Shown here one piece after another: positions 1-64,000 of a stretch of DNA of 64,000 nt. This DNA comes from Bidens hawaiensis (Eukaryota; Streptophyta; Magnoliopsida; Asterales; Asteraceae). The notes below the pieces were generated by a model. The model was not told where the DNA came from, ran no database searches, and worked only from the letters and a program-made list of their open reading frames with translations. Position 1 is the stretch's first letter. Each line of letters starts with the position of its first letter. The stretch spans positions 247,801-311,800 of the forward strand of contig JAIQDT010003577.1 of assembly GCA_021521415.1 (NCBI GenBank), in the 5' to 3' direction. The position numbers and the translations under genes were made by a program.

Positions 1-35
1 TAAAGTAACCAAACAAGGAACCAAAGAATTAAGGA

Positions 36-529
36 AAATTGGATTTTAATAATCTCAACTTTGAAAATAGTTGTCACTGGTCTCAAATTTTATACTATTT
101 GTTTTCATTGGACCTCTGTTAAAAAAATTTAATGACGTTAAGTTTTTTCCAAATTTCAAATTGATGTTTTAAGACTTTTGATCGGAATGAGAATACGAAT
201 CGATTGATGTAAAATTTAACTCGAAACGGCGCTTCAAACAACTTGTTTTTTGTTAATTAAAAGTTTTAACACCGGAATTGGAGCATCCTTTAGTCATTTC
301 TTTAGTCGTTTGGACCACCGTTTGGGGTAACTTTTACATCAATCGACTTGTATTCTCATTCCGATCAAAAGCCAAAAAATATTAGTTTGAAATTTGAAAA
401 AAAAAACTTGACGTCAACGGGGTCCAATGAAAACAAATAGTGTGAAAGTTGGGACCACTGACAACTATTTTCAAAGTTTAGACTATTATCGGCCAACAGC
501 ATTAAGTTATGATTATTAAAATCCAATTT
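36..529. mobile_element. Foldback MITE with long inverted arms
   Basis: The left arm (about 36-230) and right arm (about 305-529) are imperfect reverse complements over roughly 200 bp. Shared blocks include AAATTGGATTTTAATAATC at the outer ends, TTTGAAAATAGTTGTCA, CTATTTGTTTTCATTGGACC and TTTTGATCGGAATGAGAATAC. The right arm has an extra segment of about 30 bp near 481-510. A loop of about 70 bp separates the arms. There is no coding capacity, so this is a non-autonomous foldback DNA transposon. No clear target duplication was found, so the superfamily is not assigned. Confidence 0.8.
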
Positions 530-582
530 GCCAATAATTAAAAAATCTAGTGAGAGTTCAACTCGTAAAAATCATTCTTCTT

Positions 583-669
583 CTAAGGCTAAAATCCTAG
601 ATGAAGAACCGCAAACATTTCACATAAGGCTAAAATCCTAGAAGAAGAAACTGCAAACATTTCACATAT
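583..669. repeat. Two-copy tandem repeat, about 42 bp
   Basis: The block running from AAGGCTAAAATCCTAGA to GCAAACATTTCACAT occurs twice in direct succession with a few differences. It runs into the exon-like frame described next. The unit is not placed so that both copies share one open frame. Confidence 0.75.
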
Positions 670-839
670 AAATGAAGATGACTATGCTCTCTGTCTTGGT
701 GAGGATTGGAATGTAGCTAAGAGATTGATCAGCAGACATCAGGTTGATTTTGGACAAGAAGCAAAGCTTCTCGAGGAAGCAAACAAATCAGTTTCCAAGA
801 AGAAGACCAGGCCTTTCGTTTACGGGTTAGTTTTAGATT
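630..839 (+). pseudogene. Exon-like open stretch, unrecognised
   Basis: One frame stays open from about 630 and reads a charged, protein-like sequence containing EDDYALCLGEDWNVAKRL and LLEEANKSVSKKKTRPFVYG. It reaches a possible donor (GG|GTTAGT) near 839. No start codon or neighbouring exons could be connected and the family is not recognised. It may be a captured or degenerate exon. The call rests on residue composition and the donor-like end only. Confidence 0.3.
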
Positions 840-849
840 ATATAAAGTT

Positions 850-2480
850 ATAAACTAAGCATTAGTACTATTATAACCGGATAAGATGACAGTTAACAAC
901 AGTCTCATTGATGATTGTTTGGTAGTTATAACCGGTGCCAAAAATAACCGTCATTTAAGCTTGTTCTAGATTTGTATATATAGGTGATTCCCGACAATAC
1001 TATGGGCACCAGTATTAGTCAAAGATTCTGATTAATATACATCAAGGATCTTACTCGTGATCCTTGATATTCGTTTGATCATTTTCAAATCACATTTACT
1101 CATGGCTTCTTCATCCTTGAACACCAGGCCCACGGCCCCATATAAAGCTCGGCCGCTGTCTCACTCTGACGGGGCCAGAAATTTTTTAAGAAAAAATTAT
1201 ATGTGTAAAGAAAGAAATGTTTATGTATGTGTCTGGGTTTATATAAAGGGCCTAAAATTTAGTCGGTCCAAATAAAAACAATATAATGGATTTGAGTCTT
1301 CTAAGTTTTAGTAGTACAGTGATAAATTGGGCTACCAATTTGTTTAATTAATAATCGGGCCTAAGTACTGGATGAATGAACCGGCCCAATTTTCGTTATC
1401 CATGATGGTAATCGGAAATTCAAGAGTCACGAGGGTCGAGGAGCACTCGTCTTTAAAAAAAATTACAAGGCTCAATTTTCATACTCGTCTTGGAAACTTT
1501 AAATCTTGTAGACGGAGCAGTTAAACACGTAACTAGTAATACTAATATGACCGATCGATCATACAGGTTAAATTGATTTTACTGTTGACATGTTTTCAAA
1601 ATTCATATACAATCGTCACTGTAGTGTCACAGATAATTGATTTACTGTATAAACTCCATGCAGTCATGCATTGGATGTAATTATCTATATCTATATTACA
1701 TTATAGACAACTTTTGTCTCCCTCAATTCTCTCTCATAAGACGCCCTAACATTCAATGTCTCCAGCGTATTCTTAATATTTTCCGGCGAATTCAATTCAA
1801 CGCCGACTGTTGGCACTAATTTCATCAATTGAAACGTTAAATCAATTGAAGACGTATCTTCAATTATCGTTCCCCCTTACAAATATAACCACAGCTCCTT
1901 CAATAACCAGGGCTCCTTCTATGCCCACAACCGATAAATGATTGAAGGTAATCTTACGTTTCATACAACCGATTGTTAGGGTTATTTGAAATTAGTATGT
2001 AATCTATGTTTATTTGCTCATGTTTCAGAAGATTGTATTTGCCAACCTTCAATTGCAATCAAGCTATGGTGGAATCCTAATCAATTCCTTTTAATTCATG
2101 TTTGTTTGTTTATTTAGGTGTATGGTTTAGGGTTACTATCATCAACAATTTAGATTCTCTGTTGCAACTTTTTTGGCGTGTCCGGCTTAACTGCAGGTTC
2201 TTTCTTCGACCTTTTCTTCGCTTGTTGTTTTGTGTTTTTTGGATGTTTATATTGTAATCTTCACTTAGGTTTCTACAGATTGTCGTTTTCGGTCGGGTCA
2301 CAGCCTTGGTTAATGATTTAAATAAGGTACCATTGATGCTAACCTACCTTTTTTTGGGTGTCATGTTGATATACTATATTAAATTCTGGTTTTGGATGAT
2401 AGTTTTTGGGTTTCAGTTGTTTATATGTAGTGGTGTTATGCTGATTTGAGAATAACTAAACAAAAAGTGTTATATTTGTC
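850..2480. other. AT-rich intergenic stretch
   Basis: Nothing convincing is coded here. The short open frames are broken by stops and show no family signature. The stretch from about 1,700 to 2,330 is pyrimidine- and T-rich, like a plant promoter, leader or intron, and would fit upstream of the exon-like series that follows. This is inference. Confidence 0.4.
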
Positions 2481-3404
2481 AATACTGAAGCTGGTGAAGG
2501 TGAAGATGGGCGTATGAAATTTGCAATTGGCATTGGGACACTTCTTCAGGTCATAATATTGTTCACGCTACTTTTATTATTTTATAAATTCATAATGTTT
2601 GTTCATATAATAATAATATGCTTTGATAATAAGAAGAATGCTCACTAACAGAATGACACATTTGTTCATGTTCGTCAATTTGTTAAATAAACTAACTTCT
2701 CGCTGAACATTCAATTATTTTATAGACCTAAGTCTAACCCATATGTTATTATTGTTATTATTATTCTGTTTACACTTACTTTTCTAGACCATTTGAAGAA
2801 AAACATAGACGTTATTTTGATTTTCAAAGGAGAACTGGTGATTTACCTGCTCAAAAGGAGGTTAGTTTGTTACTCTTTACAAATTGTTGTTATATTTTAA
2901 CTTTTTAATCATAACATCATCATGTTGCTTTTTTATATTTTTCTAAAGAGCACCTTTGACTTAAACATATGACAGGGTGAAGAGGTTGACTATATAGGTG
3001 CACTTCACCGTGATGGCTCGGTTCTCATGTCTGTTACTCTGGATCAACTAAAGGTTAGTTATCCTTTTTAAAAATGTTAATTTGTTTTAATCATAATATC
3101 ATATATATTCTTTATAAATCCTTATTTTATCCGGTCACCCGAGCTTTTTTATAAATCATTAGCTGCAAAACTTGTGCTCGGTATGCCATTTAAGGTCAGT
3201 TCAAGTTTACTCTCTGTTACATTTATTTATAAAATCTTATCAATATTTGTTAGCTCAGAATATTTGGTGTTTTCTTTATTTAGGATCTTACGGTCAATGC
3301 CGATTTTGGATATGTCGGTCGTGCTCCCGGAAAGATTGATCTTTATGCTGGAAAGGTACGCAACTACTGTATTGTATTTTAACAATTCAGTTGTTTTACA
3401 ATGA

Positions 3405-3665
3405 TGAAACTAAAAAGATGAAACTGAAACTAAACCAACAACAAAACGAACTGAAACTAAACCAAAAACCAAAACAATCAAAATCAAAATTGAAACCGAT
3501 AGAAATATGAAACCGGAAAAACGAAACTTGAACTGAAACAAAACCGAATACGTTGAAACCAAACTTAAATGAAACTAAAAGACTTAAAGCAAACTCAAAC
3601 CAAAAACCGAATAAACTGTAACTGGACAGAAACAAAACAAAAAACCTGAATCCAACACCCAAAAA
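3405..3665. repeat. Degenerate AAAC-rich simple repeat
   Basis: About 260 bp consist of variants of AAACTGAAAC, AAACCAAAAC and AAACCGA. The complementary strand gives a long open frame rich in Phe, Ser and Gly only because of this composition. It lies inside an intron-like gap between two exon-like segments. Confidence 0.75.
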
Positions 3666-3680
3666 ACTGACAATAAATCT

Positions 3681-3740
3681 GGTATGTTGATATTATATTA
3701 CTAGCGGGATTTGGTTGTATGTTGATATTATATTACTAGC
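3681..3740. repeat. Direct duplication of a 24-bp acceptor-like block
   Basis: GTATGTTGATATTATATTAC followed by TAGC occurs at about 3,681-3,704 and again at about 3,717-3,740. Both copies end in an AG acceptor-like site, and the second sits directly before the GGMESMSN exon-like segment. Confidence 0.7.
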
Positions 3741-4289
3741 CTGGTGGTATGGAAAGCATGTCTAATTTCCCTAAATATATTGCAAAAGCAAGGTAAAGAT
3801 CTTTTCATTCTTCTGTTTGTTTAAAATTAAGGGTTCTTGAAACTTATAAATAAGTAAATAGCCATCATTTTGCCTGTCTCAAGATGAAAACCCTCAATAA
3901 TTGATAACAAAGCTGATGACTTGGCAAAGGTGACATGTCCTAAGCTAATCTACACCATTCAAAGTCAAGTTTATAAAAATCATTTAATGTCTTTTTTTTT
4001 TGAAAAAAAAAAATTGATGCTGCAAAAGCTTCTCTGATATGTGTTGGCATAGGTTAGTTGCTTTTATTGAGGGCGAAATGGAACAATTTTAAGATTTGTG
4101 AAAAGGAGACAGCGAAAAGCTTTCTCTAACGAAGGCAACCATGCTGTGATTTTGACAACTCTCAACAACCAAATAGCTGCACCAACAGGTCCACAGACTA
4201 CAAGCATTTCTTAAGTTTTAAATAGCGCTTAAAAAACTCACGGCTAGCTTGAAATTGGATTGTTTGTAAACGAGACAAGCCGACTCCCT

Positions 4290-4435
4290 TTGTAACCAGT
4301 CCAAGGGTTTGTAAAGGAGGAAGTCAACAGTTGACCTGCAAAAAAAGATGGCATGTTCAAGGGTTTGTAAACAGTCCAAGGGTGGCATGTTCAGGACCTG
4401 CAAGAAAGGAGGAAAGTCAACAGTTGACCAAGAAT
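4290..4435. repeat. Imperfect local repeats around GTCAACAGTTGACC
   Basis: The phrases CAAGGGTTTGTAAA, GGCATGTTCA and AAGTCAACAGTTGACC each recur two or three times within about 150 bp. GTCAACAGTTGACC is itself almost palindromic. The open frame on the other strand is a by-product. No function is visible. Confidence 0.6.
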
Positions 4436-4984
4436 CTAAAAAGCGTCGAAATGGTAAAACAGGTAGTTAAGTTGATTTTAGACTACACATTTAATTTCAA
4501 GGTATAAGAGAACCTTTGATCACCGATAGCTTTTAATGGGACTATATATCCCTTGACATCTTATAAGCCTACTTGACTACTTACTTATGATCTCTTAAAC
4601 TTTTTTTTTATACTATGTAATGGCAAAAGATATTATTGTATTGTTTACTTATGTTATAGTTAAGTTAGTTTTTTGTTCATTTTGTTTGCCTTCGTTTTGT
4701 TTTAGATATTCTGCCTTTTCTTTCATTAGATTTGTTTATAAAATGTTTTAATAATTAAAAGTTAGTCAAGTGTATGCTTACCTTGCAAATTCTCTGGTGT
4801 TGATGTTAAAGACTTATTACCCTCTTTGTTTCGTTATTCACTCTTTGTTTCGTTATTCTTATTTTTACTTAGCCTACACTAGCATGTGTTGCATTAACCT
4901 ATAGCAAACTACCATACTATCACAAACTGTAACGACACCATCAAATTTATGTCGCGCCTTTGTCGGGAACCTTACTCATACCGA

Positions 4985-5034
4985 CCTAATCCTCGTGGTG
5001 TCCCGCTGCAACGCGCTGACACATCTACTAGTGT
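4985..5034 (+). mobile_element. Possible Helitron 3' terminus
   Basis: A GC-rich, hairpin-prone segment (CCCGCTGCAACGCGCTGA) is followed 10 nt later by CTAG and then T. That is the arrangement of a Helitron 3' end. The matching 5' TC terminus was not found with confidence, so the extent of the element is unknown. Confidence 0.4.
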
Positions 5035-5309
5035 ATATTAATTCACTTGGAAATTTTCTCTCTTTACAGGAATTAGGTGAGGTTTGAATTAGTTTTTTTT
5101 TATAGGTTTGGCTTTGTTAGAAATATACATTTTAAGCCATAAACTGTGAATCATACATAACGAACATTGAAGAAAACGCATCCCACTGTTCTTTCCGTAA
5201 CTATAAACTAAATGCAAAAGTTCACCTAATTTGAATGATATCTAGTTGTTTATAACTTTCTATAAGCTGAGATATAAAGTTTTTGTGCCTTTATTGTAGG
5301 AGTTCATAT

Positions 5310-6064
5310 TAGGGGTGTTCATCATATCAAATAATGAATTATTCGGCTTATTCAGCTCGGAATTTTCAAATTAGAAAATTTTGGGACCCCATTCGGTTTG
5401 AGCCAATCATAATTAGAGATATTGCAATCCGATCTAAATCTATCTGAATTTAATTTGGACCGTATTTGGATAGATCCAAGTGATCTGATTAAGCTAGATA
5501 ACAGTTTTTTTTTTTATAATTTTTGGTTCCTGTTTCTTAACTTTCGGCTCCTAACATTAATTTTACTAGTTTAAAATCACAACAAACATTATGCAAAACC
5601 GGAAAATACTAAGCAGTCTTGAAAACAAATTCAAGTTCAAACTTCAAAAAACAAAGTCTAAATAAATCCATCATAATTCGTAAAAATTTAAAAAAAAACA
5701 CAACCTTCATGATCCAACAAGCACACCAACATGCTCCTTATCCCCTCAAGCAAACCAACATGCTCCTTATCCCCTCGATCTATAGATTTCTCATCTCTAC
5801 AAAAAGAAAAATAAGAACAAATAAATAGACAAACAGGTGTGAAATTTTCAATGGGCCGTGTCATATCCTACTAAAAACATGTTATACACTTATTCGGGTT
5901 AAACAGAATGATCCGCATTTTTAAATTTTCAAATACGAATCCGAGCCGAACATCCAAATAACTAATTTCGATTCGGATCGATCATACTATCCGAATAAAA
6001 ATTCGGATCAGTTTATTTCAGTTTCGGTTGTTGTTCAAATTTTCAGTTTTCTTGAACGCCCCTA
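5310..6064. mobile_element. hAT-like MITE (TAGGGGTG family)
   Basis: The left end TAGGGGTGTTCATC is mirrored by the right end GAACGCCCCTA. The interior has inverted blocks rich in CGGATC and TTCGG. The family resemblance is to the elements at 10,198 and 54,903. The flanking 8 bp (GTTCATAT and GATAAAAT) match poorly, so the limits are approximate. No coding capacity. Confidence 0.5.
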
Positions 6065-6513
6065 GATAAAATGTTAATAATTTTGGCTAAAGAAACATGT
6101 AAAAATGTTCAGTGTGTAAAACATGCTGAAAACCACCCAAAGTATGCAAGTAAAGCCTCCTTAACCATAGTATAAAAATCTTGAAAAGCTATATGAAATA
6201 ATCAATACATTAATTATTATTAATACCATAATATTGTGACACTAGTTATCTAAAATTTGGAATAGGTTTTATATTTATTGGTTTGGAGACTAGATCAAAG
6301 CAAAGGCCAAAGGAAGACATTGTTAATGTTGCCCTAACAGAGACTACAACTCATTGGCTAACTACAATTTCAATGACCTCTTAAACATAAATTAGCCAAA
6401 TTCCTTTTAAGCTAGATGAATAGCGACCTATCAAACCTCTTTCCTTAGCTCTTCAGCCTGTTGTTTGAAAGATAATAAAGCAACGATGCTAACATGTAGA
6501 CGACTTACCCTGT

Positions 6514-7559
6514 TTAGAGAGCATGAACTTCCACAGATCCAAAGTCGTAGAGTTTAACCAAGCTAGGACGATAAGTCATTATCGAATCGATGCTGGCCCA
6601 ATGCAAATTTGAGTGTAGAACAGTATTCGTGTTAAGACAATACGCCAGCAGTTCATTTGTTGATTGAACTTGGACCATCAAAATACCAGTACCTTTTAAA
6701 CCATCAGTGAGACACAAGAGTCTCCTCCACCCGCTTGACGGAAGAATAGGGTTTTCTATAGTTATCTCTTTACACCAAGATGCATCCTTCATCACCCAAA
6801 CCTCCAATCCTAACGAACCCCAAGAAACCCGACCCAACCTACCTTTCAGAACTCCCAACATTTGCATAGATTCTCCCGGTGGTCCCGGAGGGGATGGACA
6901 TAACTCAAATGTCTCCTTATTCAAATCAAAATCATAAACCCGGCCATCATCAAGCCAATAGACATGACTATTCACATATACACCAGGTTCTGGATACCCC
7001 GCAAAGTTAAAGCGGGAATTAGGGGTTTGTCCCAAAACTCTCCGTTCAGGCGTACCAAGAGTGTAAACCTCGATTTCAGCCATGTAAACCTCTGGTACTA
7101 TATCATATGCATCTGAGCATAATACACTACCACAGAGCAACATCACTTTATATTCCCCTGCCGTTGATACTCCGAAACCATAACGTACCACACCCTTCAA
7201 TCGTGGTTTAGGAAGATTGATGTATCCTTCCATGACAGGATTTAATATGTAGAAGTCATCCAATCCGTGAGTGCAGCAGACCAAACCATTCACAAAAGAT
7301 TTTTACGAGCACAAAATTTAAGACTAATGCCCATGACTGGATTCCACTGGCCCATATCATGATCTACCCACACTAGACTTCCTGGCCAAGTGGTGTGCTC
7401 ATGAACCATCAGTGCCTCATGCGATCTGGAGAGATGAAGACCAACAAAGTAAGGATCGGAAAGAAGATCCCACCACTTTGTGCACACACACTTGCAACGC
7501 ATGACCGGAAGTCTGGATAAAACCTCCAGGATGAGATTTTCTGGTAAGGCGTCATCCAT
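6514..7559 (-). pseudogene. F-box protein gene with internal frameshift
   Basis: Two overlapping frames on the minus strand together read as one F-box protein of the type with an F-box-associated C-terminal region. Such proteins are substrate receptors of SCF ubiquitin ligases. The N-terminal frame, best started at the Met of MDDALPENLILEVLSRLP (7,559), holds an F-box. Its usual loop between LP and RCKCVC is shortened, giving LPVMRCKCVCTKWWDLL. It stops at 7,290. The second frame continues with NGLVCCTHGLDDFYILNP, a typical F-box-associated start, to HAL-stop at 6,514. The break lies beside an A/T homopolymer near 7,299-7,310. It may be a real pseudogene, a sequencing error or a missed intron. 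The shortened F-box supports decay. Confidence 0.75.
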
Positions 7560-7679
7560 TGACTGATGCAGCCGAGAAACCATAACTAGGGTTTGGTTTT
7601 TGTGGATGAAGCGTGCGTCTGCCAATAAACTGATGTATTCTACAGTTTTTAAACCGCTACATGTGGTTTTATATAACAC

Positions 7680-8195
7680 TCACTCACTCACTCTTAAAAA
7701 AAATAAAGGTAATGGTCTTGAATAATATAAAAAAGTTCACAAGAAGATTATTATTATTAAAAATATATAAAGGTAATGTCCCGACCCATGATGCAAGACA
7801 CGATCATGTTTACTCACACGTTGAATTTATTCATATAACAGTCTTCTTATTTTAAAGCTTTATTCATCTTTGTTCTTTATGTTCTTTGATGCTTGATCCA
7901 CTCAATTGATCCCTATCACATAGACGTGTTAGAACATGGTCCTGGTCATTTTCATATGAAGCCAAACTTTAAAACATGAGAGTTTATAAAACTGTAATTA
8001 TTCATTTATGAAACTTGTTGTCCGCTTACATATCTCTTTATTGTAATTGAATCCTTGTGATTACTATTAATTATTATTATTATTATCAAAAAACAAAAAA
8101 TAATAATTTATAAGATTGACGCGCAATCCGGGTTGAGATTGTGACTTCTTGACCAATGATATGAAGCTAAACTTTCAACATGCAGCCTAATGTTG
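7680..8195. other. AT-rich intergenic stretch
   Basis: No gene, terminal repeat or recognisable site was seen apart from short A- and T-runs and an ATT-rich patch near 8,068-8,085. It would hold the promoter of the F-box gene, but no convincing TATA box could be singled out. Confidence 0.4.
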
Positions 8196-8202
8196 TTGAC
8201 CC

Positions 8203-8550
8203 AGACGGATCAAACAGTCATATCAAGCGAACTTATCAAACAAACGAACACGAGATTTGGGGTGACAACCCTCGACTCCTTTCATATAACCAAACGAACA
8301 TAACTTCACGAACATACAAGGAGAAGAGACCTCTCTTGACTCACACAAATAAAACTAATAATCTATACCCTATTTATAGACCTACTAAACTTGTTATTCA
8401 AGACAAACCCAACTTGGAAAACAAAACAAACTTATTCTAGAATAATCCATACTATTCTTACCATACTAAACAATTATTAATATAAAAATTAACAAAACAA
8501 ACCCCGAACTTTAATCACTTAACAAATCAAGATTAAATCTTCATTCACCC
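8203..8550. repeat. Direct repeat A flanking a copia fragment, possible LTR
   Basis: This block is repeated in the same orientation at about 9,767-10,091. Shared segments include GGGGTGACAACCCTCGACTC, CTTATTCTAGAATAATCCAT and ACAAATCAAGATTAAATCTTC. The two copies flank coding remnants of a copia element, so they behave like its LTRs. No primer-binding site was found next to the right-hand copy. Confidence 0.6.
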
Positions 8551-8592
8551 ATTTAATCTTGAATTGTATTTCTTATTGCATTTTTTCCTCCT

Positions 8593-9757
8593 TTACAACT
8601 GACTATAGCATACTTGCTTCACCGATTCTTCAAACTTAACATCCGTTCCTTCCGTACTTAACTTTGAAGCCATATTGCCATTTTCTTTCTCAACTCGATT
8701 ATTCTCATCAATTCGTTCTTGACCAATACTTTCACAAACTCCAAACATATCATTTGGAATTGTTCCAAACCGAATATCCCTCACTTCCATAATCGGTTTC
8801 ACATCATAACTTTCTCTTTTCATCTTCAAAGTTGTTAAGATTACAACACACATGAAGCTTGATGTTGTACGTCATATTCAGATTTCTCTGAACCTTCATC
8901 AACAATCTCTCATTCTGGATCATATAGCCTCAAAATCCCGTTGGCTATTTCAATCTTACATCCTTCTTCATTCAACTTACCCAAGCTAAGAAGATTGGTA
9001 TTCAACTTAGGCATATAGAAAACATCACAAAACATTTTCTTTTCACCAATCTTACCACAGTCACATTACATTTACCTTTGATTTCGATCTCGGATCCATC
9101 ACCAAACTTCACTTGACCCAAAACTCGTTCATCCAAGGTAGTAAAAAACTCTTTCTTTCCTGACATATGATGACTTGCACCATTGTCTAAGTACCACGTT
9201 CCTTCATTCTTTTCATTTTTTCAAACATACCAGAAATAACCTTTTCTTCATTTAAACTTATTATCTTCATTGAACAAACTACCATAAACAAAGAAGGATC
9301 AACATCATCTTCTTTCTTTGTCAAATTCACATCATCATTCCCTTTGCTTGGTTCTTTACATTCATTCGAGTAGTGCCCAATCTTATCACAGTTGTAGCAC
9401 GTTACATACTTCCTTCTATCTTCCCATTCTTCAGGGTTTATTTTTCGGTATTCACCCCGTTCATCATTCTTACGTTCACCATTCCATTTTGGGTTCCCTC
9501 TTCCTCGTTCGTTGTATCTTCCATGGTCTCTACCACGTCCTCGGTAGTTTTCAACTTTCTTTTCGGTTTGAGTGAACATGAGCTGACTTTGGGATGAACT
9601 TTCATTCACATTCTTGAACTTGTTTATTTCTTCATATGCCTTTAAATGTCCAACCACATCTTCAAAAGCCATTGTTTCAATGTCTACGAGTAGCTCCATC
9701 AAAGAAACAACAGATAAATATTTATCTGGCATAGAGTTCAAGAATTTTCATACCAAA
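8593..9757 (-). pseudogene. Ty1/copia gag-integrase fragment, internally deleted
   Basis: Read on the minus strand, the fragment starts inside gag (MPDKYLSVVSLMELL and FEDVVGHLKAYEE). It runs through an Arg/Gly-rich tract to a CCHC zinc knuckle, CYNCDKIGHYSNEC. After a frame break near 9,187 it enters the start of integrase (TWYLDNGASHHMSGK, then VKFGDGSEIEIKGK) down to about 9,060. A Lys/Glu-rich frame at 8,593-8,853 resembles the linker between integrase and reverse transcriptase. The integrase core, reverse transcriptase and RNase H are absent. The gag is related to that of the larger copia element at 14-23 kb (compare MGFEDVVGRLRAYEE), so the two may belong to related families. Confidence 0.8.
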
Positions 9758-9766
9758 ACATCTTAA

Positions 9767-10091
9767 CGGGTCAAACAATCATATCAAACGAACTTATCAG
9801 ACAAACGAACATGAGATATTGGGGTGACAACCCTCGACTCTTTTCATATAACCAAACGAACATAATTTCACGAACATACAAGAGAAGAGACCTCTCTTAA
9901 CTCAAACAAGTAAAACTAATAATCTAGACCTACTAACTTGTAATCCAAGACAAACATAACTTGAAAAACATGACAAACTTATTCTAGAATAATCCATAAT
10001 ATACTTACCATACTAAACATAAATTTATATAAAACTTAACATAACAAACCCCGATCTTTAATCACTCAACAAATCAAGATTAAATCTTCAA
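9767..10091. repeat. Direct repeat B, partner of the block at 8,203
   Basis: Same orientation and sequence family as the block at 8,203-8,550, with small indels. Similarity ends at AAATCTTCA on the right. If it is the 5' LTR of a minus-strand element, then the leader, primer-binding site and gag start have been deleted, because gag coding abuts it directly. Confidence 0.6.
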
Positions 10092-10197
10092 ATGTTTGTT
10101 TATTTTTATACTAGGGTTGGAGAGTGAGTATTGAAATAAAAACGAACAAAAAAACAATTCAGGGTTACGGAGCTTGGTTTGACCCAAAAATACTACC

Positions 10198-10390
10198 TAG
10201 GGGTGCAAACGAGCCGAGCACGACTAGGCTCGAGCTCGACTCGTTTAACTTACATAGAGCTTGAGCTCGAGCTTGGCTCATTTAGAGCTCTATTTCCAAA
10301 GCTCGAGCTCGGCCCGTGGGTAGATTTTCAAGCTCGAGCTTGGCTCGGGCTCGGCTTGTTTACCATTTGTAATTTATTTTTTAAATAATA

Positions 10391-10441
<51 letters not shown>

Positions 10442-10722
10442 TGTATAAAATAATATATATTATTTAGTTATTTTTATTTATTTTTTATAGCACTATATAT
10501 ATATATATTAAATATATATTTCAAGAAATTATATAAATGGCATGCTCGTTTAGACTCACGAGCCAGCTCGAGCTCGATAAGTGAAGCTGAGGCTTGGGCT
10601 CGTTTATTAAACGAGCTTACTTTTAGGCTCGACCTTGGGCTCGATTACACTCGGCTCCTTCGAGCTTTTTGGCGAGCCGATCTCGAGTAGCTCACAGGCA
10701 GCTCGGCTCGTTTTCACCCCTA
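10198..10722. mobile_element. hAT-like MITE with 8-bp target duplication
   Basis: The ends TAGGGGTGCAAACGAGCC and GGCTCGTTTTCACCCCTA are inverted repeats. Long inverted arms rich in GCTCGAGCTCG fold toward an AT-rich centre. The flanks ATACTACC (10,190-10,197) and ATACTATC (10,723-10,730) differ at one position and fit an 8-bp hAT target duplication. There is no transposase. The AT centre includes a TA microsatellite at about 10,391-10,439. Confidence 0.85.
10391..10439. repeat. (TA)n microsatellite
   Basis: An almost pure TA dinucleotide run in the centre of the hAT-like MITE. Confidence 0.95.
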
Positions 10723-11479
10723 ATACTATCCCGGGGTTTCAAAGTCCGGTTTTATGTGAAAAAGGACAAAAGGCCATTAACACATACGTTTCTGTTAAAA
10801 ACTCTAAAAACACCATTTGTGAAATGCAATGATTTTTACACCTTTCGTGAAAATGGTCCTAAAACATCATTTTTGAAAAACAAAATGATAAAATCAGATA
10901 TCATGTACCTTTACATAACTAAACACACGTAAATGTTTGATTACTTTTTTATGGCTTTTTAATTTTTTTTATTTCTTTTTTGTCACATGTGGGATTTGAA
11001 CATTAACAACTTGAAAAACAAAACTTTATACAACACTTCCGTATTACTAGGCCCAAGACCCTTTGATAAGTATTTAATTAGTTTAACTTAATTCATTAAT
11101 GTCTAGAACAATTAGTTATTTACATTAACAACACTAATGAATAGCCTCACCAAAGTATGGAGGGCAATAGCTATATTTCTAACTCATGTTCTTTTCTTTT
11201 CTGATTACTTCCGGAATGCAAAATTTATATAAAGTTTAATACATGTTACGAGTAAGGATTAGGGTAAGACTATCGATGGCAATGGGATAGGATTTCGTTT
11301 GAACAACCCTAATTTCAAACCTTTGAAGAAGATCACAACCACGATCTTTGTTACGTACCAATTTTCCTACATATATGGAGGAGATCGATTTGACTGATGT
11401 GAAGATCAAAGTAATATTTTAAATTTAATTTTTTTTTTTTGACCTCTGTGAAGAACAATATTGTTGAAAATAGTTCCAA

Positions 11480-13260
11480 TTACAATAAAGAGGCAGGTAA
11501 GCGGGCAACAAGCTGCGCCGCCACTCCCTTTTGAATGGCAAAACCGATCCTACTGAAAACAAAGTTATCGTTCTTCGGCTTCGATGAGTTACTTTGCACG
11601 ACCCGCTGAACTCTTTTTAGAAACGCAACAGCATCGGGGGCAAGGGACCCAAATGTGTCAAAAGCAAAAGGAATGAAGGCGTGTTGATTCTCCACACACG
11701 TATTCTCGTGCTTAGCAATTTTTCCTGCTTCTGCCTTTAGCACGGCATGCCTAGCAACAAACCCAGTGTCCCTAAGCCCGACAAGAGGGGACACCCCAGT
11801 AAGGTCCACACAAGCATGCCTTCCCCCCCCCCCCCCCCCGCCCATCCAAACACAAGAATGTCCGCTGGTCGGAGAGTAGACCTTCCTTCACGTGGATCCG
11901 ACAAGAAATTCACAGGAGCCTCTTTTCTTGCCGAGATTCCCGCCCGTTTTAACACATCACAAAGGACATCTCTGACCAAATCATGTCTATATTTGAACCC
12001 AGGGAGTTCTTTGCAATGAATCGCGTGTTCACCAAAATTATCTAAACAAACCTTACGACAGACCGGGCATGGCTCATCAACTGGGAACAGTGGGATCATT
12101 AAACGATATTTAAGAATGGCTCGGTACTCCACTGCTGACATGTGCTGGCCTAACCCTTCGATTGGGGTGACAGTCAAAAAGTCTTGAGCATGAGGAGCCT
12201 GAAGACATTCTAATACCGCTCTTTGACGAGAGGACATGCCAAACTTTTCTCCCAAACTTTGGACGGTTTTACTATAAAGGGCACTCGCCAAAGCATTTTG
12301 GGCTTTAGGGGGGGCGGTGTCCTTATTAGCGAACCCGCCAAGATCAAAATCGGGAATAGAGTTGTGCAAATAATCCATCACACACCCAAAATCGGAATCC
12401 AACCCATCACCACCACAAACACGCAAAATGTGGTTCTGTAACTTCCAAGATTGTGCTCTCGAGGCGACGAAAGCATAGGTGGAAACATCCTCAGCTGAAT
12501 ATAACACTAAACCACCGAAATGGATAGGGAGAGAGGCTAGTCTCCATTGAAAATCCCCAAAAAACGGACCCCCACATACCACAATATCCTCAATCGCCGC
12601 TCGAAGCCCTTTGTCAAAAACAGAGACAGCTTCCTTAACAAACATAGGCTGACATGTTCGGAGTCCAAACAACAATTTAGCCACCCCCATACATGAGCGA
12701 AGCAAGAGAAGCTCACATTGAGGGTCACGCAGACAAGTAAGACATCTCATTAGTTCCACGGCTCTTGAAGCACTGGTAATGGCCAAACTACTGATAAACC
12801 CAGCATCCCGGCTAACCGCACCTCCAAGGAGTTTTACCACTAACTCCGGTCTCCCAATCCCTATAGGAAATAAACCTACTTTTGCCTTTACCCCATTTCA
12901 CGACGGCCAATATACTTCTGTCTTTTTAATATTAAGCTCAAGCCCTAAACTTGGCCCCTTAGATCTAATTATATCCAAGGCTTTAGCCACTTCAATGGCG
13001 TCTCCTATAATCGTGCCATCATCTAAGTACCATGCATGGAAAAGTAACTTGCAACCATCTCGTACTTGATGAATGAGGGGGTGTAAAGCTAAAGCAAAGA
13101 GAAGGGGTCCTAAAGGATCGCCATGTTGAACCCCAGTAGTTGACTGGATACAATCATTCCCTACATATAGCCTTGCCGGTTGCCCGTAAAGAAAATTAAC
13201 CCATAGGGAAATAGATGGGCATCTGGCACAAACTTCCTGCAGGAGGGTGGTCCTATCCAT
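11480..13260 (-). pseudogene. Broken non-LTR retrotransposon reverse transcriptase with C-terminal zinc knuckle
   Basis: On the minus strand the protein begins inside a reverse transcriptase domain. It shows GVQHGDPLGPLLFALALHPL and the catalytic box WYLDDGTIIGD, with YLDD in place of the more usual YADD. A stop interrupts the frame at about 12,898. The frame continues through a thumb-like region to a Cys/His knuckle, CPVCRKVCLDNFGEHAIHC, then RPADILVFGWAGG. The frame then breaks in a C-homopolymer at about 11,823-11,839, and the next frame continues ACVDLTGVSPLVG to an end at 11,480. The 5' part is missing. RT, then CCHC, then PAD...D resembles non-LTR elements with a restriction-like endonuclease (R2, NeSL and Dualen types). 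RT identity is firm; the endonuclease assignment is inference. Confidence 0.75.
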
Positions 13261-13535
13261 CAGGTTGAAGGCATTAGAAAAAAGTAATATTGCTTATGAT
13301 TTAATCTCCAATATTCTTACAAAGATGGGTCGTAGGTTCTGGGAAATACGAGTTGGCATAGTCTCCTTTAAACAGATTGTTTTATCAAACCAAACGTCTT
13401 ACGAATTAACTAGAGTGGTCATACCATCTTTTTTATACATAATAAGCAGCTATATAGATAGGACGATACATCAAAACAAATCGACACATGCTCCCACTTA
13501 ATCTATGAGAAGATGTACCCTTATTGTTGGTTGTA

Positions 13536-14072
13536 TTTTAAACCTGAATCTTTAATAAATCGAACAGTTGAATACCATCCTTTTCATTATCTGAAGCTTT
13601 CTATATTCTTAAATTAACAGGAAAAATTCAAAGTAGTTGCAAAACTAAGAAAAATAGATTAGACCTTGAATATTTCCCATGTGGGTCATTATAAAGCCAA
13701 GTTGATTCTAGTTTTGAAATGGTAATTTTTGTTGAGCTACATAATCGAGCAAAGAGAACTAGGCTCAGAAACTATGTTAGTCGTATGAACTTCCATTACC
13801 GAAGGTGTTGTGAGGGAAACATCAACTTTCACCTCCACCTTACCATTTATATCATCCCCTTCTAAACTAGTTACTACATTTTCCTTGTATCCTCATCCTT
13901 TGTTTCTACACAAAGCGAGTTTCCCTTATTATATTCTTTTCTAACTTCTCAATAACGATATACAAATCCACCTTTTCTTCATCTATTTGATCTTCTACCA
14001 TAGAATGATTCAGTTCACCTATTCCCGAACCAAAAACAAACTCACAACAACCACCGTTGTTTTTGCCACACT
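13536..14072 (-). pseudogene. Decayed GYF-domain protein fragment
   Basis: On the minus strand a frame from 14,072 reads CGKNNGGCCEFVFGSGIGEL and an acidic stretch, then stops. Further on, a linker (VKVDVSLTTPSVMEVHTTN) leads to TWLYNDPHGK near 13,698. After a frame change comes IQG, and then NLRI-stop-KASDNEKDGIQLFDLL at about 13,540-13,612. These match the start (W-x-Y-x-DP-x-GK-IQG) and end (LRIW...NE...LL-D-LL) of GYF domains as in plant PHD/SWIB/Plus-3/GYF proteins, which bind proline-rich peptides. In-frame stops, including one at the conserved Trp of LRIW, show decay. The large copia element is inserted just upstream of it (higher coordinates on this strand). Confidence 0.5.
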
Positions 14073-14077
14073 GCCTC
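14073..14077. repeat. Target-site duplication GCCTC, left copy
   Basis: GCCTC abuts the left LTR of the copia element and is repeated exactly at 22,985-22,989 after the right LTR. Confidence 0.85.
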
Positions 14078-14483
14078 TCAAGAATGATAAACGATAATTA
14101 ACGCACAACTTAAAATAACCGACTTATATTATAACCAGAAAATATAACTCAGAAAACTGATTCCAATATCTTTGGTAGTGATGGTGGTGATTGTTGTGTT
14201 TTTTGTTGTTATTTTTGTTGTTTTTGTTGTTATCTAGCACTAACTTTGTAGATGTATTTATACTAGTAACTCAGCTTGGTCACCAAGCATAAGATGTTTC
14301 CACCACTCAACTTGGCCATCGAGATGAACTTGGGCAACAAGGTCAACTTGGACAACAAGGTGAACTTGGCCACCAAGCAAATGGAAGAATGTTTCATAAT
14401 ACCCCTTAAACTTTAACTGACTTGTTGAAACCTCTTAGGCCCGGTTCACCGACTTGTGACCCGAAATAGAAATTAATCCAACA
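14078..14483 (-). repeat. Copia left LTR (3' LTR of the minus-strand element)
   Basis: Runs from TCAAGAATGATAAACG to AATCCAACA on the + strand, so the element's own strand starts TGTTGGATTAATTTC. It contains repeated phrases such as CAAGGTGAACTTGG and TTGTTGTT runs. It pairs with 22,590-22,984. Confidence 0.9.
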
Positions 14484-15166
14484 TTCACCCCCCCCCCACC
14501 TAATTTCTTATTCAGATTAGTAAGGTCTTCAACTCCAAGTAACTCGCGCATCTCCGTGAACTTGATTCTTGCGAGTGCTTTAGTGAGGATATCGACCCGC
14601 TGCTCTTTCCCGCTAATGTGCTCAACATCAACCTCGCCGTCGTTGTAGCAATCTTGGATAAAATGAAAGCGAGACTGTATATGTTTTGTTCGGTTCTGAA
14701 AAACCGGATTTTTCACAAGGGCTATTGCGGACGTGTTACCAACTTTCAACTCAACTTTCTGCAATGTTTCTCCAGTCAACTCGCTCAACAAATCTCGGAG
14801 CCATACAACTTTGCATGCAGCTGTTGAAGCCGCCATGTAGTCGGCTTCACACGATGAGAGTGAAACTGTCACTTGCTTTTGTGAGCACCATGTAATTGAA
14901 GATTGCCCGTAATAAAACATGTGCCCCGTGGTATTTCTACCATCATCCTCATCTATGTTGTGACTACTATCACTATAACCCACTAGTCGTTTGGACCCGT
15001 TCTTTCCGTACTTGATCCCGTAACTCGTCATTTTCTTCAAATATCTCAATAGGTGTCGTATTTCCATCCCATGAGATTCTCGTGGGCTTTGTATATATCG
15101 ACTAACAATACCCACAGAGTACGCCATATCCGGATGGGCGTGTAATAAATATTGTAAACAACCCAC
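14435..15166 (-). pseudogene. Copia RNase H domain
   Basis: A long open stretch on the minus strand reads the C-terminal reverse transcriptase connection (MGCLQYLLHAHPDMAYSVGI) and RNase H. The catalytic aspartate is in GYSDSSHN and the glutamate in SLSSCEADYMAAS, followed by KHIQSRFHFIQD and DILTKAL, as in plant copia polyproteins. It is intact over about 243 residues but disconnected by frameshift from the reverse transcriptase upstream. It overlaps the LTR edge at its C-terminus. Confidence 0.9.
14484..14505 (-). promoter_or_regulatory. Polypurine tract of the copia element
   Basis: On the minus strand a G-run flanked by GGTG and TGAA lies directly before the 3' LTR start TGTTGG. This is the expected position of the plus-strand priming tract. 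Confidence 0.75.
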
Positions 15167-15318
15167 TACCTTTCGATATCAAGTTCGACTTCATTCTCAG
15201 CTTTTGAGTATTTCACAACATGATCCATCGAGACTTGAGATGGATTGTAGTTTTGCATACTGGTCTCCTTCAGAATTATTTTGGCGTATCCTTCTTGTGT
15301 AATTACTATCCCAACCTC

Positions 15319-15995
15319 TCATTGAAATACTTCGATTCTGAGATAGTAAGTTAACTTCCCGAGATCCGACATCTCAAACTTGGTCGTCATACCGCTTTTG
15401 AAATCGGATATTATACTCGAGCTTGTACCTATCACAAATAAATCATCCACATACACGGCTACGATCAAAAAATGTTTCCCATATGTATTTCGGTAAACCG
15501 ACTGTTCCTTAAAACATTTTTGAAACTTCATGTCTCGTAGGATGTTACCGAGCTTTGTGTTCCAAGTTCGGGGAGATTGCCTTAACCCGTACAAGGCCTT
15601 TGACAACTTGTAAACTTTTTCCTCCTCGCCTTTTTTTCTCGTATCCTTCGGGTTGTGAAACGAACACAACTTCTTTCAATTCGCCATGCAGAAAAGCTGT
15701 TCTTACATCAAGATGGTGGATTTCCCACCCATTAGATGCAGCCAATGCGATTAGTAGCCGAACGGTCTCTCAGGCTACCGAAGCGAAAACATTATCGAAG
15801 TCAATCCCGGGTTGTTGCACGTAAACCTTTGCAACCAACCGAGCTTTGTACTTGTTTATCGTTCCATCCGCATTACGTTTGATTTTGAACACCCACTTCA
15901 ACCCGATACATTTTGCACCCTTTGGAATTTCGACTAACTTCCATGTTCCATTCTTGTTTATTGAATTGGTCTCGGTGTTCATAACACGGACCCAT
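15319..15995 (-). pseudogene. Copia reverse transcriptase domain, frameshifted
   Basis: Three minus-strand frames together give a copia RT. They are GTWKLVEIPKGAKCIGLKWV with KARLVAKVYVQQPGIDF (15,982-15,770), then EIHHLDVRTAFLHGELKE (15,745-15,600), then YKLSKALYGLRQSPRTWN and the catalytic VAVYVDDLFVIG (15,620-15,319). The YVDD box is intact. At least two frame changes separate the parts. Confidence 0.9.
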
Positions 15996-16368
15996 TCTTG
16001 GTTCGAGCCTCAAAATAGCTACTCGGTTCACCACTTGCTGTGAGAAGCAATTGCTAATAGTCAAAGTCAATATGTAACACATAATCTTCTTGTAATCTTC
16101 TTAGTAAAACCGAGACTCGGGTTGAACGTCATAGACCCATTTGGGCCTCAATTTCACCCGAATAGACATGTGACCCATTACTCGTCGACTGAATTTGATA
16201 GCGGGTTGAGGAATTAGGCCTGATATGACTTGGTTCGGTTGAGTCGTTGGACTCGGGTTGAAACGATGATGTAGGTTCAGAGCTTGGGCTACCCAGGTTA
16301 CTTACAGACGTTTCTTCAATGGTGGGTTCGATTTGACCAATTCCGTTGTCAACCGCACCCCCCCCCCC

Positions 16369-17676
16369 TCAAACATTAGAAAACATACCTGGTTCATAGT
16401 CATTCTTCTCGACTTCTTTACCCAATTCCATCCTTTTTTTCGTCAAACACAACGTATCGACTAACAATAATTTTTCGGGTGTTCGGATCGAAGAGACGGT
16501 ATGCTTTTGAACCCGTCTCCGACCCGAGATAAATGAGCTGTCTTGACCTGTCACCGAGTTTTTAAAGATATACACTATAAACTTTAGCATACGCCATGCA
16601 CCCAAATACTCGAACGTGTTCAATAATCGGTTTCTTTTTCTTGAACCGCTCATATGGAGTCTGATCAACCAAGATCCGGGTTGGGACCCAATTGATTAAA
16701 AAGGTTGAATGTCGGACCGCTTCTCCCCACATATAATTCGGTACCTGCATCGTTTTTAGAATACTCCGCACCATCCCTATTAAAGTTCTGTTTTGCCTTT
16801 CTACCACGCCATTTTGTTGTGGCGTGTACGGGGCGGTTAAATGCCGGATAATTCCACTTTCATCGCAGAATCGATTGAAATCACGTGAAATGATTTCTCC
16901 TCCCCTATGGGTTCAAAGAGTTTTCATTGGTAAACCTGCCTCCGTCTCGATTAGGGCTTTAAACCTCTTAAAACTTTCAAACGCTTCACCTTTTTCTTTC
17001 AATAAAAACGTCCACATATATCGTGAGTAATCGTCTATAATAACAAAGACATACCTATTACCCGAGATGGTGGATGGGGTATTGGAGCGCAAAAATCACC
17101 ATGAACTAACTCCAAAGGTTGGGATGCTCTAAACGAGGATGTAGCCGGAAACGAACGCCTCATTTGTTTACCCACCAAACATGATTCACACAACTGATTT
17201 CGTGTTTAACATGTGGTAAACCTCGTGCAAGATCTTTCTTAGCCATCTATTTCATTAACTCGAAATTGATGTGCCCAAGTCTTGCATTCCAACACCATGC
17301 ATCATCTTTGATCTTTGATTTCAAACACACGAGAGCTCCAATCTTCATACATATTTTGTAGAGTCAGTTTGCGGATCTCTTAACCTTCATGAGTAACCTC
17401 CCATTCTCATCGTACATTTTCAAAAGATCGTGTGTCATCCCAATGTCACATCCGGACTCCGTTGCTTGAACGAGACTTATTATATTACTTTTTAACTCCG
17501 GAATGTAATAAATCTCGGTTAGCAAGTCTTGGTCACCCGATTTTCCTTGGAAAAATATTGAGTCTTTTCCCTTGATTTGAACAAATGACCCATCTCCGAA
17601 CTTAACATTCCCGGTTATGTTCTCGTTTAACTCTAAAAAATATGACCGGTTTCCCGTCATATGATTACTTGCCCTG
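16369..17676 (-). pseudogene. Copia integrase, interrupted
   Basis: On the minus strand 17,660-17,364 reads MTGNRSYFLELNENITGNV, KFGDGSFVQIKGKDSIFF and YYIPELKSNIISLVQ, the N-terminal zinc-binding part of integrase with the end of the protease region. Near 16,807-16,370 come MVERQNRTLIGMVRSILK, NYMWGEAVRHSTFLINW and VRVFGCMAYA, the end of the integrase core. Frame breaks lie between. The upstream piece WYLDNG is separated from this part by the solo LTR at 17,675-21,363. Confidence 0.85.
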
Positions 17677-18061
17677 ATATACGTCTATTTATACATCTCG
17701 AATCCCTTGTAAAGTTATGTTTATTTAATGTTTTAAGTTCATTTTAGTTCTAGTTTTGTTTATCTTTTATTAATTTAGGTTTTGAGTCAAGTTTTATATA
17801 TTTATCATGTTTTAACTCTATTGGTGTCTTGCATGTTTTACTTAATTCTTTCTATCTTTTCATGCGAAGTTTAAGTACGTTTTGTTCGTTAATGACTACA
17901 TGATTATTCCACTTAGCGTTTCGATTTGTTTTCATGTAGATGGTGGTTTGAAAGTCAAGGAAAACAAGTTCTAGAAGATTCTCAATGTTACTTGGAGTTT
18001 AAGAAGAGATTAATCAAGATTTAATAAAGAATAATCAAGAAAAAACAACAAAAATCCGATT

Positions 18062-18205
18062 TTCCCTTTAGAGGGCGCCGCCGCCCGCGAAGGCTAGAGG
18101 CCATTCCCTTCGGGGGGCGCCTAGGCCTTCTGGTCAGCAAAAAAGGGCGCCGCCGCACGCGAAGGAAGGGGCCGCGGGGCGCCTAGGGCTCCCTGGTCAG
18201 CCATC
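18062..18205. repeat. GC-rich two-copy repeat in the U3 region of the solo LTR
   Basis: GGGCGCCGCCGC..CGCGAAGG ... GGGGCGCCTAGG ... CTGGTCAGC occurs twice, about 75 bp apart, in otherwise AT-rich DNA just upstream of the TATA-like box. CpG-rich blocks in this position are candidates for heavy methylation. Confidence 0.75.
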
Positions 18206-18816
18206 TTTGCAAGTCCAAGCCCGTTACTCGCTTATATAAACATCTCTTGCAAACCTAGCAGAGGGAAACAACTTGGGCAGCCAATTTTGGAGAGAAAACA
18301 AAGGGTTTGAAGGTTATTTGGAGCTAGTAATCAAGGAAGATCATCAAGCTTTCATCCAAGTGTTCAAGGATCGATTAAGACGGGTTCTTTCGTTCTTTAT
18401 CTTTGTTCTTGTTCATTATCTTTCATGATGTTTCCTTTTGTTCTTTGGTTTAGTTCTTTGATTATAACTATGCAAGGCTAGACTTCATGTCTACCTAGGT
18501 TTGATGAACATGTTTGATGCATGATTCTTGCTTTGGATAATTGTTTGATTATGGATTTCGTTATTTAATAGTAAAGACTTGGTTTTGTTTTCATGATGCG
18601 TATAAGTATTTATTATCTTGATTGATTATTAACTATTGCTTCACATAGATCTTTTATCTTTTGATTGTGTTCTTTAGATTTAAGGTTTATGTTTAAATCA
18701 TTACTTGGTGTCTTGATTATTGTGATTAAATGGGCCCGTTAGATCATAGAAGCTTGTTGATTGTTGATTAGGATTATGAATGCTTTGCCAAATTCCAATA
18801 GCTGTAAGGTGAGGAG

Positions 18817-20694
18817 TGTGACATCTGCCCCATCCGACCCGACCCAGGTACCCGTTTTCCGATCCGATTCTTTTTATGATTTAAAATTTAATTATTTCCT
18901 TTTAAAACTTGACATTTAAAATATATATTACTAATAAAATATTTTCCTTCCCGCCTCTTTCTCTCTTTCCGCCGTCCCGCTCTCCTTGTCCTTTGTTTCT
19001 TCCCGCCTAAGGTTGTCTGCGCAGTTCCACGCGCCAGACTCCTTACAAGGAAGCCTGCGTGGAGACCGTCTGTTGCTGCGATACGCGAGGCGAACTGTCC
19101 CCGCAGCGCGCTAAGGATTATAGTTCTTCCCGCGACGCGCTTAGAATTGAAGTTCTTCCCGCGGCGCGCTTAGAATTGTAGTTCTTCCCGCGGCGCGCTA
19201 AGGTTGGTTCTGTCTGCCTTCACGCTCGCGCACTCTTGACCTTCTGTGTCTACCTTCGCGCTCGCGCGCTCGAGCCTTCTCGCGCTAAACCCCTTTGAGT
19301 CTTTTCTTCTGTTTAATCCAGCTGTTTACTTTTGTGATGTCTTATCTTCTGTGCTGTTGACCTGACCTATCTTATGTCTGAAAAGCCACTTTCGGCGCAG
19401 CATGTGCACCAACCCCATTGGTTGACAGAAAAAGTGCTGACATTATCTTTTGAGATCTGCTTTTCCATGCTTTGACCAGTACCTTTATCTGACCCTCCCA
19501 TGCCTGTTTACTGTTCCCTGTCAGCTTTCTCTTGTCCCCTGCAGCTGCCATATCTTTTGATATCTTTTGCTTTTGGAACCTTTTTGCTTTTGTTATCTTT
19601 TGCTTGATCCTGTTGAAGATCTTTTCCTCTTTTCTAGGGATTGTGTTCCCTAGGGTTTTCCTATAAATAATAATGTTATTTTCCTAACACTACACACACA
19701 AAGCACTTAAACTCTCCTGTTCTCTCTTGCTCCTTGCCGTTGTTCTTCCTCAGCCGCTTCTCTCTGCCTCCGTCTTCCTTCCTGTTCTGCCCTGATTTCC
19801 GGTAATATATAATATATAATATATAATAATTTACTTATTAATTATGCTAACTTATAATCAAGACTTAAAACAAATCATTAAAACGATAATCTTTAATTAT
19901 AGGATAACTTTGCTTGTTAAGAGTTGGTTCTTGCTTTATCTTACACCGCACCGTTATCAAGTGAGTAATCTCGTACCTAATCCCTTTTTATTTTTAATGT
20001 TTTGGGATGTTCATGTGTTCGTACAAACTGGAGTCTTAAACTTGTTTATGAACTTTAGTCGCGCAGTATCCCATGTGTTGAGGACGTTTACTTGGCTGTT
20101 TATCTGTATGTGTGTATCATTAACCGCTTTGTTCGGCCTATTCCGCAGTTTTCATGGATCCATTAGATGAACACGGGAGACCTATCGTTTACGGTTTTCT
20201 TTGTTTACACTTGCACAGATGTTTTCTTGTTTTTGTGCTCAATTGGGAGCACGGATTGAACTATGAGCTATGATCTATTTAGGCTTGATCACAATCTGAT
20301 TACACCCTTGTTAAACACCAGACATACACGTGTTGCGCGCAGTGATTATTGTTATCTATTATTATCTATTAAACTTGATTTCTCACCAACACGCAAGTGT
20401 TTGACGTTTTATTTTAACACATGTTCAGGTTTGCTGTAGCTACATTTGGAGCTTGTGGACACGTAGGACGTTTTTACTTTTGGACCTAGATTAAAATGTA
20501 TCCAGACAAGTTATTGTTGTTCGAATATTTTGCCTTATAATATATTGATTTATGTTGATTTATGTTATCTTGTGTTTACGTTGCGCGTGCGTGAATGAAT
20601 ATATTTATTAAATATTGACACCCAATAGTGTCACGAGTAATGAAACAATATGTGGCGCCCCGATGTATAATCCGCCTTTGGTCGGGGTGTTACA
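18817..20694. mobile_element. Solo LTR of a gypsy element, nested within a solo LTR
   Basis: Starts TGTGACATCTGCCCC and ends GGTCGGGGTGTTACA, the terminal style of plant chromovirus-type gypsy LTRs. It is flanked by the perfect 5-bp duplication AGGAG (18,812-18,816 and 20,695-20,699). A TATA-like box (CCTATAAATAATAATG, about 19,660) precedes a pyrimidine-rich leader. No internal region exists, so recombination between LTRs has removed it. This is the third level of nesting at this site. Confidence 0.9.
19105..19205. repeat. About 32-bp GC-rich tandem repeat in the solo LTR
   Basis: Three to four copies of GTTCTTCCCGCGGCGCGCT followed by TAGAATTGTA-like sequence lie in the putative U3 upstream of the TATA-like box. 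They could be enhancer repeats or methylation targets; that is inference. Confidence 0.8.
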
Positions 20695-21439
20695 AGGAGT
20701 TGTTCATGTGTCTTGGTCAATTGCATGCTAGGATGGTTAGTGACAATATTCTTGCTTATTGTGTTGATCCATGTTCATGATGTCATGTTAACTTATCAAG
20801 TTATCTAGAGTTTAGTGTTTCGTAAGATTGCTTGCTTCAGATAGTATTAATCAACCCTAATTGATGACTTTGCGAAAATCAATAATACTGATTGCTTAAT
20901 AATCCAATAATTATTCTTTGGGATTTCGTTTGATTCAGTCAAGGGTCCTTAGGGTTTGTTAGATGAATACATTTAGAAATCAGTTTCCATAATCATGTTA
21001 ATTGTCCATTGCTTGATGATTGTTGATGCATGGGATTCTTACCTAGGTATATTCCTTCTCAATTTGGTTCCGATCTTGTGTTTGGTTGCTTGTTTCTCGT
21101 TTACTTGCTTATTTGTTTTCTTAGTTTAATATTAGTTTAAAATCCCCCTTAAAACATTTATAACAAATAGTCGTGTCGTAAGTCGAGTCTAATTAGTTAA
21201 TTAACGTAATTTATAGATTCCTGTGGGTTCGATATTCCGGACTTACTTAGCTTAGTACAATTGACCGGTTCACTTGCCGGTGTTTTGTTAAGTTGAGTCT
21301 TAGGTCTAGTTTTTATTACTTGTTTAATTTAGTTAATATTTATTGACTGTTTTCACCACATCATTCCCCATTATCCAAATACCATACATCATCTTCGACT
21401 CGCTCAGTCTCGTATTTCTTTGATATTAGGTTTGTTCAT

Positions 21440-22318
21440 TTAAGAACACAACTTGATGCATATACGCCGCATCATCAAAATTTTCATGAGCTTCGGTTTT
21501 GTTTGCTTCTTGACCCTTTTGAACTCAGTCCTGGCAACCGGATTCAAAGTGACCAAACTGGTCACATCGATAACATAAAATCTTTGACCGACCTTTTTCA
21601 CATTTATTTTCCCCCGACTTGATGGCCCTTGTTCAGTACTAGGGGTTCGGTATTGGCCATTAAAACTTCCTCGACTGCGACCTCGACATCCTCGTCCTCG
21701 TCCCCCATTAGATTCATAACTTCTATAACTTGATGAATCATATTTACTGAATAAAAGTTTACCTTGGTCACCCCCTTGAATTTCTTCTTCTCGGATTCGC
21801 TCCTCATAGGCTCGGAGTCGGCCTACAACATCTTCAAATCCCATTTTATTGAGATCCAACACTTGCTCAAGCGAAGCAACCATCTGAATATACTTTGAAC
21901 TTGGGAGACTTTTGAGAAACTTCTTTACCAACCTTGCTTCATCTATAACTTCACCGAGAGCCGCTGATTTTGAGGCAATGCTCGATAACTTGCCCACGAA
22001 GTTATCTATGGAATCTGAATCGTTCATTTTTGTATTGTCAAATTCCATTGACAAGGTCTGGAGACGTGCTTCTCTAACCCGTTTGACACCTAAGTGTCGG
22101 GTTTTAATCGAATCCCACATGACTTTAGCAGTTTCTTGATCTCCAATTTGCATGATCAAGGTTTCGGGTATGGATTGAAACAACAAGGCCATAGCCATGT
22201 CATTTTTGTCTTCATCGGAGACACCCGAGTTGATGGTGTCCCAAACTTTATGAACTCTTAGGACGACTTTAATCTTCATAGCCACACGGTATAGTTCGTT
22301 GCAGTTTACATTGGACAT
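21440..22318 (-). pseudogene. Copia gag with frameshifted zinc-knuckle region
   Basis: The minus-strand frame reads a copia gag: HKVWDTINSGVSDEDKND, ALLFQSIPETLIMQIGD, KVMWDSIKTRHLGVKRVR, FLKSLPSSKYIQMVASLEQV and MGFEDVVGRLRAYEERI. An Arg/Gly-rich tract (GGRGRGCRGRSRGSF) follows. The Cys/His knuckle expected after it is out of frame: the other frame gives a C-x2-C-x-Q/F-G-H-like run near 21,540-21,575. Gag coats the element RNA in virus-like particles. Confidence 0.85.
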
Positions 22319-22573
22319 TGAACGGAATATGGCCCGTTCTCTTACCCTTTTGGCGGCGGCGGTGGAGTCGTGTCACCCATGGCTACTCAAACCCAACTTG
22401 TTTGAATAAAGTAACAATTGAACGAACTATGTGATCGACAATGACAACAACTTCTTCGGTAGATCAAACCAACTTGTTCGATCAACCACGTTAACAACTT
22501 CTTCGGGAAATCAAACCAACTTGTTCGATCGAAACACCTTCTTTGTTGCCGTTAATTATCGCTTTCTTGAACC

Positions 22574-22589
22574 GAGCTCTGATACCAAT
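22574..22589 (-). promoter_or_regulatory. Primer-binding site of the copia element
   Basis: The + strand GAGCTCTGATACCAAT is the complement of ATTGGTATCAGAGCTC, the plant copia primer-binding site for initiator Met-tRNA. It abuts the LTR at 22,590 and fixes the element's orientation as minus. Confidence 0.9.
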
Positions 22590-22984
22590 TCGAGAATGAT
22601 AAACGATAACTAACGCATAACTTAGAAATAACCAACTTATATTATAACCAGAAAATATAACTCATAAAAACTGATTACAATATCTTTGGTAGTGATGGTG
22701 GTGATTGTTGTGTTTTTTGTTGTTGTTGTTGATATCTAACACTAACTTTGTACATGTATTTATACTAGTAACCCAACTTGGTCACCAAGCATAAGATGTG
22801 TCCACCACTCAACTTGACCACCAAGGTGAACTTGGGCAACAAGGTCAACTTGGCCTACAAGGTGAACTTGGCCACCAAGCAAATGGAAGAACGTTTCATA
22901 AACCCCTTAGACTTTAACCGACTTGTTAAAACCTCTTAGGCCCGGTTCACCGACTTGTGACCCGGAATAGAAATTAATCCAACA
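22590..22984 (-). repeat. Copia right LTR (5' LTR of the minus-strand element)
   Basis: Begins TCGAGAATGATAAACG and ends AATCCAACA on the + strand. It matches the left LTR along its length with scattered substitutions and small indels. It is followed by the target duplication GCCTC. Confidence 0.9.
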
Positions 22985-22989
22985 GCCTC

Positions 22990-24790
22990 AACCACCACTA
23001 TCACCACCACATTACCACCACACCTCCACCCATTATGACCACGCCCTCATTCATCTCCTCCACTAATGACCCCCACCCCTCCACTTGTATGTTTGTCGCC
23101 ATCAAAACCACCATTACTATATCCACTAGTCGCCAAGACCTCAATCATTACCACCACATGCATTTCCAATACACTTTTCACTATTGATATCATCCACCAC
23201 AACTAACCACCGTAAATAAACAAAAACAAAATTGTATGTGGTGGTGGCTAGAGGCTACGCTTTTGAACCTGGTAGTGATGATGGGACAAGGGACATTATA
23301 TGTTATGTGACTAAGGAGTGTTGGTAAATGAAAATGTTGCTTTTCTAAGATGAATGATTTTTATAGGAACTTGATTTTATTGAAAACTACATTGACCAAA
23401 TCAAACTGTTATTTTTTTAAAACAATTCTCAAATTTTCTATTGTTTAATAGTTTTAAATAATCCCAAACCCTGAGTTATTCTTACACTGAAATAACCTTA
23501 CATTAAGTTTATTTAGCATAACTTGTCACAAAAAGGGCATTCAGGTGGTCATAGTTCCAACCTAGCGTGGAAGGAATTAGGAGAGATAATGAGACTATTG
23601 AAAAATGTGTTGTCGGAGGTAATGGGGATAAGTAACTGGGTGGGTGAATGTGGATGTTGTAAATTCAATATGAAAGTGATAAGGAAGGAAGGAATGGAAA
23701 AGGCCCTACGGGCTAATCCGGTTGTAGATTGGGTGTTCCCGTGGAATAAGGACGGAAATGGAAAAGGGTCGGCCTTAGAAAATCTTTTGCACACTCATTA
23801 ATCACCTTCTTGGAAGTTGGCATTATTTGGTGGCAAGTGTGCGCTTGATTTAATACACCAATTCCGGTTGGAGTTAATTCAATTAAAGAATGGTTAAAGT
23901 TTGGTGTTTCGCAAGGAGGTAATGTAGGCTAAAAATCTGTGTTGTTTTGTTAGTAACTACATAGGAATTTGTGGAAGTAGAGAAATGAAGATGTTTTCAA
24001 TAAGTAGAGGCTCTCATCATACATGTGGTCGAAATATTAGTTGTGTAAAAATTTCATGTTGCTTTTGTAAGTGGTTGTAATTTTTGTTGTTATGACTGGG
24101 CATTTTGAGTTGTGCTTTTGTATTCTTTGGGCCTAGGTTGTTAGAATATAAATTATCGTTCTAAAAATGGTTGTGAAAAGAAAGATGATAATTTATCAAA
24201 CTAATGACCAATTCACTCCTCAATGGTCTAATTTCATATTGTTTTATCCAATTTAACTTATTCAACTCATGTGAATCCTAATTTAGGTTTTATATTTCAA
24301 GGCCTATTGGAGCTTTTGCTTTAATTCGCATCTCTATTTTTTTTATCGTTCATCAATTTCAAAGTAACAATAGTAATGGAGGTGATTCTCCTTTCAACAT
24401 AAAAAATTACTATAAGACCCGACTATTATGCACTACCATCTAAGTTTTATCCATAACTACGCTAGAGTATCCTAAATGGTGACTATATATCATTCAATGA
24501 CCCTTAATTTTTTTAATTAAATAAAAATAAAGTTTCTAAGTTCCCTAATTAGACAAGTTAAACATGTTTATCTGGAAATTGGTAAAGTTTTGTTTCGGTC
24601 TTGGGGGTATACAATCCATGAACATCACTCGGAATGAAAAATTGGAGGGGTGGGGGTACCTGGAGTACCTGAGCCCACTACCCGAAACCCACCCCCACCT
24701 TGGGATATGAAATGAATATCAATTATGGTAAGTATCTCTAATTATCATTTTATCTCTATCCAAGTGTTGTGTTATTAAGCACAATACAAG
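22990..24790. other. Gene-poor stretch with CCA/ACC-rich simple sequence
   Basis: From 22,990 to about 23,170 the DNA is a degenerate ACC/CCA repeat. An open frame at 23,523-23,801 (+) has no recognisable domain. A stop-interrupted + frame further on reads NLWKxRNEDVFNK near 23,960. That vaguely recalls the end of plant LINE proteins and is not enough for a call. The rest is AT-rich with no visible gene. Confidence 0.35.
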
Positions 24791-24794
24791 GAGG

Positions 24795-26560
24795 GTGACA
24801 TGGTGTGACAACCGGCATTTTCATATCAATATTTGTAAATGCTTTAAACGTGTTTTTATTTCATGAGGTCACAATATGGCTTAATTTGCATAAATTAGGC
24901 CATACAACATCTAACAAGACCATGCATGTCGATATCATACTAAATAGATCATTTAGGGATTTACCGGTTTACATGCACAAACTACCTAATCAATAAGAAC
25001 GCTGGTGAACATATATGGAAACCCAAACTGAAGCCCAGTTGAAAAATCTCAATCCTCATTCTTGCACGATCTTATGTTAAAACATCCTACAAACGCGGGT
25101 AAACATACCTAATATGTGTATGGACCTTATGTAAAGTACATTAAACATATTACTTGTTAACTAGACACGTGATACTACACCTAGTTATTATTCAACCTAT
25201 ACAAGCTTATATAGTACAAAAACTATTATATATTTAAACACTTAACTAAATTTAACCCTAACTAAACCTGACTAACTTGAGCCTAACTAATCATAACATA
25301 ACCACCCATCCTACTCCCATTCTTTTGTATTTCAACCAACAACCCTCCAACACTTTGTCCCCTTAAATCCCAACACACCCCAACCTTATCACAACACTCC
25401 TCTTACATTTCAAACTCACAAACACTCTCTCCTTATACCTTGAGTCGTTCTCCATCTATTCCTCCCATTCATCATCTCTTTTGAAGTGTAATCTTCAAGT
25501 TACAAGCCTCAAAACTCAAGAACAACAAGCTAGAAAATCTAGAGATTATTCCAAAGAAGCTAGGTGTTGCCTGGAAGCTCATGTTTTCTCTTATTTTCTT
25601 ATTATTATATCATTATTATCTTCTCTTATAACCAATACTAAGTGAGTTCTATGTTCAAAACCTTCATATTCTTTGTTTAAAAGACAAGTTTAGAGCTTGT
25701 AGGAAGAACCACCTCAAAGTGTTGGTTAAAAGATGGATGAACATAAACTAGCAACTAAATCTGTATTTTTTTAAACAAATCTTACAAATAAGGCTATAAA
25801 ATGTTAAATATCATCAAACAAAAGCTAATATTGCAAAACATAAGCTTTTCATGCAAGACATTAAGTAAAAGAGACACATTTCTTGAAAACTTTCAAGATG
25901 ATGGATGATGGTGATGATGGATGATAATGATGATAACCTCCAAGCCTTCAAACTCTCAACAAGATCTTCAATATGAGTATAAAATGGGTGTTTTTATATA
26001 AGAACCCCGTATAGAAGTTTCCTCAAACACACCAAATGAGTGCAACATGCCCCTCTATTTATAGGCTGTCTGGGTAATCAGGCACGACCCTGTGTAGGAG
26101 GAGGCACGCCCCCGTGAACAGGTGTCAAGTTGCATTTAATGTTCTGTCAGATCGTACATGATGACTCACCACAGGGGCGTGCTTCATGGGGCACGTCCCC
26201 GTGTTTCTGGTGATCTGTTATATTTCTTTTGTCTTTTCTGAAAAGTGACCACGGCCCCATGCCTACTTGGGCACGGCCCCGTGTCCAGCTGTCCAGTATT
26301 TTGTCTTTTCTTGCAGATTTTATTTTGTCTTTTCTTGCACAGGAAGCATGGGGGCGTGTTCCACGGAGCATAGGGGCGTGTTTCAGTGTTTTCTTGAGTG
26401 TTCTTTGATTTTTCTGTGGCTTTTCATTCGTTTCGTTGTTTGAGGCTTTGGTTTACCTGAAAATACATTTTAACATGATAGGTAGCTTTAGAAATATATT
26501 ATTTGATAGAAGTTGCAGTTTTTAGAGATTATTTGATGCTAAAAGATGTATAATTTTATA
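24795..26560 (+). mobile_element. Gypsy LTR-like block
   Basis: Starts near TGTGACAACCGGCATTTTC (24,804), in the style of gypsy LTRs. It continues through a pyrimidine-rich leader-like zone (about 25,300-25,450) and a donor-like ACTAAGTGAGTTC. Its 3' part has repeated palindromic CACGGCCCCGTG motifs. The right end and any target duplication could not be fixed. A related block lies at about 63,150-63,560. Confidence 0.5.
26075..26390. repeat. Cluster of GGCACGNCCCCGTG palindromes
   Basis: GGCACGACCCTGTG, GGCACGCCCCCGTG, GGCACGTCCCCGTG and GGCACGGCCCCGTG, plus complements such as AGGGGCGTGCTTC, recur about eight times in 300 bp. They are separated by T-rich spacers such as ATTTTGTCTTTTCTTGCA. 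Confidence 0.8.
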
Positions 26561-27290
26561 TACATCAAGTTCCATGCGAGGATTTCGATAACTACGCGTG
26601 CACTCATAATTATTTAGATCGTCATTATGCACATGGTTCGTCCCGTGGTGCAGGTTCGAAACAAGGTAAAAGAAAACTTTTGAAGTTGATAATTAAATGA
26701 AATTATTTGGTCTTGAGTGACGAAACAAAATAAATGAGTGAAATTTGATTACCATAAATAACTAGTAAACAACCTTGCAAAATATAATGAAATTGTTAAG
26801 CTAATCATCGAAAGTAATAACAATAAAGTGGAATAAATAAATGGAGGAATTTTGAAATTAAATACCTATCTTACACATTCGGTGTATTGAAATACTTGAG
26901 GTGACAACAAAAGTTCACGAGTAACTATACACATAAATAGGTCAACAAATCACAATATTAAAGAATACAATAATAGATAAGGCTTTGAATCAAGATTATA
27001 AAATCAGATAAGATGAGGAAAGGGTATTATGTGCGTGAGGTGAGTTTTGGGAAATTTGGGTAGCCATGTATTAAAATATCGGAATAAAATTTTGTACCTG
27101 TGACTCCTGTTAGATAACTATTTACAACACATGAACATAGTTCCGGTAAATAACCGGTCATAGACCAATTAATTTGCAATAGTAAATTGCGTAATAATAA
27201 ATAGTGCAATAAACGACATGATAGAAAGAGATGGGAAATTGAATTCAACATAAATAACCATAAATGACAAAACTTGAGATTTAATGAAGT
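26560..27290. other. Non-coding 3' part of the gypsy element
   Basis: No open frame of note. Phrases such as GGGAAATTTGGGTAGCCATG resemble GGTTGGGGTATCCATG in the untranslated region at about 35,215. This suggests that both flanks of the gag gene derive from the same element family. The pol region expected after gag is absent. Confidence 0.4.
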
Positions 27291-27292
27291 CT

Positions 27293-28586
27293 TTACATTA
27301 TATTTAAATGAAAAAAACTAGATAAAATAAACGTATATTGGGTAGCATGTATTCTTGAAAGGTTAGGCTTAGACTTGGGAACCATTGATGTAACACACTT
27401 TTCCTTGAGTACCTTGAGTAGCTTGGTTACTTGAGGTTCGTTGGTTGATTGGATTTGATTTACTTGAATTGGTTGAATGGGTTGGGCTTGAATTGTTTGT
27501 ATGGGTTGAACTTGGATTGGTTGAAGTTGATTTACTTGGGATTGGTTGAATTGGGCTTGAGTGACTTGGGTTGGATAGACCTGGGCTTGGTAAGCTTGAA
27601 ATTGAGTGGCTTGGGTTGGGTAGGATTGAATTTGGTTCATATGTGCAAGTCTTGGGCATGCATTGTGATAATGGATAGGATCTCCACAATTGTAACAAGC
27701 TCTAATAGTTGAGAGTGCTTGAGTAAACGGTTGAGCATAAGATAAAGTTTGGGGATGGGTAAGAGGTGAGGTAAATGGTCGATTCATGGGTCGGTTGAGT
27801 TCACGACATGTGGTAAAGAGTTTACTAAAATGACCGCAATGGGTGCATTGACGACACTTGAGATTGGGTGAATCGTAAAATTTACACGTATCACATAATG
27901 GGTGGGGTCCTGTGTATGGCTTCTTGGTAGGTTGGACTTGCGATTGGGCCAAGACACAATTTTGGGAATTGGACATTCTTTTATTTTTGTAATAATGGGG
28001 AGAGTTGTTGTTGTTGTGCTTGAAGGATTCCGGCTTAGAGAATTCGACGTTGGATTTTTTAGTGGGCTCGGGTGCAGGCTTATCATTGGGCCTCTTGGAA
28101 TTCTTCCGCTTCAAGGTACCGGCCTTAACGTGGTTTTCGGTGAGGGTATCGGCTAGAGTGATGGCATAATGAAGGACTTTTGGTTCCCGGCTCAGGACAG
28201 ATCCTTAGATTGGCATAGGCAAACCAGAGATGTATTTATCAATGGCCCGCTCCAAAGGAGTGACCATATGCGGGATGAGGAGGCTCAATTCATGGAATCG
28301 ATTATTATAAGCGGTATTACCACCACCTTCTTGCTTCAAGTTCCAAAACTCCTCTTCCAACTTCCGGAGTTCATATTTTGGGCAGAATCTTTCCAGCATG
28401 AGTGAGATCGTCCCACAGAAAAGCCATGGCAACCTCAGCCCCAAGAGCGTGCTTTTTACCATTCCACCAAGTGAGGGCACTCGATTTGAAGGAGCTTGAG
28501 GCGTAGGTGGTCTTTTTGTCTTCCGGATATGCACAATGGAGAAACACATTTTCCATATGTTCGAACCATTGGATGAGGGTGGTAGC
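27293..28586 (-). pseudogene. Ty3/gypsy gag, C-terminal part, interrupted
   Basis: On the minus strand the segment next to the insertion reads LIQWFEHMENVFLHCAYPED, ALTWWNGKKHALG, LEEEFWNLKQEGGGNTAYN and RFHELSLLIPHMVTPLERAI, a typical plant gypsy gag core. After a frame change a basic stretch leads to Cys/His motifs (CRQCTHCGHFSKLFTTC and CYNCGDPIHYHNACPRL), then a Gln/Pro-rich tail ending at 27,293. Protease, RT and integrase are missing downstream. The N-terminus lies at 34,634-34,856 beyond an inserted element. Confidence 0.85.
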
Positions 28587-29648
28587 TGATCGGGGCATTT
28601 ATGTACACTCTATTTTATGTTAATTATATATTAAATGATGTAAATATTATTATAAATTATATTATTTTTAATTGTTATTATTGTTTTTGATTCAATAAAT
28701 CCACGTTTTTATGTTTGTATAATTGTTATTCATAAGTTGAATTATTTTAAATAAAAGAAAGAAAGAGCTATTATATTAAATAAAAGAGATGGTAAAGTTT
28801 AGTTGTCTTGCAATACAGTGAAGTAACGAACAATTATTGACTCATTTAATTGTTTGATATTATATTTCAGTTGGTGTTGATGTTGGCAGCCCACGTCACG
28901 GCCCAAAGAAGCAAATAAGCTTGGAATTAGATAGATCATCACATACGGCAGTTTTGGGGGACGAACAACACTAGGGTAGAGACAAAAAGGGAGCAGCAGC
29001 CCCTGCTGCTGTGCATACAAATTAAGAGGACCAAAGGGTTGAACGTGATAACATGAGTGGCTAGACTCACTAGTGGCTTCATCCAGGCGGACGGTTCGTA
29101 GGTTTTGACACTTTTCACAATTTTATTTATGTTTGGATTTGTTTTTAACATTGACAACGTTGTATGAACATATTGATGTGTTAGTTTATTTAAACTATTT
29201 GCATGTGTTAGTAATTCTTGCTTTACAACTTGTTTGGTTGATGACAAAACCTAGTAGCTCATTGGGTGACATAGAGTAGGTCGATTCACACTAACAAATA
29301 GGGTAATTGAATCATAAAAGATTCGATGACAAATATCTATTTTTGATTACCACCTAAATTAACCGACTTTTCAACACTATGTCTATGTGGTGTCCAATTA
29401 ATGAAACGAGTTTTGTGTGAAACCCAGAACCTGAAACCTGGAGGAGGTTGCATTTTCTTTAAATTGTTTTTAAAATCAATCTTCTAATTTTGTTTGACAT
29501 TGTTTGTCCATCTTATTTAGTTAATTTTATATTGAAAATCAAACAAACTTTGTAATACTGACCACATGCTCCTTGTGGATACGATACCCTACTTACTCTA
29601 ACTATTTAGTTTAATTGGGTTTTTAAATGACTAAAACGACGGTCATCA
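28587..29648 (+). repeat. Athila-like element, left LTR
   Basis: TGATCGGGGCATTTATGTAC to GACGGTCATCA. It differs from the right LTR by substitutions and several indels, for example lacking about 19 bp near 28,833 (AACAATTATT|GACTC) and about 13 bp near 28,694. Near its 3' end it holds CTCCTTGTGGATACGATACC. Confidence 0.9.
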
Positions 29649-29651
29649 AAA

Positions 29652-29669
29652 TGGCGCCGTTACCGGGGA
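29652..29669 (+). promoter_or_regulatory. Primer-binding site (tRNA-Asp type)
   Basis: TGGCGCCGTTACCGGGGA lies four bases from the LTR end and is complementary to the 3' end of plant tRNA-Asp, with a possible mismatch. This is the primer type of Athila/Tat-type gypsy elements. Confidence 0.85.
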
Positions 29670-29858
29670 GCTAGTGCGCTTGGTATTGCGTTGCTTGTTT
29701 GATTTAAATTTAAATAAAAAACAAAAATATTAAAAAAAATCCAAAAATATTTTTCTTTTTATTTCGATTTGTTTAAGTTCGGTATTACATTTGGTATTGT
29801 TTGTCTTTGCTTGTGCAGGAACTTATTATAGTGTCGGCAACATACGTGTAGTTCGGTT

Positions 29859-30914
29859 ATGAGTTATTGCAGTAATCAAAGTCCACCATGTAGCCCATTA
29901 TACCCACCATTCACACAAAAACAACAATTTTCCAACTTTGACCTGCCACATCCTCAAACCCAAAACCAATATGAATATGATGAGCTTATGATTTTGCGCC
30001 TTCAGTGCCACAATTTAATCAAAGATGTCAGAATTGGGTCAATTTGGGTTAGCAAAGGTATAATGGTGTTCAGCAGAACAATTATGGAGAACAACAAGGG
30101 CATAATGAGTATATGAATGAAGTGTCTATGGCGAATCACAGATCCCAAGTTAGAGGAGTTGCCAGTCATTTTGTGCCTATAGTACCAAAGAACGCCCCAC
30201 GGATCGCATCACCGCATCAAAATACAAGATCTTTTGAGAATCAGGGGAATAGGCAAACGGGTCAGCATGGGTCAGATGATAACTCCATCAATGAAAAATT
30301 GGATGCAATTATTGAGTTAATGATGGATATTAAAAAAGGCAGCGAGATCAGAGATAAGGAAATCAAGGCATTGTCACAGCAGGTTGGACAGCTAACTGAA
30401 GAAGTGGCAGTCATCAGAAGAGATCAAGGTAAGATTTGTAGTGATACTCAGATATGTCCAGCTCACAAATCGTCTAACACAACGAGTATCCACATAAATA
30501 AGGTAAGTACTCGTCCTCTTTCTGAAATTTCTATTGTTGAAACTCATTCACCACAATGTGTTGAGGGTGGGGTGAATGATATGGTCTAAGGGTGATAGTG
30601 AACATGATCAGGAAGTTAAAAGTTTTAAAAAGTCTGAAAGTGATTCAAATAACGTGTTTTCTGAAATTAGTAATTTGAATGTGAAAGTTCCATTTCCAAT
30701 GGCTTTACTTGCACCAAAAAATTTAAGTAAACGGGAACAACTTAAGAGTGAAAGGTGGGAAAGTTTTGAAGAAGTGAAAATAAATAAACCGTTGCTTGAA
30801 CATGTTAAAGCGAGTCCTGATCATGTTGAGTGTTTAGAAGAGTTAAGTACCCACAAACGACGTCATAAGTTTCCTAAACAACTTACTTTAACTGCTAGTG
30901 TGAATGCCGTTTGA
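29859..30914 (+). pseudogene. Athila-like gag region, broken
   Basis: Three successive frames continue one another. The first (29,859-30,116) is Gln/Pro-rich. The second (30,113-30,589) has a predicted coiled segment (INEKLDAIIELMMDIKK, KEIKALSQQVGQLTEEVAVI). The third (30,576-30,914) contains VPFPMALLAPKNLSKREQ and KINKPLLEHVKASPDH, similar in style to the gag-protease linker of Athila-type polyproteins. Frame breaks at about 30,115 and 30,585 and a stop at 30,914 mean it is not translated as one product now. Confidence 0.65.
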
Positions 30915-31369
30915 TGGGTACCCTTCCCCCGAAACTTCAAGATCCAGGAACACCTATTATTTCAATACAAATAGGTGATTTTAAATTAGACAGGGCTTTG
31001 TTGGATCTTGGAGCTTGTGTAAGTATTTTACCGGGGAGTTTATATGACCAGTATGATTTTGGGCCACTACAAAAAATTAAAACAACAGTGGTGTTGGTCG
31101 ATCAAACTCCTAAGTGTCCTAGGGGGATTATAAAGGATGTGATTGTAAAAGTTGATGAATTCTATTATCCTGTAGATTTCCTCGTGCTGGATTGTGTAAA
31201 GAATACACAACTAACTGTTATTATGGGTAGACCGTTTTTAGCTACAACAAAGGCTATTATTAATTGTGCTGAGGGAATGGTTAGAATGAGGTTCGGGGAA
31301 AAGAAAATAAGTTTGAAGGTGTTTTCTAATTCGTTTAATCATAAAACTGACAAATGTGGATCTCCATAG
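30911..31369 (+). pseudogene. Retropepsin-like aspartic protease of the Athila-like element
   Basis: One open frame of 152 residues holds ISIQIGDFKLDRALLDLGAC with VSILPGSLYDQY. This is the D-x-G-A catalytic loop of a retropepsin (DLGA in place of DTGA), as in plant gypsy elements. It then has LVLDCVKNTQLTVIMGRPFL, the second conserved hydrophobic-GR-PFL motif. The catalytic Asp is present. A stop at 30,914 separates it from gag. The product would mature gag in virus-like particles. Confidence 0.85.
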
Positions 31370-32692
31370 AAGAAGAATCAAACAGAAAAGAAAGAATGTT
31401 TTATGATTGACAGGTTAAATGAAGAGAAGGTAAAGAAGAAGTCAAGAAGGAGAAGAAGAAAAAAGGTGGAGTTTGACTGTTACAGAGAAATGTGTAAATT
31501 TTATGATCAGGTCTGGGAAAAATATAAGGATGAGAGTAGAACAAGTTTAGGAGCGGAAGGAGGCAAGCACCCTACGAGACCACCATGAATGGCACATCAG
31601 GTTTGGTCCGGCTGAAGACCTTAACAAAAATTTAGCGTTAACCGGGATGCAACCCGACCTTGTATTCAGGTATGTGTATGTTTTGTTGTATTTGAACTTT
31701 GTGGGTGTAGTTCACTATAAACCCTCACGAGACCTCACTCGTCCACCCGGGCTACCGGGGGGTTTAAAGGGCTTATTGCATACGCTAAATGCAATCGTGA
31801 TTCCTATGAAAGTGAGTTAGGTCTTTTAAGAATTTTACTAGTTTAACAAATTTAATTATGAAATTTATTTAATTTGTCCTGGTAATTAAAATTAACGGTT
31901 TTGCAAAACGGTTTAAAAGACCTATCCTAACAGTTGTGAGAAACGTGCTTCTACACGTGTGAGAGTTTGCAGGTTCTGTTGAGTGAATTGAGGAGCCGGG
32001 TTCGTTGAGCACAAGCACGAGTATATTTGAGTGGCTTATTTTTTCAATCATGTGATTTCGTTTTCATAATTCTTTTTGTTTTATTAGTTTTACTGTTAAA
32101 AGTGTAATTGTATATTGTATAAAGTGTTAGGACCATCACATTAAGCCCGTTAAAAATTTTAATCAGTCAATTTTAATCCCGTCCTCAATAATATGTTTTT
32201 TATTGCTAAATTTTAAACATTGAGGACAATGTCAACCTCAAGTGTGGGGATGGGGTAAAATTAAAATTTTGCCTTAGAGTGCCTTGATTGTGCCCAATAT
32301 CCGGAATTGTAAATAATTAATTGCTATTATTAATGTCTATTAGAGGTCTTTGGTCATGACCAGTTTTTAAGCTTCTTGAAAGTCTTCCCATTCAAATGTT
32401 TTTCAATAAGGAAAATTAAAATGGACCGTTTAGGCGAGGATAACGAGTCATGGAACGGGTACACATGTTTCATATCAGCAGCCTAATTCCTCCGGTACGT
32501 GTGTGAGATTTGCTTTATATATAATACACATATAATATATAGTATATACACATGTCATATGAGTGCCATTATATAGAGTAACCAGTATGTCCATGATATC
32601 TAGAACTTGGTTGTCTCATGCATTTCGAGATCTTAATATCACCACCTGCATAGAGAAATAGGACTTTAGAAAACCCATTTTATATTGGCCTT

Positions 32693-32728
<36 letters not shown>

Positions 32729-33547
32729 ATACTCCCTACCCTACATTATCCCTTAGGAGCCAAGTTTGGGCATTATCACTTTCATTTACTAAACCCACAT
32801 TACAAGTCGTGTTAGCCTTGGCCTTTTATTTTAACTTGTAGATGAAACTTGGTATGTTAAGATTTATATTTAATTTGTTTGTCGAGCATAATACACAATG
32901 TACGTATGTCTCGGGTCAGTTGTTTGTATATATTGATGTTAGTATTTGTAAAAAAAAGAAAAAAAAGGAAAGAAAAAAGTTGGAAAATCAAAGAAAAACT
33001 CAAAAAGAGTCGATGTTTGAGTTAGTGTCATTTGTAAATAATAGTAAGTGAGATGTTTGTTTGTTGAATAAATTGGGTTTCATCCACCATAAGCCACTAA
33101 ATAAATCCGCTTCAACACCCTAACCTAAGCCACAACAAAACCCTTAGTTCTATTCTCTATGCAACCGGTGGGTAATGGGTGGAGATATGACTTGCTTTCA
33201 AGCTTATTACATTGTGTTCATACTTGGTATAGAGGGCTGAGAGATACTAGCACATTTTTTGTTGGTCCAGATATTAAACCGAGAAGAGATATGTTATATT
33301 ATGAGGGGTGTGAACATGTGTGCCTTAACCGGAAACAAAGTACACTCGTGTGGGCGGTTCCATGGTTTTATAATGTATCATTAAAATATTTGGCGGGTTA
33401 TCAATCTTGATAGTGTCAGTTCTTAAAAATTTGGTATGACCTTATACCTTACTAGTATTAATAATGATAATTGATAAACTATCGATCGAGTTGGATGTGT
33501 TGCATGATAGTTTGCTTGAGGGCAAGCAACTGTTAAGTGTGGGGATG
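31370..33547 (+). other. Non-coding 3' half of the Athila-like element
   Basis: The space where RT and integrase would lie holds a basic short frame (31,403-31,588), a degenerate VRPAED-like tail near 31,600, CTCAAGTGTGGGGATGGGG at about 32,238 (an internal copy of the purine-tract style motif) and a TA microsatellite at about 32,697-32,722. An unassigned 83-codon frame lies at 33,159-33,410. None of these has a recognisable polymerase or integrase motif. Confidence 0.6.
33535..33547 (+). promoter_or_regulatory. Polypurine tract of the Athila-like element
   Basis: AAGTGTGGGGATG runs directly into the right LTR start TGATCGGGG, the expected place for plus-strand priming. Confidence 0.7.
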
Positions 33548-34629
33548 TGATCGGGGCATTTATGTACACTATATATTAAATGATGTAAATATTATTATAA
33601 ATTATATTATTTTTAATTGTTATTATTGTTTTTGATTAAAATGAAAATGCCAATAAATCCACGTTTCTATGTTTGTATAATTGTTATTCATAAGTTGAAT
33701 TATTTTAAATAAAATAAAGAAAGAGTTATTATAATAAATAAAAGAGATGGTAAAGTTTAGTTGTCTTGCAATATAGTGAAGTAACGAACAATTATTCGTG
33801 TTAATTAATTTATTGACTCATTTAATTGTTTGATATTATATTTCAGTCGGTGTTGATGTTGATGTTGGCAGCCCACGTCACGGCCCAAAGAAGTAAATAA
33901 GCTTGGAATTAGATAGATCATCACATACGGCAGTTTTGGGGGACGAACAACACTAGGGTAGAGACAAAAAGGGAGCAGCAGCCCCTGCTGCTGTGCATAC
34001 AAATTAAGAGGACCAAAGGGTTGAACGTGATAACATGAGTGGCTAGACTCACTAGTGGCTTCATCCAGGCGGACGGTTCGTAGGTTTTGACACTTTTCAC
34101 AATTTTATTTATGTTTGGATATGTTTTTGACATTGACAACGTTGTATGAACATATTGATGTGTTGGTTTATTTAAACTATTTGCATGTGTTAGTAATCCA
34201 TTCTTTACAACTTGTTCGGTTGATGACAAAACCTAGTAGCTCGTTGGGTGACATAGAGTAGGTCGATTCACACTAACAAATAGGGTAATTGAATCATAAA
34301 ATATTCGATGACAAATATCTAATTTTGATTACCACCTAAATTAACCGACTTTCCAACTCTATATCTATGTGGTGTCCAATTAATGAAACGAGTTTTGTGT
34401 GAAACCTAGAACCTGAAACCTGGAGGAGGTTGCATTTTCTTTAAATTGTTTTTAAATCAATTTTCTAATTTTGTTTGACATCGTTTGTCCATCTTATTTA
34501 GTTAATTTTATATTGAAAATCAAACAAACTTTGTAATACTGACCACATGCTCCTTGTGGATACGATACCCTACTTACTCTAACTATTTAGTTTAATTGGG
34601 TTTTTGAATGACTAAAAAGACGGTCATCA
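33548..34629 (+). repeat. Athila-like element, right LTR
   Basis: Same limits as the left LTR, TGATCGGGG to GGTCATCA, in the same orientation. It is followed by GTTGC and then the interrupted gypsy gag. Confidence 0.9.
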
Positions 34630-34633
34630 GTTG

Positions 34634-34856
34634 CCCCATCAGCTCCAACATAATCGGTTGGGGTTGCACTTGTGAATTGGTTGAAAGAGCAAGTAGTTGG
34701 GTTTTGATTCACGGTGGTGGCAGCGGCATTCACGGTTTGGAGCTGAGAGATAATTGTTGGGAGGGCTTCCACGATTCCCTTAGCAATGCAGGATGACATG
34801 CTACGGCCAGAGTTGCCAGTGCGATAGTTACTGTTGATGAGGCGGGAATAAGACAT
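34634..34856 (-). pseudogene. Ty3/gypsy gag, N-terminal part
   Basis: The minus-strand frame starts at 34,856 (MSYSRLINSNYRTGNSGRSM) and reads ALPTIISQLQTVNAAAT and FNQFTSATPTDYVGADGAT up to the inserted Athila-like LTR. It continues the gag whose remainder is at 27,293-28,586. The target duplication lies at the junction. Confidence 0.75.
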
Positions 34857-34859
34857 TCT

Positions 34860-36169
34860 ACAAAGACGAAACGTGAAAATTTATTAGGTTTTGGGATAAA
34901 TTGTATAACTATGCGAAATTTCGAGTTTTGTGAAAATTCATAAGGGTACAAAGTAAAATTTTATTAACCTTAACTTGGAGTATTGATGAAATTGATAATC
35001 AAATGAAATAGTAAAACTTAAATAGGGGGTTGAGATGTACATGAATCATCATGAGCTTGTTCCAAGCAAAACAAGAAAATAATCATTTATACCAAAATAA
35101 AAATAAATAAATTTAAACAAAAATCTCATCGTTGAAATATTCATGTATCACCATGGCTTAATTTTCCAACAACAGATTTAAAATTGATTAAATTCGAGAT
35201 GAGAGCGTTGAGGTAAATGGTTGGGGTATCCATGTATCACCATGGCTTTCCCACCCATTCTTTCAACTAAAACGTCATAAGGAAGAACCGAGTTTAGCCA
35301 CGTATCATCGCGAATTCGGTTATGGTTTAAGGGTGTGGCCGTCACTTGACCACGTTTGATAAAATGAGTTTTGTAGAGTCGTGGACGTTTGGTGTGATAT
35401 ATTTGGCTTGATAAGTTTCACACCCTCGCCGAATCCTCTAGGAAAGCAACCGGGTCTCACGGTTGATTGAGATTTATACGCATTGTTTTTCTTTAGGCTC
35501 GCAAGCCTTGGTGGCAAGGGTTCGGAGAACAAGTGTGTTCCCCTTACAGTTACTACATATCCATCATACAAATCATCCTCAATGAGAGGGGAGTAAAAAA
35601 ATGGTGGTAATTCTTAAGGAATTTCCCAACTTAAAATAACACATAGGGTTTTGAAAATGATTATGAGAGCCAGGCATAGCCTTGGAGTACAAGAATAATA
35701 TCAAATCATTAAATAATATTTAAGCTACAACAATCAATAATCTAATTCAGGGTGCAAACACGTAAATGCATATCACGTATAGGGACCCTAAGCATGTTAC
35801 GAAGTCATTAAATCTAACCAACTATCGTATTGCCTTCGGCTTTGATATCAATCTATGTCGGGGCGTAACGTATTGATTGGAAAATAGCTCAAAAGACACT
35901 AATTAAAACGAACATAATTATTTAATTTCATTAACATTAAACCAGTACACAAATTCAATAATAAGAAACAATTACATCATGATTTTGTATTTTGAATAAT
36001 ATCCTATGGTAAAACTAAGTTCTTCGGTATTGAACAATGTAAATTACTTGTACCTGTAGCTTGCATAAAAATAGAGTTTATCAACACGAATGTTGTTAGA
36101 GTACATAAGTTTTAGTTGAGATATATATAGATAAAAACCACAATTCATATGTTAATGTTGAGCATTATT
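34860..36169. other. Untranslated leader side of the gypsy element
   Basis: No coding region. GTATCACCATGG and related phrases recur (about 35,145 and 35,233). By position this is the 5' leader of the minus-strand gypsy element, but no primer-binding site was found. Confidence 0.4.
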
Positions 36170-36521
36170 GTAACACTGTCACACCCTCAAAATCCACTAA
36201 CGGAGTTTTACCGTCAGAGGGTGTGAACTAACAGGATCGGAATCATCAGTTATAATCAAACCATAAAAACAAAGTTTTAAAACCATGAAAACGTTTACGA
36301 GTAATTAAATGCGGAAGCGTAAAACCATAGAAACCAATGTTGCGTCACGCAGGACGACTTAAAAACCCAAGTAATAATAGTTAAAACATGTTTGCATATC
36401 AGAATGTTCAAAAACCATGCATGATCCTATACCGCGCGCCCGCCTCGGCTACCTGAGAATAACATACTAAAAGTGTCAACACGGGGTTGGTGAGTTCACA
36501 AGTTTGTATAAAATAAAGCGT

Positions 36522-36570
36522 TTAGCGTTTTGCGTTCAGCGTTTTGCGTTAAGCGTTTTGCGTTTGCGTT
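36522..36570. repeat. AGCGTTTTGCGTT tandem repeat
   Basis: About four copies of a 12-14 bp unit (AGCGTTTTGCGTT with C/A variation) within the solo LTR. Confidence 0.9.
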
Positions 36571-37224
36571 ACCAGATAATGTTAAATCAATTATATATCT
36601 ATAGGTAGCTAGCCTATAAAGCAAGTATTGCTAAGTGTTCGACACCGAAGCTGACTGTTTATCAAGTGCCTTGTCACCAGGTCATCCAGACCATGGTACG
36701 TGTTAGCCAAAATTACACCCGCTCGACCTCCAGTCGAGTTTAGCGTTGGGTGGGGTTTGTCAAACCCAGTAGTACTACTCAACAGTGACTCGCTATTCCA
36801 AATATTAACCGGTTCGATGTGTAGGACTTCAAATGTTTCGTTTGCCACTTAGCCTTTACAAGTGATATATAATTTACTAACAAAATCTTAAATGCGTTTA
36901 TCGGAGTATGTTATCTCCCCCAAGTGAAAAGCGTTTAAAACAGTTTAAAGGGGTAAGTGAAACTCACTGTTTGCGAAGAATTCCCAAAATAAATCACCAA
37001 GTGTTGCGCGTCACAGAAAACTCTCTCTAGCGTTCTAAAACAACAAAGAGATTTTTCTAAGTGTCGGAATATTATCGAGTCTCTAGACCCGGCACATAAT
37101 ACCTATACACACAACATGTTTCGTGTTTCGTTTGTGAATCGTGTGTGACTTTAACAAGTGTATTTGTGATACGTTACATGTGTGAGCAATTATTTACGTG
37201 TCATGTATTCATAATGTACATCAC

Positions 37225-37385
37225 TAGCAATTACTCCCCGTAAGGGCAATTTGGTCAACACATAACAATTAACTAGCAATTATTCCCCACGAGGGAAATT
37301 TGGTCAAATCATGACAATCAATTAGCAATTATTCCCCTCAAGGGCAATTTGGTCAAAACACGATAATAAATTAGCAATCACGTTG
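37225..37385. repeat. About 58-bp tandem repeat, three copies
   Basis: The unit AGCAATTATTCCCC..GAGGG followed by CAATTTGGTCAA and an A-rich tail occurs three times in succession with small changes. It lies inside the solo LTR, in its R/U5 side by orientation. Confidence 0.85.
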
Positions 37386-39681
37386 TTTCATGCAACTTTC
37401 ACAAAATTCAGCAACTAGTTTCTTAACGACAGAATTTCTACTTGAAAAACTAGTCTATCCCACCGATCATAGCATCACAATTAATTTACCAAAAATCATC
37501 ACAAAAGCATATATGTCCTAGGTTTCCAGAACATATTTTATTATATTTTTATTCCACATAGGTTTCTCACAATAATCAAATCATTACAGCAAACTCATAA
37601 CAGTCAAATTCATGCGCAACAGAATGTTATCTGAAATTTCCGTTAAACGAAAAATCCAATAAATGCAAGACCACTTGGGTTAGGTTCCTAACTCAACAAG
37701 TCAACTTTCAGAAGTGGAACCAACCCAATTGGTCTCGTAGTTCATGAGATATAACATTTACAAAACAACCTAACAGCATGTCTAACAACTCAGCTTTGCA
37801 CAACGTTTTTGTAAAATCATAAAGGTTAACTTTTACACGTCCAAAAATTGCAAATTTATATTCTATAGAAACTAGACTCAACCTAGTTTACTGTAGTATC
37901 AATAATCTCAACCAATTTTCACATTTGCACCCCGTTACAGTCAATCAAACATCAACAACACAATCTGTCCAGAAACTGTTTGCATCCAAACTCAACAATT
38001 TAACTATCTATGGACCACAAATCATTCATATAACATTCTAAACACCATAATCACTATCCATGCATATCAATTACACATTACATACATGATTAGGGTTTTT
38101 GTTTGAACTCAAATCAAAGACACAACAATTAACATGTAACAATATCAATTCTAGTTATCAAATCATCATCAATACATCATCAAATCAAACAAAGATCATA
38201 TGAACACAATATATGAAATTTCCAGATTTTAGGGTTTATAATTAACCCATTCAAACTCAAAATTAAGCATGTAAAATACATAGGATAGTTGTTTATACCT
38301 TCCTAGCACCTTAATCTTCGATTAAACTTGAAAAATCTTGATTGTATGTGTGTGTATGAAGTCGACGGCTGCCAAAGGGATAGGAGGGAGGGCCGATCGG
38401 TCTAGAGGGAGAGAAGAGAAAGAGAGGCAGGTTTTATAATATTATTAATAATAATCATGTTACATCTAGGTCCCTCCACTTCCAAATGTTACTTTTCTAA
38501 CTTAATTAACTTAGTTTGCACATTGAGTTAACGTTATATAACATGTTATCACATAACACATAAGCCTAGCACATAATTATCACATAATTATTGTTTTGAC
38601 GGTTTTCTTTTATTCACCAATGGTTAGCGTCAACTCGTTTGCGTTTCGGTGCAATTCCCGAAAGACTACACATGTAGTAAGTGTTAAGCGTCATTTAAAC
38701 CCTAGTTTAAATGTAATGAGGTGTGCGTTATAGATTCAGTGACCTTTAAGTTTGAATTGACGGAGTTGAGTTAACGGAGTTAACGGAGTTAACCTGAAAT
38801 TGACGATTGTCACATACACCCCAGCCCGGAACAGGCTGACGTGTCACTATTACAGATATCAAATCAATGTCACAATTCAAAATACAACAAAAATCAAAGC
38901 AACCTATGTCATATTATTAAACCAAAATGAATTAACTCTTAAAAGCTTGAACTTTATTAATCTCTCTCATCACTAATTTCCCCGAGTCCCGAATTACCTG
39001 AAAACAAAATAAGAAAAACAAAACAAGAAAATATGGCTAAGCCAAAATTGCCCAGTAACGGAAAGAACAATAGTATAGGCAAGGACAGACGTAAGAAAAT
39101 AAATATACGGACTTCAATTCAAACTCGAAACCAACCTTTTTACTGAAACATATACTTAATAAAATTCGGAGGTATGATCCGACACTTGGCCAGAACATAA
39201 TCAAACGCATACGGAAGCATATCAGAAACATATCATAACATATACACACATCAAACCACGTGACTACACATATCAAAAACTCAAAGTCACGTGAAACGGA
39301 AGCACCCACGAGCCAAAACAGAACAGACTGGTACACAGCTAGCTAGTCCATGCACCTATGAGACGGTGACGTACACCCATTATTCCATCTCCACACAACA
39401 AACGCAAACTCAGAGCTAAGATCGATCTATCCGCCTCTAGGGGCCAAAGTACTACGAAAGCACAAGCTAGAGACAGCGTGAACTTTTATTACGCACTGTC
39501 ACGATAAGTGCATGCCGTTGACGCCCATACGACATTTCAGACGTGCTCGGGTGACAGAGTACAAAAGCTAAAAGCATATAACTAAATATATTTAAAACCG
39601 AAACATGCAATAAAGAGTACAAATAAATAATCTATTGCATGCTATATATTATATAAAACAACTGAACTCAAAATATAACTG

Positions 39682-39840
39682 ATGGTAACGAAAATCCGTA
39701 CCACGAAGTAACGGAATAGAGTCAATACTATGAGTAAACGAAAACGGAGACCGTAACGAAGTAACGGAATATAATTAATACTATGAGTGAAAGAAACCAG
39801 AAACCGTACTACGAAGTAACAAGAAACAGAATCCGTACCT
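39682..39840. repeat. About 62-bp tandem repeat, two and a half copies
   Basis: The unit CCGTACCACGAAGTAACGGA ... AATACTATGAGT ... GAAA is repeated with drift. Confidence 0.8.
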
Positions 39841-40048
39841 TAGTTGTTAAGCAAAAGTAAACAAATTGGCTCGTCTCCAAAAATTATGAGGACCTATGAT
39901 TTATTTACATTTTAATTTAGATATACGAACACAAGTTACGACGCATGATTCGTTGATTTTCCACGGGAGGACACTTTAGGAATTCATATAAAATAAATGT
40001 GTTTAGTCATATGCTTGTTTCGACGATTATTTAATATTGTTAAAGCTA

Positions 40049-40051
<3 letters not shown>

Positions 40052-40090
<39 letters not shown>
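40052..40090. repeat. (TA)n microsatellite
   Basis: Nearly pure TA run of about 38 bp. Confidence 0.95.
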
Positions 40091-40094
<4 letters not shown>

Positions 40095-41271
40095 TGTTAC
40101 CTTGTAAATTCTATATTTTTAAATGAAATAAACTAACTGAAGTTGAAATATTATTTATTTATTTACTTATAATCATCAAAACTTTAAAACTATTATTATT
40201 ATTAATATTAATAAAATATCTACATTCCCAAATTTGATTGAAAAGTTATTAGTAGTAGATGGAGCAATTTATATTAACTATTTTAAACATATCAGTTAAC
40301 TTTAGCTAACCATATCCACAAGGACAACATGCTCTAAAATAAACACATGATTGGCGCTAGTCTTTTAACAACCACTCAGAAGAAAAGCAGACCAAACACA
40401 CTCTTGATTTCCTTTCTATACCATGCATGGGTTATAATAAAAGTTCAAGTACAGATTCTATTTAAACAACGTTTTCGTTGCCGGAACAAGTCAACGAATC
40501 ATAGGCGTATTCGAACAACTTAATTAGACAAGCCAACCAGAAGAGAGGGAGTGGACGACTACCTCTATTGACGAACAAAGTTGGCAATGCGCGAAAACGA
40601 GATGGTTCTCCAAGCATAAACTAAGTTGTACATGCAGTCGAAACACATTAATGATTGTTCGGATCAGTATTTTATTGAACAAGGATTGAAAGAGTAAAGC
40701 AGGATAATTCTTGTTACCTGATGCGAATCGGAAAGAAATCGGAGTTGAGATAAAGAGATGACAATAGCGGTACACGATACGCGGCGGTGGTGGTGTGGCG
40801 TATGTCTTCGGGACTTGAAACTAATTTGGCAAAACAGAAACAAATCGGATTGCTAGGGAGTCAGGTGTTGCATACTATCGGTTTGGGATGGTTCCTTGGC
40901 GATGGAGTCCGTTGGGTATTTATAACGGATATCGTTGTTGAGGGAACGAGGCTTTAGAGTAATCCCAAATAATCCGGCAAGTTTGAAATAAGCAGATGTG
41001 AAGATGAGGATTAGGAATTTAAAAAAAAATAAAATAAAACGTGTGCTTATCGTAAACTTTGATTCAAACTTTTTGTTTCAATATATCCTATTTTACTTAG
41101 TTATTTTAATTGTTTGCTTGAGTTGGCTAACAGAATGTTTAATAATAATATAATAAATAAATAGATAAATAATTACCACACTTAAGATATATACATGATT
41201 TATTAATATAAAAATATTATTAAAATTTCGGAGTGTTGTAATTACAATTCCTATGAAAATGTAAACAACTA

Positions 41272-42630
41272 AATAGATGTGGACTCGTTCACATGGGCCC
41301 TCGAGAAACTTAAAGAAATGCTCGAGGATTGTATGGAGCCACACGTGATACTGATTGACGCGGACCAAGCCCTTATAAAGTCGTGTTACGTAGTCTTCCC
41401 TAATGCCAAAAAAATTTATCTAGATGGCGCATCTCCGAGAACATAAGAAAAAGTTTAAAAGTCTTTATAGTATAGATATCAGGGAGGACTTCGCGTACTA
41501 GTGGAAGGTTTTGTATATGTCTATGACGACCCAAGACTTCGACTATAACTGGCGTCAGATGGAACGTCATTTAAGAGAATACGAGAGACACAGTAAGCCT
41601 TTTATGCGTATACAATTACTAACATGGAGGAGTTCGTTGTGATGTTAGGGCTATGCACGGAGACGGAGGTACAGCTTCCACTTTACACGGATAGCATATA
41701 CCAGTTATCGAACGACGGCTTGTGGATCTGGTGGAGCACGATTAGCGATGAGGCTTTTGGGGGTAGGGCCACAAAAACGAAGGTCTCCGCTATCAGGTAC
41801 GTGAAAATGTAAACCGCTATCGAACGACGGCTTGTGGATCTGGTGAAGCAGGATTAGCACAGGTACGTGAACATATAATATAATATAATATAATACATAA
41901 GTGATGGGCAAATTAAGAAGGTAGAATTCAAGAATTTTACAACTTATAATGCATAAGATACATGTTTAAGTAGGGATAGATTTGTCTTTTACACACATAT
42001 CACCCACGTTCATTTGATTTCTATAGAAAATAATTACAAGTATAGTATCCCAACTTTACTTAAATTTTGTAAATTTAAAAATTAGTTACAACTTTAACCT
42101 CTCATGATTACCCATTTTTTACTCTAACTTTATTTTTTTTGGTTTTCTTCATATATGTTTTACAAAAATATGGTTAACAAAAATCCGAACATACCTATTT
42201 AAACGAGCTTGCATATCGTGCAGACGTTTCAGAGGCCCGACGATTGTCTCGTGACCGGAGTTGGGGCGCGCGCCCTTTACGTTCATGTGCCTTTAGTCGA
42301 GCCTCCCCCACTCACAGCGGCATAGGTGCATTGTCGACCAGCCAGTCGACGAGGGTGCTGAGGCGGGGGCCGGCGCGAATGAGGATGCTGGTGGGGACAC
42401 AACTGCTGATCTTGAAGCACATGAGGTACGTTTATTATATTATCGTTTTATGGTTACTTTTAATTTGTTTATTTAATACATTTTTTTTATTGTTTTGTTA
42501 TTAGCCACCATCGCAGCACGTTCAGAGATCGGGCGTCAGACGCAGGGGCGACAGCCACGTCGATGTTCATGATGTGACGTTTACGGTCCTCGACTACGAT
42601 ACCCGCGACACGCCGTTTATATAGATTTGC
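41272..42630 (+). pseudogene. MULE-type transposase remnant with unrelated coding debris
   Basis: From 41,278 broken + frames read DSFTWALEKLKEMLEDCMEP, HVILIDADQALIKSCYVVFP and later WKVLYMSMTTQDFDYNWRQM. This matches the core of MULE/FAR1-type transposases (W-A-L-E-x-L, the V-I-x-T-D-x-x-A-L box and the W-x-x-L region), with stops. From 41,624 a different short open frame (EEFVVMLGLCTETEVQLPL) follows. At 42,240-42,620 an unrelated GC-rich stretch ends in HVDVHDVTFTVLDYDTRDTP. The pieces do not form one gene. A 45-bp block (ATCGAACGACGGCTTGTGGA ...) is duplicated at about 41,708 and 41,818. Confidence 0.5.
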
Positions 42631-42934
42631 ATATTTTGTTTTATTTTGTACAAACTCATTGTTTTGTATATAATACATGTTTTGGTTTGGTGTATCTATG
42701 TGTTTATTGTTTTGGTGCATATGCGTGTTTATTATTTTGAACGAACTCCTAAAAATCAAGCTGATTGTTAATAACAACTATTTAAATATATTAATAATAA
42801 ATCAAAAAACAAAAATAAAAAGGCAAATCTTTTTAAAAAAAAATATTATATAAAAACAACAAAATAAATGTACAAGTAATAGAAAAAATTAAAATAATAA
42901 GACAAGAAAACCTCATTTTGCTAAAAACTCATTA

Positions 42935-43257
42935 AGGGAGTGTCTGGGATTCCTTATTTCCACCAACTTATAATTTATAAACTTTTTGAAAAGTTAATAA
43001 TGTGTAAAAGGTGTTTGGCAAACCATAAGGACTTATGGTTTTTAGCTTAGGGCCAAGGCAAAATAAAAGGGTTTTGAAAAGTTACGATTCTCTAACTTAT
43101 TAACTTAAATGGTATAATATTCCCAAACACTCCTTAAAAAACAACTTATTAATTCAAACACTTTTATACAAACTCTTCTTCAAAAAGTCATAAGTTTATA
43201 ATTTATTTTCACGTAAAGTACTTTTGGACTTAAAGAAGGAATCCCAAACACACCCTG
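42935..43257. mobile_element. MITE upstream of the Argonaute gene
   Basis: The termini AGGGAGTGTCTGGGATTCCT and AGGAATCCCAAACACACCCT are inverted repeats of about 20 bp around an AT-rich centre without coding. A further AATCCCAAACACCCTCT at about 43,351-43,368 suggests a second, nested end of the same family. It lies under 200 bp from the likely transcription start of the Argonaute gene. Confidence 0.75.
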
Positions 43258-43269
43258 ATCGTTGTATTG

Positions 43270-43440
43270 ATTGGTTTTTTTTTAGGCTAGAAAATCCGTT
43301 TAGATAATCCTAAACAGTGAATAATTATGCTTATACTCGGAATAAACATTAGAAATCCCAAACACCCTCTAATTAATTGATCACGTGGTAGCCAACTACA
43401 CCGACAGATTTGACTCACTACATATACACACACCGGTATC
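43270..43440 (+). promoter_or_regulatory. Likely promoter of the Argonaute gene
   Basis: Between the MITE and the leader exon lies an AT-rich stretch with a G-box-like CACGTG at 43,382-43,387 and CATATACACAC near 43,421, a weak TATA candidate. A TTC repeat follows at about 43,444-43,468, as is common in plant 5' leaders. The assignment is positional. Confidence 0.4.
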
Positions 43441-43492
43441 TCTTCCTTCTTCTTCTTCTTCTTCTTCCCTAAAACCCTAATTTCTTCATACG
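43440..43492 (+). other. Probable non-coding leader exon of the Argonaute gene
   Basis: A TTC-rich segment followed by CCCTAAAACCCTAATTTCTT, typical of plant leaders, ends at a donor CATACG|GTAATT (43,492/43,493). The matching acceptor is AATCAG|CAAGGATTCC at 44,516/44,517, shortly before the start codon. The transcription start itself is not determined. Confidence 0.55.
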
Positions 43493-43660
43493 GTAATTCA
43501 TTTCACCAATGCTCACTTCAGTATCTTCATTTCCGTCAACGATCTTCACCTGATTCCTCATTTCGTTTTATAATCGCTAACTAATCCACCTCAATTTTAT
43601 TTATTATATATGAAATTGTTGCTGCTGCTTTTGTAGTCGATAACATGCATGATTGAGTGT

Positions 43661-44250
43661 TTTAGGGCTCAAAATTTGTTTTACTGCTTGCATTGTATGA
43701 TATCTGACGGCTTGTGAGTGTTTTTGAGTTTTTCTCAACTTGCATCTGAATTTTGACTCTTAAAGCTTCTGATGTATGCATTAGGTAAACACAACTGTGT
43801 AATTGCTAAATCTACCTGAATTTATGATTATATGTACATTGACTCCTCTTGTGTTGTTTGGAAGAGAATTGCTGTAATATGCTTGCAATGTCTATGATTG
43901 TTCATTTCTTAGGGTTTTTGCTCTGTTTTAGGGCTCAGATTTTGTTTCACTAGTTGCATTGAATCATATTTTAAGACCTGTGAATGTTTTTGAGTTTTGC
44001 ATTGTATAATGCATCTGAATTTTGACAGTTATTAGGTTAAATGACTGATTAATTGCTAAATTTACCTGAATTTTATTGTAATATGTATGATTGTTAATTT
44101 CTTAGGCTTTAGGGCTCTAGTTTGGTTTTACTGGTTGCATTGTTTAATATTTGAAGACTTGTGAGTGTTTTTCAAGTTGCATTGTGTAAATTGTAATGCA
44201 ATTGAATTTTGACAGATAAAGCTTCTGATGTATATGTTAGGCTAAGTAAA
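43661..44250 (+). repeat. Three degenerate tandem repeats in the leader intron
   Basis: The series TTTAGGGCTC, GTTTTACTG/GTTTCACTA with GTTGCATTG, then TGTGAGTGTTTTTGAG, CATCTGAATTTTGACA and AATTGCTAAAT.TACCTGAAT starts at about 43,661, 43,928 and 44,107. The copies have drifted and differ in length. Confidence 0.75.
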
Positions 44251-44537
44251 AGGACTATATTAGTGTTAACATCTAAATTTCAGTGTAGTACTAAGTTAGT
44301 ATTTGACTATTGGTGTTATGAATTTTCAAATAACTTCGTGATTAATATAGTGTTAACATCTAAATTATATTTGGTACTTGATTATGTGCCTAGACTTTAA
44401 GTTTGGCTACAAACAGTAATTATGATTGCTGTAAACTCTGATAGTACTTTCTACTAAAAGCTGTTGTGTTTGGTAGCTAATGTTTATGTCTTTATATTAT
44501 TATTTCTTCAAATCAGCAAGGATTCCTGTTGATGTAA

Positions 44538-47500
44538 ATGATGGAGACAGTAAATGGTGAAGGTGCTAATGGTTCCTCACACTTAGCACTGCCAACAAGT
44601 GCACCTTTGTGTGAAGTTATAGAACTTGATGTGGAGACAGATCATGAAAATGGTCTAAACCGTTCGGTTATTAGTAGGCCTGGATTTGGAAGCAGTGGAA
44701 GACCTATTCCATTGCTTGTTAATCACTTCAAAGTTTCTGTCAAGAATCCAGATGAGATTTTCTACCAGTACAGTGTATGGTATTGAAGTTTTAGTTTTTG
44801 TTTCATAATCTTTATAGTCAAGCATGTATTTCTATAATGTCATGATAATGCAGGTATCCATCACTTCTGAAGATAACAGAGCAATTGAGAACAAAGTTTT
44901 AGGAAGAAAGATTCTTGACAAATTATACCAAACATGCTCGTCTGAACTTTTTGGTAAGAAATTTGCATATGATGGAGAGAAGAGTTTGTATACTGTTGGG
45001 CCTTTCTCTAAAAAGAAGTATGGGTTCAAGGTTGTTCTAGAAGATTCTTATGCAAACCGGTGTGTCAATCATTTCATACTTGTTAGCTTTGTAGACTTGC
45101 AGTTGAATATTTTAACTCTTTGAAGATTTTAGCTAAAATAACTTTACTTTTTGTAGTGGAAGCCCTGCTCATGATGGGATTCCTAGTGAATCTGATAAAA
45201 GGGCAAAACAGTCTTTTCAGGAGAAGAGTTTCAAAGTAGAGATCAGTTATGCTGCTGAAATACCCTTAAAGTCAGTTGTTCTTGCCCTTCAAGGATCAGA
45301 GACTGAAAAAATTCAAGATGCATTGAGGGTTCTTGATACCATATTGAGACAACAAGCAGCTCAAAGGCACTTTTTATTTTCTTTCCATGTGTGCTTGTTG
45401 GTTCTTAGTTTTTGTTATATATTTAGCTTATTATGTCTATTGTTGATGCAGAGGATGCCTTTTGGTTAGGCAATCATTCTTTCATGATGACTCAAGGAAC
45501 TTTAGTGATGTTGGAGGGGGTGTCACAGTATGCAGTGGATTTTTTTCTAGTTTTCGTCCGACAATTGGTGGTTTGTCATTGAATATGGGTATTTCCTTTG
45601 TTGACTTTACAGTTTATTTATGGTAGTTGTTCTTCATTTGATTATTTACTTATTGCATTTGTTTGTGTAGATGTATCATCTACAATGATTATTACTCCTG
45701 GTCCAGTGATTGATTTTTTAAAATCTCACCAAAATGTACGTGATGCTCGGTCTATTGACTGGCTAAAGGTAATAACACATAACACGGTTATAGACATAAT
45801 TTTCTTTCCATTTACTCACTTGCAGTATATGTGCATTTAGTTAACAGGCCAAGGAAGTGTTAAAAAACTTGAGAATTAAAACAACACATAGCAACAGGGA
45901 GTTCAGGATCACCGGGATGAGTGAAAAACCGTGCAATCAACAATTGTAAGTTTTTATTTTTATTGATTGTATGTCTGTAACTCCCAATTGTGTGACAACT
46001 GATATTTTTTGTTTATTTTAAGGTTTTCTATGAGAGAGAAAAAAGAAAACGGTACATATGATGGCGAGACTGTAAATATTACAGTTCTTGATTATTTTAC
46101 CAAGCACCGTAAGATTGAAGTTAGTTACTCTGCTTACTTACCATGCATTGATGTTGGTAAACCAAAGAATCCAACCTATTTGCCTGTGGAGGTTGTATCT
46201 TAATTTAACCTTTCCATTCTCTGTATGTTTTTTTAGGGAACCTTCTAATGATATTATTTCTCATGGTTTGTAGCTATGTTCTCTTGTTTCACTTCAACGG
46301 TATACGAAGGCATTATCTACATTGCAGAGAACATCTTTAACTGAAAAATCTAGGCAAAAACCTCGAGAGAAAATGCAAGCTATAACAAATGTAAGTCTTT
46401 ATTGCACTGTTCATCCTACATATCATGGAGGTAGCCTGGGCTGGTTTAGGCCTGTAACTGAACCGAACATTTTGCGAACCCTTCTCCCTTCGGTTGGGTT
46501 GACCATAAACACATTTATTTTTTATTATTTTGTTAATACTCAAAGTTGTTAAGTAAAATGATCTAGGAAATTGCACATGCTAAAACACTTTAGGTGACTT
46601 TCAACCCTTTTGACCCGTTAGGGTAAAACATAAGCTGGATCGACCTGTTTATAAGAAAAATGTTTAATATTTGCCACATCACTACCTTTTTATTTTGTAA
46701 TTTGATCAGTTATTTAACCTATCAGGCTATGAAAAACTATTCGAGCCGGGGGTCTCACCGGAAGCAGCCTCTCTATCCTTATGGGGTAGAGGTAAGGCTG
46801 TCTACATCTTACCCTCCTCAGACCCTACTATAGCTTTGCTATTGGTGGGATATACTGAGTACGATGATGATGATGATGAGGCTATGAAAAACTATCATTA
46901 TGATGATGACCGTTTACTAGCTTCATGTGGAATTTCTATTGATAAACAATTTGCTCAAGTTGAAGGTCGTGTTCTTGAAGCACCAAAGGTTGTTATTTAC
47001 TTTTATTTTATAATGCATATCTTTATATTTCTGGAAATGTGATCACAATATCCTTCACATTTGATATCTTTGCGATCGTAGTTAAAAGTTGGCAATGAAG
47101 AAGACTTATCTCCTAGTAATGGAAAATGGAGCTTTAAAAACAAGGTATTTTTATGTATATTCTTATACATGTTAAATTATAAAAAGAATTGCAGCTAATG
47201 TATCTATCTTTTTCAAATTATTTTCCTTGCAGAAACTTTTTAGTCCCATCAAAATAAAATTTTGGGCAGTTGTTAATTTCTCTGCAAAGTATGATGCAAG
47301 CTTTATTTCACGGGAACTCATAAACTGTGGAATGAGTAAAGGAATTGTAAGTGAACAATCGCTAATTCTTTGTCTGCTTTTATTTCATATGTTTTGATTT
47401 TGGTTTTTATTTTTCTCAGATTATTGATCGTCCATTTTCACTAATGGAGGAAGACCCACATAATCGAAAATACGGGCCCGTGGTACGTGTGGAAAAAATG

Positions 47501-50500
47501 TTTGACTATCTTTTGACAAAGTTCATACGTCCTCCTCAGTTTCTTCTTTGCATATTACCAGAGAAGAAAAACTGTGACTTATATGGTAATTACTAATTCG
47601 TTTGTTTGTTGTATAAAATGCATCATCATCATCATCGTACTCAGTATATCCCACCAATAGCCAAGCTATGGTAGGGTCTGAGGAGGGTAAGATGTAGACA
47701 GCCTTACCCCTACCCCATAGGGATAGAGAGGCTGCTTCCGATGAGACCCCCGGCTCGATAGTAGTTTTGCATCAAGCCTTGGACATAAGGCACATAGCAC
47801 TCAATCATCGGGACAACGGCTGATTGGTGCATGTACCATTGTCTTTCGGCTATCAACGCCACCACATGATGCCTGATTAACCTTCTGCCACTTTTAACGT
47901 TATTTTCACGAGATTAGTAAAATAACGTTAAAATTAGTGCAATTTTACTTTTGCCCACCCGAGATTAGTAAAATAACGTTAAAATTAGTAAAATAACGTT
48001 AAAATTGTTGTATAAAATGCGTTACATCTAAATAATACCTATTTAATTTATGAAGGTCCTTGGAAGAAAATATGTTTAAGTGATCATGGAATTCCTACAC
48101 AGTGCATATGTCCACTTAAGGTAACTGATCAATATCTCACAAACGTGCTTTTGAAAATTAACTCGAAGGTATTGAACTTAAATATTTATATTCTTTTTGT
48201 TTATCTATAAACTTATATCAACTTATATATTTTTGTTTTTTCTGTCTTAAGCTTGGTGGGATCAATTCTTTGTTATCAGTAGAGCAGTTATCTTGTATAC
48301 CCATCATACATGATACTCCAACAATGATAATGGGGATGGATGTATCTCATGGGTCACTGGGTCGACCCGATATCCCGTCAATTGCTGCGGTACTGCTTTA
48401 TACTGTATTCCTTCACGGGCCACTTCTTGGCTTGTTAATGAACCTGATGAACACGAACGCAACATGTGCGTGTTTGTTCGTTTAATTTCAACCGGACAAA
48501 TGAACAGACAGTAACACTTAAAAACAGATTTTCTTGTGCCTGTTCGTTTGTTAAGAAAATGAGTGTGTTTGTGTTTGTTTATGTTCTTTCGCTAATATAC
48601 TAAACAATGGTTCATTAACATCACCAATTATCTAATATAAGTAAATGACACAGTCGGTGCCACAAGAGAAATTTAAGTTTTTTATATTGTTTTTTTGTTT
48701 GTTTGCAATTTGACTTTTTAACTATTTTTCTTTTTCCTTTATGTATATATATATTGAGTGTTTTTTTGTTTGTTTGTAATTTGACTTTTTAACTATTTTT
48801 CTTATTTCCTTTCTGTATATATATATATTGAGTACATGATAGGTCATTTTTAAGTTCTTTTATTGTTTTTTCTGATTTTTGCAATTTGACTTTGTTATTG
48901 TATTTTCTTTTCATATATAACAAAAGACAACTTTGGTTCCACAAGGGCCTGATTGGGCCACTTGGCGGCACCTTAGTTGTCGAAAAAAAATTCTGTTTTT
49001 GTATTTTATTTTCGATACCATAACAAACATAACGTAAATCGGTCAAAAGAATTATGTTTTTGTATTTTAGTTTCTATACCGTAACGAACATAACGTAAAT
49101 CAGTCAAATGGCAATTTGTTTTCTCTATTTTTGTTTTAGTTCACCGTAATGAACGTCACGGAAACCGGCTAAAATCGCGTAGACTCGCGTCATTTGGTTT
49201 TAGTTTCGGTATCGTGACGAATATAACGACCACCGATCGAATGACAAATTTATTTTTTTTGGTTTTAGTTATGGTATCGTAACAAACGTGGAGGAGACCG
49301 ACTCAATTTGCGTAAAATCACCACCTCAATGCCCGGATTTGACAACATTTGGGTTTTACCACTACTCGGGTTTTACCGACCTGCCCAGCGCAACGCGCTG
49401 GGCTGAAAATGTGACTATCCAAATTAAGGTCTAAAATATCATTATCTTTACATCCAACATTTTAAAAGTTCACAAAGAGTTCTAAAATATGAAAATTAAA
49501 TTGATTTCAAAGTAATATTAGTAAGAAATAAATTTGGCAAACGTACGAACATAAATGAACAAACATAAACGAACGATCACAAACGTAAATGTACGATTGA
49601 AGCATGTGTTCATGTTCCTGTGTTTATTTAAATGAACAAAAGATTGTGTTCATGCGCATTCCTTAATTAATGAACAAACAGTAACGAACTTCCCGCATAA
49701 CAGTTCAGGATGGTTCACTGAACATTTGGTTTGTTCACAGGCCTAGTTATTTTGTTTCTTTACTATGTGGTTGTTTATTATTTTGTTTTTTTGTGAAAAA
49801 CGAGCACGTTTCTAGATTGTTGGATCTCAATCTTGGCCGTTGATTTCAAGATATAAAGCATGTGTTAGGTCTCAATCATCAAAGGTGGAAATGATTCAAG
49901 GTTTGTTTGAACCACAAGAAGATGGAACTGACAATGGCATGATGAGGTAGTTTTGTAAATATTTGTATGTTTTAAGATATTTACATGGTCTGTTAGACCC
50001 AATTTTTTTACTTTACTCGTTCAACCTGTTTGGTCATTTTGCAAACAGTGAACTACTTCTGGAATTTTATCGAACAAGCAATAAACACAAACCAACTCAA
50101 ATTATAGTCTTCGGGTATTAGTATTGTCAGTATCTTTTTGATGAAAATTGCATCATTTTCACATGCTTTTATGCAATTGTCTTATTATTATTATTTTTTT
50201 CACTCAGAGATGGTGTGAGTGAATCCCAGTTTAATCAAGTTCTGAATTATGAGTTGGATCAAATGATCAAGGTATGCTTATTATGTTCTCTTTATGAGTG
50301 GGTCAAACAGGTCAAACTAAAAGTTTTAGGTAAATACAGGCTTACCAGTTGCTAGGTGAGGGTGATCCACCTAAGTTCACAGTGATCGTGGTTCACAAGA
50401 GGCAGCACACAAAGCTCTTTAAAGCTAATGGCCCTGAAAATGTCCTTCTGGTTTGTTTTTTAATAATTATTGTTACTTTTACTTGTTTTTCTCAGTTTAA

Positions 50501-50637
50501 ACAATTAAAAATTAACCTCATTTATTTTATGGTTATGCATGTTCAGGTACCGTAGTAGACAATAATGTGGTGCATCCAAGAAACTATGATTTTTACATGT
50601 GCACTCAACCAGGAATGATTGTGAGTTCCTAAAACCC

Positions 50638-50684
<47 letters not shown>

Positions 50685-52526
50685 TTGTTTTTATATAATG
50701 TAATAAGTCTAGATCTATTTGCTTTTTACATATTAGTGGGCACATAATAATGTTTACTTGTTAAAGGATATTATAGACGCATTTACTTGAGAATGGGTCA
50801 ATTTGTGTTATGTTTAATCATGAATGGGTTAAATGGATAAGCAAATACTATTAGCTTCAAAGGTTAAAATTTTTTCCCAAATTGTACTATTAATGTATGA
50901 AATCTTCTAAATAATTTTTTTTAAATATAGATTTCCGTACTCATATAACTTTTGTAATCATAACAGACAGTTACGCTAATTATAAGGCCTGTAAATGAAC
51001 TGAACATCCCAGTGAACCGTTCGGCAGGAAGTTCATTTATGTTCGTCAATTTAATAAAGGAACGAACATGAACAAATTTTTTTGTTCATTTAGTTAAACA
51101 AACAAATATGAAGATGTATCTTGCTCGTGCATTTATATGTCCGTTCGTTTACGTTCATTGTTTTAAGTTTGTTTTTTGTTTCAAGTTCTTTCCTTAACGT
51201 TCGTTAATACATTCATTTTAACTTTTCTTTTGGCCTTTTACATTTTAGTCTAGTTTTAATAACGGTTTAAGCCCAACACATTGTTATCCACATTTACATT
51301 TAATTGGTTTTAGCCCTGTTATGTTCGTAAAAAGTTCGTTTATATTGTTAATGAACGAGCAGAAATGAACACAAACACTTTCATTTCCTTAGCCAACAAA
51401 CAAATAAACCACATTCAATTAATTGTTTGTGTTTGATCGTTTGTTCGGTTAAAGTTAAATAAACGAACACAAGCATGCTCTGTTCGTGTTTGTTCAGTTC
51501 GTTTACAAGCCTACTGATTATTTATATTTATATATATATTTAAAATGCAGGGCACTTCTCGTCCCGCACACTACCATGTCTTGCTTGATGAGATTGGTTT
51601 CTCTCCTGATGCCTTGCAGAATCTTATCCTTAACCTATCATATGTGTGAGTATTCAAGCTAGGGATTATGTTATTCCACGTCATGTGATTTTCAGAAAAT
51701 AGCTAGGGCATTTTTGTCAATTATGTCATTATATTTTTTGGTTTGAAAATTAATTTTTCTGACAAAGCAGTGAGAACTTGTTAGTTAGTCCAAAGAATTT
51801 TTTTTGTAAATTGCATGACATGCGGCATAATCTTTTCAAACCATTAAAGTTTATTATTATTTTTTTATTTTTTTGTTAATCATTATTGACCTTTGAAATG
51901 GCATTACAGATCCCAACGGGGCAGCACTGCAACTTCAATAGGTATTTCTTCATCTGTAGCACACTTAAAGTCATATAACCCGAACACGACCCGTTAAACC
52001 CGTTTATCTAAACTTGTCAAATGGGTTGGCGGGTTGTAACAAATGGGTTAAACGAGTTGACTCGCCAACTTTAACCAAGTGGGTTGGCCATTTAATTGAA
52101 CAGGTTAAACAGTCAACCTGCCCATGACCTATTTAATTAAACAGGTCAATCTGAGCACGATCGTCTTATTATTGAAACATGTTAAATGGTTCAAAAGTCT
52201 CTCAATGTGTATTTCAGTGCATAAAACCACCTAAATTGTTTTAAACCCAAAACGTTAGATTATTGTGAAATAAAATAAGTTATAACCAATAAGACTTTGG
52301 ACAACTAGAAAATTACAAAAAATGAAACTATCATTTTTTATTTTTTGCAGTGGCGCCTGTTTCTTATGCGCATCTAGCCGCCCGACAAATGGGCCAGTTT
52401 ATAAAGTTTGAAGATTTACATGAAACCACGGCTGGAACAGACAACGCCACTTCCTTGGGAAGCATACCCGTCCCCAAGCTGCCTAAGTTAGATGAAGATG
52501 TTGAAGATTCCATGTTTTTTTGTTAA
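44538..52526 (+). CDS. AGO6: Argonaute of the AGO4/6/9 clade, AGO6-like, 22 coding exons, possibly disrupted
   Basis: Coding exons: 44538-44774, 44854-45059, 45157-45366, 45452-45588, 45671-45768, 45848-45945, 46023-46191, 46274-46390, 46881-46988, 47082-47144, 47233-47346, 47420-47585, 48056-48168, 48252-48389, 49816-49946, 50049-50114, 50208-50271, 50340-50450, 50547-50620, 51551-51645, 51910-51941, 52351-52526. All junctions but one are in phase, giving about 907 residues. N domain: [20 protein letters not shown]; linker: [23 protein letters not shown] about 265-385; PIWI from about 565, with catalytic Asp642 in GMDVSHG, Glu in KVEMIQ, Asp725 in GDGVSE and His in [15 protein letters not shown]-terminus [28 protein letters not shown] and [13 protein letters not shown] favour AGO6. 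Such proteins bind 24-nt siRNAs and recruit DNA methylation to transposons in the nucleus. Problems: a SINE at exon 9, a one-base frame deficit at the exon 18 donor, and Gly in place of the usual Arg before Asp725. The clade is firm; the exact paralogue is likely, not proven. Confidence 0.9.
45367..45451 (+). other. GC-AG intron 3 of the Argonaute gene
   Basis: The exon reading RQQAAQR must leave at CAAAG|GCACTT and rejoin at GATGCAG|AGGATGC to continue [10 protein letters not shown]. No GT donor keeps the frame, so this intron uses a GC donor. Confidence 0.8.
46724..46895 (+). mobile_element. Au-like SINE on the exon 9 acceptor, with 17-bp target duplication
   Basis: AGGCTATGAAAAACTAT occurs at 46,724-46,740 and 46,879-46,895. 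Between the copies (46,741-46,878) lies a SINE 3' body: TCGAGCCGGGGGTCTCACCG, GAAGCAGCCTCTCTATCC, GGGGTAGAGGTAAGGCTG, TCTACATCTTACCCTCCTCA, GACCC and GGTGGGATATACTGAG, with a GATGATG tail. This is the conserved body of plant Au-type SINEs. The target included the intron 8 acceptor AG and the first 15 bases of exon 9, so both copies carry AG|GCTATG. The upstream acceptor alone would read into an in-frame stop at 46,831. The copy is 5'-truncated relative to the one at 47,622. Confidence 0.92.
47606..48020 (-). mobile_element. Longer SINE-containing insertion in intron 12, inverse orientation
   Basis: TTGTTGTATAAAATGC at 47,606-47,621 is repeated at 48,005-48,020, a 16-bp target duplication around a 383-bp insert. 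On the minus strand the insert ends with the same Au-like body and GATGATG tail as the copy at 46,741 (here at 47,622-47,766). It starts with a further segment of about 240 bp (CATCATGTGGTGGCGTTGAT, AGCCGAAAGACAATGG and CTATGTGCCTTATGTCC) plus three copies of AGATTAGTAAAATAACGTTA near 47,910-48,004. No clear A and B boxes were recognised, so the 5' head is of uncertain origin. Confidence 0.85.
48390..49815 (+). other. Large intron 14 with repeat content
   Basis: The intron between [19 protein letters not shown] and [13 protein letters not shown] measures 1.4 kb, unlike most of its neighbours, which are about 70-250 bp. It contains TGTTCGTT/AACGAACA-rich segments at both sides (48,400-48,620 and 49,540-49,745, the latter ending TTGTTCACAGGCCTAG, a MITE-like end). 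It also holds TTTTTTGTTTGTTTGTAATT duplications near 48,690-48,800 and a minisatellite. Confidence 0.7.
48990..49315 (+). repeat. Degenerate minisatellite, about five units of about 65 bp
   Basis: The unit TTTTTGTATTTTAGTTTC..TACCGTAACGAACATAACGTAAATC.GTCAAA recurs at about 48,994, 49,050, 49,122, 49,195 and 49,260, with growing divergence to the right. Confidence 0.75.
50638..50682 (+). repeat. (TTA)n microsatellite in intron 19
   Basis: Pure trinucleotide run of about 14 units just after the donor of exon 19. Confidence 0.95.
50984..51513. mobile_element. hAT-like MITE in Argonaute intron 19
   Basis: The ends AAGGCCTGTAAATGAACTGA and TCAGTTCGTTTACAAGCCTA are inverted repeats. The flanks CTAATTAT (50,976-50,983) and CTGATTAT (51,514-51,521) fit an 8-bp duplication with one change. 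The interior is rich in GTTCGTT/AACGAAC arrays. There is no coding. Confidence 0.8.
51960..52160. repeat. CCCGTT/AACGGG-rich segment in intron 21
   Basis: TAACCCGAACACGACCCGTT and repeated GGGTTGGC/AACCCG phrases resemble a family of plant MITEs rich in CCCGTT and AACGGG. Clear termini were not found. Confidence 0.4.
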
Positions 52527-52891
52527 GGTTGTGGGGCATTTAACATCAGTATTCACCATGATACACACTTACTAATGTGCCTAGAATCCTTAATCTTAGT
52601 TGTAAATTTACTAGACGCGTAGTAGTAAGTTCCGGGGGTCGGTTTTTGATAATTTGTGCAGCTGATTGGTCTTAACTAGTTTCTTGTTTTGGGATGTGGC
52701 GGCTTTTATTATGTGGGTGTTATTTAAGGCAGCAGTCATGTGGGTTCTTGAAACGAGTCATAACTTAAGGCTTAATATGGTATGGTCCTTTTGGACTTCG
52801 ATTAAAGTGCACTTGTTGCTTTACTTGTTTTTGGTTCTACCCTTTTAATTAAGAGTTTAACAACCAACTGCATATTTATAATAAATTAATA

Positions 52892-53832
52892 TCTATATAC
52901 TATATATAATACACCAAACAAGAGCAAATTAAGACACCCATTTTCAAGTAGTTTACAACACTTAAAGCATGAGATACATGTGTTAGTAAGGGTAAACATG
53001 TCTTTTAAACATAATCTATTCAACTTACAAGTTTGGTCTTTAACCATATTATGTTTTTAATTTAACTTGTAAACTAACTTCTCACCCATGATTTTTAAAC
53101 GACTATAGCCTTTCCATACGTTAATATTTTTATAAACAAATTGCACCATAAAAACGAGCATTTTATTCTCTTTAATTTAGATATGATATTGTTGTAATTT
53201 TTTTTTATTTTAAATAAATTAATATGTTATATGGGGGTGTTCAGTGTCGGTTTTCATGGTTTTTAAGTTAAACTTGTGAGTTCAACCGTTAATACTGATT
53301 TTTTGTTGTCCAAAACCAAACTCAACCAGTGAAAGTTGAAACCGAATCGTTACTAAATGCTTGGTTCCAGTTTGGTTTCACAGTTTAAACTTTAATAATA
53401 AATTTAGTTTAAAATAATTAATAATTTAAATGTACCATCAATTTTAACTAAAGACCAACATAATATGATACTTGAGATGATCATAAATAAAAAATGATAA
53501 TTTTAGCCACATAAATGGTAAATTTTAATGGAAGATCTAGGACGTGAAATAATAACAACAAAGATTACAAAAGAAATCATATTACAATTAGGTTAGTTTA
53601 CAATCTTTTCTGGTTTCATATGGCCGGTTTCCGATATAAACCACGAACCAACCGTTCACTACGTTTTGAAAATTTTGAAACCGACCAACAAACCAAAAGT
53701 AAAAAAGAAAAAAGAAATCAAACCAATGACCGATTTAAACGATTTCAAGGTTTTAACCGAACCATAAACACTTATATTTGTACGTGGTTAACAAGTTCAA
53801 ACACCCGCTGCATCTCGCTGGCACTCGTCTAG
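52892..53832 (+). mobile_element. Non-autonomous Helitron downstream of the Argonaute gene
   Basis: It starts TCTATATACTATATATAATA after an A and ends with a GC-rich segment (CCCGCTGCATCTCGCTGGC), then CTAG followed by T. This is the A|TC...CTAG|T pattern of Helitrons. There is no Rep/helicase coding. A GGTGTTCAGTGTCGGTTT ... AACCGAACCATAAACACT inverted pair inside (about 53,236-53,776) suggests a nested MITE. A related 5' portion occurs near 41,870-42,060. Confidence 0.7.
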
Positions 53833-54894
53833 TGTAAAATTATATATCGACTGTAAGACTTATATACAAATGTTTCTTTTGAGTTTTGGCATTTTCATAC
53901 TGAGTTCAGCCAACAGATAAACTTATTGAATTAAGGTGAATGAATGATTTTAAGTAGAATAGTAACAAGTTTCAAAAGTGTTTTAATTAAGTCACTCAAC
54001 TTTAAAAGGTTTTCCAATTAAGTCATTCAACTTTCATATTTTACTAAATTAAAGGTTTTAACATGTTTTTTAAACGTTTTTCTTTTTTGTTTCACATAGA
54101 AAATTTTTTTATCTTTTTTTTATGTTAACGTTGAGTAGTGACGTGAATTTTATTTTTTATTTTTGAATTTTAATATAATTAATGTTTTTTAATTTTTTTA
54201 AAATATAACTACATATATTGCAAATTCCGACCACCACATCTTATTCTCCATTTATTTCTTGACACACAAAAAAATCGGTGAGACTCGATTTGAAGATTTA
54301 GTGAGCCGATTTGAAAAAAATATGCATAAGTGACCTAACTGAAACACTTTTGAAAGTTGGTTACTATTCTATGAGATATTCCCTTTTGAATTTATATTCA
54401 GACTGGTTTTGTTCTATGGAAATTTAATATAAAAAGTTTAGGAAATTCGTAAATAAAAAAATTTCACTTCATTATAAACCTTTTACTTGTGTTGACTAGC
54501 ATATCATTTAAAAGTGGCTTTTTTACAAGATCTAAAATGTGATAACACTTGGGGTATAATGAGAGTGCTAAAGAGTTTTATTTAGTTACACTGTTAAAAA
54601 CGTATAATATGCATCTGCATAATTGTTTAATACTAAACTATTTTTAAAGAGTGTTGTAATAAATGCCAATAATCTCATAAATATATGTACATAGTGTTCA
54701 GTAATAAATGTATAATACAAAATTATGATACATAAGATTAATAAACAATGTATGCACGTGGTTTACACGGTTCTCTACATCCTAAATTGTATTCGTGCAG
54801 ATTTTGTATCGAACCTATGTATATACACACATATGCCGATCATTGTAAAATGTTCTTTTAGGAAGATAACGAAAGACTCAAAACTTCTAGTGAT
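53833..54894. other. AT-rich stretch without genes
   Basis: No coding or clear element. Low-complexity T-runs and phrases such as AATTAAGTCA.TCAACTTT recur at about 53,985 and 54,015. Confidence 0.4.
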
Positions 54895-54902
54895 GATAGG
54901 GG

Positions 54903-55539
54903 TAGGGGTGAGCACGGTTCGGTTCGGTTATTGGGTGAAACCCAAACCGAAGCTATCGGTTATTTTAGAATATCAACCGATCGGTTTTCGGTTATTCAGT
55001 TTTCGGATATTTTCGGTTTCGGTTATTTTAGTTTTTTTATTGTGAGTAGACATTACGGAAAAAAAAGAATTCAAAAAAATAGAGTGCCTCATATATATTG
55101 AATTCAAAATACAAAAGTAGGCACGTCGGAACCAAAAAAATACAAAGTTGTCTGAATAATAGAGTTTAAAATTCAACAAAATTCTTAATAAAAAAACACT
55201 AAAAGTTTGGCCCGAATCTTCATTCATTATCTTATTCATCTTTAAAATTTAGAATCAATCTTCATCATCTTCATAATCTTCATCACCATCAATGTTAGAT
55301 TCTTTTGGTGTTTTGTTTCCGGTCATGAAATCTTAAAAAAAAACACGTAGAATACATAGGTTCTATTAATCAGTTCGGTTCGGTTTTTTAAATGGATAAC
55401 CGAACCTAAACCCAAAAATGGTTTTTTGAAAAACTAAAAAATTAACAGTCGGCTAATGCTTCGGTTCAGTTATTTTTCGGTTCGATTTTTTCGATTATTC
55501 GGTTTCGGTTCAGTAAATTCGGTTTTCTGCTCATCCTTA
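54903..55539. mobile_element. hAT-like MITE with perfect 8-bp target duplication
   Basis: TAGGGGTGAGCACGGTTCGG at the left and GCTCATCCTTA at the right are inverted ends. GATAGGGG flanks both sides exactly (54,895-54,902 and 55,540-55,547). The interior consists of TTCGGTT/AACCGAA arrays around an AT-rich, exonless centre. Confidence 0.88.
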
Positions 55540-55547
55540 GATAGGGG

Positions 55548-56870
55548 TGAAAAAATTGTTGAAAGGGTTGATTATTTTATTGAAGATTAACACATGATTA
55601 TTTATGGAAATAACACGTGCTCCATTTTATTTAATTTTTATTTTACTTGTATGTGATAACAACTAATTAACTTATAACCTTGGTTGCTTATTTAGAAATT
55701 AATGTCTGTTTTGGAATCCACTTTCTTTTATTCATTGATATTAGCTGTTATTACAATAACGTGAAGTGATTTTTTTTTCTGAATTGATTATTAGACTTGG
55801 TATTAGAGCATTATGTTACGAGATCCAAACATATCTATTTGTAGGTGCTTAAGCTTAACATTAATAAGTAGTTCTAAGTAAGTTGAAGACCTAGGATAAG
55901 TATGGATAGCATATGTTGTATACTTGTATCCTATAATGCATGAGCACTGCATTATGTTGTAAAATGTTTGTAGGATTAACAATTTTGTTGACAGGAACTT
56001 TAAATTAATTTGCAAACTATGCATCAATAGTTTGTAAAGTCTACGTTTTATCAACCTTAGAAGGATCTTTAAAAGATCAGATTTAAATAAGAATATATTA
56101 GAATATCTTGTAGGCGTTGGAAGTAATTTTCAACTTAACAGGTCTGCCACGTGTAGGTGACCGGATTGGACCTATTGGGCCCGTGTGATTCATTATTATG
56201 TAATGGGTTTATGGGGTTAAAATTAAGGTTTATTATATTTGGTAATGTCTTGACTAGCAAGTAAGGTTAGTCTATATAAACTGGGTTATAGTTAGGCATT
56301 ATAGAGGGTGAACAAGATGTAACCGAGTTAGGGTTCATCAAGAGTCAAACCGAGTTAGGGTTTGATAGAGTTATAATTAGTTTTTTGAGTTAGATTTTCT
56401 GATTAATATAAACGAGAGTTAATCGTTTAGTTTGTGTGTTGATTATCGATCCGGGACTTGAGTAGGTAGAAGATTAGCTAAATAAATAAAATTTCAAGTA
56501 ATTTTAACTTTGTGACAATGACATCAACTGTTTTACAAGACAAAACACGGTTAGTTGTAGGTTATAGCATACATGTCAAAATCATGAATTAAGTATGCAT
56601 GAGCATTACAATAAACTCAAACAAGATTAGACTTTTGTCATGTTAAACCTCAAGTATTTGCTTTCAAATATTACTACTAGAACTAGAATGAAGTATAAAC
56701 ATAAACAATTAGTGGAAAGTTCCTGTCACATAGTTGTGTGATTCAACAGATTGTTATTTAATCTAATATGTGATGATGTATGATTGCTGAATTATATGTT
56801 TGTGGTCTAGTTTGACTGATTGTTTGTGTTATTTTTGGTGCATTTGCGTTTCCTCATTCATTGAATCAAT
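55548..56870. other. Intergenic stretch with a possible LTR relic
   Basis: TTGGTATTAGAGC at about 55,798 is one base from a copia primer-binding site. At about 56,270-56,470 a TATA-like TCTATATAAACTGGG is followed by leader-like sequence with ACCGAGTTAGGGTT twice. No paired LTR or coding was found, so a decayed copia LTR is only a possibility. Confidence 0.3.
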
Positions 56871-56877
56871 TATCTTA

Positions 56878-57227
56878 GGCTATATGTAGTGGACGACTAT
56901 ATTGGGCGAATTTGGGCTAAAAGGGGCTACAACACCGTCCCCCTGGACGAAATGTGGGGCGAATTGGGGGGGGGGGCAAATTGTTATCGCCGGTTGTGTT
57001 TTTTGTGGGGGGCGAAAAGTGTGTTTTTATTATTATTTTATTGTGATTGAGAGAGGGGGGATATATACATATTTATATATATATATATATATTATTATAT
57101 TATATTGTGGGCCCAGTTTGTAGCCCCTTCACCATTACACCCAAAAAAACAAATTCTTACCCCTTGCTGACTAGGCGTCACACGACGCAAAACGCCTCAA
57201 TTTGTATCCCCTCCACTACACATGTCC
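56878..57227. mobile_element. Tourist-like MITE (PIF/Harbinger type)
   Basis: The ends GGCTATATGTAGTGGA and TCCACTACACATGTCC are inverted repeats. TTA stands on both sides (56,875-56,877 and 57,228-57,230), the target duplication of PIF/Harbinger elements. The interior is G-rich, with a G-run at about 56,967-56,976 and an AT microsatellite at about 57,073-57,094. Confidence 0.85.
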
Positions 57228-57485
57228 TTAGAACAATTTCTATCCCAATACAAGCAACTTATGAAAATCAGCTTGATAAGGGTTTGGTTAAGACTTAAGA
57301 CATACACACAGCCGTGTACACTATTCAGTTTACATGGTCGTTTAACACCGTTGACTTTGACTTTTTGCATCAAAAGTTTCCACGATCTTCATTTATCATC
57401 AAATAGCAACCCAATCCTACAAAATCCGAATATAAACAAATTAAGTGTTGATTTAAAGAAACTCATTACAAACAAAATCTTAAAT

Positions 57486-58175
57486 GGGTAGGGATGACGA
57501 TGGGTCAGGTTCGGGCCGGGTATTGGTAATCCCAAGTCCATACCCGCTTGTAAAACTGTGTCACATACCCGGACCATTACCCGTCAGGTATTTATCGGGT
57601 AATTACCCATCGGGTATCGAACATACCACGGGTATCAGATATACCTGTTAATTTGTTAAAAAATGCCATTGGGATTTACGAGTACATTTTTTATCATTAT
57701 AATTATTTTATACATTTTATTCATTTAACAAGTATTACATATTAAAATATGATGCAATCCGTATATATAATCTCTAAAATAAATAAATAATATCATTATA
57801 ATTTTATATATTTTTATATGTATATATATTTCACATCCTACAAAATACTAAGAATATCAATAACTACATATTTCATTAGAAAAAAATATTTTTTTTATTT
57901 ATGAACATATTAATAAAATGAAACATTAATAGACAAGGGTTTAGAAGAAATAAAAATTAAAATTAAAAATTTTTGGGTACATAGTTCCTGTAAACAGGTA
58001 TGTGGCTTCGGGTAATTGGGTCGAGTATCATCTGATCTCATACCCGGCCCATACCCGTGAAAATTTTTAAATCATAATCCTATACCCATCCATACCATCG
58101 AGTTTCGGGCATATCATCCCATTTATTTCTGGTTTCGAATATACCCGTCGGACTCAGCCTCCTTTTACCATCTCT
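57486..58175. mobile_element. MITE-like element of the GGGTCGGGTT type
   Basis: The left end TAGGGATGACGATGGGTCAG and right end ACCATCTCTG are partly inverted. Both flanks carry arrays of CGGGTA/TACCCG, inverted with respect to each other, around an AT-rich core. No target duplication could be fixed. Confidence 0.5.
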
Positions 58176-58324
58176 GTAAATGGCGGACAATATGCATTAT
58201 TAGTATGAAACTATGAATATTATTCACATGCCACTTGGCAGGGGCATACCGCATACATAATGTCTTGGGGATATATGGATGCGAAGATTTGATATTTGCT
58301 TGTCAAAACATATAGATTATGGTT

Positions 58325-58767
58325 AAATTAATAAACGAGTGAACTGTGGTTTTCATTCATGTTGTTTGTCCAAATCTGTGGTTTTAATCAAATAGTTTCA
58401 ATGTTGCGAATTTCGTTCATGTTGTTTCATTTCACTTGCAAATAAACTCAAATTCACGAATCCCGTTAAGTATGGTCCGTTAAACCCTTCAGTGCCCTTC
58501 ACGTGAGAGGCAGTTTTTTTTCCAAATACACTCATGCCCCTCACATGAGGGGGCTTACGAATTATGAGTGAAGTTTATTTGAAGTGAGAAATGACAAAAC
58601 TGCCCCTCACAGGGCTCATGATGGATTTAACGCGGTTAACAAATTCAGGTTTAATTGCAAGTGAATGAAACCACATGAACGAAATCGCAAATTTGAAACT
58701 ATTTGATTAAAACTGCATATTTGGACAAACCACGTGAATGAAAACTGCATTTACTCTTAATAAATTA
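58325..58767. mobile_element. Foldback MITE with arms of about 150 bp
   Basis: GTTTGTCCAAATCTGTGGTT, TTAATCAAATAGTTTCAA, TTTCGTTCATGTTG and TTTCACTTGCAA in the left arm are mirrored by complementary blocks in the right arm. Inner parts contain CCCCTCACATGAG and CCCCTCACAGGGC. No coding. Confidence 0.8.
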
Positions 58768-58929
58768 ACAAGGTATTGGTTTTGAAATACAAAAATGCAC
58801 GACTGCACGAGCATGTGGGTTTTTGATAGAAATTCACCAACAAGTGCAAAAATACGAATGGTTAAGTAGCGGAGTCATCACTTTTTTAACCGTGCCATGC
58901 GAACATAGGATAGGGATTAAGATTCACTA

Positions 58930-59229
58930 AGAGCATTCACAGCCCATTCTCTACCATATATCCATATTACACTAAAAATCACTATATTTTCTCTCTCCTG
59001 TTTAATTAAATAATAATTTTTATACATTTATCATTATCTTTTCTCTCTCTTTCACTCACAACCACTTTTAAAAAATATTAAAATATTATATGATATGAAC
59101 AGTGAAACCCTAAATTTAACTTTCTCATATAACATTTTCTCTCTCCTCTACTCACAACCACTTATAACCATACCATATAATTTACAAAACCTTCTCACAC
59201 AAATATAGGGAATGGGCTAAGAATGCTCT
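58930..59229. mobile_element. MITE with AGAGCATTC inverted ends
   Basis: AGAGCATTCACAGCCCATTC at the left and GAATGGGCTAAGAATGCTCT at the right form inverted repeats of about 20 bp. The interior is AT- and TCTC-rich. Duplicated phrases on both outer sides (TTGATAGAAATTCAC and TTGATAGAAATCCAC) indicate that it landed in an already repeated region. Confidence 0.75.
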
Positions 59230-59515
59230 AGTGGGTGTAGTTATTGATAGAAATCCACAAATTGGTGCAAAAGATGAATGGTAAATATTGATAAAACAAT
59301 TGTTCTTCGGCTTGTAAATATTGATAACAATTTGAAGAAAAAAAAAGATGTTAACTTGACAAATGAAAAAGGTAAATGGGGTATCTTATTGTATATATAT
59401 AAGTTTGGATTGTTGATTCAAGGTTTAGCCAAAATATTCAAAATGATTATTGAAAATGTCTGGTTTTTTTTTATCATGGGTTGTTTAGAACATGTAGTAT
59501 TAAGTATTTAATGAA

Positions 59516-60115
59516 TCTTACAATACTAATAAACAAAAATAATGATGTCTAGGTGTCCTAACCACATTTATTCCTAGATTAAAATTCCATACTAATCTTC
59601 TAATCTTTCTTCTCCTTAATTCATGTTATCAATGGGTCATTGGTGAAAATGGTTTGACCCATGAGTTACATCTCAAAGATATAATGCATACATTAATAAC
59701 TATTTACAATAATATAAAACTTAAAACATAATTTTACTCAATGTATACATTACTTTTTATTAAAGATGTCAACACATGTTTTAACAATAAGGACTCGTGA
59801 ATTCAGTTTGAATTATGCGAGACTTCTCACTTCATATATATAAATTTTTAATTATGATATTTAATTTAAATTTCCAATTAATGTGATTAATTATTAATTT
59901 TGTATCTTTAATTTAATATTCTAAATGTAATCATTCTAAAAAAAACTTTAAGCATTGAAAAAAATGATCAGTTATACCTAAAGAAATTTGGAGTCATGTT
60001 ATTCAAATTTTTTCTAAAAATTTATAAAATCGAATTCTTTGTTTTTTGGAAACTGCAAAATTTTGTTTTTTTATTTATTAAACATTTATTACATAATCAA
60101 TTTCAACAAAACAAA
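59516..60115 (+). mobile_element. Helitron 5' end without a matching 3' end
   Basis: TCTTACAATACTAATAAACA after an A resembles the start of the Helitron at 60,116 (TCTTATATTACTTTACTAAT). Both are followed about 30-40 bp later by GTCTAGGTGTC or GCGTAGGTGTC. No CTAG terminus with a hairpin was found before 60,116, so the second copy may be inserted in, or have replaced, its 3' part. Confidence 0.45.
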
Positions 60116-61071
60116 TCTTATATTACTTTACTAATAAAAGAAAGTGTTGATGCGTAGGTGTCAAACCTACATTCACTCATAGCCTAATTTTTCATCATAA
60201 TTCCTAATATCTCATCTCATCTCATCTCATCATAATAACTATCTATTAGTCAAAACCATTTTATCAGTTGGGTTATACCACATTAGATGTGTTAAAGGTG
60301 TATAAATGACACGTTTATAATCACCATTTAAGAAGAATTGATGCTAAATATAATCAATTATTGGGTTGGTTGTGGTTTTTCAACATTGCATAAAGTATAT
60401 ATTTAGGTGTGCATATATGTAATCTGATGACATTATACTCTAGATTATTGTCTATATGCACATTAATCATCATCTTTAAACATTCACACGAAAAATTACA
60501 TTAAGTTCATATTATCCACCATGTATAGTACACGTAGTGAAACATGGAAAAATACATTTTATAGGTCAAGAAACGCGAAAAATTTATAATTCATAAATCG
60601 TTTACTTTGTCTAATACATTAATTTACATGGTAAATGACACTCTAAAATGATTATTACAAATTTGAAAATACTTATTTGTATACAAAATTTGTATCACAT
60701 GTTGCGTTTAATGTGAAGACACCTTTCGGACATACAATCCTATTACCAAATTGTGTTTGTTGCATTTCGGACTACATATGGGTCATTTTCGTTTCTGAAC
60801 AATAGCTTCAATAAAAACTAATATAGCCCTCAAAGGCTTGTGTAGGACATTGCATTTATAGCAACTCGGTTTATCATCAATGAATCTTTTAGATTTATTA
60901 TATGGTATGTTAAGCTACACACAATTGCACTTATGAGAAGTATTTTTAAGAATCACAATTAAAATATCAATACCTGATTTACCATTAATTTTGTTTATTT
61001 TTTTTAATAGTAGAACTTATTTATTTTTGTCATTTGACTAATTCCGTGTAATACACGGGTTCAAAGGCTAG
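60116..61071 (+). mobile_element. Non-autonomous Helitron
   Basis: Begins TCTTATATTACTTTACTAAT after an A. It ends with the hairpin CCGTGTAATACACGG (61,044-61,058), nine further bases and CTAG (61,068-61,071), followed by T. This is a textbook Helitron structure. There is no Rep/helicase coding in the 0.95-kb body. Confidence 0.85.
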
Positions 61072-61405
61072 TTTAAGTTATAAAAAGTTATAAAAAAGAT
61101 TGTATTCGGAAACCAAATATATATTTTGAATGACCATTTGAATCACTGACGAGTCCATGACTCAACTAATCATCTGCAGTTCCATAATTTTTCACAAATG
61201 AGACTTGAACACAAGAACCTTTTAATACCTCAACCATGTGAAATTGGAAACCAGTTAGAAAACATAGATTATTGAAGTTTTTGTTAAATAAATATATATG
61301 AGCGATTGTTAGGCTAATCTAATGTACACGACCATATCTTTTACCTCACATAGTTATGTCATTGAATAAGCAAAAATAAAGTTTTAGGAACAACATCCCA
61401 CCTAA

Positions 61406-62161
61406 GAGGAGGCGGGGGTGGTTCGTGATGGAGTGGCCATCACGTGTGATGGCTTATAGCACACCGCCGCCGATCCCCCATCACGCGTGATGGGGGTTGG
61501 ACATTGATGGCCATCACATGGTTGATACCGAGAATTCGACCGTTGAGGAATAAATAAAAAAAATAAACAATATAAATATATCTATTCCATCTTCAAATAC
61601 AACTCAAATCAACTTCAGTCCTCTACTACAAACAAAATTCTAACATCACACAAATGAAGGGTTCAGGGAAATGTGGCTCGGGTTCAAAGAAAACCCAATC
61701 ACGGCCAAAGGTTCGAGAAAATCTTGGCAAGCCGGCGAGATTCCGGTTACAAGATGAACCCGACACAACCCAACCATTCCAACAACAACCTTTTCAACCA
61801 CAACATTTTCAACCACAACCGTTCCAAAACAACCTTTTCAATCTCAACCATTTAATTCACCGTGATATATGCGACAAGTGGGGTTGGGCAGCGCCGTAGG
61901 TTTTTCTTTGTCGGTTTTTTTAATTTATTTATCTTTGTAACATTTATTTAATCTTTTTTTTTTATTTAATTTAGCTTTGTTTTAGTATTATTTAACCTTG
62001 TTTTATGTTTTATAAAATTAAAAAAAACATCACATCACACCATCACACCACCACCCATACTAAAATACGGAGTACATCACTAGTGATGGAATGTGGTGGG
62101 GTGAGATGGCACACCCCCATTGGGTGTTGTAAGTGATGGATTTGGAACCACCTCACCCCCC
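61406..62161 (+). mobile_element. Internally deleted PIF/Harbinger-like element
   Basis: GAGGAGGCGGGGGTGGTTC and GAACCACCTCACCCCCC are inverted ends flanked by TAA on both sides (61,403-61,405 and 62,162-62,164). The interior holds a short open frame (next entry) and, near the left end, several GATGG/CCATCAC palindromes. The transposase is missing. Confidence 0.8.
61654..61899 (+). pseudogene. N-terminal remnant of a Harbinger second protein
   Basis: An 81-residue frame starts MKGSGKCGSGSKKTQ and has a Gln/Pro/Phe-rich repeat (PFQQQPFQPQHFQPQPFQ). It is preceded by a leader-like CAACTTCAGTCCTCTACTAC. Plant Harbinger elements often code a Myb-like DNA-binding partner with such a low-complexity start. 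No Myb motif is left here, so the identity rests on position within the element. Confidence 0.4.
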
Positions 62162-62607
62162 TAACTATGTTTATTTATGCACGCAGCACATAGTTCTGTT
62201 ATTTTCATAATCGTCTCACTTTCTGCTAATATATATATATATATTTATTTATTTTTTGAATGGCAGTATACTTATTTTTATGAAAAGTACATAGTTATGC
62301 AATATCTATACGTGTAGACATGTTATCAACTAAGATGAGTTGAGTTGTAAAGAATCAACTTTGAATTAATAAGTAGTAAACCACAAAACTCTTGGAAAAT
62401 TACGTAACTTTTTGATAACCATCAAGGAGTTGTTTAAAATAGATTGTGTTTTACACTCACTTGAAGTAATCAATCAATTTAGTGGATTAACATTAACAAT
62501 TCGTTTTCACAACATTTTCAACATTCTCTTTTTAAAGATTACCAATTACTACTAATACTTCATTTAGTCTATGTATATAGTAGGATTTATGTTTTTATCA
62601 ACAAAGC

Positions 62608-62838
62608 CCTTATAAGAATGGTAGTTATCCGGCTTATCATCAAGCTTGGTACTTGGTGTCTCTTTTAAGATTTACATTTTATCAGCCATGGTCTCACAAG
62701 AGTGCAGTTCCCAGGCTTATCGTCAAGCTCGACACTCGGTGTCTCTTTTAACGTTCATATTTATTAACCAAGGCCTCACAAGAGTGGCAGTTCCCCGGCT
62801 TATCGTCAAGCTCGGCACTTGGTATATCTTTTAAGAGT
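62608..62838. repeat. Three tandem repeats of about 82 bp
   Basis: CACAAGAGTG.CAGTTCCC.GGCTTATCGTCAAGCTCGGCAC followed by TTGGTGTCTCTTTTAA occurs three times in succession. The last copy is cut short. No function is visible. Confidence 0.88.
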
Positions 62839-62839
62839 G

Positions 62840-63150
62840 TTCTAACATTCCTCATCAAGGGATAACTACAACATAACCTTTACTTTTTATAAGCCAATCA
62901 CATGTTTAATCAATATTATTAAACTTAGTTAAGATTAATTATAAACCAATATGATACTATGAAAGTTTAGCCAATATTAAATAATGTTATACATCAAAGC
63001 ACTAGATACAAACATGATCAAATTAAAACAATCTAAACAATTTGGATTACTAATCTTTGATGCTAATGACTTCTTCCAAGAGTTTAACCTCCTTAATCTT
63101 TAAGGGTCGATAGATCGGATAATTCTCTTATTAATGACGGTGAAAGTAAG
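62840..63150. other. AT-rich stretch without genes
   Basis: No coding frame or terminal motif was recognised. Confidence 0.4.
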
Positions 63151-63560
63151 TGGGTGGAATGTATTAAGTGTTCCTTCAAGTCCCTTGAATATGGTGGATG
63201 AGCATTCATTGTATGGGCTGAGCAGGGCTCTTAACACGGCCCGTGTTGATCATTTTGTCTGATTGTATTAAGTGCTCGTTATCAGAAGGTACAATAAGAG
63301 ATAATACACGGCCGTGTTGACTCTGAACACGGCCATGGTAAGCCTAGAAGCTTCTATTTTGTCTTTTCTCTTGTACAGTTAACATGGGGGTGTGTTGATG
63401 TCAACATAGCCAGTGTTGAGTCAGGAAGCTTCTATTTTGTTTTTTCCTCTTGTACCTTCAACATGGGGGTGTGTTATTGTCAACATGAGCCATGTTGAGA
63501 CTTCTGAAATTTGTCTTTTCCTCGTATGCTTGTAACATGGTCATGCATTGCTTCAATATT
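63150..63560. mobile_element. Gypsy LTR-like block related to 24.8-26.5 kb
   Basis: Repeated AACACGGCC.GTGTTGA-type palindromes are separated by CTTCTATTTTGTCTTTTCTC and AACATGGGGGTGTGTT. This matches the arrangement ATTTTGTCTTTTCTTGCA and GCATGGGGGCGTGTTCC at 26.3 kb. The limits are not visible. A G-run follows at about 63,573-63,586. Confidence 0.5.
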
Positions 63561-63881
63561 TTTTTTTGTGTGGGGGGGGGGGGGGAGTGTTGAGTCAGTT
63601 TTAATAGTTTACTAAGTTTTAACTTAGCCAAATAATTGAGCATGTAAGTTACATTGCAATGGCTTAACTTACATTATAGATTAGATGGTCTCTCAACTTT
63701 TGTTTCTTCATGCATTCATTTGAGACAAAAGAAATATTAAGTATTGTTTAATCTTTAAACAAAAAGATAATTGTTCTATGATTTATAGGATTCACAATAT
63801 GTAATTACTTATAACTCTTAAATTTTATGTAAAATATTTTTTTTTCTTCTCATACAAGAATCTAAATTAAGCATAACTAGG

Positions 63882-64000
63882 ATGTGTACCCACGCTTCGC
63901 GCTATGGCATGTAATTGCGATGAGTTGTTACGCTAGAGTTATAGATATATGAAAATTTACTGCACATTGCTAGAAACATAAATAATATTTTGTTTCATGT
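63882..64000 (-). mobile_element. Possible Helitron 3' end, body leaving the window
   Basis: Read on the minus strand, AGCGCGAAGCGTGGGTACAC followed by ATCCTAG and T resembles a Helitron 3' terminus with a weak hairpin. The body would extend to the right, beyond 64,000. Confidence 0.4.

What the first reader, a model, noticed from the sequence alone, without database searches (positions are those of the whole stretch)
46724..46895. SINE insertion duplicated the splice acceptor of an RdDM Argonaute exon
The 17-bp target duplication AGGCTATGAAAAACTAT spans the intron 8/exon 9 boundary (AG|GCTATG...). The gene now has two identical acceptor-plus-exon-start sequences with a SINE between them. The upstream copy keeps the original pyrimidine context but leads to an in-frame stop (46,831). 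The downstream copy restores the exon but has a purine-rich GATGATG tail as its upstream context. The target gene acts in silencing of transposons, so a transposon decides its splicing.
Basis: seen in the sequence. Interest (0 to 1): 0.88.

Follow-up and report, generated by a model that had tools for sequence, protein, structure and literature searches.

The report
Transposon doubles an Argonaute splice acceptor
A short jumping element recently landed exactly on an intron/exon border in one of three copies of a plant silencing gene, copying the splice site to both of its sides; the sequence event is firm, but its effect on RNA is only predicted and this gene copy is probably already broken elsewhere.

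Summary
A 17-bp perfect repeat (46724-46740, 46879-46895) brackets a 138-bp insert and carries the exon 9 acceptor AG and first five codons of an AGO6/AGO16-type Argonaute. The host genome, very probably hexaploid Bidens hawaiensis, yielded two other copies of the gene, both with the empty site. The insert equals the last 138 nt of a young 388-nt SINE-like family, so it is recent. The upstream acceptor keeps its full context (score 5.54); the downstream copy is poor (-5.46, no branch motif).

Each of the three homeologs found carries one frameshift.

Best reading: a plant counterpart of the dog merle insertion that mis-splices one homeolog already decaying. That the transposon 'decides' splicing of the silencing Argonaute is not supported. 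No RNA was available.

The parts
44541..52526 (+). AGO6/AGO16-type Argonaute gene, copy A (22 exons modelled)
   Evidence: (best hit Helianthus anomalus, 87% identity), tblastn, exon model
46274..46390 (+). exon 8
46724..46740 (+). target-site duplication, upstream copy: acceptor AG 46724-46725 plus first 15 nt of exon 9
   Evidence: single copy in B and C
46741..46878 (+). SINE-like element 1, 138 nt, 5'-truncated, 138 of 138 identical to the family consensus
46726..46791 (+). predicted 66-nt in-frame chimeric exon (22 codons: 15 nt of repeat + 51 nt of element)
   Evidence: prediction
46792..46880 (+). predicted 89-nt intron: donor GTAAGG from the element, acceptor from the downstream repeat copy
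   Evidence: prediction
46831..46833 (+). in-frame TAG if the exon runs on from the upstream acceptor
46879..46895 (+). target-site duplication, downstream copy: acceptor AG 46879-46880
46881..46988 (+). exon 9 proper (108 nt, 36 codons, Argonaute linker 2)
   Evidence: ArgoL2 placed at 419-464 of P0001
47622..48004 (-). SINE-like element 2, inverted, in intron 12; 16-bp TSD TTGTTGTATAAAATGC at 47606-47621 and 48005-48020
   Evidence: absent in B and C
47621..47758 (-). right arm of the 138-nt inverted repeat with element 1 (133 of 138 Watson-Crick pairs, 135 with G-U)
48615..49406 (.). third A-only insertion, intron 14, about 790 bp (edges approximate)
50340..50450 (+). exon 18, one base shorter than the frame of relatives needs; frame lost downstream
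50113..50114 (+). end of exon 16: conserved FRDGVSE Arg reads Gly

Best explanation
In one homeolog of an AGO6/AGO16 gene of a hexaploid Bidens, a 5'-truncated copy of a recently active SINE-like retroposon inserted at a site spanning the intron 8/exon 9 border (shown by two empty-site copies; the reverse-transcription route is inferred from TSD and tail). The 17-bp duplication left a complete acceptor with its branch and pyrimidine region upstream of the insert and only AG plus exon start downstream (shown). Inferred: the spliceosome uses mainly the upstream acceptor. The transcript then either runs through the element to the stop at 46831 and is destroyed, or uses the element's strong donor at 46792. 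That donor defines a 66-nt in-frame exon, joined to exon 10 or, less often, to exon 9 through an 89-nt intron made of element plus duplication. Normal protein from this copy is reduced or lost. This is tolerated because other copies or AGO4 paralogs exist or because the gene was already failing. The insert is best seen as one step in the decay of this homeolog, not as a regulatory switch.
For: Empty sites in 2 of 2 other gene copies found. Element identical to the consensus, 138 of 138. Splice scores from this gene's own introns: upstream 5.54, the highest AG between 46420 and 46990; downstream -5.46, below 19 of the 20 other acceptors; element donor 8.89, above 20 of 21 native donors. Branch-like yUnAy motif 15-60 nt upstream: three for the upstream site, none for the downstream one, present for 18 of the 20 other acceptors. 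Five isoforms modelled: four keep the frame, the read-through one stops. Copy A has an exon 18 frameshift and changes at two residues conserved in 110 of 110 relatives, R723G and H766Q.
Against: No RNA. A native acceptor of the same gene, exon 15, scores even lower (-7.87), and the acceptors of exons 13 and 22 also lack the branch motif, so the poor downstream copy could still be used. Other AGs near the site score close to the upstream one (4.32 at 46981, 4.26 at 46546). dN/dS on the A branch (0.34) is only a little above B (0.25) and C (0.29), and several A-branch differences are sites where A keeps the residue of other Asteraceae. The frameshift might be an assembly error. The splice matrix is small and its training introns are not independent.
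Confidence: 0.68

Rival explanations
1. The insertion is almost neutral: the downstream acceptor is used, the element is removed as part of a longer intron 8, and homeolog A makes normal exon 9.
For: The downstream copy restores a full exon 9 in frame. Weak acceptors occur elsewhere in this gene, e.g. exon 15 at -7.87.
Against: A complete native acceptor sits 155 nt upstream with three branch-like motifs; the downstream site has none within 15-60 nt and scores 11 bits lower.
Confidence: 0.15
2. Nascent intron gain: element plus duplication are removed as an 89-nt intron (46792-46880), giving a stable Argonaute with 22 extra residues in linker 2.
For: Strong donor in the element (8.89), in-frame, no stop. 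[quoted passage not shown]
Against: The 3' site is poor and lacks a branch motif; joining to exon 10 looks easier. The frame is lost in exon 18 anyway.
Confidence: 0.1
3. The inverted pair of elements dominates: the stem around exons 9-12 drives exon skipping, back-splicing (451-nt circle of exons 9-12) or small RNAs that silence the gene.
For: Arms 138 nt, 742 nt apart, duplex -279 kcal/mol with 135 pairs, 132 inter-arm pairs in the predicted fold of a 1301-nt stretch from 46600. Pol II inverted-repeat transcripts can feed RdDM (PMC7544125, passages).
Against: Predicted from sequence only; splicing may finish before the right arm is made. No small-RNA data.
Confidence: 0.1

Closest known systems
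Canine merle SINE insertion in PMEL17 (PMC7349775, passages read)
   Same: Short retroposon at an intron/exon border, 15-bp target duplication at the original acceptor; competing acceptors change splicing.
   Different: Merle element is in reverse orientation, its poly(T) acts as pyrimidine tract and its length tunes splicing; the passage leaves open whether the acceptor itself is doubled. Here the element is in sense, the tail is GATG repeats, the intact acceptor is upstream and the element supplies a donor.
Au SINE exonization and intron retention in wheat (PMC5787218, passages read)
   Same: Plant SINE in genes of a polyploid, insertion polymorphism with empty sites in some species, element-containing transcripts.
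   Different: The passages seen name intron, exon and exon/intron-junction locations but describe no duplicated acceptor.
Introners with TSD-derived splice sites (PMC9860276, passages read)
   Same: Mobile element carries the 5' splice site and takes the 3' site from its target duplication.
   Different: Introners are multi-copy intron makers, mostly DNA-element-like, found in no land plant in that survey; here one retroposon copy and splicing not shown.

Membership tests
SINE (short non-autonomous retroposon) | target-site duplication and 3' short tandem tail | tested here: met
   17-bp and 16-bp TSDs and GATG tails in the window; flanking repeats visible by eye at some full-length copies such as L029 and L030
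SINE (short non-autonomous retroposon) | short, high-copy, homogeneous family | tested here: met
   388-nt consensus; 4 of 12 full-length copies compared differ from it at 0 sites; 1746 first-look candidates for the whole 1401-base query, 40 scored
SINE (short non-autonomous retroposon) | Pol III promoter (A/B box; tRNA-, 7SL- or 5S-derived head) | tested here: not met
   No Rfam match or tRNA on one full-length copy, L029; A and B box matches no better than shuffles (683 and 1000 of 1000 reached them). Hence 'SINE-like'.
AGO6/AGO16 clade Argonaute | closest relatives named argonaute 16/6; ArgoN-L1-PAZ-L2-Mid-Piwi | tested here: met
   120 of 1307 hits listed; where a source gives a specific Argonaute name it is mainly argonaute 16, with argonaute 6 for P0060 and P0081; domains on P0001 (the ArgoMid match is just under its cut-off). 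No tree was built.
AGO6/AGO16 clade Argonaute | intact reading frame | tested here: not met
   Copy A loses frame in exon 18, B in exon 13, C in exon 18
RdDM effector | binds small RNAs and directs DNA methylation | not testable with these tools
   By homology only (PMC7544125 passages)
Introner-type intron gain | element-borne 5' site plus TSD-borne 3' site | tested here: met
   GAG|GTAAGG at 46792 and AG at 46879-46880, as sequence; use not shown
Introner-type intron gain | spliced out in RNA | not testable with these tools
   no transcript data
Introner-type intron gain | many copies of the family act as introns | not tested
   other copies were not checked for position in genes
Merle-type acceptor duplication | TSD at an intron/exon border containing the native acceptor | tested here: met
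Merle-type acceptor duplication | element in reverse orientation with poly(T) as pyrimidine tract | tested here: not met
   element is in sense with a GATG tail

The most novel reading that the evidence does not exclude
The element and its own duplication are a newborn plant intron (46792-46880) with a 22-codon chimeric exon. Together with the inverted copy in intron 12, this makes the transcript of an RdDM Argonaute a hairpin substrate of the pathway the protein serves, so that silencing of SINEs feeds back on the splicing or silencing of the Argonaute itself.
Probability: 0.06. Interest if true: 0.85.

Novelty: new variant of a known kind. Interest (0 to 1): 0.45.

Why it matters
It is a clean natural experiment: one homeolog with the duplicated acceptor and two with the empty site in the same genome. 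Homeolog-specific RNA reads would show directly how a plant spliceosome chooses between two identical acceptors that differ only in upstream context, and whether a retroposon can make an intron in a land plant. It also raises the possibility that this hexaploid is losing its AGO6/16 genes.

Tried and rejected
Assembly chimera as source of the repeat: rejected, because the junction is unique, the halves are contiguous in two other copies and the element is a real family.

Methylation-driven C-to-T decay of copy A: not seen (C>T/G>A 29, T>C/A>G 27 of 126 A-branch changes in reliably aligned intron sites).

Allelic rather than homeologous copies: unlikely, with intron differences of 7.6-9.7%; not excluded.

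Frameshifts as plain assembly noise: 99 of 110 scored GRAS loci read through the domain in one frame without stop, 6 were cut short and 5 had a stop (counted by eye); 6 of 6 long single-exon AGO loci were open (four of them re-read). Three breaks in about 8.2 kb of AGO coding sequence exceeds that, but only the 110 best of 334 candidates were scored, which favours unbroken loci, so noise is not excluded.

Same 5' truncation point as an element signature: an exact pattern gave 3 places, one the window itself; the pattern included the target letters, so nothing follows. The unbiased pattern did not complete.

Tandem donor in exon 18 restoring frame: second donor scores 1.08 against 4.94, so unlikely to be the main form.

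Paper searches listed no report of this insertion in the held library; papers other than the five quoted (PMC9113482, PMC7349775, PMC5787218, PMC7544125, PMC9860276; passages only) were seen as listings.

Full report
Observation. The 17-bp repeat is exact, unique in the window and far beyond chance. It carries the exon 9 acceptor AG and the first five codons. Reading on from the upstream copy stops at 46831.

Host and gene. The window lies in a genome of 3,474,515,312 bases in 15,902 contigs. The Bidens hawaiensis HiCanu haploid assembly is tabled at 3,478,010,306 bases in 15,958 contigs, and contaminants were filtered from the chosen assembly (PMC9113482, passages), so this species is very probable; it is hexaploid. 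The gene is an Argonaute whose best hits are Helianthus anomalus (87% identity), Smallanthus and Deinandra; where the listed hits carry a specific name it is mainly argonaute 16, with argonaute 6 for two (120 of 1307 hits listed). I modelled 22 exons from 44541 to 52526. A search of the whole genome with the Helianthus protein found three loci matching at about 71-93% per exon: the window (A), C13009 (B) and C1847 (C). Other Argonautes matched mostly at 37-65%, up to 73% over single short exons; 50 of 407 candidates were scored. Introns differ by 7.6-9.7% between copies, as expected for homeologs.

Empty sites. In B and C the two halves of the region meet at a single copy of the 17-bp repeat. 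That is the pre-insertion state in 2 of 2 other copies found. Both also lack a second related element in intron 12 and a third insertion of about 790 bp in intron 14.

The element. Twelve full-length copies and three shorter ones were compared, out of 40 scored candidates. The consensus is 388 nt, and 4 of the 12 full-length copies equal it at every aligned site. Element 1 equals the 3' end in 138 of 138 positions, so it is recent; the copies compared were among those most like element 1, which biases towards identity. Element 2 in the gene differs at 36 of 380 sites, partly because its 5' end is unrelated. TSDs and a GATG tail are clear in the window and visible at other copies. No Pol III head was found, so I call the family SINE-like. 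Its likeness to the 3' domain of Au-type plant SINEs is recalled and was not tested.

Splice sites. Matrices were trained on the introns of this gene in the three copies, leaving out intron 8. The upstream acceptor scores 5.54, the highest AG between 46420 and 46990; two others come close (4.32 at 46981, 4.26 at 46546). The downstream copy scores -5.46, lower than 19 of the 20 other acceptors; exon 15's native acceptor is lower still at -7.87. Branch-like motifs: three for the upstream site, none for the downstream copy, present for 18 of 20 other acceptors. The element carries GAG|GTAAGG at 46792 with score 8.89, above 20 of 21 native donors. Upstream acceptor and this donor enclose 66 nt, in frame and without stop. 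I modelled five outcomes: normal exon 9; read-through with stop; 66-nt exon plus 89-nt intron plus exon 9; 66-nt exon joined to exon 10; exon 9 skipped. Four of five keep the frame. The read-through form has its stop far upstream of later junctions and should undergo nonsense-mediated decay (established knowledge). Exon 9 lies in Argonaute linker 2, as placed on P0001.

Inverted partner. Elements 1 and 2 face each other 742 nt apart; 133 of 138 positions are Watson-Crick complementary, 135 with G-U. The left arm ends next to the downstream acceptor and the right arm begins 35 nt after the exon 12 donor. A hairpin, exon 9-12 circles or small RNAs are possible; none is shown.

State of the gene. 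Each copy has one one-base frame break, each in or at a short run of one base: A and C in exon 18, B in exon 13. Branch dN/dS is 0.34 (A), 0.25 (B) and 0.29 (C), so constraint lasted until recently; the three-copy comparison is unrooted, and at several A-branch sites A keeps the residue of other Asteraceae. Copy A has changed two residues conserved in 110 of 110 relatives (R723G, H766Q), B one (F823L), C none. As a control for assembly errors, 99 of 110 scored GRAS loci are unbroken and 6 of 6 long single-exon AGO loci are open. The AGO6/16 breaks may therefore be real, but reads are needed.

Mechanism and verdict. Shown: insertion with empty homeologs, identity to a young family, duplicated acceptor, intact upstream context, donor sequence in the element, inverted partner. 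Inferred: upstream acceptor preferred, loss or change of exon 9, reduced protein from this homeolog. With two other copies, AGO4 described as partly redundant (PMC7544125, passages) and a frame break downstream, the insertion is more likely a step in decay than a regulator.

Comparison. The nearest known case is the dog merle insertion, with a 15-bp duplication at an intron/exon border (PMC7349775, passages). Wheat Au SINEs show exonization and intron retention in a polyploid (PMC5787218, passages). Introners show elements that bring the 5' site and borrow the 3' site from the duplication, and were not found in land plants in that survey (PMC9860276, passages). This case combines these features, in sense orientation, with empty homeologs as controls.

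Corrected on re-reading: stem pair counts, the wording on gene-copy completeness, relative names, and the Au SINE and merle comparisons.

Noticed in passing
window 50340-50450; L014/L015 (C13009); L016/L017 (C1847): All three AGO6/16 homeologs found in the assembly carry one one-base frame break (A and C in exon 18, B in exon 13); either assembly error or ongoing loss of AGO6/16 in this species.
   Followed up: partly
window 46741-46878 and 47621-47758: Two related elements in opposite orientation flank exons 9-12 closely, a geometry expected to favour hairpins and circular RNA.
   Followed up: partly
window 45364-45370: Intron 3 as modelled uses a GC donor (AAG|GCACTT) in all three copies; the relatives P0004 (Mikania) and P0011 (Ambrosia) show odd residues at this point, suggesting gene predictors stumble here.
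   Followed up: partly
window 48615-49406: A-only insertion of about 790 bp in intron 14; identity not determined.
   Followed up: no
L008, L029, L030, L031: Full-length 388-nt SINE-like copies identical to the consensus at all aligned sites point to a currently or very recently active family without a recognisable Pol III head.
   Followed up: partly
window 6514-22318: F-box-associated fragment (6514-7293), zinc-knuckle ORF (9187-9741) and copia-type gag (21440-22318) on the minus strand.
   Followed up: no
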